A stretch of DNA of 37,801 nt from a virus. Position numbers and translations under genes: made by a program. Below the pieces are notes generated by a model. That model saw only the letters and a program-made list of their open reading frames with translations. It had not been told where the DNA came from and made no database searches. The stretch lies in the IMG/VR virus record IMGVR_UViG_3300021403_000032, positions 1 to 37,801 of that record. One strand, written 5' to 3'. Shown piece after piece: positions 1 through 37,801 of this stretch (its first letter is position 1; every line of letters begins with the position of its first letter).

Positions 1-149
1 AGACCGTGATCAGGGTTCAGGTTCGGCTCGGCCGCAAGCTCTACACCTACGGCGTGCGAACCACGGTGGGCCGCGAGCCCAAGGCCGGTGACAAGGTGAT
101 CATCCCCGCGCCCGAGTGGATCCCCGACTTCGGTCCGCAGGAGGCCGTG
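1..149. repeat. Terminal direct repeat, left copy (circular overlap)
   Basis: Bases 1-149 recur at 37653-37801. The only difference I see is T at 23 versus C at 37675, a synonymous third-position change (GTT/GTC, Val) in the gene that crosses the junction. This is the signature of an assembled circular or circularly permuted molecule rather than a biological repeat, since the reading frame continues correctly across the join. The unique length would be about 37,652 bp. Confidence 0.9.
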
Positions 150-227
150 ATCCGTCACGTCGGCGACGACTGCGCGGATACCGGCTACCGGGGCGCCCTC
201 ACGATGGCCCGGCTGGTGACCTCGTGA
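1..227 (+). CDS. Small hypothetical protein, 3' part (gene spans the circular junction)
   Basis: These bases are the 3' part of a gene whose start lies at the other end of the window (ATG at 37637). On the closed circle it encodes 80 residues beginning MTAPTETVIRVQVRLGRKLY and ending TMARLVTS. Read alone, a GTG at 6 would give 73 residues, but the joined frame is better because its ATG overlaps the stop of the preceding gene (ATGA). The product is small, probably beta-rich at the start (alternating RVQVRLGRKLYTYGVRTTV), with a basic N-terminal half and an acidic C-terminal half. I recognise no family. The next gene starts inside its stop codon (GTGA at 224), so it belongs to the early operon. 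Confidence 0.75.
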   Translation, partial: TVIRVQVRLGRKLYTYGVRTTVGREPKAGDKVIIPAPEWIPDFGPQEAVIRHVGDDCADTGYRGALTMARLVTS

Positions 228-565
228 CCGCCGAGACCGAGCGCGAGCTGACCCCGCTCGACATGGCCCGCAACCTGGCCGCGTCGGTGCTGCGCGCCGC
301 GCGCCGCGTCGAGGCCGACGAGCTGAGCGCGTTTATCAACCACACGGGCGAGCATGGCCACTTCGCCGCCGAGCTGGCCGGGAACCTCGCGCTCGTGTCG
401 ATCGCCGAAGACCTGCACCGCGTCGTCGGCATCATGACCGGCCGGCCGGACCCCGAACCCGACCCCTGGACGCTGCGCGGCGCAGTTGACGACGCGCGAG
501 CGACGCGCGAGCACATGCGCCGCTGGTCCGAGGGCGACGAGACCCACCCCGGCGAGCAACCATGA
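224..565 (+). CDS. Hypothetical early protein, 113 aa
   Basis: The GTG start overlaps the stop of the preceding gene (GTGA), giving 113 residues; the open frame reaches back to 116 but that extension lies inside the upstream gene. The product looks mostly alpha-helical and acidic, with a long helix-like stretch in the first 60 residues (LDMARNLAASVLRAARRVEA) and an Arg/Glu-rich C-terminus. No cysteines, membrane segment or known motif can be seen. It sits in a run of small, overlapping early genes between the replication module and the Lsr2-like gene. Function unknown. Confidence 0.75.
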   Translation: MTAETERELTPLDMARNLAASVLRAARRVEADELSAFINHTGEHGHFAAELAGNLALVSIAEDLHRVVGIMTGRPDPEPDPWTLRGAVDDARATREHMRRWSEGDETHPGEQP

Positions 566-930
566 TCGCGGCGGTACCCCCCGACGACGAGCACACCACG
601 GTCAAGCTCGTCCGCGCGCTGCGCGCCGTCCCCGACCCCGGCGTGTCCGAGTCGATGATCGCGCGGGCCGCACGCGGCTACTATCACGACTACCTCTCGC
701 CGCTGGCGCTGCCAGAGCTGGCCCTGATCGGCGAGCTGCGCGCGATCGCGAACCATCCCTCGCGCAACGGCACCCGCTCCCGGCTCGTGCTGCTCGACAT
801 CGCGCAGCGCGTGATCGACGGCGAGTTTGACGCCAGCAAAGCCGAGTCGGACAAGTGGGCGAAGTCCCCCGAGGGGCGGGCCGCGTTCGCGTCGCTCGTG
901 CGCTTGCCGCAGCCCCCCGAACGGCCATGA
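562..930 (+). CDS. Hypothetical early protein, 122 aa
   Basis: ATG at 562 overlaps the previous stop (ATGA), so it is translationally coupled. The 122-residue product is predicted from its composition to be helical (for example LALPELALIGELRAIANHPS) with a proline-rich end (RLPQPPERP). It has no signal peptide, no cysteines and no recognisable catalytic motif. Coding in this frame is supported by the high GC third positions and by overlap with both neighbours. Function unknown. Confidence 0.75.
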   Translation: MIAAVPPDDEHTTVKLVRALRAVPDPGVSESMIARAARGYYHDYLSPLALPELALIGELRAIANHPSRNGTRSRLVLLDIAQRVIDGEFDASKAESDKWAKSPEGRAAFASLVRLPQPPERP

Positions 931-1148
931 GCCACGTCGACCCGCACGATCTCGGATTCGCGGGCCTGCTCAAAGCCGGATATACGCCCGAGGAGGCGTG
1001 GTCCGAAATACGGCGCGACTGCTATCACCCGGCGGTGCGCGCGATTATCGCCGAGCTGCGCTCAACCAAGGAGGGACGCGAGACGCTCGAATGGTCGCGG
1101 CTCGAATGGGCGCAGCGCGGAATGATCCCGCCGTGGGACGTTCCGTGA
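927..1148 (+). CDS. Hypothetical early protein, 73 aa
   Basis: ATG at 927 overlaps the preceding stop (ATGA); upstream in-frame codons from 855 lie in the previous gene. The protein (MSHVDPHDLGFAGLLKAGYT...) has a short motif GYTPEEAWSEIRRD that resembles a small helical module. It is the last gene of the coupled run begun at the replication genes, because a 79-bp non-coding gap follows it before the Lsr2-like gene. No family recognised. Confidence 0.7.
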   Translation: MSHVDPHDLGFAGLLKAGYTPEEAWSEIRRDCYHPAVRAIIAELRSTKEGRETLEWSRLEWAQRGMIPPWDVP

Positions 1149-1227
1149 AAGTGGAACCGCGCAATTACGCATCGTCTACTGTTACTTGCACGTACGCAAC
1201 TACTCGCAGTAAAGGAAGGGACCACCA
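1149..1227 (+). promoter_or_regulatory. Control region of the Lsr2-like gene
   Basis: This 79-bp gap interrupts an otherwise fully overlapping gene run and is AT-richer than its surroundings. It holds a near-palindrome TTGCACGTACGCAA and a flanking inverted pair TTACT ... AGTAA, followed by the ribosome-binding leader GAAGGGACCACC (1215-1226) one base before the GTG start. Lsr2-type proteins bind AT-rich DNA, so autoregulation here is possible; that is inference. I see no convincing -35/-10 pair (TTGCAC with TAAAGG at 18 bp is weak). Confidence 0.4.
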
Positions 1228-1611
1228 GTGGCAACACAAACCCGAGTCGTGCTCACCGACGACCTAAACGGCGGCGAAGCCGAGGGCACGGTGCAATTCG
1301 GGCTCGACGGCCAGGGCTACGAAATGGAGCTCGACGCGGCGAATAGCGCCGCGCTGCGCGCATCGCTGCGCCCCTACATCGACGCGGGCCGCCGCGTCGC
1401 CGCCATTCCGGCCCAGCGGCGCCGGGGCACTCGCAGCGCCCCCGGCCGCGCAGCCGTCCCCGCGGCGCGATTCGCCACCGGACAGCCGCTCACCGACGAC
1501 GAGCGCGCCAAGATTCGCGAATGGGCCAAGACTCAGCCCCAGCTCGGCAAGATCGCCGACAGGGGCCGTCTCAGCGCGACCGTGATCGCCGAATACCGAA
1601 AGGTGCACTGA
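1228..1611 (+). CDS. lsr2: Lsr2-like nucleoid-associated protein
   Basis: The 127-residue product has the architecture of Lsr2, the actinobacterial xenogeneic silencer that bridges AT-rich DNA. The N-terminal dimerisation domain is clear (VVLTDDLNGGEAEGTVQFGL at 7-26, then YEMEL and LRPYIDAGRRV), a basic linker follows (RRRGTRSAPGR), and the C-terminal DNA-binding domain shows IREWAKTQ and the minor-groove-reading triplet Arg-Gly-Arg at 112-114, ending VIAEYRKVH. Start is GTG with a strong extended Shine-Dalgarno leader. Its stop overlaps the next ATG (TGATG). In a temperate phage it may regulate early or lysogenic genes, or act as a decoy against host Lsr2 silencing; the role is inferred, the family call is firm. 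Confidence 0.93.
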   Translation: MATQTRVVLTDDLNGGEAEGTVQFGLDGQGYEMELDAANSAALRASLRPYIDAGRRVAAIPAQRRRGTRSAPGRAAVPAARFATGQPLTDDERAKIREWAKTQPQLGKIADRGRLSATVIAEYRKVH

Positions 1612-2033
1612 TGACCGGCCTGACATTCACCGACCATCCCGCCGACCCCGCCGAGTACCTGCCCCCCGCGCCGCGATCTGAGCACCCCGGCCCGCTCGTG
1701 CTGATCATCCGCCCGACAGGGGCCGCCGAGCTGCTCGTGCTGCCCTCACGCGATCGCGAGCAGGCCGCCGTGCTCAATGACATCGTGGGCGGCCATCTCG
1801 AAACCATCGGCGACGGCTCCTGGCTCGCGTTCGTCTGCGAGGACGGCGCGCGGCTAGAGCAGCCGCACAACCTGACCGCCGACGCGCTCGCCCGCGCGCT
1901 GGGGTGGCACTTCCACCACGGCGACGTCCTCCTCGGCCCGGCGGTGTTCGCGTGCCGGAAGGGCGTCGAGATCGGCGACGTGCCGCAGCGCGTGATCGAC
2001 CTCGCCTCAGCCGCCGGGCTGGTGCTCTCATGA
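1611..2033 (+). CDS. DUF3846-like protein
   Basis: ATG at 1611 shares a base with the stop of the Lsr2-like gene. The 140-residue protein resembles DUF3846 phage and plasmid proteins: a core in which a residue count is followed by VLNDIVGGHLETI, then a strand pair (WLAFVCEDGARLEQPHN), then LARALGW and a closing GDVLLGPAVFACR segment. The family has no established biochemical function. It is co-translated with the Lsr2-like gene and the next gene (ATGA at 2030). The N-terminal 30 residues are proline-rich and not part of the shared core. Family assignment is from memory of the pattern. Confidence 0.7.
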   Translation: MTGLTFTDHPADPAEYLPPAPRSEHPGPLVLIIRPTGAAELLVLPSRDREQAAVLNDIVGGHLETIGDGSWLAFVCEDGARLEQPHNLTADALARALGWHFHHGDVLLGPAVFACRKGVEIGDVPQRVIDLASAAGLVLS

Positions 2034-2386
2034 TGGGGCCGATCGGCGAGCACGCGCGGGCCGAACTGCACCACGAGCCCTCCCGTCGCGGCGGCGACGA
2101 CGGCGAGGTCTACACGCTCGCCCGGATGATCCCCAAGCCCGCCGAGCGCGGCGGGGCGGTGATCGACGTCGAGCACGCCGAGTTCATCGAGGCATGGCCG
2201 CGCACCGCCGAGGGCGCGATAACCGCCGTGAACCGGGCCGCGCAGCTCTCCCGCCACGACGGGCCGGTCGAGCTGCTACGCCCCGATGGGCGCATGATGG
2301 CCCGATACGAGCGCGGCCGGCGCGCCGACCTGCCAGCGGGCGGCATCGTTCACCTGGCCGAAGCCAGGGCGGCGATCAATGGCTGA
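2030..2386 (+). CDS. Hypothetical early protein, 118 aa
   Basis: ATG at 2030 overlaps the preceding stop. The 118-residue product (MMGPIGEHARAELHH...) has a C-terminal part with regular polar strands (VELLRPDGRMMARYERGRRA) and no cysteines or hydrophobic segment. It overlaps the next gene by 8 nt. It lies in a cluster of small co-translated genes of unknown role after the Lsr2-like gene. I do not recognise a family. Confidence 0.7.
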   Translation: MMGPIGEHARAELHHEPSRRGGDDGEVYTLARMIPKPAERGGAVIDVEHAEFIEAWPRTAEGAITAVNRAAQLSRHDGPVELLRPDGRMMARYERGRRADLPAGGIVHLAEARAAING

Positions 2387-2681
2387 GGGCAGGCTGCGGT
2401 TCCGCATCTACGTCGAGGGCGAGCTAGTCGCTGAGGACTGGCTAGTGACCGGCGACCCGGACGGGACCGCAGCCAAAGCCCGCGAGCACGGCCACATATG
2501 CGACGAGGCCAAGGAGGCGGGCAAAGACTGGCTCCTTGAGGTCTACGACCCCGACCGGCCCGAGGACGACCCCGACGCCTATCTCAAGATCGGCCCCGAC
2601 TCGCTCGCCGTGATGGAGCCGATCGCGGTCGTCGTGCTCGGCGTCCCGTCGATCGACCGGCGCGACCGAGGGCTCAACTGA
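2379..2681 (+). CDS. Hypothetical early protein, 100 aa
   Basis: The start ATG at 2379 lies 8 nt before the end of the upstream gene and the stop overlaps the next ATG (TGATG at 2679-2683). The 100-residue product begins with beta-like strands (LRFRIYVEGELVAEDW), is acidic in the middle (DPDRPEDDPDAYL) and ends with a hydrophobic strand (IAVVVLGVPS). No family is recognised and no catalytic motif is visible. Confidence 0.7.
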   Translation: MAEGRLRFRIYVEGELVAEDWLVTGDPDGTAAKAREHGHICDEAKEAGKDWLLEVYDPDRPEDDPDAYLKIGPDSLAVMEPIAVVVLGVPSIDRRDRGLN

Positions 2682-2863
2682 TGACCGCGCAGCCGGGGGG
2701 CGCCCGCTTCGCTCCCCGGCTGCGCCGCGCCGAGAGGCGCGTCTGCGGCTGTGGCCACGCCCGCCGCTATCACGAGCACTACCGGCCCGGCACCGAGTGC
2801 ATCGTGTGCGTCTGCACCCGCTTCCGCTGGCGCTGGCTCTCGCCGTTGCGGCTGCTCGACTAG
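2681..2863 (+). CDS. Small zinc-finger-like protein, 60 aa
   Basis: This coupled 60-residue gene encodes a basic protein with a compact metal-binding pattern: CGCGHARRYHEHY followed by CIVCVCTRF. The Cys/His spacing (C-x-C-x-H ... H ... C-x2-C-x-C) is typical of small zinc-binding proteins in actinophage early regions. The C-terminus is rich in Arg and Trp (RFRWRWLSPLRLL), which could bind nucleic acid. Its specific role is unknown. Confidence 0.75.
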   Translation: MTAQPGGARFAPRLRRAERRVCGCGHARRYHEHYRPGTECIVCVCTRFRWRWLSPLRLLD

Positions 2864-2880
2864 CGGGGCAGACTGGCCGC

Positions 2881-3261
2881 GTGGCCACATCCCGCCGAAC
2901 ACTCTCAGCCCGTGGCCGGGCGATGTACGGCAAGCCGGTTACCTCGAGCTGGCGCACGGCGAACTACGCCTACCCGCGCGGCGTCGGGCCTGACCGGGGC
3001 AAGCGCCCGAGCTACCCCATCGACCCCCGGCACGTGCGCGCAGCGCTCGCCCGCGCCTCGCAGCGCAACACGTCGAGCAGCCGGGGCGCGATCGAGGCCA
3101 GGCTGCGCAAGCGCTACGGCTCAGTAGCGAACGCGCTCGCCGCAGCCAAGCGCGCCAGCCCCCGCCGCGCGACGTCGACGGCCAGGCGCACGAGCACGCA
3201 CAGAGGGGGCGGCACGAGACGGGCAGGGGCGCGTCGATCGACCCCCCGGCGCTCGCGCTGA
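2881..3261 (+). CDS. Basic protein with DUF6582-like core
   Basis: The best start is GTG at 2881 (126 residues), 17 nt after the previous stop; ATG at 2923 is an alternative. Residues from about 30 on resemble the short DUF6582-type core seen in phage proteins: YPIDPRHVRAALARAS, then a basic stretch ending in a helix (LRKRYGSVANALAAAKRA). The last 40 residues are extremely rich in Arg, Ser and Thr, so the tail is very basic and probably disordered and nucleic-acid binding. The stop overlaps the HNH gene start (TGATG). The family match is tentative. Confidence 0.6.
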   Translation: MATSRRTLSARGRAMYGKPVTSSWRTANYAYPRGVGPDRGKRPSYPIDPRHVRAALARASQRNTSSSRGAIEARLRKRYGSVANALAAAKRASPRRATSTARRTSTHRGGGTRRAGARRSTPRRSR

Positions 3262-3599
3262 TGCCCCTCAAGGCTCCGACCCCCTGCTCGTTTCCACGAT
3301 GCCCCTCGCCGTCAACAGCGGGCGGTCGATGCGACGAGCACCCGCGCCCGCTCAGGTGGGCGAGCGGAGCACCGGGGCGCGCTATGCCGAAGGGGTGGGC
3401 AGCAACTAGAGCCCGCATCCTGCGGCGGGACGGGGGGCTGTGCGACTGCGGCGCGCCCGCCACTGAGGTACATCACACGATCCCCGGCGTCGAGGCCGAT
3501 TGGGCGCTGGCCAGCAAGTGCCAGCCTTGCCACAGAGCGATCACCCAGCGGCAGGCAGCGGGGGCGCGCGGGCATCCACGCGAAACGGCCGCCAGATGA
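3261..3599 (+). CDS. HNH endonuclease family protein
   Basis: This 112-residue protein has an N-terminal Cys cluster (C9, C14, C24, H27) and a C-terminal HNH module: LCDCGAPATEVHH (C61, C63, H71, H72) and CQPCH (C87, C90, H91). HNH proteins nick or cut DNA with a metal-bound beta-beta-alpha fold; many small phage HNH proteins assist DNA packaging. Here it lies about 2.5 kb upstream of the small terminase and 5.5 kb upstream of the large one, separated from them by the modification cassette. The metal site looks intact. Start is ATG coupled to the previous stop. Confidence 0.85.
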   Translation: MPLKAPTPCSFPRCPSPSTAGGRCDEHPRPLRWASGAPGRAMPKGWAATRARILRRDGGLCDCGAPATEVHHTIPGVEADWALASKCQPCHRAITQRQAAGARGHPRETAAR

Positions 3600-3805
3600 C
3601 GCACAGAGCGGAGCGCAGACGGCGCGAGCGCGAGCGCGAGTGCTTGCCAGCACGAGACACTCGGCGGCGCAGCGTCCGTCTGAGCGTCGCGCAGACCTGG
3701 GGAGGGGCTCCACCTGCCCCCCGTCGTGCTGAGCGGCTCGCACAGGGCACGCATCCGCGCGACGGTTTCGCGGAAAACGGGTTTCGCCGCCATGACCCAG
3801 CCTGA
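3596..3805 (+). CDS. Possible small basic protein, 69 aa
   Basis: An ATG overlapping the HNH stop (ATGA at 3596) opens a 69-residue frame (MTHRAERRRRERERECLPAR...) that ends 14 nt inside the next gene. It is very rich in Arg and has no recognised domain. The coupling signals and the lack of another gene for 190 nt favour translation, but the composition is what GC-rich out-of-frame DNA also produces, so this may be a leader rather than a true gene. Confidence 0.4.
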   Translation: MTHRAERRRRERERECLPARDTRRRSVRLSVAQTWGGAPPAPRRAERLAQGTHPRDGFAENGFRRHDPA

Positions 3806-4346
3806 GCCCGAGCGCGCCGCCGCCGTGGTGCTCCCGCACCGCTACGCCATGATGCCGGTCGGCGAGATGCGGCCGCACCCGTCGAACCCGAACCGGGGCG
3901 ACGTCGACGCGATCGCCGAGTCAATCGAGGGCATCGGGTTCTACGGCGTCGTGGTGGTGCACGAGTCGACCGGGCACATACTGATCGGCGAGCACCGATG
4001 GACCGCCGCGCAGACGGTCGGGCTCGGCGAGGTCCCCGCGATCGTGGTCGACTGCGACGACGACACCGCGCGGGCGGTCATGGTCGGCGATAACGAGTAT
4101 GCGAAGCTGGCCCGCTGGGACGTCGAGCGGCTCGTCGCCGTGCTGGAGCAGCAACGCGCCTCGCCGCTGGGCCTGGCCGCGACCGGGTTCGGCGAGGCCC
4201 GCTTCGCCGAGCTGGTCGCGCAGCTCCACCCCGCGCCGCCCGATCAGTTCCCCGGCTACGACGACGACCTGCCGACCCAGCACCGATGCCCGCGCTGCGG
4301 CTACGAGTGGTCGGGATCAGCGCGGCCAGGCCAGGGCGCCGCATGA
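3792..4346 (+). CDS. ParB/Srx-fold protein with C-terminal zinc ribbon
   Basis: The product (184 residues from ATG 3792; the frame opens further upstream at 3726) has a ParB-like N-terminal domain: the entry segment VGEMRPHPSNPNRGDVDAIA at 23-42, the hydrophobic core GFYGVVVV, and the signature GEHRWTAA at 67-74 that corresponds to the nucleotide-contacting GERR/GHRR box of ParB. The C-terminus carries CPRCGYEW, half of a zinc-ribbon. Phage ParB-like proteins are often next to DNA methyltransferases; some are CTP-dependent clamps, others nucleases. Here it overlaps the cytosine methyltransferase (ATGA) and is the first gene of the modification cassette, so a role in targeting or regulating modification is plausible but inferred. 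Confidence 0.85.
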   Translation: MTQPEPERAAAVVLPHRYAMMPVGEMRPHPSNPNRGDVDAIAESIEGIGFYGVVVVHESTGHILIGEHRWTAAQTVGLGEVPAIVVDCDDDTARAVMVGDNEYAKLARWDVERLVAVLEQQRASPLGLAATGFGEARFAELVAQLHPAPPDQFPGYDDDLPTQHRCPRCGYEWSGSARPGQGAA

Positions 4347-5380
4347 CGCGCCCGCCCTACGAGCTGCCCACGATGGCCAGCATCGCGTCAATCGAGCCGA
4401 GCGGCTACACGGTCGCGTCGACGTTCAGCGGCACCGGGGGCAGCTCGGCGGGCTACCGGCTCGCCGGATTCGACGTCGTGTGGGCGAGTGAGTTCGTCCC
4501 CGCGGCAGCCGCGAGCTATCGCGCGAACGCCAGCCCCGCGACCGTGCTCGACACGCGAGACATCCGCGAGGTGAAGCCCGACGAGCTGCCCGAGGTTGAC
4601 GTGCTCGACGGCTCGCCGCCGTGCGCCGGGTTCAGCACGCAAGGCAACCTATCGGCGGGCTGGGGCGAGACGGTCGCCTACTCGGGCACGAGCCAGCGCG
4701 TGGACGACCTGTTTTTCGAGTACGCCAGGATCGCCGAGGGGCTGCGCCCCAAGGTGCTCATTGCGGAGAACGTCTCCGGGCTCGTGCGCGGCGTGTCCAA
4801 GGGCTATTTCAAGCTGATCTTGGCCAGGCTGCGCGACGCCGGATACCGCGTCGAGGCGCGGCTGCTCGACGCGAGCTGGCTCGGCGCTGCGCAAGAGCGC
4901 CGCCGGATCATCTTCGTCGGCGTGCGCGACGACCTGGCCGTCGCGCCCGCCTACCCCGCTCCGCAGCCCGTGCGCCGCACGATCGGCGACGCCCTCGGCC
5001 CCGATTACGGCGGGCTCGTGTGGCGGTGGGGCATCGCCGACCGGACCCGGCCCTGTCCCACCATTCAGACGTCTTACACGTCTCATTCTGAGCTGGCGGT
5101 GCTCGCGCCGCCCGGCACCGACCACGACCCCGAGACGGGCCGCGATCTTCACGCCGGGATACCGGCCCACCGAGCGCGCCGCGAGCGCGAGCACGAGTGT
5201 CGACGTCTCACGCTCGGCGAGCTGCGGGCGCTGGCCGGGTTCCCTCCTGATTTCGAGCTGACCGGGAGCTACGATCAGCGCTGGGAGCGGATCGGCCGCG
5301 CCGTCCCGCCCGTGATGATGGCCGCGATCGCGTCGGCGGTGCGCGATCGCATACTCGACCCGCTGCGGGAGGCCGCGTGA
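4343..5380 (+). CDS. DNA cytosine-C5 methyltransferase with Arg in motif X (candidate carboxymethyltransferase)
   Basis: The 345-residue protein has the ordered motifs of C5 DNA methyltransferases: motif I TFSGTGGSSAGYRLAGF (27-43), motif IV GSPPCAGFS with catalytic Cys94, motif VI ENV (142-144), motif VIII QERRRIIFVGVR (184-195), a target-recognition region around RPCPTIQTSYTSHS (236-249), motif IX RRLTLGELRALAGFPPDF and motif X. Motif X normally reads GN[SA]VPP; here it is IGRAVPP, with Arg319 (codon 5297-5299) in place of the conserved Asn that lines the cofactor methyl site. In the engineered M.MpeI variant, Asn-to-Lys at this site permits Cx-SAM use. Together with the coupled CmoA-like gene downstream (GTGA overlap), this suggests transfer of a carboxymethyl group to cytosine. 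No cognate restriction enzyme is visible. Family certain; unusual cofactor inferred. Confidence 0.93.
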   Translation: MTRPPYELPTMASIASIEPSGYTVASTFSGTGGSSAGYRLAGFDVVWASEFVPAAAASYRANASPATVLDTRDIREVKPDELPEVDVLDGSPPCAGFSTQGNLSAGWGETVAYSGTSQRVDDLFFEYARIAEGLRPKVLIAENVSGLVRGVSKGYFKLILARLRDAGYRVEARLLDASWLGAAQERRRIIFVGVRDDLAVAPAYPAPQPVRRTIGDALGPDYGGLVWRWGIADRTRPCPTIQTSYTSHSELAVLAPPGTDHDPETGRDLHAGIPAHRARREREHECRRLTLGELRALAGFPPDFELTGSYDQRWERIGRAVPPVMMAAIASAVRDRILDPLREAA

Positions 5381-6120
5381 ATCAGGGCGACGTCGCCGAA
5401 GCGTTCGGCCCCGGCGGCTGGCAGTTCACCGAGCAGGTCGCCGAGGTCTTCCCCGAGCACGTGCGCGCCTCGGTGCCGTTCTACGACGTCATACAGTCGA
5501 CGGTCGCCGAGGCGTCCGACTGGCTCGTGCCCGCCGGGGGTCACGTCGCCGACATCGGCGCGGCGACGGGCATCACGTGCTGCCAGATCGCCGCGCGGCA
5601 CCCCGAGCGGTCGATCCGCTTCGACCTCTACGACGAGTCGGAGCCGATGCTGAAACTCGCCGAAGCGTCGATGCGCGCCGTGCCCGACCTCGGCGGGCAC
5701 AAGTGCCTCACCCACGCGATACGAGTCGAGAAAGGCCCGTATCAGCACACCCCCGCCGACCTCACGCTGGCGCTGTTCGTGCTCCAGTTCTTGCCCGACC
5801 CCGCCGACCGGGTGCAGACGCTCAAGCTGGCACGCGAGCACGCCGCGCCCGGCGGCGCGCTGATCGTCGCCGAAAAGATCCGGCCCGCCGACGTGCGCTG
5901 GGCCGAGATCGCGATCGACTGCTCGCACGACTGGAAGGCCGCGCACGGCGTCGCCGACAACGCGATCAGGGCCAAGGCCCGCGCGCTGCGCGGCGTGCTG
6001 ATCCCCGCGACCCCGCGCGAGCTGGCCAGCCAGATACGCGCCGCCGGGTGGGCGTCGCCCGAGGTGCTGTTCCGCTGGCATCAGTGGCAGCTCGTCGGCG
6101 CGTTCGCGACGAGAGGCTGA
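5377..6120 (+). CDS. CmoA-like protein (candidate carboxy-SAM synthase)
   Basis: At 247 residues it has the same length as E. coli CmoA, which converts SAM and prephenate into carboxy-SAM, normally for CmoB in tRNA wobble uridine modification. From memory, collinear matches run through the protein: QVAEVFPEHVRASVPFY (20-36) against RVAEVFPDMIQRSVPGY; motif I DIGAATG (59-65); YDESEPML (85-92); VLQFLPDPADR (135-145); PGGALIVAEK (158-167); SHDWKAAHG (183-191) against HHDFKRANG; and a closing W-rich strand. Tyr36 matches the ligand Tyr39. The CmoA carboxylate-binding Arg199 aligns with Ala201, but Arg202 is adjacent, and Asn132 aligns with Leu133, so it is divergent. No CmoB is present; the coupled partner is a DNA methyltransferase. 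An ordinary methyltransferase is the alternative. Confidence 0.8.
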   Translation: MNQGDVAEAFGPGGWQFTEQVAEVFPEHVRASVPFYDVIQSTVAEASDWLVPAGGHVADIGAATGITCCQIAARHPERSIRFDLYDESEPMLKLAEASMRAVPDLGGHKCLTHAIRVEKGPYQHTPADLTLALFVLQFLPDPADRVQTLKLAREHAAPGGALIVAEKIRPADVRWAEIAIDCSHDWKAAHGVADNAIRAKARALRGVLIPATPRELASQIRAAGWASPEVLFRWHQWQLVGAFATRG

Positions 6121-6122
6121 TC

Positions 6123-6581
6123 GTGGGGCGCCGGGGGCCGGCCCCGAGCCCGACGAGCCTGCGCGTCCTCAAGGGCGATCGCCCGTACCGGATCAACCAG
6201 GCCGAGCCGAAGCCGCGCGACCGGCCCCCCGAACGTCCCGCGTGGCTCTCCGTCAAAGCCGCCGCCGAATGGGAGCGGATCATCCCCGACCTGACCGCGA
6301 TGGGCACCGCGAAGGCAGTCGACGCGATGGGGCTCGCCGCGTACTGCGAAGCCGTCGCGCTGATGGAGACGCTCGCCGAGCTGGTCACCCGAGCCGGGCC
6401 GCTGCTGATCGGCCGCGACGGCAACGCCCACAAGAACCCCGCCGTGAGCCAGCTCCGCGACGCGAGCGCAGCCGTGCGGATGTGGGCGCGAGAGTTCGGG
6501 TTCACCCCCGCCGCGCGGCAGCCGCTCAAGGTTGAGATAGACCACCACGGGCTGTCCGCTGAGCGGCTACTGTCGTCCTGA
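6123..6581 (+). CDS. terS: Terminase small subunit, P27 family
   Basis: GTG at 6123, two bases after the CmoA-like stop, gives 152 residues. The N-terminus GRRGPAPSPTSLRVLKGDRP, the linker of Pro and Arg (PRDRPPERPAWLS), and the helical part AAAEWERIIPDLTAMGTAKAVDAMGLAAYCEA are characteristic of the P27/Terminase_4 family. The small subunit recognises the packaging site and regulates the large subunit. It is separated from the large subunit (9161) by a lipoprotein gene, an HTH gene and a minus-strand cluster, which is unusual. Its coupling to the modification genes suggests that DNA modification and packaging are expressed together. Confidence 0.9.
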   Translation: MGRRGPAPSPTSLRVLKGDRPYRINQAEPKPRDRPPERPAWLSVKAAAEWERIIPDLTAMGTAKAVDAMGLAAYCEAVALMETLAELVTRAGPLLIGRDGNAHKNPAVSQLRDASAAVRMWAREFGFTPAARQPLKVEIDHHGLSAERLLSS

Positions 6582-6714
6582 TCGCCGAGACTCCCACCAG
6601 GGGGGACGCTTAGGGATGGGAAGATCAGCCACCGCTCGCGGCGGGCTCGTGCTGGCCGGTGCCGGAAACCGTAACCGGACCCTGTTCCCCCGCCCACCGC
6701 GAGCGAGGCCGGGC

Positions 6715-7233
6715 GTGCCGCGACTGGCCCGGCCCCGCGCTGTCAACGTTCGTCTAGTTTTGTCAACCGCCGCCACACTCGCGCTCGTGATCGCGCTCGC
6801 CGCGTGCGCCTCGCCCGCGTCGACGTCGACGCGCCCCGCGCCGACCAGCTCGCCGAGCACGAGCACGCCGCACCCCGCCGCGACGACGACGCTCGGCTGC
6901 GCCTGGTACAGCCCGACCGGCAGCGACGGCCAGGTCGTCAACGTCACCGCGACCGGCCCCGCGTGCTCGACGTCGGCGCTCGTCGCGTGGCTCGCCGCGC
7001 AGACGCGCCGCACGTGGCGCAGCGAGCCGATGATCCCCGGCTCGTTCGGCGAGCTGCTCGCCGTCGAGCGCAAGGCGGGCTCGTCCGTGTGGGTCTACTT
7101 CACCGGCCCCGAGCCGAGCGCGACGACGACAGGCAGCCCGCCCGAGCGGACCCAGACGGGACCGCCCGCCGCCGCGCTGGCCGGGACGATCGCCGACGAC
7201 CTGATGGCGGCTGGGTGGTCGCCCCAGCCTTGA
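6715..7233 (+). CDS. Predicted lipoprotein
   Basis: From GTG 6715 the protein has 172 residues with an Arg-rich n-region, a hydrophobic h-region (LVLSTAATLALVIALAAC) and a lipobox LAAC with Cys31, followed by a low-complexity Ser/Thr/Pro tether (SPASTSTRPAPTSSPST). ATG 6616 in the same frame has a better G-rich ribosome site but would give an over-long n-region, so the start is uncertain. The mature domain of about 120 residues contains WYSPTGSDGQVVNVTATG and SSVWVYFTGPE and is unrecognised. A phage-encoded lipoprotein of this kind could block superinfection or change the lysogen surface; this is inference. Confidence 0.75.
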   Translation: MPRLARPRAVNVRLVLSTAATLALVIALAACASPASTSTRPAPTSSPSTSTPHPAATTTLGCAWYSPTGSDGQVVNVTATGPACSTSALVAWLAAQTRRTWRSEPMIPGSFGELLAVERKAGSSVWVYFTGPEPSATTTGSPPERTQTGPPAAALAGTIADDLMAAGWSPQP

Positions 7234-7415
7234 CCGACGCCGAGCTGAGGGTGCTCGCCCTGCTGGCCACGCACCGGACCCAACCGCAGATCGCCGTCGA
7301 GCTGTTCGTCGCGCAGTCGACGGTGCGCAGCCAGGTCACGTCGATTTACCGCAAGCTGGGCGCGCGATCGCGCGACGAGGCGGTGCGACGAGCGCGCGAG
7401 CTGGGGCTGCTCTAG
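7215..7415 (+). CDS. LuxR/GerE-type HTH regulator, stand-alone domain
   Basis: The 66-residue product (GTG 7215; TTG 7230, overlapping the lipoprotein stop, is the alternative) is almost only a LuxR-type helix-turn-helix: LTDAELRVLALLATHRTQPQ, then IAVELFVAQSTVRSQVTSIYR, then KLGARSRDEAVRRARELGLL. Both helices of the HTH, the conserved Glu of the first helix and the closing RARELGLL are intact. No receiver or sensor domain is fused. It is the last plus-strand gene before the minus-strand cluster, so it may control late transcription, which starts downstream. The function in the phage is inferred. Confidence 0.9.
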   Translation: MVAPALTDAELRVLALLATHRTQPQIAVELFVAQSTVRSQVTSIYRKLGARSRDEAVRRARELGLL

Positions 7416-7604
7416 GCTCGACCTCGGAGGATCGGACCGGCGCATTCCCCGCCGAGCACAAGCGGCGAGGGTGGTTTCGAGGGTGCGGCTTGTGACGAGC
7501 ACGTCCGCTAGCGCTCCTCGGTTAGCGGGGTCGGCTCCCGCCCCGGTCCTCCCCAGACACGCGAAAGCCCCCGCGCTGGGCGGGGGCTCGCTTGGGGTCG
7601 GGGG
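7416..7604. terminator. Convergent terminator region
   Basis: No gene is visible here. The region lies between convergent transcription units. For the plus strand, a short stem CGCCG/CGGCG (7450-7467) followed by a TTT is a weak terminator candidate. A second stem CGGGG/CCCCG pairs 7526-7530 with 7541-7545. For the minus strand, a strong hairpin AGCCCCCGC/GCGGGGGCT is at 7566-7588 (listed separately). I saw no tRNA fold. Confidence 0.4.
7566..7588 (-). terminator. Rho-independent-type terminator
   Basis: A perfect 9-bp GC stem AGCCCCCGC/GCGGGGGCT with a 5-nt loop lies 16 bases beyond the stop of the 45-aa minus-strand gene. On the minus strand it is followed by TTTCGCGTGT. The same stem with the same TTTCGCGT trailer recurs at 8032-8054. 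Confidence 0.75.
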
Positions 7605-7742
7605 CTACTCGTCGTCGCTCTCGTCGTCTAGCTCGGCGAGCACGGCGTCGATCATGGCTGGCGTGATCGTGATCGCTCGCCCGAACTGACGCTCAAGCGC
7701 GATACGGACGGCGCGGCGGCGGGGGTCGACGGGGGCGTTCAT
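7605..7742 (-). CDS. Small hypothetical protein, 45 aa
   Basis: This short gene reads on the minus strand from ATG at 7742 and ends in TAG at 7605. The product starts MNAPVDPRRRAVRIALERQF and ends with an acidic tail (ELDDESDDE). Its ATG overlaps the stop of the upstream 55-aa gene (ATGA), and a strong terminator follows, so the pair forms a two-gene operon. It appears helical, basic at the start and acidic at the end. No family is recognised. Confidence 0.65.
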   Translation of the reverse strand: MNAPVDPRRRAVRIALERQFGRAITITPAMIDAVLAELDDESDDE

Positions 7743-7906
7743 GCGAGAGCAAACGTGCGCTTGGCGCTGAAGGCGGCGGCGTTCGCGGCGGCGCGAGCCT
7801 TGAGGGGGGCGAACTGGCGCTCAATCCTCTTGGCCTCAAAGTCGGCGATCTGACGGACGCGCACGTCGTCGGTGAGGCGGGTGTGAGTGTCGGCGAAACG
7901 TGTCAT
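7739..7906 (-). CDS. Small hypothetical protein, 55 aa
   Basis: Minus-strand gene with ATG at 7906, preceded by the conserved leader GAAGGGACCACC (7910-7921), which strongly supports this start. It encodes 55 residues (MTRFADTHTRLTDDVRVRQI...), basic and almost entirely helical, with an Ala/Lys-rich end. It is coupled by ATGA to the 45-aa gene. Upstream, at 7949-7954, TAATAA on the minus strand could be a -10 element. No family is recognised; the size and charge would suit a DNA- or RNA-binding or inhibitor peptide. Confidence 0.7.
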   Translation of the reverse strand: MTRFADTHTRLTDDVRVRQIADFEAKRIERQFAPLKARAAANAAAFSAKRTFALA

Positions 7907-8031
7907 TGCGGTGGTCCCTTCGGCGGGGGCTTGTCGCTGCCCCTCTACTTATTACAGCGGGTTCGCCACCCGGGTTTATGCCGAAAAACGCGGCTGACCT
8001 GGGCTAATCTGTCGAACAGCAGAGACGCGAA

Positions 8032-8054
8032 AGCCCCCGCGGTCGGCGGGGGCT
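8032..8054 (-). terminator. Rho-independent-type terminator
   Basis: A 9-bp perfect stem AGCCCCCGC/GCGGGGGCT with a 5-nt loop, 30 bases beyond the TAA of the 242-aa minus-strand gene and followed on that strand by TTTCGCGTCT. The arms are identical to those at 7566-7588, so each minus-strand unit here has its own copy of the same terminator. Confidence 0.75.
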
Positions 8055-8084
8055 CTCGGGGTCGAGGCTGCGCGAGCTGCGCGC

Positions 8085-8813
8085 TTACTCGCTCTTGGCG
8101 GCGGCGTCGTGCTCGGCGCTCGCGTCTGCGGCAGCGTCGGCCTTGTCGGCGTCGGCGGTCGCGTCTGCGGGCGCGCTCGCGTCTGCGGTCGCGGGCGTGT
8201 TCTTGGCGGCGGCGCGCTCAGCCTTGGCGGCGTCGGCCTTGGCCTTGCGGGCGTCGGCCTTGCAGCCCGAGCACCACGACGCGCGAGCTGCGGCTGACCC
8301 GAGCGTGCGGCCGGCCTTGCGGTTGTCGGCGCTCGTCGTCTCGCCGTGCGCGTTGCAGCGGGTCAGCCAGTCGGGACCCTCGGCGGTCGCGTCGGCCTTG
8401 CGGAACTGGTCGAAACTCGGCGTGGCCTTGAGCACGAGATAACCGGCGGGCGGTGCGCCGTGCTCGGTCGTCGCGCGCTCGACGCGGACGGCGGGCGTGC
8501 GCGCGGGCTTCGGCGGCACGACTTCCTCGGTCGGGGTCGCAACCTGGTCGACGGGCGTGCCCTCGGCGGGCGGGGTCGCGGCGGCTGCGGCCTTGGCGAG
8601 AAACTCAGCGTCGCCTACCGGGCTGGCGGCGACGTCCTTGGCCTGGCGGGCGCGACTGCGCGACTTGCGCGGCTTGGCACCCTCGGCGGGCGCGTCGGCG
8701 GCGGGCAGGTTCGCGACCTCCTCGGCGAGCGTCGATTCGCCCGACACGATGCGATCGGTCATGTCGATCACGGTAGCGGTGGTGTCGGTGGTGGTGGTGT
8801 CGTTGGTGGTCAT
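8085..8813 (-). CDS. Zinc-motif protein with low-complexity flanks, 242 aa
   Basis: The ATG at 8813 follows the leader GAAGGGACCACC (8818-8829). The protein starts with a Thr/Asp-rich segment (MTTNDTTTTDTTATVIDMTD), has an Arg/Lys/Ser patch (KPRKSRSRARQAK, 48-60), a central folded part with a Cys/His set (C153, H156 in WLTRCNAHGE and C181, C184 in WCSGCK), and a long Ala/Asp/Lys tail. The C-x2-H ... W-C-x2-C arrangement resembles small zinc modules found in actinophage and plasmid proteins. Its own promoter region holds an operator-like repeat, so it is probably regulated separately from the late genes. Function unknown. Confidence 0.8.
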   Translation of the reverse strand: MTTNDTTTTDTTATVIDMTDRIVSGESTLAEEVANLPAADAPAEGAKPRKSRSRARQAKDVAASPVGDAEFLAKAAAAATPPAEGTPVDQVATPTEEVVPPKPARTPAVRVERATTEHGAPPAGYLVLKATPSFDQFRKADATAEGPDWLTRCNAHGETTSADNRKAGRTLGSAAARASWCSGCKADARKAKADAAKAERAAAKNTPATADASAPADATADADKADAAADASAEHDAAAKSE

Positions 8814-9160
8814 CTTCGGTGGTCCCTTCGCTTGGGGCTCTCGCCCCGGGGGCGCTCTCTGCGCCCCTCACTCAGTACAACAGGCGATCACGGGCAGTGA
8901 TGCCCGATCACGGGCGGTATTCCGCTATTATTTCGAGACGGGCCGGTCTCCGCTCGTCAGCCGGGCTAGAGACTTGGTGGTCCCTTCCCCCGACGTCGAC
9001 GGGGACCGGCGCGCTTGCTCGCTCGCCGACGCGCTCAGACGGACGCTAAGCGTCGCGCAGCTCGTCACGTGCGAGCACAAGCAGCTCCCCCGCACGGCGG
9101 CGCTGTCCCCGGTCTGCGCTCGCGCTGGCGGGCAAATCGGGGGTCGGGCATCATGACGTC
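8814..9160. promoter_or_regulatory. Divergent control region between the 242-aa gene and the large terminase
   Basis: This 347-bp stretch contains no convincing gene. For the minus-strand gene it has the leader at 8818-8829, two identical 11-mers CGATCACGGGC at 8885-8895 and 8905-8915, and a -10-like TAATAG on the minus strand (8926-8931). A second, orphan leader copy is at 8976-8987 on the minus strand with no start codon after it. Three alternating 5-mers (GAGAC 8935, GTCTC 8946, GAGAC 8969) could form exclusive hairpins. From about 8990 to 9160 I see nothing definite; a late promoter or packaging site could be present. Confidence 0.45.
8885..8915. promoter_or_regulatory. Operator-like direct repeat
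   Basis: CGATCACGGGC occurs at 8885-8895 and again at 8905-8915, exactly 20 bp apart, about two helical turns, so a protein would sit on the same face of the DNA at both. The pair lies just downstream of a possible minus-strand -10 (8926-8931) and upstream of the leader of the 242-aa gene. This is the arrangement of a repressor operator. The bound protein is unknown. Confidence 0.5.
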
Positions 9161-10840
9161 ATGACGAGCCGCGTCGACCGGCGGCGCTTCCCCACCTGCG
9201 GCCGGACCTTCGACGGGCAGGTGTGCAGACGTCGCGGCGAGCACCTGTGCGCCCCGCGCGTCGCGCACGTGATCGCTTTTTTCCGCGAGCTGCTCGTCCA
9301 CACCAAGGGCGACTGGGCTCGCCGCCCGTTCGTGCCCGCCGAATGGGAGGTGCGCGAGATACTCGCGCCGCTGTTCGGCACCGTCGAGTACGACCCCGGC
9401 TGGGGCCGCTACGTTCGCCGGTATCGCGAGCTGTACCTGTCGACGGGCCGCAAGAACGGCAAGACCGAGATCATCGCCGGGATCATGCTGTATCTGCTGG
9501 TCGGCGACGACGAGCAAGCCGCCGAGGTCTACGGGCTCGCGCTCGACAAGGACCAGGCCGCGCTCGCCTATCGGGTCGCCGCGCGGATGGTCGTGCTCTC
9601 GCCCGTGCTCGCCCGGCGGCTCAACGTCGGCAACGCCGCCCGCCGGATCACCGACGCGACGACCGCCTCGTTTTTCGCGGTCACCGCCGGGGACGCGATG
9701 GGCGCGCTCGGTCCGTCGCCGCACGGCGCCTACATTGACGAGCTATTGACCCAGCCGAATCGCGAGCTGTACGACGCCCTTCGGACCGGGTTCGGGACGC
9801 GGGCGCAGCCGTTGCTCGTGCTCGCCACGACCGCCGACAACAACCCCGGCGGGTTCGCAGCGGCCGAGCGGGCATGGTCCGAGCGCGTCGCCGAAGACCC
9901 CGAGCTGGATCACGCCCGGCTCGTCGTCTTGCACGCCGCGCCGCGCGACGCCGACTGGACGCAAGAGTCGACGTGGAAGCTGGCCAATCCCGGCCTCGGC
10001 GACTATCTCGACCCGCGCATTCTGCGCGCCGAGTGCGCGAAGGCGATCGCGAACCCCGTCGAGGAACGAGCGTTCCGCCAGTACCGGCTCAACCAGCAGA
10101 CGCCGCAGGCCGGCAAGGCCGTCGACCTCACCGCGTGGGACGCTGCGCCCGCTCACCTCGAGCTGGCCGGGCGCGAGTGTTACGCGGGGCTCGACCTCGC
10201 GAGCACGATCGACCTCGCCAGCTACGCGCTCGACTTCCCCGACCGCCAGGGCGGGCACGACGTGATCTGGCGAGTGTTCGCGCCCGAATCCGCGGTGCCC
10301 GTGCTCGACCGCCGCACCGGGGGCAAGATGTCGGTCTGGGCGGCGCAGAGCCTCGGGGATCATGCCGACGTGGACGAGCTGCTCGCCGAGCTGCCGCCCG
10401 TGTCGGTGCTGATTGTCACCAGCGGAAATGTGATCGACTATGAGGCGATCAAGGTCGCGCTGCGCGCCGACGCCGAGACGTACGACCTACGCGAGATCGC
10501 GTTCGACCGCTGGGGCGCGACCCAGATGTCTAGCGAGCTGATCGAGGAGGGGTTCCCGCTGATCCAGATGGGCCAGGGGTTCGCGTCGATGTCCGGGCCG
10601 ACCAAGGAGTTCTTGCGGCTCGTCGCCTCCGGGCGCTATCGGCACGACGGTAACCCGCTGATCCGCTGGCAGGCCGGGAACCTGATCGTCCGCACCGACC
10701 CCGCCGGGAACCTCAAGCCCGACAAGGCCAGGTCAGCCGACAAGATCGACTCAATCGTCGCCGGGGTCATGGCGCTGGAGCGCGCCATCTTGCACACCGC
10801 CCCCGCCGAGGACGACGACTATCTAGCCGCCGGGTTCTGA
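9161..10840 (+). CDS. terL: Terminase large subunit
   Basis: The 559-residue protein is the ATP-driven DNA packaging motor and nuclease. The ATPase part has a Walker A variant STGRKNGKTEI (94-104) and a Walker B with catalytic acid in AYIDELL (190-196, D193/E194); LLVLATTADNNPGG is the coupling segment. The nuclease half starts near residue 340 with YAGLDLASTIDLASY, which has the first metal-binding Asp. The type is that of YmfN/HK97-like terminases of actinophages. ATG at 9161 follows a sequence ATGACGTC that also has an ATG but stops at once. The N-terminal C13/C22/C30 cluster is an unusual extra. It opens the late operon. Confidence 0.95.
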   Translation: MTSRVDRRRFPTCGRTFDGQVCRRRGEHLCAPRVAHVIAFFRELLVHTKGDWARRPFVPAEWEVREILAPLFGTVEYDPGWGRYVRRYRELYLSTGRKNGKTEIIAGIMLYLLVGDDEQAAEVYGLALDKDQAALAYRVAARMVVLSPVLARRLNVGNAARRITDATTASFFAVTAGDAMGALGPSPHGAYIDELLTQPNRELYDALRTGFGTRAQPLLVLATTADNNPGGFAAAERAWSERVAEDPELDHARLVVLHAAPRDADWTQESTWKLANPGLGDYLDPRILRAECAKAIANPVEERAFRQYRLNQQTPQAGKAVDLTAWDAAPAHLELAGRECYAGLDLASTIDLASYALDFPDRQGGHDVIWRVFAPESAVPVLDRRTGGKMSVWAAQSLGDHADVDELLAELPPVSVLIVTSGNVIDYEAIKVALRADAETYDLREIAFDRWGATQMSSELIEEGFPLIQMGQGFASMSGPTKEFLRLVASGRYRHDGNPLIRWQAGNLIVRTDPAGNLKPDKARSADKIDSIVAGVMALERAILHTAPAEDDDYLAAGF

Positions 10841-10849
10841 GGAGTGACC

Positions 10850-12244
10850 GTGACCATCCTTGACGACGAGCTGCGCGAGCTGACCGCGATTCGGCAAGCC
10901 GCCAGCGTGCGACTCGACCAGCAGGCCGCCCGCGCGATGCGGTTTCAGATGTACTACGACGGCGAAGAGGACATCCCCGCGCTGATCGACACCGACGAGC
11001 GGCGCACCTTCCGCAAGTTCTTGGCCGAGGCCGGGGCGAACTGGTGCGAGCTGATCGTGAACGCCGTAGCCGACCGGCTCGCCGTGACGGGGTTCCGGTT
11101 CGCGGGCTCGGGCAGTCTCGACGCCTGGGCGATCTGGCAGGCGAGCGCGATGGACGCCGATTCCAAGCTCGTGCAAAAAGACGCCCTCGTGACCTCCTCC
11201 GGGCTCGTGCTCGTGCAGCCCGACGACGACAACCCGACCGGCGTGTCGATCACCGCCGAGAGCCCGCTTGAGGCGACCGTGCTCTACGAGCCCGGCAACC
11301 GGCGACGCCGCCAGGCCGGATACAAGCGGTTCAGCGAAGATCACGGCGTGACCCATACCGAGGTGCTGATCCTGCCCGACGAGATCGTGACATGGCACCC
11401 CGGCGGCGCGATCGACGTCGACCCGAACCCGGCGGGCGAGGTCGGGCTGATCGAGGTCGTGCCGCAGCCGCGCACGTTCGGATGGCCGCGCTCGGAGCTG
11501 ACCCCGTGCCTGCCGATTCAGGACCGGATCAATACGACGATCTTCGCCCGGCTCGTCGCGACCGACTACGGCGCGTTTCGGCAAGTGTGGGCGTCGGGCG
11601 TGAAGATGGCCCGCGAGATCATGACCACCGAGGACGGCCAGCAGACCACCAAAGCCGTTCGCCCCTATGACATCGGGGTCAATCGGCTGCTGACGAACGA
11701 GAACCCGGCCGGCCGGTTCGGCGCGATCCCCGAGAGCACGCTAGGCGGCTACCTGTCAGCCGTCGAGCAGGACGTCGGGCAGATGGCCGCGATCACTCAG
11801 ACCCCGGCGCACTACCTCACGGGCGCGCTGGTCAACCTGAGCGCCGACGCGATCAAGGCCGCTGAGGCGGGGCTCGTCGCGAAGGTCTCAGACCGGGCGC
11901 TGTTCATCGGCGAGGCGTGGGAGGACACGATCAGGGTCGCGCTGCGGATCACCGGGAACCCCGCCGCCGAGGACACCGCCGCAGAGGTGCTCTGGCGCGA
12001 CTTCGAGACCCGCTCTATCGGCCAGCTCACCGACTCGCTTGTCAAGATGGCCACGCTCGGCGTGCCGCGCCGCGTGCTCTGGGAGCGCTACGGCGCGAGC
12101 CCGCAAGAGGTCGAGCGCTGGGAGCAGCTCGCCGCCGCCGAGCAGGCCGCGACCGCCGCGAGCGCCGCCGCCGCGTTTGGAGCTCCAGACGCCGCCTATG
12201 CGCGGCTGCTCGGCGCGGCCGGGGGCCAGGGCGCGGGCACGTGA
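10850..12244 (+). CDS. Portal protein, SPP1 gp6-like family
   Basis: The portal forms the dodecameric ring through which DNA enters and leaves the head. The protein has the features of gp6-like actinophage portals: the N-terminal ELRELTAIRQAASVRLDQQA, the YYDGEEDIP segment, ANWCELIVNAVADRLAVTGF, then a central LPIQDRINTTIFARLVATDY and the long C-terminal helical part. I place the start at GTG 10850 because GAGGAG lies at proper spacing before it; GTG 10844 in the same frame is too close. That gives 464 residues. Its stop overlaps the next gene (GTGA). Confidence 0.93.
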   Translation: MTILDDELRELTAIRQAASVRLDQQAARAMRFQMYYDGEEDIPALIDTDERRTFRKFLAEAGANWCELIVNAVADRLAVTGFRFAGSGSLDAWAIWQASAMDADSKLVQKDALVTSSGLVLVQPDDDNPTGVSITAESPLEATVLYEPGNRRRRQAGYKRFSEDHGVTHTEVLILPDEIVTWHPGGAIDVDPNPAGEVGLIEVVPQPRTFGWPRSELTPCLPIQDRINTTIFARLVATDYGAFRQVWASGVKMAREIMTTEDGQQTTKAVRPYDIGVNRLLTNENPAGRFGAIPESTLGGYLSAVEQDVGQMAAITQTPAHYLTGALVNLSADAIKAAEAGLVAKVSDRALFIGEAWEDTIRVALRITGNPAAEDTAAEVLWRDFETRSIGQLTDSLVKMATLGVPRRVLWERYGASPQEVERWEQLAAAEQAATAASAAAAFGAPDAAYARLLGAAGGQGAGT

Positions 12245-12861
12245 CGCTGACCGAGCACTACCGCGCCCGGCTCGCCGGGTCGACTAGCGGGCTGCTCGCT
12301 CGGCTGCTCGTCGCGTGGCTCGTGCTCTACGACCCGACGCGCCCGCTGTGGTCGGCCGCGCGTGTCGGCGAGATGGCCGCGCCGTGGATCGGCGGCGCGC
12401 AGGCGTTCGCCGCCGAGGAGACGACGCGATGGCTCGCCGCGCTCACCGCGCAGTCGACCCGCTCGCCGCTCGCTCGTGTCGCGCCGTTCGTGATCCCCGC
12501 CGGCCTGATCGGCAGCTCTGCGGCGGGCGGTCCCCTCGCCGAGCTGACCGGCCTCGCGCCGCGCGTCTGGTGGGCGAGATTCACCGCCGGGGCGAGCCGC
12601 GAGGAGGCCGCGGCAGCCACCGCCGGATGGCTGGGACGTCTCGCCGCGTCCGAGCCCTACCGCGCAGCGAACGCGACGACGACGTTTAACGCCCGGCACG
12701 ATCGCAGGCTGACCGGCCGGGTACGGCGCAGCACCCGCCCCGGCGCGTGCTCATTCTGCGCCGAGCTGGCCGCGCGGGGCTTCACAAGCGCCCGCGCCGG
12801 ATTCCCCGCCCACGGGCATTGCCAATGCACGGCGCAGCCCGAGATTGGATCGACGCGATGA
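12241..12861 (+). CDS. MuF-like capsid maturation protein
   Basis: This 206-residue protein is coupled to the portal gene, the usual place for the MuF-like minor head protein. The C-terminal signature is clear: ACSFCAELAARGF followed by GFPAHGHCQCTAQP, a C-x2-C ... H-x-H-C-x-C metal site typical of the MuF family. The N-terminal 130 residues are helical and rich in Ala and Trp. MuF proteins are packaged in the head or act in capsid assembly. No toxin domain is fused behind the MuF part. The stop overlaps the scaffold start (ATGA). Confidence 0.88.
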   Translation: MTLTEHYRARLAGSTSGLLARLLVAWLVLYDPTRPLWSAARVGEMAAPWIGGAQAFAAEETTRWLAALTAQSTRSPLARVAPFVIPAGLIGSSAAGGPLAELTGLAPRVWWARFTAGASREEAAAATAGWLGRLAASEPYRAANATTTFNARHDRRLTGRVRRSTRPGACSFCAELAARGFTSARAGFPAHGHCQCTAQPEIGSTR

Positions 12862-13403
12862 CGACACCCCCGAGCCCACCGGCGCCCCCCGCACCGCCCG
12901 CCCCGACCCCGCCCGCGCCGCCGACTGGCCAGCCCCCCGCGCCGCCGACCCCGCCGACGCCCCCGGCCCCGCCCGCCGACGACGAGCTGACCAAGCTGCG
13001 CGCCGTGCTGGACGACGAGCGCAAGCAACGCAAGGCAGCCGAAGCCAAGCTCGACAAGCTGACCCGCGAGGGCATGACCGAGCAAGAGCAGGCGATCGCC
13101 ACCGCCAAGGCCGAGGGCAAAGCCGAAGCCGCCGCCGAGCACGCCCGCGCCCTGGCCGCCGCCGAGTTCCGCGCCCAGGCCGCCGGGAAGATCACGAACC
13201 CCGACGCCGCGCTGGCCGTGCTCGACCTCGGCAAGCTCGTCAAGGACGGCGCGCCCGATAAGGCCGCGATCGCCGCCGTCGTCGCGCAGCTCGCCGTCGT
13301 GCCCCCGCCGCCCGGCCACATCCCGGCAGGCCCCCGCCAGCCGAGCCCGAACGGCGGCGACTGGATGGGCGATCAGCTTCGCAGCATCCACAATCGGGGC
13401 TAG
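12858..13403 (+). CDS. Scaffolding protein
   Basis: The 181-residue product starts with a 45-residue proline-rich segment (PPAPPAPPAPTPPAPP), then has a strongly charged coiled-coil of Lys, Glu and Ala (LTKLRAVLDDERKQRKAAEA, AEGKAEAAAEHARALAA), and ends with a Pro/Gly-rich tail (GPRQPSPNGGDW). This order, together with the position between MuF-like and major capsid genes, is that of siphovirus capsid scaffolds, which guide shell assembly and then leave. The proline-rich head is longer than usual. The call rests on composition and location. Confidence 0.85.
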   Translation: MTTPPSPPAPPAPPAPTPPAPPTGQPPAPPTPPTPPAPPADDELTKLRAVLDDERKQRKAAEAKLDKLTREGMTEQEQAIATAKAEGKAEAAAEHARALAAAEFRAQAAGKITNPDAALAVLDLGKLVKDGAPDKAAIAAVVAQLAVVPPPPGHIPAGPRQPSPNGGDWMGDQLRSIHNRG

Positions 13404-13418
13404 ACCGTAGCCTGTAGC

Positions 13419-13655
13419 GTGACCCTCTGGCGCGAAGGCGACGACGACGACGAGCCCGACATCGTGTGCCTGACCTGTCTCGTGCGCCCGCCCCGGCCCG
13501 GCTCGGTCTACTGCTCGCGGCTGTGCCGGGCGCTTCACGCGCTGCGCATCGTGCGGTTATGCTGGCCCCGTTGCCGTGGGCGTGATGCGACGGCAGCCGG
13601 TAGCCGAATCCGGGGCGCTTCACTCGGCGAGTCCGAGGCCCCCGCGCGAGCGTGA
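13419..13655 (+). CDS. Possible small zinc-ribbon protein
   Basis: A 78-residue frame opens at GTG 13419, 15 bases after the scaffold stop. Its core IVCLTCLVRPPRPGSVYCSRLC has paired C-x2-C and C-x3-C knuckles like other small actinophage zinc proteins, which favours a real gene. The C-terminal 30 residues are less convincing. A gene between scaffold and capsid is uncommon. I see no strong ribosome site. Confidence 0.5.
   Translation: MTLWREGDDDDEPDIVCLTCLVRPPRPGSVYCSRLCRALHALRIVRLCWPRCRGRDATAAGSRIRGASLGESEAPARA
13534..13563 (+). promoter_or_regulatory. Possible promoter ahead of the capsid gene
   Basis: TTCACG (13534-13539) and TATGCT (13558-13563) are spaced by 18 bp, each matching four of six consensus positions of the main vegetative sigma factor. 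It lies inside the small zinc-ribbon frame, about 155 bp before the capsid ATG. High expression of the major capsid protein would make an extra promoter useful. The evidence is weak. Confidence 0.3.
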
Positions 13656-13717
13656 TGCAGCGCGGCCAGGTGGCGCACAAAGCGGCGCGATCCCTTCCTG
13701 CCACGAAAGGCCGCGCC

Positions 13718-14719
13718 ATGCCCCTGTCCGATTTTTCCGGCATCATCCCCCACGAGTACAGCCAGCAGATCATCGAGGAGGCCACCGCGCAGTCTGCGGT
13801 GCTCCAGCTCGCGCAGCTCTTGCCCATGGGCACCCGGATTAGCGAGCTGCCCGTGCCCGCGACGCTGCCCACCGCCGAATGGATCACGGGCGCGAACCTG
13901 CCGCCGGGCGGCGCGGGCCGCAAGCAATACACGTCGATGCGGCTCGCCCCGCAGGTCGTCACGGCCGAGGAGATCGCCGCCGTCGTGGCCATCCCCGATC
14001 AGTACCTCGAGGACAACACGATCAACCTGTGGAACTGGTGCAGGCCCAGGATGGCCGAAGCGATCGCGGTCCGGCTCGACCAGACGGTGCTATTCGGCGG
14101 GCCGGGAATCCCGCTCACATTCCCGGTCGGCGGGGTCACCGCCGCCGCCTTTTCGGGCACGGTCGATCCGGCCGGGGCCGTCGACGCGGTAGACGGCGTT
14201 AACCAGGCAATGAGCATGGTCGAGACGCAAGGGCTCGCGGTCACCGGCCACTCGGCCGACATCGGCACCAAGGGCCAGTTCCGGGGCGTGCGCGACGCTA
14301 ACGGCTCGCTCTTGCTCGGCACTGAGCAGGTCGGCCAGGTCCAGCGGCCGACCATCTACGGGGTGCCGGTGGCCTACAGCGGCTATCCCCTCGCGTCGCT
14401 CGCCGTCGCCGAGTTCATTACCGGCGCGTGGCAGTATCTCGTGATCGGCGTTCGCCAGGACATCCGGTTCCGGTTCGACCCCTCGGGCGTGATCGTGAAC
14501 CCGGCCAACGGCCAGGTCGAGGTCTCGGGCTTCCAAGACAACGTGACGCCGTGCAAGATTTGGGCTCGCTTCGGGTGCACGATCATCAAGCCCGTGACCC
14601 CGCGCGTGCCCGGCGGCGCGACCCCGTTCGCCAAGGCCCGGCTCTCGCAGATGGTCCGGCCGCCCGCCGCGCCGCTTGAGGACAGCGGCAGCTCTCGCGC
14701 CAAGGCCCCGGCGAAGTAG
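13718..14719 (+). CDS. Major capsid protein, HK97 fold
   Basis: ATG at 13718, with GAAAGG seven bases upstream, gives 333 residues. Typical HK97-type capsid features follow: the N-terminal helix region IIEEATAQSAVLQLAQLLPM, the E-loop area ITGANLPPGGAGRKQYTSM, the spine helix NWCRPRMAEAIAVRLDQTVL, and late A-domain segments TIYGVPVAYSG and ITGAWQYLVIGVRQDIRF. There is no large N-terminal delta domain, in agreement with a separate scaffold gene. The C-terminal 30 residues are Pro/Ser/Lys-rich and probably disordered. Confidence 0.93.
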   Translation: MPLSDFSGIIPHEYSQQIIEEATAQSAVLQLAQLLPMGTRISELPVPATLPTAEWITGANLPPGGAGRKQYTSMRLAPQVVTAEEIAAVVAIPDQYLEDNTINLWNWCRPRMAEAIAVRLDQTVLFGGPGIPLTFPVGGVTAAAFSGTVDPAGAVDAVDGVNQAMSMVETQGLAVTGHSADIGTKGQFRGVRDANGSLLLGTEQVGQVQRPTIYGVPVAYSGYPLASLAVAEFITGAWQYLVIGVRQDIRFRFDPSGVIVNPANGQVEVSGFQDNVTPCKIWARFGCTIIKPVTPRVPGGATPFAKARLSQMVRPPAAPLEDSGSSRAKAPAK

Positions 14720-14723
14720 CCGC

Positions 14724-15116
14724 ATGACGTCGATCAGCCCGCCGTCGTGGGAAGCGTGGGCACCGCCCCTAGCGCCGCCCACGACTGGCGGGCTGCCCCG
14801 AGACGAGGCCCAAGCGATCGCCGACGCCTGCTGGGACGACGAGCCGCACCTGTGCGCCGCGCTCCAGTGGGAGCACTACGCGGCGACGCTGCCGCCGACG
14901 CCCGCCGTGTCGCTCGTGCAGACCGGCGCGCAGTCGGTGAGCTACAGCCCATCGGGGCCGGTCGGCGAATACGGCCTCGCGATCAGCCGCGCCAACTGGC
15001 ACCGCTCGTTCCTCGACCAGCTCGTGTCGGTCCCGCTGCGCGTCGCGCCCGTCGAGCTGCCCGAGCTGCCGATCGACGCCGACTGGTGGCCAGCCGAGAT
15101 CGGCGGCGAGTCGTGA
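14724..15116 (+). CDS. Head-tail connector (adaptor) protein
   Basis: The first gene after the capsid, 130 residues, occupies the place of the adaptor that binds below the portal (gp15/gp6-like family). It has a proline-rich start, a helical middle with ALQWEHYAATLPPTP, and a segment QSVSYSPSGPVGEYGLAISR that is often seen in actinophage adaptor proteins, where an S-Y-S-P loop follows the first helices. Overlap with the next gene (GTGA at 15113) supports the head-completion operon. Assignment rests mainly on position and this motif. Confidence 0.75.
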   Translation: MTSISPPSWEAWAPPLAPPTTGGLPRDEAQAIADACWDDEPHLCAALQWEHYAATLPPTPAVSLVQTGAQSVSYSPSGPVGEYGLAISRANWHRSFLDQLVSVPLRVAPVELPELPIDADWWPAEIGGES

Positions 15117-15490
15117 CGGTGCTGCTGGCGAGCGACGCGGTAGCGCTCTACCTGCCGGGCGAGCTGGACGCGCACGGCTGGCGCGTGCCCCCCGACGACG
15201 CGACGAGCAGCCGCCCCGTGTGGTCGGGCGTCGGGAATCTCCAGCTCTACCAGGGCACGAGCGATCCGCGAGCCGAGAGCGGCGGCGGCCGCGGACCGCA
15301 CGACCCGAACCGGGTCGCCGCCGGAAACCTGTTCCTGCCGCCGGGCGCTGACCCGCTCGACGGCATGACCGCAGTCGTGCGCGGGCAGGTGTGGGTGCTC
15401 TCGCTCGTGCGGTTCATCACCGACCCGACCGACCTCGCGGGGTTTCTCTCCTGCTGGTCGTGCGCTGTGACGGAGGCCCCTCGTGGCTGA
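15113..15490 (+). CDS. Head closure (stopper) protein
   Basis: This 125-residue protein follows the adaptor and precedes the gp10-like protein, the standard place of the stopper that closes the filled head. It seems mainly beta: YLPGELDAHGWRVP, GVGNLQLYQGTSD, GGRGPHDPNRVAAGNLFLPP and VVRGQVWVLSLVRF. The PHDPN...A..LFLPP stretch is a recurrent feature of actinophage proteins at this position. Start GTG is coupled to the upstream stop. Confidence 0.72.
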   Translation: MTVLLASDAVALYLPGELDAHGWRVPPDDATSSRPVWSGVGNLQLYQGTSDPRAESGGGRGPHDPNRVAAGNLFLPPGADPLDGMTAVVRGQVWVLSLVRFITDPTDLAGFLSCWSCAVTEAPRG

Positions 15491-15776
15491 CGCGGCGCGG
15501 TTCACGGTCACTCACGCGATGGCGCGCCGCCTGGTCGTCGCGCCGCAGATACGGGAGATCGCCGCGCAGCTCGCCGCCGACGCCGCGCAGCGCACCCCCC
15601 GATGGTCGGGCACGATGGCGGGCGGCTATCGCGTCGTGCCCGGCCGAGACCCCGGAACGTCGCTCGTCGTCAATGACACCGAATGGGCGCGTTACGTCGA
15701 GTACGGCACCCGCCGCAGGCCGGCCAGCGCGCCCCTCGGGCAGTCGCTCGCCGCAGCGCGAGGCAAGTACCGATGA
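15483..15776 (+). CDS. HK97 gp10-like tail-completion protein
   Basis: GTG at 15483 overlaps the preceding gene by 8 nt and gives 97 residues. The features match the HK97 gp10/minor capsid family: an N-terminal helical stretch IREIAAQLAADAAQRTPRWSG, a strand with YRVVPG, and the signature VVNDTEWARYVEYGTRRRP, in which A-x-x-V/E-Y-G-T is the family hallmark. These proteins join tail to head. The product is somewhat shorter than the usual 110-140 residues. Confidence 0.82.
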   Translation: MADAARFTVTHAMARRLVVAPQIREIAAQLAADAAQRTPRWSGTMAGGYRVVPGRDPGTSLVVNDTEWARYVEYGTRRRPASAPLGQSLAAARGKYR

Positions 15777-16159
15777 CCGCCGCGCCCGTGATCGTGCAGC
15801 CCGACCTAGAGGCGTGGGTGTGGGCCCAGATTCGCGACCTGCGCGCCCTCGGCGATCTCACGTCGTTTAGCTACGCCGCGACCCAGAACTGGCCCGGCTG
15901 GATCATGGCGCATTTCATCCAGATCGACGCGCGGCACAACCGCAAGGAGGGCGCGCGAGCGCTCGCCGAGACGGTGCGGCAGACAATCGTCGCGCTCCCC
16001 GACGTCGACTGGCCCGAGGGCACCGTCTGTTACGTGCAGCCCGTCGAGGGGCCATTCTGGCTTCCCGACGACGACGGCCGACCGCGATACACGGCGCGGT
16101 ACGAAATCCGTGTCCATCCCCGCCGAAGCGCCGCGCCCGCGCCTGCTGAGGCACCGTAG
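15773..16159 (+). CDS. Tail terminator protein
   Basis: The 128-residue product sits between the gp10-like and tail tube genes, the place of the tail terminator that stops tube growth and contacts the head. It has an alpha/beta pattern with VIVQPDLEAWVWAQIRDLRA, a strand region FIQIDARHNRKEGARALAET and DGRPRYTARYEIRVHPR near the end. The second-to-last strand followed by an R-x-x-x-Y-E-I-R-V segment fits this class. Coupled start (ATGA). Confidence 0.75.
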   Translation: MTAAPVIVQPDLEAWVWAQIRDLRALGDLTSFSYAATQNWPGWIMAHFIQIDARHNRKEGARALAETVRQTIVALPDVDWPEGTVCYVQPVEGPFWLPDDDGRPRYTARYEIRVHPRRSAAPAPAEAP

Positions 16160-16174
16160 GAAGGAAAACCCGCC

Positions 16175-16795
16175 ATGCCCCCAGCCCCGCCAGCTACCGG
16201 CGTACTCGACCCGTCCGAAGTGCAGGTCGGCACCGCCAACGGCCCCGGTATCTATCTCGCCCCTGCGGGCACCGAAGCGCCCGAGAACACCTGGGACGAA
16301 TGGGAAGCCCCGTGGAAGGTGCTCGGCTACCTCAGCGACGACGGGCCGACCGTGGGCCAGAGCGTCGATCAGGAAGACCTCACCCCGTGGCAGTCGGTCG
16401 TGCCGATCCGGTCGGTTGTCACCGGCCGCGCGGTGACCTTGCAGTTTGTGCTCTGGCAGCTCAACGGCGACACGATCGCGCTCTACTTCGACGCCGACCC
16501 CGCCGCCGAGGACAGCGACGGGCTGCTCGAAATGAAACTGCGCAGCGACACGCCGCAGCACCTCTACGCGGTCGGCATCGACAGCCGCGACGCCGAGCGG
16601 GTGCTGCGCATCGTGTTCGGCCGCGCGTCGCTGTCCGACGCGGGCGATATGCAGATCACGCGCGGCGCGACGGTGCCGCTCGACTGCACCCTGTCGGCGC
16701 TGGACGACGCGGGCGACCTCGCGACGATCCTGCTCGGCCCGGCCGAGGACCCGTCCGCGCGGCGCGCTCGTGCCTCCGCTGACAAGGCGGCGTGA
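16175..16795 (+). CDS. Major tail (tube) protein
   Basis: ATG 16175 is preceded by a good ribosome site (AGGAAGG) and gives 206 residues. The first residues give VQVGTANGPGIYLAPAGTEA, then WKVLGYLSDDGPTVGQSVDQ, a pattern of actinophage tail tube proteins whose monomers form stacked hexamers. The middle (VVTGRAVTLQFVLWQLN) and the beta-rich C-terminal part fit. The next two genes are the tail chaperones, which confirms the assignment by context. Confidence 0.9.
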   Translation: MPPAPPATGVLDPSEVQVGTANGPGIYLAPAGTEAPENTWDEWEAPWKVLGYLSDDGPTVGQSVDQEDLTPWQSVVPIRSVVTGRAVTLQFVLWQLNGDTIALYFDADPAAEDSDGLLEMKLRSDTPQHLYAVGIDSRDAERVLRIVFGRASLSDAGDMQITRGATVPLDCTLSALDDAGDLATILLGPAEDPSARRARASADKAA

Positions 16796-17151
16796 CCGCC
16801 AGCCCGGACGCCAACGGGCTAGCGACGTTCGATCTCGGGGCTGCGGCTGACGCTGCGGCTGCCGAGGCCAACGCGCGACCGTTCGCGTTCACCTACCACG
16901 GCCAGAGCTACGAGGTCCCCCCGTCGACCGCCTGGCCGATCTCGTCGCTGCGCGCACTCGTCGCCGGGGACCTAGAGGGCGCGCTGTCCGACCTGATCGG
17001 CGCCGAGGCGTTCGACGGCATGTGCGCCGATGGCCTCAAGCTCGGCGAGCTAAACGTGCTATTCGGCGAGATCGCCAAGCAGAGCGGAATGAGCCTCCCA
17101 AATTTGCCACGGCCCAAGCCGCGCGGTTCGACCCGGACGTCGAGGCGGTAA
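16792..17151 (+). CDS. Tail assembly chaperone, short form (gpG-like)
   Basis: GTG 16792, overlapping the tail tube stop, gives 119 residues: an Ala-rich start, FAFTYHGQSYEVPPSTAWPI and a helical part (LSDLIGAEAFDGMCADGLKL). The position between tail tube and tape measure is that of the lambda G-like chaperone. The codon pair CCA AAT at 17098-17103 lies in a perfect slippery heptamer, so some ribosomes shift to the -1 frame and make the long form. Without shifting, translation ends at 17151. Confidence 0.88.
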   Translation: MTASPDANGLATFDLGAAADAAAAEANARPFAFTYHGQSYEVPPSTAWPISSLRALVAGDLEGALSDLIGAEAFDGMCADGLKLGELNVLFGEIAKQSGMSLPNLPRPKPRGSTRTSRR

Positions 17152-17612
17152 TGCTCCAGGTGTACGGGGTCGACGTGCTCGACCCGCGTACGTCTGCACG
17201 GCGGATCGCGGTGCTGCTCGACAGGCTGCCCCCCGACGCCCGCCGGTTCGGCGAGCAATGGAGCACTGAGGCCGAGCTGCTCGCGTTGCTGATCGACCAC
17301 GTAGCCGCCCTGACGTGGGTCACGCTCAAGGCGCACGGGGCCAAGAACGCGCCGAAGCCCCGCCCGATGCCGCGCCCCGGACGACGCGCTGAGCTGGGCG
17401 CGCCGCCGCAGGGTTCTCGAAACGGCACCGGAAATGAGGGGGCTAAGGCGGGCTCGTGGGCCGACGCCGCGAAGATGCTCGCCGGGATTCCCGGCGTGAA
17501 GGTGCGCGGCGATGGCCAGTTACAGCTACGGCGGGCTAGAGGTCCGCGTCACCGCCGACACGCGCGAGCTGGCGGTGAGCATCCGCAACGCGGCGACGTC
17601 GGCGGGCAATGA
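16792..17612 (+). CDS. Tail assembly chaperone, frameshifted long form (gpGT-like)
   Basis: A -1 shift at CCCAAAT (17097-17103) joins the short chaperone to the overlapping frame, which continues FATAQAARFDPDVEAVMLQV and runs to the stop at 17612. The fusion would have about 273 residues (104 from the first frame, 169 from the second). This arrangement is established for lambda gpG/gpGT and many siphoviruses; the long form recruits the tape measure to tail tube subunits. The second frame has no strong start of its own near the slip, and its last 101 nt overlap the tape measure gene. Seen in sequence: heptamer and frames; shifting itself is inferred. Confidence 0.85.
17097..17103 (+). promoter_or_regulatory. 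Programmed -1 frameshift site
   Basis: CCCAAAT fits the X XXY YYZ rule: zero-frame codons CCA and AAT re-pair as CCC and AAA after a one-base slip. It sits 48 bases before the zero-frame stop and in the overlap of the two chaperone frames, the expected location. Confidence 0.85.
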
Positions 17613-20190
17613 CGCGGCGGGCCAGATCAGCAGCTCTATGTCGGCGGGGCTGCGCGCGGTCGGCGGGCTCGGCGCTGCGGTCGGTAAGAGCGTCGCGACG
17701 GGCATCGCGGGCGCGACCGTGGCGGCGGCGGGGTTCGGGGTCGAGGCATTCAAGACGGCGGCACGTGTCGGCGAGATGGACGCGAGCCTGCGCGCACTGG
17801 CCAAGGCGAACGGCCTCAGCGAAGCGGAGATGCAAAAGGCGGTCTCGGCGATCCGTAAGCAGGGCATCGAGGCCGGGACCGCTCAGCAGCTCGTCGCGCA
17901 GTTCGCGCGGAATCAGCTCGACCTCGGCAAGTCGACGGACCTCGCCCGCGTCGCCCAGGACGCGGCGGTGATCTCGGGGCGTAACTCGACCGAAGTCCTC
18001 GGCGATCTCGTGCATGGCATCACGACCCAAAATTCACAGGTGCTCCGCAATGCCGGGCTCAACGTGCAGGCGGGCCAGGCGGTCGACAAGTACGCGAAGT
18101 CGCTCGGCAAATCCACCAAGGAGCTGACCGACGCCGAGCGCTCGCAGGCGGTGCTCAACGCGGTCCTTGAATCGGGCAAGACCGTAGCCGGGGCCTACGC
18201 CGAGGCCATGACCGAGCCGGGCAAGGTGCTGCGCAGTTTCCCCCGGCTGATTGACGACATAAAGCTGAGCGTCGGGCAGGGGCTCGTGCAGGCGTTCGGC
18301 CCGATCATCGTGCAGTTCTACGACTTCGCCAAGTCGCTATCGGCGGCGGTCGCGCCCGGCGGCGCGCTCGCGCCCATATTCGACGCGATCGGCGTCGCCG
18401 TGGGTAAGCTCGTCGCGCCCCTGGCCGGCATAATCCAGCACTGGGCGAAGTGGATCGAGAACCTGCGCCCCGAGCAGGTCGAGCGCATCACCGAGATCAT
18501 TAAGCGGTTCGGCCCCGCGATCCTGGCCGGCGCGGCTGCGCTTACCGCGCTCGTCGCGCCCGGCATCCTCTCGCAGATTCCGGTGCTCGGCGGGCTGCTG
18601 ACGAACCTGCTCGGCCCGGCGAAGCTCGTCGCGGGCGGGTTCGGGTCGATCGGCAAAGCCGCCCTCGGTCAACTGATCCCCTCGCTGGCCGGGACGATCG
18701 GGCCAGTCGGCGGGGTCGGCGCTGCGCTCGGCGGGCTCGCGCTGCCCGTCACCGCAGCGGTCGGCGCGTTCGCGGCGCTGATGATCGCCAGCAAGGATTT
18801 CCGCGAGGCGGTGTTCGCGCTGGGGCGCGGGCTGCTCGACTTCCTGATGCCCATCCTCAAATCGCTATGGGAGGCCATACAGCCCGTTCTGGCTGCGCTG
18901 TGGAAGATCGTCGGGGCCATCGGCGACGCCCTCGCTCCGGTGATCAAGGAGCTGTCCAAGCTGTTGAAACCGCTCGGCGAGCTGTTCGGCCAGAACGTCG
19001 CGGGCGGGCTCGGCGAGACGGGCTCAGCGATCGACGGCGTGCTGCCGCTGATCCTCGGGCTGATCAAGGCCATCGGGTTCGTGCTTGAGGTCACGATCAA
19101 GGTCATCGTCCCGATAGCTGAGGTGGCCATAAAGCTGCTCACCTGGGTCTCGGCGATAACGTCGGTGCTCAACCCGATCAAGCTGCTGGGCCAGGCCCTA
19201 GAGTTCCTGATCGGCATCGTGTCCAAGCTGTGGCACTGGATCGTCGGCGGCTCGCCCGGCCTGATACCCGCCTTCGGCGCGCTCGGCCAGGCGGCGGGCG
19301 CGGTGGCCGGATTGCTGGGCGGCGCGGTCACCGCGGCCTTTTCCGGGCTCGTCTCGGTCGTGTCGTCGGCGACGTCCGCAGTCGTCGGATCAGTGCGCGA
19401 GGGCTGGTCGGCGATGCGCGAGACGATCAGCTCGACCATGAGCCAGATTCAGGGCGTCGTCTCGTCGGGGTTCTCCTCAATGGTCGGCGCGGCCAAGTCG
19501 GCGGGCTCTGCTATGGTCGACGGGCTCAAGTCGGGGCTCTCGGCCGCGAAGGGGCTCGGCGGCTGGATCGGCTCAAACGTCACGGGTCCGGTGACCGGCT
19601 TTATCAAGTCGGGGTTCGGCACGCACTCGCCGAGCACGATCACGATCACGGTCGGCGGCGATCTAGTCGAGGGCCTGCGGCGCGGGCTGGAGGCGGCTAA
19701 GAACCTCGGCGGCTGGATCAGCTCGAATGTCACCGGCCCCGTGGTCGGCTGGCTCAAGAGCGGGCTCGGCATCGGCTCGCCCAGCTCGATTACGATCACG
19801 TTCGGCGCCGAGGTTATCGAGGGCCTCAAGGTCGGGCTCGAAAAGGCGCGCGAGCTGGGCAACTGGGTCAAGGACAACGTGTGCGGCCCGATCCTCGGCA
19901 CGATCAAGGGCTTTTTCGGCATCGGGTCGCACTCGCGGCTGATGGCCGGGCTCGGCGAGGACATGGTAGGCGGGCTGGAAGATGGGCTCGCCGGGGCGAA
20001 GCAAATCGACCTCGGGCACGCGACGATCGGCGGCTCGCCGCTGGCCGGGGCCGGTCCGTCGATCGCGGGCATGGGCGGGGCGGGCGGCGCGACGATCAAC
20101 GTGTACCCGCAGGCCGGCCAGGACGAGCAGGAGATCGCCGCGATGGTCTCGCGCGAGCTGGCGTGGGCGATGGCCGGGGGTGTCGCATGA
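17512..20190 (+). CDS. Tail tape measure protein
   Basis: At 892 residues this is the longest product and sets tail length; at roughly 0.15 nm per residue a tail near 130 nm would follow. The start (MASYSYGGLEVRVTADTREL) is typical of actinophage tape measures. Long helical and hydrophobic segments lie in the middle (for example LIPSLAGTIGPVGGVGAALG and LVTSAITSVL-like stretches), and the C-terminal part from about residue 660 has three tandem units ending in FGTHSPS, LGIGSPS and FGIGSHS with G-L-x-x-G-L helices. No lytic transglycosylase or peptidase motif was seen. It starts inside the chaperone frame by 101 nt. Confidence 0.93.
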   Translation: MASYSYGGLEVRVTADTRELAVSIRNAATSAGNDAAGQISSSMSAGLRAVGGLGAAVGKSVATGIAGATVAAAGFGVEAFKTAARVGEMDASLRALAKANGLSEAEMQKAVSAIRKQGIEAGTAQQLVAQFARNQLDLGKSTDLARVAQDAAVISGRNSTEVLGDLVHGITTQNSQVLRNAGLNVQAGQAVDKYAKSLGKSTKELTDAERSQAVLNAVLESGKTVAGAYAEAMTEPGKVLRSFPRLIDDIKLSVGQGLVQAFGPIIVQFYDFAKSLSAAVAPGGALAPIFDAIGVAVGKLVAPLAGIIQHWAKWIENLRPEQVERITEIIKRFGPAILAGAAALTALVAPGILSQIPVLGGLLTNLLGPAKLVAGGFGSIGKAALGQLIPSLAGTIGPVGGVGAALGGLALPVTAAVGAFAALMIASKDFREAVFALGRGLLDFLMPILKSLWEAIQPVLAALWKIVGAIGDALAPVIKELSKLLKPLGELFGQNVAGGLGETGSAIDGVLPLILGLIKAIGFVLEVTIKVIVPIAEVAIKLLTWVSAITSVLNPIKLLGQALEFLIGIVSKLWHWIVGGSPGLIPAFGALGQAAGAVAGLLGGAVTAAFSGLVSVVSSATSAVVGSVREGWSAMRETISSTMSQIQGVVSSGFSSMVGAAKSAGSAMVDGLKSGLSAAKGLGGWIGSNVTGPVTGFIKSGFGTHSPSTITITVGGDLVEGLRRGLEAAKNLGGWISSNVTGPVVGWLKSGLGIGSPSSITITFGAEVIEGLKVGLEKARELGNWVKDNVCGPILGTIKGFFGIGSHSRLMAGLGEDMVGGLEDGLAGAKQIDLGHATIGGSPLAGAGPSIAGMGGAGGATINVYPQAGQDEQEIAAMVSRELAWAMAGGVA
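19510..19990 (+). repeat. Three tandem coding repeats in the tape measure gene
   Basis: Three consecutive units of roughly 52 residues share the order G-L-x-x-G-L, then NLGGWISSNVTGPV-like, then F/LG-x-x-SPS and a short ITI strand. Unit 1 begins near VDGLKSGLSAAKGLG, unit 2 at VEGLRRGLEAAKNLG, unit 3 at IEGLKVGLEKARELG. The units are similar at nucleotide level too (GGCGGCTGGATC motifs), so they look like recent internal duplications. Confidence 0.8.
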
Positions 20191-21125
20191 CGACGGGAAC
20201 GCCGATGCCGCTCACGGTGCCGACCCGTGGCTACGAGCGCGAGTTCGATTGGGCGTACACCACCGAAGGGCCGCCGCCAGCGCGCGAGCCGATTCCGGTC
20301 GTGTGGGACAACCTCTGGCTCAACAGCGGCGACCAGGCCAACGGCACGTGCCTGGTCGTGGAGAACATCACGGGCTGGCTCGACTCGCCGCCGCTCGACG
20401 GTAACGACGTCTCGCGGGTGATCAGCGACGGCGCGGCGTGGGGTCCGAAGGTGCTGCGGCAGCGGACGATCGTGATCACGGGCGCGATCACCGGGCCGCG
20501 CGTCGAGCTGGGCAGGCTGCGCGACCAGCTCGCCGCCCGCGCCGCCAACCGCGAGCCCGTGCTGCTCGCGGTCGGCGACTTCGACCAACAGCGGGTGCTC
20601 ACCGCCGACGTGCGCGCCGGGACCGAGCTGTACCGGCACACCCCGCTCGGCTCGGGCGGGTTCCGCTATCAGGTCGCGCTCACCGCCGCCGACCCCGCGC
20701 TCTACTCGGGCACGTGGGAGACCGCCATTCTGACGAACGTCACCGAAGGCTCGACGGGCCGGGACTACCCGCGCGAGTACACGTGGTTTTACGCGCAGCC
20801 CTACATCCCAAATTCGACGGTGCTGCGAAACGTGGGCAACTACGCCGCGCCGGTCTATCTGGTCTACGAGGGGCCGCTGAGCGAGTCGGCGGTGACCGAC
20901 AACCGCAGCGGCATCATCCGCCTGGCCGCAGTCGACGCCGGGGTGCGGATCCTCGTCTCGGCGCTCGCGCTGACCGCTGAGGCTGAGGGCGGCTTGTCGC
21001 GGGCTAGCTTCCTGCTGCCCGGCTCGCGGCCGATGGTGATCCCGCCCGGCTCGACGTCGCGATGGTTCCTCCGGTCGGCGGGCGGCGGCTCGGTAACTCT
21101 GCACTGGCGGTCGGCGTGGGTGTGA
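20187..21125 (+). CDS. Distal tail (Dit-like) protein
   Basis: The gene directly behind the tape measure (ATGA overlap) encodes 312 residues in the place of the distal tail protein, which forms the hub at the tail tip. Features are WDNLWLNSGDQANGTCLVVE and ITGWLDSPPLDGNDVSRVIS near the start and RTIVITGAITGPRVELGRLR, a common actinophage Dit pattern; the second half is beta-rich (YQVALTAADPALYSG and NVGNYAAPVYLVYEGPLSES), with a phage-tail galectin-like C-terminal part. Ends with PPGSTSRWFLRSAGGGSVTL. Confidence 0.82.
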   Translation: MTTGTPMPLTVPTRGYEREFDWAYTTEGPPPAREPIPVVWDNLWLNSGDQANGTCLVVENITGWLDSPPLDGNDVSRVISDGAAWGPKVLRQRTIVITGAITGPRVELGRLRDQLAARAANREPVLLAVGDFDQQRVLTADVRAGTELYRHTPLGSGGFRYQVALTAADPALYSGTWETAILTNVTEGSTGRDYPREYTWFYAQPYIPNSTVLRNVGNYAAPVYLVYEGPLSESAVTDNRSGIIRLAAVDAGVRILVSALALTAEAEGGLSRASFLLPGSRPMVIPPGSTSRWFLRSAGGGSVTLHWRSAWV

Positions 21126-22336
21126 GCCAGGCCGCGCCGTTCCGGCTGCCGCTGCCGCTGACTCAGACGCCCCTGCCCGGCCAATGGACGTTTTGGGCCG
21201 AGACGATGACCCCGCCCTATCAGCGGCTCGGCATGGTCGACGTCTCCTCGTTCTATTGCGTGCGGCGGGTGAGCGCCTTCGGGCACGGCAACCTCACGGT
21301 GAACCTGCCGTGCGGGCTCGACACCGAGACGATGCTGACCCTCTGGGGCTGGCGGGTCTGGGCGCTGTATGACGGCGAGCCCTATTGGTGCGGCGTGCCG
21401 ACCGGATTCGCCGACCAGAACGGGTCCGAGCACGTGCAGTTTTCGATGATCGAGCTGCCCGGCTATCTGACCCGGCGGCAATGGGAGCGCGACGAGCTGT
21501 GGCGCAACTACGACCAGCTCTATATCGCGCGGCTGCTCGCCGAGGAGCCGCTGCGCGACGTCGGCGTCGAGCTGACCACCGAGGGACAACAGGTGCTCCG
21601 CGATCGACACTACGAGCCGCTAGAGGGCGGCTCGCGCGGGCAGCTATTGATCAACCTGTGCGGCGTGATCAACGGCCCGGAGTTCAGGACGGAATACCGG
21701 ATGACGCCGCAGGGCCGCCCGGTCTGCACGGTGCGGGTGGCCTACCCGCGAGTAGGGTCCGACACGGCGGGGCTCGGCGTGTCGGTGCCCGGCGCGGTGC
21801 TCAGCTACCGGGCTCAGTTCGACTCCGATCAGCTCCGCACCCGCACGTATGCGGTCGGCGATCTTCCGGCCGACGCGCCCGAGGGCACCCGCCGGCCGGT
21901 CGTGATCGTAGACCGGCCGCAGCCGCGACTGCCCCGGCTCGATTCCGTCGATGACTGGCCGGGCACGATCCTGATCCCGACGCTGGTCGAGCGGGCCAGC
22001 ACTCAGGCCACGATCAACGCTGTGCCCGCCCAGCAGATCAGCGGCAGCCCGCCCGAGTCGTATCCGGTGATCACGTCCTACGGGCCGGGCGACACGGTGA
22101 CCGTGCGGGCGGTTACCCCGCTGATCCCCGAGGGGATCGTCTTCGCCGCCCGGCTAGAGCAGGTCGAGGTCAACGCCGCCGAGGGCATCGCGACGTGGCA
22201 GCTCGGCGTCGTCAACCCGCCGCAGCGCCCCCGCGAGACCGTCGCCGGGGCATTCACCCGGATCAACCGGACGACCGAGGCCCTGTTCCGTGGCGGCGGG
22301 CTCAACGTCCCGAACGTGCCGAGGAGCATCGAATGA
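21122..22336 (+). CDS. Tail-associated (baseplate hub-like) protein
   Basis: This coupled 404-residue gene is in the position of the tail-associated protein next to Dit. Its N-terminal half contains GHGNLTVNLPCGLDTETMLT and LWGWRVWALYDGEPYWCGVP, a pattern of siphovirus minor tail proteins in which a hub domain is formed by mixed strands, with a middle YLTRRQWERDELWRNYDQLY. The C-terminal third gives the long strand stretch VTSYGPGDTVTVRAVTPL-like (residues near 320). No peptidase or lysozyme motif is seen. Likely anchors the following fibre proteins. Confidence 0.75.
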   Translation: MSQAAPFRLPLPLTQTPLPGQWTFWAETMTPPYQRLGMVDVSSFYCVRRVSAFGHGNLTVNLPCGLDTETMLTLWGWRVWALYDGEPYWCGVPTGFADQNGSEHVQFSMIELPGYLTRRQWERDELWRNYDQLYIARLLAEEPLRDVGVELTTEGQQVLRDRHYEPLEGGSRGQLLINLCGVINGPEFRTEYRMTPQGRPVCTVRVAYPRVGSDTAGLGVSVPGAVLSYRAQFDSDQLRTRTYAVGDLPADAPEGTRRPVVIVDRPQPRLPRLDSVDDWPGTILIPTLVERASTQATINAVPAQQISGSPPESYPVITSYGPGDTVTVRAVTPLIPEGIVFAARLEQVEVNAAEGIATWQLGVVNPPQRPRETVAGAFTRINRTTEALFRGGGLNVPNVPRSIE

Positions 22337-23265
22337 CCACACCGAACCCGACCGGGAAGCTGGCCTACGGCCAGGCCGCGAACTACGACGCGGTGGACGA
22401 TCGTGCTGTTGTGACCGCCGTGACCGGGGGGCGGCTCGGGCTGGTCCGGCCGGTCTCGGCGGTCGCGGGCACCGGGCTACAGATCGTCGTCCGCGCGGGG
22501 TGGGTCGGCACCGCGAGCTGTGACGACCTGACGAGCGCCGTCGTCGGCAGCCGCGAGGACATGATCGTGCAGGCCAACCCCGGCCCGGCGAGCGGCCCCC
22601 CGCGCAATGATGTCATCTGGTGCTCGACCAACCCGGACGAGGGCACATTCGAGCTGTCCGTGATGACGCTCGCGCAGTCGGCGGGGCGCAGCGGCCTGCC
22701 GCTGGTCAACGTCCTCGTTCCCGCTGGCACGAACCTGGCCTCGGGAATGCAGCTCGTGCCCGTCGACGCGCGCATAGACCGGCGAACCCTCTCGGTGACC
22801 TACATGGGGACCGGCGGCGGATTCAACGATTACAACGCGACGAGCTGGGGCGCTGCGGTAGGCCGCGGCGTCGAGTCCCTGCCGTGTTTCATGGAGCCGG
22901 GCCAGTGGTACCGGGTGCGCTACATCGCGCATTGCTGCTCGCTCGTCGGCACGATCCCGCCCGCCGGGACCAGGCTAGAGGGCGCGGTCGCGATCGGCGA
23001 GCGCACCGAAGGGCAGCTTGCGGTCAACTCGATTTTGCGGCGCGGCTACGTCTTCGCCTGGCCGTTCTTCACGGTGCCGACCATGATTCAGGCCGAGTAC
23101 GTGTTCCGCCACAATCTCAACGACGCGCCAGTGTGGCGGGTGTTCGACGGCCGGATCTGGAAGCACCCGACGAACGTCCCCGCCAACGTGTCGATCCGGC
23201 CCGGCGGCTACACCGACATGGGTCCGTTTATCCAGACGTTCACCGTCGAGGACATCGGGAGCTGA
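22333..23265 (+). CDS. Minor tail protein, paralogue of the collagen-like fibre N-terminus
   Basis: The 310-residue product begins with a domain (to about residue 150) that is clearly related to the start of the next gene: [20 protein letters not shown] here and [20 protein letters not shown] there, then the D-D-L/D-E-T and [15 protein letters not shown] segments in the same order. The C-terminal part is unique ([20 protein letters not shown], a Cys pair AHCCS, and [19 protein letters not shown]-like end). The first domain may attach fibres to the baseplate. Coupled start (ATGA). Confidence 0.72.
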
Positions 23266-23267
23266 TC

Positions 23268-24875
23268 GTGACGACGCCGACGCTGCTGCGCTGGGGCCAG
23301 TCGGGCAGGTATGCCGCCTGGGACGACCGCCAGGTGATCACCGCGCTATCGGGCCGCGCGACCGGCGTCGTGACCCCGGTCGTGCTGAGCCCCGGCGTCG
23401 GCCTGCACTTCTCCGTCGACGCGGGCTGGCTCGCGATCGCCGACTGCGGCGACGAGACGGTCGCGGTGCTGGCCTCGCCGCTGGGCATCGACGTCGCCGC
23501 CGAGCTGGGCGGCGCAGTCGATCGCACCGACGAGCTGTGGGCCGAGGTGCTCGACCCCGAGGCCGCGACGTTCCGGCTCAACGTTCGCCCGGCGGGCGAT
23601 ACCCCGCTCGGCGTGCTGCTGGCCACGATCGAGGTCCCGGCGGGCGCGACCGAGATCGCCGACATGACGCTGCTGCCGCGCCCCCAGGACTACCCGCCCG
23701 GCGAGCCCGGCCCGCCCGGTCCCCCCGGCCCGCAGGGGCTACCCGGCCCGCAGGGACCGCCCGGCGAGCCCGGCGGACCCCCCGGCCCGCAGGGCGAGGC
23801 AGGCCCCGAGGGAGCGCCCGGCCCGGCAGGCGAGCAGGGACCGCCCGGCTACGAGGGCGCGCAGGGTCCGGCTGGCCCGACCGGCGATCGCGGCGACCCC
23901 GGCCCCGAGGGTCCGCTAGGCCCGGCCGGTCCGACCGGCCCCGAGGGACCGCGCGGCGAGGAGGGCGTCGCGACGATCGTCGTCGGCTCGTTCGGCCAGG
24001 AGCGCACGCCCGCCGACTTGCCCGATAGCGGGCTGATCCCCGCCGGATGGGACGGCGACGGCCGGCCCGCCGCGCCGGTTCAGCTAGAGCGCGGGTGGGC
24101 GCTGGTCTACGACCCGACCGGCGACCTGTGGGTGTGGGTCACGAGCAGCTCGTCGCCGAACGGCGAGGCGTGGCTAAACGTCGGGCTCGTCCGAGGTCCG
24201 CAGGGCGAGCGCGGCGAGCAGGGCGAGCAGGGGCCGCAGGGACCGCCCGGCGCGGACGGCCCGCCCGGCACGCTCAACGCCTCGTTCCTGTCCGACGCTG
24301 GCCCGGTCGTGCTGCCCGGCAACCAGACCACCCCGACGATGGTTACCCGCGCGTGGGTGATCCCCGCCGCGCAGCTCATCCCCGGCAGTTGGTTCGAGAT
24401 TCACACCGCCGGATTCGGCGGCTGGGGCGCGACGAGCGATCAGCGGATACTCGTCGTTCACGGGCGGTTCAATGCCTCGATGGTGCTTCGGTACATCGAC
24501 CTGCGGCTGACGAACCTGTCGGGCGGGCAGACCAACGTGCCGTTCGGGGTCGCGCTGCGACAGTTCGTGCAGGTCAACACGCCAACGTCGGTGATGGTCT
24601 GGACGGAGGCGCTGTGCTCGCCACGGCCGACCCATCCCGGCTGGTCGGGCGGCAATATGTCCGCTGGGGCGGTGAGCAGCGTCGAGCCCGAAACCCTCAT
24701 AGCGGGCGCTGATCTCACGCTCGGCCTCACCGCGCGATGGGGGGGCACGCTCGACAACGCCGCGTCGGCGACCTTCCAGGGCTCGCGGCTGTCCCGCTAC
24801 GTCGCCGCGCCGATGCAGGCCAGCCGCGTCTATGACGCGCTGATGCGACGCCCGACGATCTTCGGCGCGGCGTAG
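23268..24875 (+). CDS. Collagen-like tail fibre protein
   Basis: GTG 23268, two bases after the preceding stop, gives 535 residues. Order: an attachment domain shared with the previous gene (1-138), a Gly-X-Y region of about 30 triplets (about 144-236, [19 protein letters not shown]...), a compact domain [20 protein letters not shown]...AGWDG (about 240-310), a second short collagen stretch ([20 protein letters not shown]), and a C-terminal head of about 195 residues without recognised motif (from [20 protein letters not shown]). Bacterial and phage collagen triplets fold as triple helices without hydroxyproline, so a trimeric receptor-binding fibre is likely. The head would recognise the host surface. 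Confidence 0.88.
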
Positions 24876-24914
24876 CGTGAGGACCGCCAAATTCCACCCC
24901 GAGGGGAGACACTC

Positions 24915-25124
24915 GTGCCCATCAGGCCAGGCAAGCACCGCCGCCGGATCACGCCCGGCGAGACCTACACCGGAGCGGAGCTCGACGCGGGCGACGTCGA
25001 GCTGGAGACCGTGCCCCCCGACGACCTCGAGCTACCCGAGGCCGATCAGGTCGGCGACCTAGAGCACGAGGGCGCCCCCGACGACGCGGGCGACGACGAG
25101 CCAGAGCAGGAGGTGCCGTTCTGA
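24915..25124 (+). CDS. Small acidic protein, 69 aa
   Basis: GTG 24915, with GAGGGGAG eleven bases before it, gives 69 residues: a basic start (PIRPGKHRRRITPGETYTGA) and then a very acidic chain (DAGDVELETVPPDDLELPEA, DDAGDDEPEQEVPF). It overlaps the endolysin start (TGATG). It is probably disordered after residue 20. Its place between fibre and lysin suggests a minor structural or lysis accessory role, but nothing more can be said. Confidence 0.65.
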   Translation: MPIRPGKHRRRITPGETYTGAELDAGDVELETVPPDDLELPEADQVGDLEHEGAPDDAGDDEPEQEVPF

Positions 25125-25924
25125 TGGCGGTAACTAGGGCGTGGTGGCCGAGCCAGCATTACAGCGGCGGGGGCAACAGCCGCCGCGTGATCGCGTTTCA
25201 CACGACCGAGGGCAGCACGACGGCCGAGTCGCTGCGAAACTGGCTGACCAACCCGAGCAGCAAAGTGTCGTATCACTTCGCCGTCGACATGAGCCACGGC
25301 GAGAACTGGGCGGCGAATTTCGTCCGCGACGGTGACCGCGCGTGGGCGCAGGCCAATTACAACGGCGCGGCGATCTCGATTGCATTCTGCACCCCCGGCG
25401 GCGCGGCGTCGGGCTGGTCGCGCTCGACGTGGCTATCCAAAGGCGCGATGCTCACCGCCGCCGGTCGGCTCGCGGGCGAGCTGGCGCGGCAGTTCAATAT
25501 CCCGCGCACCCAGCTATCGTCGTCGTCGGCGCAAGGGTCGGGGCGCGGGTTCTGTGAGCATAAGAATTTCGGCGCCGGGGGCGGCAACCATACCGACTGC
25601 GGCAACGGCTTCCCGATGGATCGGATCATCGAGATAGCGGGCGGCGCATCGGGGCCAGCACCGAGCCCGCCGCAGACCGGCGGCGGCGCTGCGCCGAAGA
25701 TGTCAGTTGACTACTTCGGCCGGTCGCGCAATTCGACGGTGCCCGACGTGCGGACGTGGCAGCAGAAGATGCGCGACCGGGGCTGGTCGATCTCGGTCGA
25801 TCAGCAATTCGGCCCGGCCAGCGAGGACGTCTGCAAGAAATTCCAGCGCGAAAAGGGCCTCGCCGTCGACGGGCTCGTCGGGCCGCAGACGTGGAATACC
25901 ACGTGGAGCGCGCCGGTCACCTGA
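25124..25924 (+). CDS. Endolysin: N-acetylmuramoyl-L-alanine amidase with peptidoglycan-binding domain
   Basis: The 266-residue lysin has an N-terminal Amidase_2 domain (1-172) that cuts between N-acetylmuramic acid and the stem peptide. Likely zinc ligands are His26 (VIAFHTTEG), His146 (CEHKNFG) and Asp158 (HTDCGNGFP); VSYHFAVD at 48-55 is the usual second strand. A Pro/Gly linker (GPAPSPPQTGGG) leads to a C-terminal PG_binding_1 domain (about 200-262, VRTWQQKMRDRGW, then FQREKGLAVDGLVGPQTW). No signal peptide is present, so a holin is needed. It lies between tail fibre genes, away from the holin candidate at 28587. Confidence 0.93.
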   Translation: MAVTRAWWPSQHYSGGGNSRRVIAFHTTEGSTTAESLRNWLTNPSSKVSYHFAVDMSHGENWAANFVRDGDRAWAQANYNGAAISIAFCTPGGAASGWSRSTWLSKGAMLTAAGRLAGELARQFNIPRTQLSSSSAQGSGRGFCEHKNFGAGGGNHTDCGNGFPMDRIIEIAGGASGPAPSPPQTGGGAAPKMSVDYFGRSRNSTVPDVRTWQQKMRDRGWSISVDQQFGPASEDVCKKFQREKGLAVDGLVGPQTWNTTWSAPVT

Positions 25925-25949
25925 CCGGCCCAACCGAAAGGATCACCGC

Positions 25950-26480
25950 ATGTACGTCGAGGGATACACCAAGGTTCGTGTGTGGGTGCCGGATCGCCGA
26001 CCCGATCAGGGCCTACCGCCCGGCATCGGCGGCGGGCCGATCTTCCCGCCCGACTACCCCGATCAGGGTCTACCCGGCGAGCCGCCAGGCGTGCCCGACC
26101 AGGGCCTACCGCCGATCTTCCCCGGCTTCCCCGAGCGGCCCGGCCAGCCGCTACCCATCCCGCCGCGCCCGGTCTATCCCGTCGTGGACGACCCCGACGA
26201 CCTCGGCGGGCACCCCGAGGTCCCCGACCTCAACATGACCCGCCGCGCGCAGCTCACGGACGGGACCGACACGTTCACCGGCTACGTGCTGATGCCCGAG
26301 CCGCCGCAGGTGGAGGACGACTACGTGCCCCGGTTCCCGACGCGGGGCCTGCCCGGCTCGTGGGTCGCGGTGCTCTACGGCTCGGCGCTCGCGTGGGCGT
26401 GGGTCCGCACCCCCGGCGCTCCCGGCGAGCCCGATCAGGGCGGACCCGACGCGCCTGAGCGCGAGCCCAAGCGGTACTAG
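25950..26480 (+). CDS. Proline-rich minor tail protein with PDQGLP repeats
   Basis: ATG 25950 has the leader GAAAGGATCACC just before it and gives 176 residues. The first 70 residues hold three PDQGLP repeats (RPDQGLPPGI, YPDQGLPGEP, VPDQGLPPIF) in a Pro-rich chain that is probably extended. The second half (AQLTDGTDTFTGYVLMPEPP and PGSWVAVLYGSALAWAWV) looks folded. It is placed in the fibre gene group, so a structural role is likely. The repeat type is found in other phage tail proteins, but I cannot give it a precise function. Confidence 0.7.
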   Translation: MYVEGYTKVRVWVPDRRPDQGLPPGIGGGPIFPPDYPDQGLPGEPPGVPDQGLPPIFPGFPERPGQPLPIPPRPVYPVVDDPDDLGGHPEVPDLNMTRRAQLTDGTDTFTGYVLMPEPPQVEDDYVPRFPTRGLPGSWVAVLYGSALAWAWVRTPGAPGEPDQGGPDAPEREPKRY

Positions 26481-26482
26481 CC

Positions 26483-26886
26483 ATGATCACCCCGCCGCGC
26501 CCGCCCGTGGTCGATGCCTGGCCGATCGAGGCCACGCTGCGCGCTGTGGCGGGCGATCCGTTCGCGTTCCGCGTCGTGCTGCTCGACGGCGACGGCCAGG
26601 CGGTCGACGTCGAGCTGTGGACGTGGGCGGCGACCGTCGACACGGGCGCGCTGCGGCTCGACTTCGAGCACGCCGCCGACGAGGGAGGGGTGCGGCTGTG
26701 GCTGCGCGGCGACGACACCGCGCGGCTTCCGATCGGCCGGCCCCTCGCGTTCGACGTCGCTTGCCGCCAGCCAGCAGGCGGCGAAGGGGTGCTCGTGCTC
26801 GCCGGGCAGATGCTCGTCAAGGCGCGGGTGACTGACCCGCTGCGGAACGACCCCGAGACCGCGCCGCGTGAGGAGATGGCCTCAGC

Positions 26887-26890
<4 letters not shown>
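26483..26890 (+). CDS. Small beta-rich tail protein (possible baseplate adaptor)
   Basis: The 135-residue protein is made of alternating strands (ATLRAVAGDPFAFRVVLLDG, WTWAATVDTGALRLDF, GVRLWLRGDDTARLPIGRPL, FDVACRQPAGGEGVLVLAGQ). This order resembles the N-terminal attachment domain of siphovirus baseplate proteins such as BppU, where a receptor-binding protein is bound to the hub; the likeness is only of pattern. It overlaps the next collagen-like gene (ATGA), and may attach it. Confidence 0.65.
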
Positions 26891-28584
<1,694 letters not shown>

Positions 28585-28586
28585 TC

Positions 28587-28889
28587 GTGTCGCGCATCGA
28601 CTGGCGGGGGCTGGCCGCCGTGCTGATCGTGCTCGGCGTGTTCTCGGTGCTGATGGTCGGCGCGATCGGCGCGACGCTCAACCACGGCCGCGACGTGACC
28701 ACCGACGAGATCACCACCGTATCGGCGGTGCTCGGGACCGGGCTCGGGGCAGTCTCGGTCTACCTCGGCACCAAGGCCAGCGGGGGCAGGTCCCGCAATT
28801 TGCCCGCCAGCAAGCGCGCAGCACCGGCCCGCAGCGACGACGACGACGAGGACGGGCAAGCACGAGGGGCAGACCCCCCGACGTCTTAG
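28587..28889 (+). CDS. Holin candidate
   Basis: GTG 28587 gives 100 residues with two hydrophobic segments: LAAVLIVLGVFSVLMVGAIG (9-28) and ITTVSAVLGTGLGAVSVYLG (42-61), joined by a short polar turn, then a charged tail with a run of acids (DDDDEDGQ). Two membrane spans and a hydrophilic C-terminus fit class II holins and actinophage holins encoded after the tail genes. It would release the signal-less endolysin at 25124. It is separated from it by three tail genes, so the call is by topology. Confidence 0.75.
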   Translation: MSRIDWRGLAAVLIVLGVFSVLMVGAIGATLNHGRDVTTDEITTVSAVLGTGLGAVSVYLGTKASGGRSRNLPASKRAAPARSDDDDEDGQARGADPPTS

Positions 28890-28996
28890 AAACGCTCTCA
28901 GCGCGTCGGGCTTGTAAACCCTGAGAGGTAGCTGGGAGTCTGCTAAGCGGGCCGGCCGGGGAGTAGCCGAGCCCCTCCCATCGAAAGGACCCCGCT
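28890..28996 (+). promoter_or_regulatory. Structured leader before the secreted-protein gene
   Basis: The 107-bp gap can fold on the plus strand. CTCTCA (28895-28900) pairs with TGAGAG (28922-28927), and inside, GGG (28908-28910) pairs with CCC (28919-28921) around the loop CTTGTAAA, leaving a 7-nt bulge. A second stem GGGAG/CTCCC joins 28959-28963 and 28975-28979. The ribosome site GAAAGGACCCC follows directly. The loop resembles a tRNA-Thr(TGT) anticodon arm, but no T-arm or acceptor stem is complete. Confidence 0.4.
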
Positions 28997-29455
28997 ATGC
29001 GTTCTATCCCGCGCCGGTTCCGTCAGGCCGCGCTCGTGCTCACACTCGCGCTCGGCGCTCTCGGCCTCGCAGTCGGCACCGCCGCCGCAGCCACCACGGG
29101 CGGGCAGCCCTACCCGAGCCCGACGCCGACCGTTCACTACACGCCCCCGCCCCGCCACCACCGGCCCCCGCCCCCGGTCACTCACTGTTTCCTGAGCCTG
29201 GAGACTGAGCACGACACGCTCGCCGGTAAGCCGGTCGATCAGCAGGGCTACGGCCCGCAGAGCTACGGCAAGCCGCAGGCCACGATCGAGGTCGTCCAGC
29301 TCGTCAAGGTGTGCGTGACCGAGCAGCGCGGCAAGCCCGACAAGGTGCAGGTGTGGGACGAGAGCGGCCCGTTTGCGTGGGAGGTCCCGGCCAGCGGCCC
29401 AGCGCCGACCCCGACCGGGCTGCCCGACAGTATCGCGGGGATGCTCGCCGCCTAG
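28997..29455 (+). CDS. Secreted proline-rich protein
   Basis: ATG 28997 has GAAAGGACCCC at good spacing. The 152-residue product has a classic Sec signal: a basic start (RSIPRRFR), a hydrophobic core (AALVLTLALGALGLAVGTAA) and an AxA site near residue 33. The mature part opens with a Pro/His-rich chain (PPPRHHRPPPPVTH), then a small domain with two Cys (HCFLSLE and KVCVTEQ) that may be disulfide-linked. It is outside the structural operon, has its own leader and is followed by a strong terminator, so it may be expressed in the lysogen. Role unknown. Confidence 0.8.
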   Translation: MRSIPRRFRQAALVLTLALGALGLAVGTAAAATTGGQPYPSPTPTVHYTPPPRHHRPPPPVTHCFLSLETEHDTLAGKPVDQQGYGPQSYGKPQATIEVVQLVKVCVTEQRGKPDKVQVWDESGPFAWEVPASGPAPTPTGLPDSIAGMLAA

Positions 29456-29464
29456 ACGCAAGAG

Positions 29465-29493
29465 AGCCCGCCCACGTTTGAGGTGGGCGGGCT
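29465..29493 (+). terminator. Strong terminator hairpin
   Basis: A perfect 11-bp stem AGCCCGCCCAC/GTGGGCGGGCT with a 7-nt loop lies nine bases after the stop of the secreted-protein gene. There is no clear T-run, as is usual for actinobacterial hairpin terminators. It probably ends rightward transcription of the structural region before the convergent integrase unit. Confidence 0.8.
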
Positions 29494-29516
29494 ATCCTGG
29501 CACCCGCAACAGCTAC

Positions 29517-29549
29517 GCGACCCCCGCTCTCCCCCCCGGCGGGGGTCGC
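29517..29549 (-). terminator. Terminator hairpin of the integrase-side unit
   Basis: An 11-bp perfect stem GCGACCCCCGC/GCGGGGGTCGC with an 11-nt loop lies six bases beyond the stop of the minus-strand gene ending at 29556. With the neighbouring hairpin at 29465-29493 it separates the two convergent units. Confidence 0.75.
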
Positions 29550-29555
29550 GGTCTG

Positions 29556-29807
29556 TCAGTCGTCGTCGCGCACGACGCGCAGCCCCCCCGCCGCGCGCTT
29601 CGGTTCGGGGTTCGGCTCGACGGTGTGCGTCAGCTCCCAATCGGCGATCGCCTCAGCCATCAGCGGCACCCGATCCTCGGCCAGCGTCATATTCGTTCTG
29701 GCTGGCGTGCCTTTCACCGGACACCACCAGATGTCTACGAGCCCCGTCAGCGACGGGTTATCGCGCAGCTCGTAATGCCCGGTCGGCTCGACTCGCTTGC
29801 CGCCCAT
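29556..29807 (-). CDS. Hypothetical protein, 83 aa
   Basis: Last gene of the minus-strand unit; its ATG (29807) shares a base with the upstream stop (TAATG). The product (MGGKRVEPTGHYELRDNPSL...) includes LVDIWWCPVKGTPARTNMTL, with a Trp pair and one Cys, and an acidic-basic tail. No family is recognised. Being downstream of the integrase, it could be made in the lysogen. Confidence 0.65.
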   Translation of the reverse strand: MGGKRVEPTGHYELRDNPSLTGLVDIWWCPVKGTPARTNMTLAEDRVPLMAEAIADWELTHTVEPNPEPKRAAGGLRVVRDDD

Positions 29808-30244
29808 TACATTTGCCTCACTATCCGGGCGATCACGTCTGAGATTCGCCCTCTCAGCCTTTCCGCTTCACCCCGGCCCGCAGCCTGCGCGGCCGGATGA
29901 AAGAACCCCGGAATTTCGAGCGAGCGCCCGAGCATTCCGGCCAGCAGTTTCCAGTCGCGCAGATTCGGGAACCACGGGGCGGCGTCGACGGTGCGCTCGG
30001 CGCGGAAATGCTCGACCGCCTCGTCGGCGAGACGCACCTGATAACCCGCCTTGAGATAGTCGACTGCGGCGGTGAGCGCGTCGGCCGACTCGGGATAGGT
30101 CAGCCGCTTAATCGTGCTCGACGCGCCCGGCTTCCACACCAGCACCGAGAAACCCGGCACGTCGGCCTCAGCCGCATACCGGCCCGCTCTCGCGCGCTGC
30201 CATTCGAGGCTCACGAACGCCACCCGCCTTTGCCATCGGTCCAC
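29807..30244 (-). CDS. Hypothetical protein, 145 aa
   Basis: Minus-strand gene from GTG 30244, starting 34 nt inside the upstream gene. The first 75 residues look alpha/beta (RVAFVSLEWQRARAGRYAAE, GFSVLVWKPGASSTIKRLTY), followed by a helical part with NLRDWKLLAGMLGRSLEIPG. It has no Cys and no HTH that I can support. It could be part of a lysogeny or immunity unit given its place, but nothing direct shows this. Confidence 0.65.
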   Translation of the reverse strand: MDRWQRRVAFVSLEWQRARAGRYAAEADVPGFSVLVWKPGASSTIKRLTYPESADALTAAVDYLKAGYQVRLADEAVEHFRAERTVDAAPWFPNLRDWKLLAGMLGRSLEIPGFFHPAAQAAGRGEAERLRGRISDVIARIVRQM

Positions 30245-30708
30245 TCGACGTCACGGAAGGGCAGCGGATCACCCGCGCACGAGCCGCCCCCCTGCCAGCG
30301 CACCCGCATCCCCGGCCCCGGAAAAATCGGATCGTCGCCCTCGTGCTTGCTGGCCGGGTAGTGCCCCGGCGGCTGATCGCAGCTCGTCGCGTAGGGATCG
30401 GGGCCAGGCGTCACGAGCTGCGCGCCGCACTCGTCGGGCTGCTCGTCGCCGTCGCGGCCGGTCCAGTCGTGGCACGCGCCGCAGTACCCCTCCCGAATGT
30501 CGTCGGGGTGGTGCGAAGTGCGGCCGCACCTGGGGCACGTGAAGGCGTCGCCGGGGTCCTCGGGGTGCATCGGCCCGAGCCCGCGCGTCATCCACGCGCC
30601 GACTCGGGCCTGCTGCTCCTCGCGAATCTGGCGGGCTGAGCGCTGCGCGTCGCACGTAGCGCACCGGCCCGAGCTGGTGTCGTCGCCGTGGATTCCGCAC
30701 GTCGTCAT
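30211..30708 (-). CDS. Multi-zinc-finger protein, 165 aa
   Basis: From ATG 30708 the protein has several metal-binding pairs: CGIHGDDTSSGRCATC at the start, FTCPRCGRTSHH and GYCGACHDW in the middle (a full C-x2-C ... C-x2-C ribbon, about residues 58-80), and further single Cys residues. Its helical linker AQRSARQIREEQQARVGAWM joins the first and second modules. The zinc ribbon is of nucleic-acid-binding type. It is coupled to the 62-aa gene (ATGA). Function unknown. Confidence 0.75.
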   Translation of the reverse strand: MTTCGIHGDDTSSGRCATCDAQRSARQIREEQQARVGAWMTRGLGPMHPEDPGDAFTCPRCGRTSHHPDDIREGYCGACHDWTGRDGDEQPDECGAQLVTPGPDPYATSCDQPPGHYPASKHEGDDPIFPGPGMRVRWQGGGSCAGDPLPFRDVEWTDGKGGWRS

Positions 30709-30893
30709 GACGCACCGCCCGACGTCGACGCCCGCCGCAGCGGCCGGGCTGCTCGTTCGAGCCTGGCCGCTAGATCGGTCGTGTCTTTCAGCCTGTCAAT
30801 GTCGGTCGCGGCCATGCCCTCATGTTCGAGGCCGGCCAGCAACAGCTCTATGTCGGCCAGGCTCAGCGCGGGCCGGACAGTCGGGGCGCTCAT
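30705..30893 (-). CDS. Small hypothetical protein, 62 aa
   Basis: ATG 30893 overlaps the integrase stop (ATGA), so it is co-translated with the integrase. The 62-residue product is helical: LSLADIELLLAGLEHEGMAA and DRLKDTTDLAARLERAARPL, with a basic Ser-rich end. It has two amphipathic helices, possibly dimerising. No HTH is evident. It could modulate integrase, but this is only suggested by coupling. Confidence 0.65.
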   Translation of the reverse strand: MSAPTVRPALSLADIELLLAGLEHEGMAATDIDRLKDTTDLAARLERAARPLRRASTSGGAS

Positions 30894-32029
30894 GCCGCAC
30901 CCGACTTCCGCGCCCGGCGAGTCGTCGCCTTGCTGCCACGCCGCGACAGCCGCGCCGCGATCTGCTCGTCGCCCCGGTCGGTCGCGTGCTGATAGATCAT
31001 CGCCATCGTGGGATTAGCGTGCCCGATCCGGCGCATCAGTTGCTTGGTCGTCGCGCCCGCCTCAGCGGCCCACGTCGCCCCGGTGTGGCGCAGATCGTGA
31101 AACCGCAAGTCGCCGCGGCCGATGCTAGCCCGCGCGAGATTCCATTCGCGCCACACCACCGACTGGTAGAGCTGCCCGCCCCGAGGGGCGGTGAACAGCA
31201 GCCCCTTATCGCCCGGCTGCGCGTACGCGAGCAAGTGCTGCGCCAGCTCAGGCAGCAGGAACGCCGGAACGGCAATCGACCTGATACCGGCCTCGCTCTT
31301 GGGCGGCCCGGCGACGAGCCCGTGACCCGTGCGGGTAGCGGCGCGGCTGATCATCAGCACGCCCGCGTCGAGGTCGACGTCTCCCCGGCGCAGCTCGGAC
31401 AGCTCGCCGAAGCGCATCGCGCACCACGCGGCCAGCAGCACGAGCATCCGCCATTCGGCGGGCATCGCGTCGGCGAGCTGGTCGACCTCGGCCTCAGTCG
31501 CGACGTTGATCACGTGCGATCGCTTGTCGGACCCGCCCCGCCGCACCCGGCACGGGTTCGCGACGATCAGCTCGTCCTCGACGGCGGTCGTCATGATCGC
31601 GTGGAGCAGGCGGTACGACTTCGCCCGCGCCGAGGGGGTGCGCTGGCCGTAGCTCGTGTGCCACTCGCGCACGTGCTGCGGCGTGATCGCGTTCATCCGC
31701 AGGGCGCCGAACGTCGGCAGCAAGTGCCCCGCCAGCACAGAGCGGTACTCGATGGGGGTGCGCCCGCGTAGCGGCCTGGTGCGCAGCCAGTCGGCGGCGT
31801 AGGCGGCGAACGTGGGCACGCGCTCGCGGCGGGGCTGCGCGACCTGGCCCCATGCCCCGCGAGCGATGTCTGTCTGCTGGGCGCTCAGCCACGCGGCCGC
31901 GTCGCCCTTGGTCTGAAACGTGCTCGGCGCGTTGTGCCGCGCCGCGTCGGGGCCGATGTAGCTCGCCTGGTAGCGCCCCGAGGGCAGCTTGCGGACCTTG
32001 CCGAAGCCCGAGCGTCGTCGTGTGGTCAT
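30890..32029 (-). CDS. int: Tyrosine integrase
   Basis: I choose ATG 32029 because the leader GAAGGGACCACC (32036-32047) precedes it; the open frame continues 14 codons upstream but lacks a ribosome site. The 379-residue enzyme has an AP2-like arm-binding start (RSGFGKVRKLPSGRYQASYI), a SAM-like core-binding domain (about 70-155) and a catalytic domain with all expected residues: Arg206 (AMRFGEL), Lys244 (PPKSEAG), His311 and Arg314 (HDLRHTG), His337 (IGHANP) and nucleophile Tyr346 (MIYQHA). It catalyses integration between attP and attB. Probable arm sites lie just upstream, at 32061-32295. Confidence 0.96.
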   Translation of the reverse strand: MTTRRRSGFGKVRKLPSGRYQASYIGPDAARHNAPSTFQTKGDAAAWLSAQQTDIARGAWGQVAQPRRERVPTFAAYAADWLRTRPLRGRTPIEYRSVLAGHLLPTFGALRMNAITPQHVREWHTSYGQRTPSARAKSYRLLHAIMTTAVEDELIVANPCRVRRGGSDKRSHVINVATEAEVDQLADAMPAEWRMLVLLAAWCAMRFGELSELRRGDVDLDAGVLMISRAATRTGHGLVAGPPKSEAGIRSIAVPAFLLPELAQHLLAYAQPGDKGLLFTAPRGGQLYQSVVWREWNLARASIGRGDLRFHDLRHTGATWAAEAGATTKQLMRRIGHANPTMAMIYQHATDRGDEQIAARLSRRGSKATTRRARKSGAA

Positions 32030-32060
32030 TTTTCTGGTGGTCCCTTCCGGCCGATCTCTC

Positions 32061-32295
32061 GTGCCCCACACGTGCCTTACGCACTCTACATTCGTGGGGC
32101 GTTACTGTCACTCGTTGTAACACGGACGGGGGCACGATCTATGCCGTGACGTGCGGGAACCGGCCGCTGACCTGGCCCGACGTGCGGCGGTGCATGATAA
32201 TGATCGAGGAGTGAACACCCCAGCTCAGAGGGGGTCTTGCCCGCCCCGTGCCCCCCGCGTGCCCTAGTCAAAACTCGGGACACAACTGGGGGCAC
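32061..32295. other. Candidate attP / integrase arm-site region
   Basis: Exact GTGCCCCC or its complement occurs at 32128-32135 (minus sense), 32248-32255 (plus) and 32288-32295 (minus), with a one-mismatch copy GTGCCCCA at 32061. The last two form an inverted pair around a more AT-rich stretch (CCTAGTCAAAACTCGGGACA). Short repeats in both orientations next to int are what arm-type sites look like. The core cannot be set without the host attB. Confidence 0.45.
32083..32111 (-). promoter_or_regulatory. Probable integrase promoter
   Basis: On the minus strand GTGACA (32106-32111) and TAGAGT (32083-32088) are separated by 17 bp, matching five and four of six consensus positions. The integrase leader and ATG lie about 36 and 54 bases downstream. 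Confidence 0.55.
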
Positions 32296-32337
32296 GCCCG
32301 ACACATCCGCCCGAAGGATGATTTCGAGGCGCAGCTC

Positions 32338-32366
32338 TTGACGTGCGCCAACGTGGCGGGTAATAG
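32338..32366 (+). promoter_or_regulatory. Probable early rightward promoter
   Basis: TTGACG (32338-32343) and TAATAG (32361-32366) are separated by 17 bp. The -35 differs from consensus by one base. It is the only good plus-strand promoter ahead of the early operon that starts at 32634, leaving a 5' leader of about 260 bases that includes the tandem repeats. Confidence 0.6.
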
Positions 32367-32417
32367 TCGCTCCTATGCGTTAGTTGCGCCGTAGCAAGCA
32401 AGCATCAACCAGCGCAG

Positions 32418-32538
32418 GCCGAACCGAGGGGCGGCATATCCCCCCGCCACCTTTCGGGGCGGACCAGGCTAACCCCGAGCCGAACGAGGGACGGCATACT
32501 CCCCCGCCACCTTCCGGGGCGGACTAGGTGAACCCCGG
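32418..32538. repeat. Two imperfect tandem repeats of about 60 bp
   Basis: Copy 1 (32418-32478) and copy 2 (32479-32538) both start GCCGAAC, continue with CGGCATA and CCCCCGCCACCTT, and end in AACCCCG; about 50 of 60 positions agree. They lie in the untranslated leader of the early operon, downstream of its promoter. Each may form a short CCGCC/GGCGG hairpin. They may bind a regulator or act in the RNA as an antitermination or attenuation element. Confidence 0.75.
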
Positions 32539-32633
32539 GGCCGGACGCTGGCCGGGCCGAGAGCGTATGAGGTTCTGCGCTGGCCAAGCCGCCCGGTAAC
32601 CCGACGACTCTCTGGCCACAGGAGGGGATCACC

Positions 32634-32852
32634 TTGTCAGTTTCGGCGCGCTCGGACGAGCCCCGATGGGCCTCGCTGAAAGAGGCCGAGATTTACGCGC
32701 ACATTCCGCGGCGCACTCTGCGCCGCTGGATCGCCGAGGGGCGCCTGCCCGCTGAGCGGGTCGGGCCTCGACAGATACAGGTCGACCTAAACGACGTCGA
32801 CGCGCTGCGCGCCCCGATCCCCTCGGCGGCTCTGGACGCGCAAGATGCCTAG
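32634..32852 (+). CDS. Excisionase-like HTH protein
   Basis: TTG 32634 is the start, with AGGAGGGG at 6-nt spacing, and gives 72 residues. It is a MerR/HTH_17-type winged helix: SLKEAEIYAHIPRRTLRRWI, then AEGRLPAERVGPRQIQVDLN, then DVDALRAP. Proteins of this form serve as Xis (directionality factors for tyrosine integrases) or small regulators. As first early gene, divergent from int, the Xis role is likely. It overlaps the nuclease gene by 8 nt. It might also regulate the early promoter. Confidence 0.82.
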   Translation: MSVSARSDEPRWASLKEAEIYAHIPRRTLRRWIAEGRLPAERVGPRQIQVDLNDVDALRAPIPSAALDAQDA

Positions 32853-33675
32853 CGCCGATCCCGATCTAGGCATCCGCCGCCGCAATCACGGGCTGAATCA
32901 CAGCTACCGGATCGACGGCGAAAAGGTCCCCGGCGTGACGACGATCACCGGCTTTTTCAAGTCGGGCGCGCTGGCCAAGTACCCCGGCACGGCCACCGCC
33001 GAGTACGCGGTGAACAACTGGGGCACCCTGTCGGAGCTCCCCCCGGCCGACCGCCTCAAGGTGCTCTACGGCGCGCAGTATTCCGAGCGCGACGCCGCCG
33101 CCGGGCGGGGCACCAAGGTTCACCGGATCGCGCAGCGCTTGCACGAGTCGCCGCCGGGCACCGAGATCGACTACCCCGACGAGCTGGCCGGCCACGTCGA
33201 CAGCTACGTCGATTTCCTCGAGCGGGTCGACCCCAAGGTGCAGGCCGTCGAGCTGGTCGTCGGGAACCGGACCCATCGCTACTGCGGCACGCTCGACCTG
33301 ATCGCCGACCTCGGGCCGGTCCCGTGGGATGACACGATCATCCCGCCCGCGCGGTGGCTGCTCGACCTCAAGACGAACCGCTCGGGCATCTGGCCGGAAA
33401 CGGCGCTCCAGGTCTGCGCCTACGAGCGCGCCGAGGTGTTCATTGCCGAGGACGGCTCAGAGCGGCCGATGGAGTGGTTCGGTATCGAGCGCTGCGGCGC
33501 GTTGCACGTCCGGGGGGATGGCTGGGATCTGGTGCCCGTCGAGACCGGCCCCCAGGTCTGGACGTGCTTCACCAATCTGGCGTGGCTCTACCACCACGAC
33601 GAGGCGCGCAAGGAATGGGTGGGCGTAGCCGCCGGGCCGTTCCCGCACGCTGCCCCGGCGGCGCTCTCCGCGTAA
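32845..33675 (+). CDS. PD-(D/E)XK exonuclease (Cas4/RecB-like)
   Basis: The 276-residue protein has the ordered motifs of RecB-family nucleases: His93 in GTKVHRIAQ, Asp151 in GTLDLIADL, Asp174-x-Lys176 in WLLDLKTN and the QxxxY box Gln189/Tyr193 (ALQVCAYE). Such enzymes degrade DNA ends to give single strands for the annealing protein. The RecT-like gene is close downstream, so the two form a recombination pair like lambda Exo/Bet. No iron-sulfur Cys set is seen, so it is not a complete Cas4. Confidence 0.88.
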   Translation: MPSADPDLGIRRRNHGLNHSYRIDGEKVPGVTTITGFFKSGALAKYPGTATAEYAVNNWGTLSELPPADRLKVLYGAQYSERDAAAGRGTKVHRIAQRLHESPPGTEIDYPDELAGHVDSYVDFLERVDPKVQAVELVVGNRTHRYCGTLDLIADLGPVPWDDTIIPPARWLLDLKTNRSGIWPETALQVCAYERAEVFIAEDGSERPMEWFGIERCGALHVRGDGWDLVPVETGPQVWTCFTNLAWLYHHDEARKEWVGVAAGPFPHAAPAALSA

Positions 33676-33725
33676 ATCGAGCAGGGCCAGGCGACGCAAC
33701 CGCCCGGCCCTATCCGCCCAAGTGA

Positions 33726-34013
33726 ATGGACTGCGGCATGACCGTACCACCGCCCCACCCCGAATCGGTGAACATCCAGACAACGGCGATTTACGATCCG
33801 CTCACCACTCGCGATCTCGACCTGCTACTGGCGGTCATCACCGCCGGGCGGCGAATGGTCTCGGCGGTGCACCCGACGCTGTGCCCGCTCTGGCACGATC
33901 TCGGCGAAGTCATCACCGACCTGAATGCGGCCTGGTGGCGCGCGTTCAAACGAGAGAACCCCGACGTCCGGGTCGAGCAGCACCGGCCCCTGACGAATGC
34001 GTGCGCGTGGTGA
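33726..34013 (+). CDS. Hypothetical protein, 95 aa
   Basis: ATG 33726 or ATG 33738 (second Met) is possible; the stop overlaps the RecT start (GTGA). The 95-residue product is helical, with DLDLLLAVITAGRRMVSAVH and LWHDLGEVITDLNAAWWRAF. It lies between exonuclease and annealing protein, and may be a small accessory factor of recombination. No family is recognised. Confidence 0.65.
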   Translation: MDCGMTVPPPHPESVNIQTTAIYDPLTTRDLDLLLAVITAGRRMVSAVHPTLCPLWHDLGEVITDLNAAWWRAFKRENPDVRVEQHRPLTNACAW

Positions 34014-35077
34014 GCCCCGCGCGACGGACCCAGCCAGGCGACGAGCTATCCATCCGATCGTGGGCGGCTGAGCTGGAAGCCGCCGCCGTGATCGCGCGGC
34101 AGCTCGCGCCCACGGCGTTCATCCCCGAGAGCCTCAAGCGCTACCACCGGGGCGAGCATAACGAGCTGCTCGACGGCAAGGACGGCAGGGCCTACCGCCT
34201 CGACCTCGATAGCACGACCGCGACGGCGGCGGCCGCGATATTGACCGGGCAGGAAATCGGGCTCAGGCCGATGGCCGCGCTGCGGTCTATCGCGGTGATC
34301 AATAACACGCCCGCGCTCGCAGCGCTCACTCTGCGCGCCGTGCTCCAGAACGCCGGGCACGACATATGGGTCGCCGAGTCGACGGCGACGCGCGCAGTCG
34401 TGCGCGCCCGCCGCGCCGGGGATACCGAGGTGCTGGAGTCGACGTGGACGCTTGACCGGGCGAAGACACTCGGGCTCTACCCCGGCAAGGAATACGGCCA
34501 GTGGCGACGCCAGCCGACGTCGATGCTCGTCGCTCGCGCGACCGCCGAGGCTGCCCGCTGGATCGCCGCAGACGCGATCCTGGGCATTCCCTACATCGCC
34601 GAGGAGCTGATAGACGAGCTGGGCGGCGAGCGCGAGCCCCTCATGATCGAGGCCGGCCCCGGCGACAGCAACGGCGAGCAGCCCAAGGCCAAGACGCGCA
34701 CGGTGAAGCGCAAGGCGACGAGCACGCCGCCCGCGCTGCCCGCCGGGCCTCCGCTCCCGCGAGCCGCCGACGAGCCCCCCGCGGTCGCCGCAGCGAACGC
34801 TCGCGCGATCCCCGAGGAGCCCGCCGACGACGCCCCGATGATCTCCAAGCCGCAGCTCGACAAGTTGCACGCCGGGCTACGCGAGATCGGGATCGAGGAT
34901 CGCTCCGAAGGGCTCAGCATCGTGTCGACGTGGGCGGGCCGACACGTGACGACGACCAAGAATCTGACCGAGGCCGAGGCCGGGCGCGTGCTGTCCAGCC
35001 TTGAGGCGGTGCGCAGCATGGGCGCTCGCCTCGCCGTCGCCCAGGCCCACGACGACGCCGAGCGGGACACCCCGTGA
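34010..35077 (+). CDS. recT: RecT-like single-strand annealing protein
   Basis: I place the start at GTG 34010, overlapping the previous stop; the long upstream open frame is a shadow. The 355-residue protein has the RecT pattern of actinophages: AAELEAAAVIARQLAPTAFI, then ILTGQEIGLRPMAALRSIAV, then TLRAVLQNAGHDIWVAESTA, and the closing ARATAEAARWIAADAILGIP with IAEELIDELG. It anneals complementary single strands made by the exonuclease at 32845. The C-terminal 130 residues are a Pro/Ala-rich linker (residues near 220-280) and a small helical domain (SKPQLDKLHAGLREIGI) that resembles tails of other annealing proteins. Confidence 0.88.
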   Translation: MSPARRTQPGDELSIRSWAAELEAAAVIARQLAPTAFIPESLKRYHRGEHNELLDGKDGRAYRLDLDSTTATAAAAILTGQEIGLRPMAALRSIAVINNTPALAALTLRAVLQNAGHDIWVAESTATRAVVRARRAGDTEVLESTWTLDRAKTLGLYPGKEYGQWRRQPTSMLVARATAEAARWIAADAILGIPYIAEELIDELGGEREPLMIEAGPGDSNGEQPKAKTRTVKRKATSTPPALPAGPPLPRAADEPPAVAAANARAIPEEPADDAPMISKPQLDKLHAGLREIGIEDRSEGLSIVSTWAGRHVTTTKNLTEAEAGRVLSSLEAVRSMGARLAVAQAHDDAERDTP

Positions 35078-35256
35078 GCCGCGCCGAGCTGGAGGCAGCC
35101 CGCGAGCAAGCGTGGATGGCCTACAACGTCTTGGTCCGCACGCTGCCCGACTGCGAGCACGTGCGCGAGTGGCGTCAGCAGGTCACCGTCGCCCGCGCTG
35201 CGCACCTGGCCGCCGCGAGGGCGTGCGATCGCGAAGCGGAAGGGGCGCAGCCATGA
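35074..35256 (+). CDS. Small helical protein, 60 aa
   Basis: A coupled gene (GTGA at 35074) for 60 residues, all-helical by composition: SRAELEAAREQAWMAYNVLV and EHVREWRQQVTVARAAHLAA. It contains two Cys but no clear zinc site. The stop overlaps the next ATG. Possibly a coiled-coil accessory protein; no family recognised. Confidence 0.65.
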   Translation: MSRAELEAAREQAWMAYNVLVRTLPDCEHVREWRQQVTVARAAHLAAARACDREAEGAQP

Positions 35257-35480
35257 CCCATATCTGCCCGGCGCGGCGCTGCGGCGTCGAGCTGCCCGAC
35301 CACCTGCTGATGTGCCGCCCTCATTGGGGGCTCGTCCCGCCCGTCTTCCAGCGCGCGGTCTATGCCGCCTACAACCGGGGCGCGGGGGTCGGCACGCTCG
35401 GCCTGTTGCACGCCCAGGTCGACGCGATCAGGGCCGCGAACGATGCCATCCTGCCCCCGCCCCCGAGGAGCGCCCCGTGA
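35253..35480 (+). CDS. Small zinc-finger protein, 75 aa
   Basis: This coupled gene encodes 75 residues with a metal motif at the start: ICPARRCGVELPDHLLMCRP followed by HWGLVP (C-x4-C ... H ... C-x2-H). The rest is a helix (FQRAVYAAYNRGAGVGTLGL) and HAQVDAIRAANDAI. The pattern is frequent in actinophage early regions; its role is not known. Confidence 0.72.
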   Translation: MTHICPARRCGVELPDHLLMCRPHWGLVPPVFQRAVYAAYNRGAGVGTLGLLHAQVDAIRAANDAILPPPPRSAP

Positions 35481-35995
35481 TCGAAACCAGGCCCGATACG
35501 ACGATCTATCGCGGGCAGCGCATCCCCGGCGGGCTCGTCGCGGTGTTCGTGTGCGACGACGCGGCGGGCTGGGCCGCGCCGCTCGTGCATTTCGTGCGGC
35601 ACTCGCACGGGCTCGGCTGGGGCGACAGCGGGCCGGGGGCGGCTGATCTCGCGCTCTCGCTGCTGGTCGACGCTCTCGGCCCGGCGGCGCTGTGCCCGAT
35701 GTGCGACGGCAGGCGTCGCGTCGTGTGGCTCGGCCCCGACGCCCCCGTCGACCCGGTGCCGTACAACCCGATCCGGCACGCCGGGGCCGATCCCGAGCTG
35801 GTCACCGACTGCCTGTGCTCGGACGGGCTGCGCAGCCTGGCCTATCGCGAGTTCACGTGCGCGGTGGTCTCGGGCTGGCCCGACACGTGGACGATCAGCC
35901 GCGCGCAGATACTCGACTTCCTGACCACGCTCTACCCGCCCGAGGGCGAGCTGCCCGAGTGGCTCCAAGACGTCGTGACCGGGGCGCGATCGTGA
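35477..35995 (+). CDS. DUF6166-like protein
   Basis: GTG 35477 (coupled) gives 172 residues. The pattern is that of DUF6166: YRGQRIPGGLVAVFV near the start, FVRHSHGLGWGDSGPGAADL in the middle, LALSLLVDALG, and at the end FTCAVVSGWPDTWTISRAQI. An insertion with CPMCDGRRRVVW and DCLCSDGL (four Cys, probably zinc) is placed inside the domain, which the shorter family members lack. The family has no known activity. Recognition is from memory. Confidence 0.7.
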   Translation: MIETRPDTTIYRGQRIPGGLVAVFVCDDAAGWAAPLVHFVRHSHGLGWGDSGPGAADLALSLLVDALGPAALCPMCDGRRRVVWLGPDAPVDPVPYNPIRHAGADPELVTDCLCSDGLRSLAYREFTCAVVSGWPDTWTISRAQILDFLTTLYPPEGELPEWLQDVVTGARS

Positions 35996-36345
35996 CCCGG
36001 ACGGGCCGCGACAAAGGCAACGCCGCTCCAGCGTGGGTCGCTGAGTACCTGCAACCCTGGTGGCCAGGCTGCGAGAAGACACCCAACTCGCGCCCCGGTC
36101 GCGACATACTCGGCACCCCCGGCGCCGCGATCGAGGTTAAGACCGGCGTTGAATGGCGGCACAAGTGGATCGAGCAGGCGGCCGGTTACGTGCTGCCGGG
36201 CGAGCTGGGCCTGCTGTTTTACGTCCCCCCCGGCGTCCAGCGGGGCGGCGTGCTGCGCGGTGACTTCCTGGCCGTGATCACCGCGCGCTCGATTATGCCG
36301 CTCGTCGTCGCCGCCGGATACGCCCCCGAGCCCAAGGAGCGGTGA
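35992..36345 (+). CDS. Small PD-(D/E)XK nuclease, Holliday-junction-resolvase type
   Basis: GTG 35992 gives 117 residues. The core has RDILGTPGAAIEVKTG, where Asp38 and Glu48-x-Lys50 fit the PD-(D/E)XK metal site, followed by RHKWIEQAAGY. The short length and N-terminal Trp-rich part (WVAEYLQPWWPGCE) fit phage resolvase-like or VRR-NUC-type nucleases. It could cut branched DNA made by recombination or replication before packaging. It belongs to the recombination and replication cluster. Confidence 0.75.
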   Translation: MTRTGRDKGNAAPAWVAEYLQPWWPGCEKTPNSRPGRDILGTPGAAIEVKTGVEWRHKWIEQAAGYVLPGELGLLFYVPPGVQRGGVLRGDFLAVITARSIMPLVVAAGYAPEPKER

Positions 36346-37214
36346 TGCCGATAACCCAGATTTACATCCCGCTCTACGTCGGGTTTCCCCGCGACCCGAA
36401 AGTGCGGGCGCTCGTCGTGCGGCACGGGGTCGACGGGATACTCGCCGCCTATCTCTACATCGTCATGGCGCTTTACTGCCGCGAGAACCTGAGCGATGGC
36501 GTCGTGCCCGTCGAGGAGATCGGCGCGCTGGCCTACCCCCTGCCGATCGACCACGCCGAGCGCTTGACCAAGCTGCTCGCCGACGCCGAGCTGATCCGGG
36601 GCACGAGCACGAGCCAAGCGAAGGCTCAAGCCGATGCTAAAGCCGAGGCTCAAGCAATGGCTCAAGCCGACGCTTGGCTAGTGCTCGCCTACGTCAAACG
36701 GAACGGCACCCGCGAGCAGATCGAGGAAAGAACCGCGCGGCTCTCCTCAGCGGGCCGTACCGGCGGGCTCCGTAGCCGCTCTGACCAGGGCTCTAAGCCA
36801 GGGCTTGAGCCAAGGCTTGAGCCGGGGGCTAAGTGGTCGCCAAGCGACGTGCTAAGCCAAGGCTCAAGCAAGACAGAGACAGAGACAGGTAAAACCTCGC
36901 GCGCCCGCGCAGGCGCGCACGCGCCCGCGCGAGGCACCCGGCAGCCCCCGCCCGCGTCTGAGGTGCTCGGCCAGCACTACGCCCCGTCGAGCGATCCGAA
37001 CGAGCGCGCCGCCGAGGCACGCCGCCAGCTCGCCGAGCGCGACCGGCCCCTCAACGCCGCACCCGACGCCGCGCCCGCCCTCGGGGGCGAAGCGCTCGCA
37101 CGCGCGCAGCTCGCCCAGGCACGAGCCGCCCGCCTGCCCGAGATCGAGGCCGCCGCCGTCGACGGTGACGAGCCCCCCGCCGAGCAACCGCCCGGCGACG
37201 ATTACCCGTTCTGA
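36345..37214 (+). CDS. Replication-initiator-like protein with embedded iterons
   Basis: ATG 36345 is better spaced from AAGGAG than GTG 36342; it gives 289 residues. The N-terminal 85 residues form a winged-helix-like domain (TQIYIPLYVGFPRDPKVRAL, then DGILAAYLYIVMALYCREN, SDGVVPVEEIGALAYPL and LLADAELI) like those of phage DnaD/replication initiators. A repeat-coded spacer (AKAQADAKAEAQAMAQAD) is followed by VLAYVKRNGTREQIEERTAR and a long low-complexity part. The spacers are encoded by a cluster of GGCTCAAGCC-like repeats (36623-36869), which looks like an origin inside the initiator gene, as in lambda O. The C-terminus ends in PGDDYPF, like SSB or replication tails. Confidence 0.7.
   Translation: MPITQIYIPLYVGFPRDPKVRALVVRHGVDGILAAYLYIVMALYCRENLSDGVVPVEEIGALAYPLPIDHAERLTKLLADAELIRGTSTSQAKAQADAKAEAQAMAQADAWLVLAYVKRNGTREQIEERTARLSSAGRTGGLRSRSDQGSKPGLEPRLEPGAKWSPSDVLSQGSSKTETETGKTSRARAGAHAPARGTRQPPPASEVLGQHYAPSSDPNERAAEARRQLAERDRPLNAAPDAAPALGGEALARAQLAQARAARLPEIEAAAVDGDEPPAEQPPGDDYPF
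36623..36869. repeat. Iteron cluster, candidate replication origin
   Basis: GGCTCAAGCC or its complement GGCTTGAGCC occurs at 36623-36632, 36647-36656 (last base A), 36659-36668, 36802-36811 and 36814-36823, with variants GCTAAAGCC at 36636, GGCTCTAAGCC at 36789, GGCTAAG at 36827, GCTAAGCC at 36851 and GGCTCAAGC at 36861. The unit is nearly palindromic and present in both orientations, in two groups about 120 bp apart. It is AT-richer than its surroundings and lies in the initiator-like gene. Confidence 0.65.
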
Positions 37215-37226
37215 GAGGACCCGGCC

Positions 37227-37640
37227 ATGCCCAACGTCAAGACCAACGCCGTGCTACCCAAGGGCGAGGAGAACGGGCTCGCGGACATCGCGGGCGCGCT
37301 CGTCGCCGAAGGGCTCGGGCGCTCCCCGGTCAAGCTCCGCGCCGTGATCGCGATCGTGGCCCCGCGCCGGGTGAGTGTCGACACCAAGACCGGCGACGAG
37401 CTGGCCACCGTCGAGATTCGCCGCGTCGAGGTGCTGCTGCCCGTCGACCTCGGGGCCGCTGAGAAACTGCTACGTCGCGCCCTAGAGTCCCGCTCCGGTC
37501 AGACCACGCTAGAGCTGGAGCTAGAGGACGAGATTCGACAGGCGTTCGATCAGATGCTCAACCCGGACAGCCCCGATGATCCCGAGGAGGGCGGCGACGG
37601 CCAGGGCGGCAAGGGCGGCAAGCCGCGGGGCAAGTCATGA
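37227..37640 (+). CDS. Hypothetical protein, 137 aa
   Basis: ATG 37227 has GAGAGGAC upstream. The 137-residue protein contains strands (VKLRAVIAIVAPRRVSVDTK, LATVEIRRVEVLLP) followed by a helix (LGAAEKLLRRALESRSGQTT) and an acidic segment, then a Gly/Lys-rich end (GQGGKGGKPRGKS). The order is frequent in actinophage proteins next to recombination genes, but the function is not known to me. Its stop overlaps the ATG of the junction-spanning gene. Confidence 0.72.
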   Translation: MPNVKTNAVLPKGEENGLADIAGALVAEGLGRSPVKLRAVIAIVAPRRVSVDTKTGDELATVEIRRVEVLLPVDLGAAEKLLRRALESRSGQTTLELELEDEIRQAFDQMLNPDSPDDPEEGGDGQGGKGGKPRGKS

Positions 37641-37801
37641 CCGCCCCCACCGAGACCGTGATCAGGGTTCAGGTCCGGCTCGGCCGCAAGCTCTACACCT
37701 ACGGCGTGCGAACCACGGTGGGCCGCGAGCCCAAGGCCGGTGACAAGGTGATCATCCCCGCGCCCGAGTGGATCCCCGACTTCGGTCCGCAGGAGGCCGT
37801 G
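37637..37801 (+). CDS. Small hypothetical protein, 5' part (continues at position 1)
   Basis: ATG 37637 overlaps the previous stop (ATGA). The frame MTAPTETVIRVQVRLGRKLY continues to the window end without stop. Since 37653-37801 repeats 1-149, the full gene is 37637-37652 joined to 1-227, coding for 80 residues. Family unknown. Confidence 0.75.
   Translation, partial: MTAPTETVIRVQVRLGRKLYTYGVRTTVGREPKAGDKVIIPAPEWIPDFGPQEAV
37653..37801. repeat. Terminal direct repeat, right copy (circular overlap)
   Basis: Identical to 1-149 except C at 37675 in place of T at 23. The difference is silent in the spanning gene, which points to natural variation in the sampled phage population or a base-calling difference, with a circular map. 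Confidence 0.9.

Follow-up and report, generated by a model that had tools for sequence, protein, structure and literature searches.

A probable replication origin nested within the initiator gene of a GC-rich environmental phage

Genomic setting of the locus

The window, by which we mean the whole stretch of DNA analysed, is 37,801 bp long, has a GC content of 71% and forms a virus record in IMG/VR; it carries structural genes (terminase, portal, head protease, major head, tape-measure and tail-fibre) together with an integrase gene. Because both integrase and excisionase genes are present, we regard the virus as an integrating phage, and we read it as temperate. A DNA methyltransferase gene lies at 4286-5380 (phrog_116, E 1e-73). 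The gene of interest is an ORF of 289 codons on the plus strand (36345-37214), and the early genes of its operon and the elements within it are arranged as follows.

32634-35077, plus strand: early genes of the initiator's operon, encoding an excisionase-like HTH protein, an exonuclease and a RecT-like annealing protein (PHROGs matches)
35986-36345, plus strand: RusA-like resolvase gene, directly upstream of the initiator gene in the same early operon (phrog_244, E 2.3e-6)
36345-36602, plus strand: N-terminal domain, residues 1-86, predicted to be winged-helix-like, putatively iteron-binding (ORF, AlphaFold2)
36613-36678, plus strand: iteron array A, six units with 11-12 bp spacing (36613, 36624, 36636, 36648 and 36660 on the plus strand; the last, 36672-36678, on the minus strand), encoding the QAKAQADAKAEAQAMAQADA linker
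36681-36773, plus strand: second conserved domain (WLVLAYVKRNGTREQIEERTARLSSAGRTGG), lying between arrays A and B, with Y116, N120, T122 and R123 invariant
36790-36870, both strands: iteron array B, six units (36790, 36839, 36851 and 36862 on the plus strand; 36803-36810 and 36815-36822 on the minus strand)
36869-36898, plus strand: purine-rich tract (CAAGACAGAGACAGAGACAGGTAAAACCTC region), putative DNA unwinding element (lowest 30-mer stability)
36894-37214, plus strand: C-terminal part of the initiator; its acidic tail is of low complexity and ends in DDYPF (37197-37211)
36898-36937, no strand assigned: GC block CGCGCGCCCGCGCAGGCGCGCACGCGCCCGCGCGAGGCAC, immediately following the purine-rich tract (40-mer stability percentile 0.0)

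A separate contig, L003, matches window positions 31352-37645 and then continues directly into positions 222-4775. Because L003 runs straight from 37645 into 222, the window probably represents an almost full-length genome, circularly permuted and cut beside the initiator gene; a terminal repeat was looked for in the window and was not found. About 380 bp around the junction (37645-37801 and 1-222) differ between the window phage and L003. The host is probably actinobacterial, as suggested by the GC content, by relatives among Gordonia, Streptomyces and Propionibacterium phages, and by the SSB-like protein tails described below.

Repeat arrays within the initiator gene

The first-pass annotation had described at least five exact or one-mismatch repeats and five shorter variants at 36623-36869. 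We count six copies of GGCTCAAGCC/GGCTTGAGCC with at most one mismatch at 36623-36870 (four exact and two with one mismatch), and three more in the remaining 37.5 kb of the window. The looser motif GC[TC]N{0,2}AAGC defines 12 units at 36613-36870, inside the initiator ORF, and the cluster therefore begins about 10 bp earlier than had been reported and holds six shorter variants rather than five. The units do lie in both orientations, nine on the plus strand and three on the minus strand, with neighbours mostly 11 or 12 bp apart, and they fall into two clusters that flank the second protein domain (36613-36678 and 36790-36870).

When every 10-mer in every 250-bp interval of the stretch is scored with correction for composition, the repeat cluster reaches p=2.4e-9, compared with a best value of 1.1e-6 among eight whole-window sequences simulated with a second-order Markov model. 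Comparable clusters occur only at 23551 and 27301, in collagen-like tail-fibre genes with repetitive protein. These two genes (22620-24875 and 26887-28584) have strong internal DNA repeats, and because such GC-rich tail-fibre repeats dominated a simple tally of the 10-mers repeated in each 250 bp, that tally was dropped in favour of the corrected score. In other viral contigs, the exact iteron pair matches only two unrelated coding repeats. The GC content of third codon positions falls from 91% in the N-terminal domain to 46% in array A and returns to 81% in the next domain, in agreement with the earlier suggestion that the repeats shape the protein spacer. Very probably, the clustered repeats are binding sites of the phage's own replication-starting protein, placed inside its gene.

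Homologous loci and DNA-level tests

Scans of IMG/VR proteins gave eleven distinct homologous loci (L003, L007, L009, L010, L011, L014, L015, L017, L018, L019 and L020), L007 being identical in sequence to L008, L012 and L013 and counted once; no homologue was found in genome contigs (two scans) or in plasmids. The N-terminal and second domains align across all homologues, and repeats occur in the same places, in the same linker and/or just after the second domain, in 10 of the 11 relatives, often with a different sequence. Thus L003 carries CCCCGAGCATTC repeats, L007 GGATCGCATAAC, and L011 GGCCATAGCCAA in about nine copies, while GCAATGCG-type repeats with 12-bp spacing are found in L010, L017, L018 and L020. 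GCATCC-like words serve as repeats in L019, those of L009 and L015 are weaker, and L014 is the least convincing, with little besides AAGC-like words. The repeat unit had also been called near-palindromic and taken to indicate binding by a dimer. Near-palindromes are indeed seen in the window (GGC-TCAA-GCC), L011 (GGC-CATA-GCC) and L007 (CGC-ATA-GCG), but the L003 repeat CCGAGCATT is not one, and dimer binding is only suggested by these sequences.

The arrays might instead be a by-product of a low-complexity linker of four-residue units (AxAQ, SPEH, QGHS) that is selected for the protein, the DNA itself having no role. Array A does encode a four-residue repeat in several relatives, and the lag-12 periodicity of the window is only marginally above that of synonymous shuffles (p=0.047), a weak separation that arises because the protein repeats too. 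Lag-12 autocorrelation alone was consequently set aside, and we compared array A with the reverse complement of array B against 1000 synonymous-codon shuffles of the gene, array limits and tracts having been set by eye before the tests. If the repeats served only the protein, there would be no need for array B to carry the sequence of array A in the opposite orientation. The match, however, beats 1000 of 1000 shuffles in the window, L003, L007, L011 and L019. Pairing of arrays from the same gene is the best of 120 permutations of those five genes (p=0.008), which were picked after inspection, and over all 12 loci, independently of that pick, it gives p=0.0005. No excess is seen in L009, L010, L015 and L020, and values are intermediate in L014 (p=0.11) and in L017 and L018 (p about 0.05); most of the loci that have no clear excess carry a single array. 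The inverted match within a gene is thus not the product of a protein repeat, since array B presents the same DNA inverted, encodes other residues, and retains its excess under synonymous shuffling. Taken with the collapse of third-position GC over the array and with a purine tract that is read in different frames and lies also outside the reading frame (see below), this makes a protein by-product highly improbable.

The initiator protein and its family

The AlphaFold2 model of the N-terminal domain has pLDDT values mostly above 85 for residues 21-80, and the domain is predicted to be winged-helix-like with a confidently modelled core. Foldseek searches with this model gave winged-helix proteins as best matches, each above E 0.001, and no match at E<=0.001; sequence searches of the PDB returned no significant relative. 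In the second domain, Y116, N120, T122 and R123 are invariant in an alignment of 12 homologues.

Family scores of the window protein itself are weak (phrog_22834 4e-4, phrog_2562 0.36, Lin1244_N 0.33), and against Pfam PF14297 (Lin1244_N) it scores 12.1 bits, below the curated cut-off of 25 bits, the best E value in the family being 0.0061. With an E limit of 0.5, however, phrog_2447 is matched by 10 of the 12 family members (best 2.3e-14) and phrog_3926 by 8 of 12 (best 1.8e-12), the window protein being absent among the matches listed for either. Both PHROGs are annotated "replication initiation protein", and in most relatives the matches span the N-terminal and second domains. The L014 protein matches O-like, DnaD-like helicase-loader and replisome-organizer families with E values from 1e-19 to about 3e-25, including phrog_391 (E 2e-25) and phrog_2514 (E 2.6e-25), and does so also over its helicase-loader-like C-terminal part. 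The window protein has no such match, and its own C-terminal part matches none of the replisome-organizer or initiation PHROGs (phrog_2447, phrog_3926, phrog_391, phrog_2514).

A C-terminal, SSB-like acidic Pro-Phe tip is present in 7 of 10 complete initiators (those of the window, at 37197-37211, L003, L007, L009, L015, L018 and L019) and in 2 of 787 other ORFs of at least 80 residues from the same loci, of which one is the C-terminal part that is split off in L020; the Fisher p of about 1e-13 overstates this enrichment because the family members are related. Tips in the family read GDDYPF (window), DDEPPF (L009, L015), EDEIPF (L019) and also DDEYPF. The SSBs of actinobacteria have DDEPPF at their ends. 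The tails of SSBs serve to organise partners at the replisome (PMC13220808), and recruitment of such partners through the initiator tip would therefore be plausible; the tip suggests a route of helicase recruitment. A short ORF elsewhere in the window (24876-25124) also has an acidic Pro-Phe end, GDDEPEQEVPF.

The unstable tract and the GC block

Of the 37,772 30-mers in the window, the tract that adjoins array B (36869-36898) ranks first in instability, and it is purine-rich on one strand; its region ranks second in instability among the 40-mers. The GC block that follows (36898-36937) is among the most stable 40-mers. An equivalent low-stability 40-mer is found in all ten related loci measured (every relative except L020), at percentiles 99.1-100 of its own locus, and it is followed in nine of the ten by a GC block at or below percentile 3.3, L017 being the exception. 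The equivalent tract in L015 is hardly purine-rich. A 15-mer, ACAGAGACAGAGACA, is common to the window and L007 in different reading frames and translates as TETET in the former and DRDRD (RDRD) in the latter, so that the DNA rather than the peptide is conserved. In Propionibacterium phage Doucette, a AGAGATAGA-type purine tract follows the stop codon of gp51, and in L020 a further repeat and a purine tract lie beyond the stop codon of the first ORF, which comes after array B. The L020 initiator (2860-3703) is split into two ORFs, its C-terminal part forming the separate one.

Another use for the repeats would be repression or autoregulation of the initiator's own operon with no origin at this place. 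Many iteron initiators also autoregulate, and a winged-helix protein with a cluster of sites in the gene that encodes it could obstruct transcription there. The sites, however, lie about 270-525 bp inside the gene rather than at a promoter, and an unstable tract and GC block are conserved beside them; moreover, the family carries initiator or O-like annotations and adjoins a DnaB-like helicase gene in Gordonia phages. We consider autoregulation alone very unlikely. It is scarcely credible that the repeats, instead of being initiation sites, serve partition or incompatibility (as parS-like sites, for prophage maintenance, or as decoys). Partition sites, too, can contain short repeats arrayed in direct and inverted orientation, but the genes for integrase and excisionase indicate a phage that integrates, none of the proteins scanned was identified as the product of a partition gene, and the unstable tract would be left unexplained.

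Exchange of a block between the window and L003

The window and L003 share about 94% DNA identity as far as 36349, a position just within the start codon, and about 95% from 36875 onward, whereas identity is about 45-70% at 36350-36875. The differing block comprises the N-terminal domain, array A, the second domain and array B, repeat sequences included, as would be expected if a specificity unit had been exchanged. Such an exchange is known from lambda-phi80 and lambda-82 hybrids (cited in PMC6022878). The pair amounts to a natural domain-swap experiment for initiator-site specificity. It is possible, though doubtful, that environmental phages of this kind combine an exchangeable origin cassette with a constant C-terminal part bearing a copy of the host SSB tip, and would hand initiation to host SSB partners (PriA, primase) with no dedicated loader. 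If true, cassette swaps would alter replicon specificity and allow escape from origin-directed interference.

Proposed origin and comparison with known systems

The best explanation of these observations, to which we assign a probability of about 0.85, mechanism included, is that 36345-37214 encodes a phage replication initiator and holds the phage origin in its own coding sequence. Most likely this is a nested origin of the lambda O type, with iterons and unwinding element in the initiator gene, in a form where the repeats make up two arrays with 12-bp spacing, the unwinding tract is rich in GA and abuts a GC block, and the specificity block can be exchanged. The 12-bp-spaced repeats of both arrays would be bound by the N-terminal domain, probably acting together with the second domain; the loaded arrays would strain the DNA so that the purine-rich tract at 36869-36898 opens; and the very stable GC block would bound the opened tract on its far side. 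The C-terminal part would then recruit the host replicative helicase and primosome, possibly via the SSB-like acidic tip. Binding, unwinding, helicase recruitment and origin activity are what we infer from sequence. The likeness to lambda O had been raised in the first-pass annotation, and it gains support from the initiator annotation of the family, the adjacent unwinding-like element, the inverted array matching within genes, the exchange of domains and repeats as one block, and DNA conservation across frames. The GC-skew analysis proposed there did not help, as cumulative GC and AT skew have no usable switch at the repeat site. The anatomy is predictable (N-terminal domain, array A, second domain, inverted array B, purine tract, GC block) and should help to locate origins in GC-rich phages, including cultured Gordonia phages in which the gene is annotated as hypothetical.

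In phage lambda, and also in the Stx phages P27 and 933W, the origin lies in the middle of the initiator gene, with iterons followed by a low-stability tract (PMC7466680), and the A+T-rich region of lambda has nearly all its purines on one strand (PMC5043065). The window resembles this arrangement in having iterons inside the initiator gene and then a low-stability, strand-asymmetric tract. It differs in the spacing of its units, about 12 bp, and in their division into two arrays split by the second domain; its tract, moreover, is rich in GA within a genome of 71% GC and has a GC block after it. Its N-terminal domain has no O-family match, and many members of the family end in an SSB-like tip. 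Iteron plasmids, too, have an initiator with its origin close by; their iterons are usually direct repeats in phase with the DNA helix, beside an A+T-rich element, whereas the window's units, about 12 bp apart and in mixed orientation, are not helix-phased direct repeats. Mycobacteriophage RepA is an initiator with a closely linked origin, for which a location inside repA was considered possible; no repeats were found there, however, the protein belongs to another family, and the prophage is kept by partition rather than integration (PMC7157519).

Searched against the annotated phage collection, the window protein matches only Doucette gp51 (29% identity, E 9e-4), which is annotated as a replication initiation protein and differs in stopping after the second domain. 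Full-length homologues of the L014 protein, with about 27-28% identity, occur in the Gordonia phages DobbysSock (gp64), Dorito (gp62) and Howe (gp69), where they are annotated as hypothetical proteins; they were not found directly with the window protein and were reached via L014. These genes have GCTAAGC-like repeats and a CAGAGACAGAGACATATATA tract and stand beside a DnaB-like helicase gene, DobbysSock gp64 being directly upstream of it, but they differ from the window in having a single array, after the second domain. Streptomyces phage Austintatious gp39 and Gordonia phage Bantam gp88, both annotated as replication initiation proteins, share the C-terminal part of the L014 protein. Their genes contain mid-gene GGGAACA-type purine tracts (L024 about 1411-1455 and L026 about 1375-1414, respectively).
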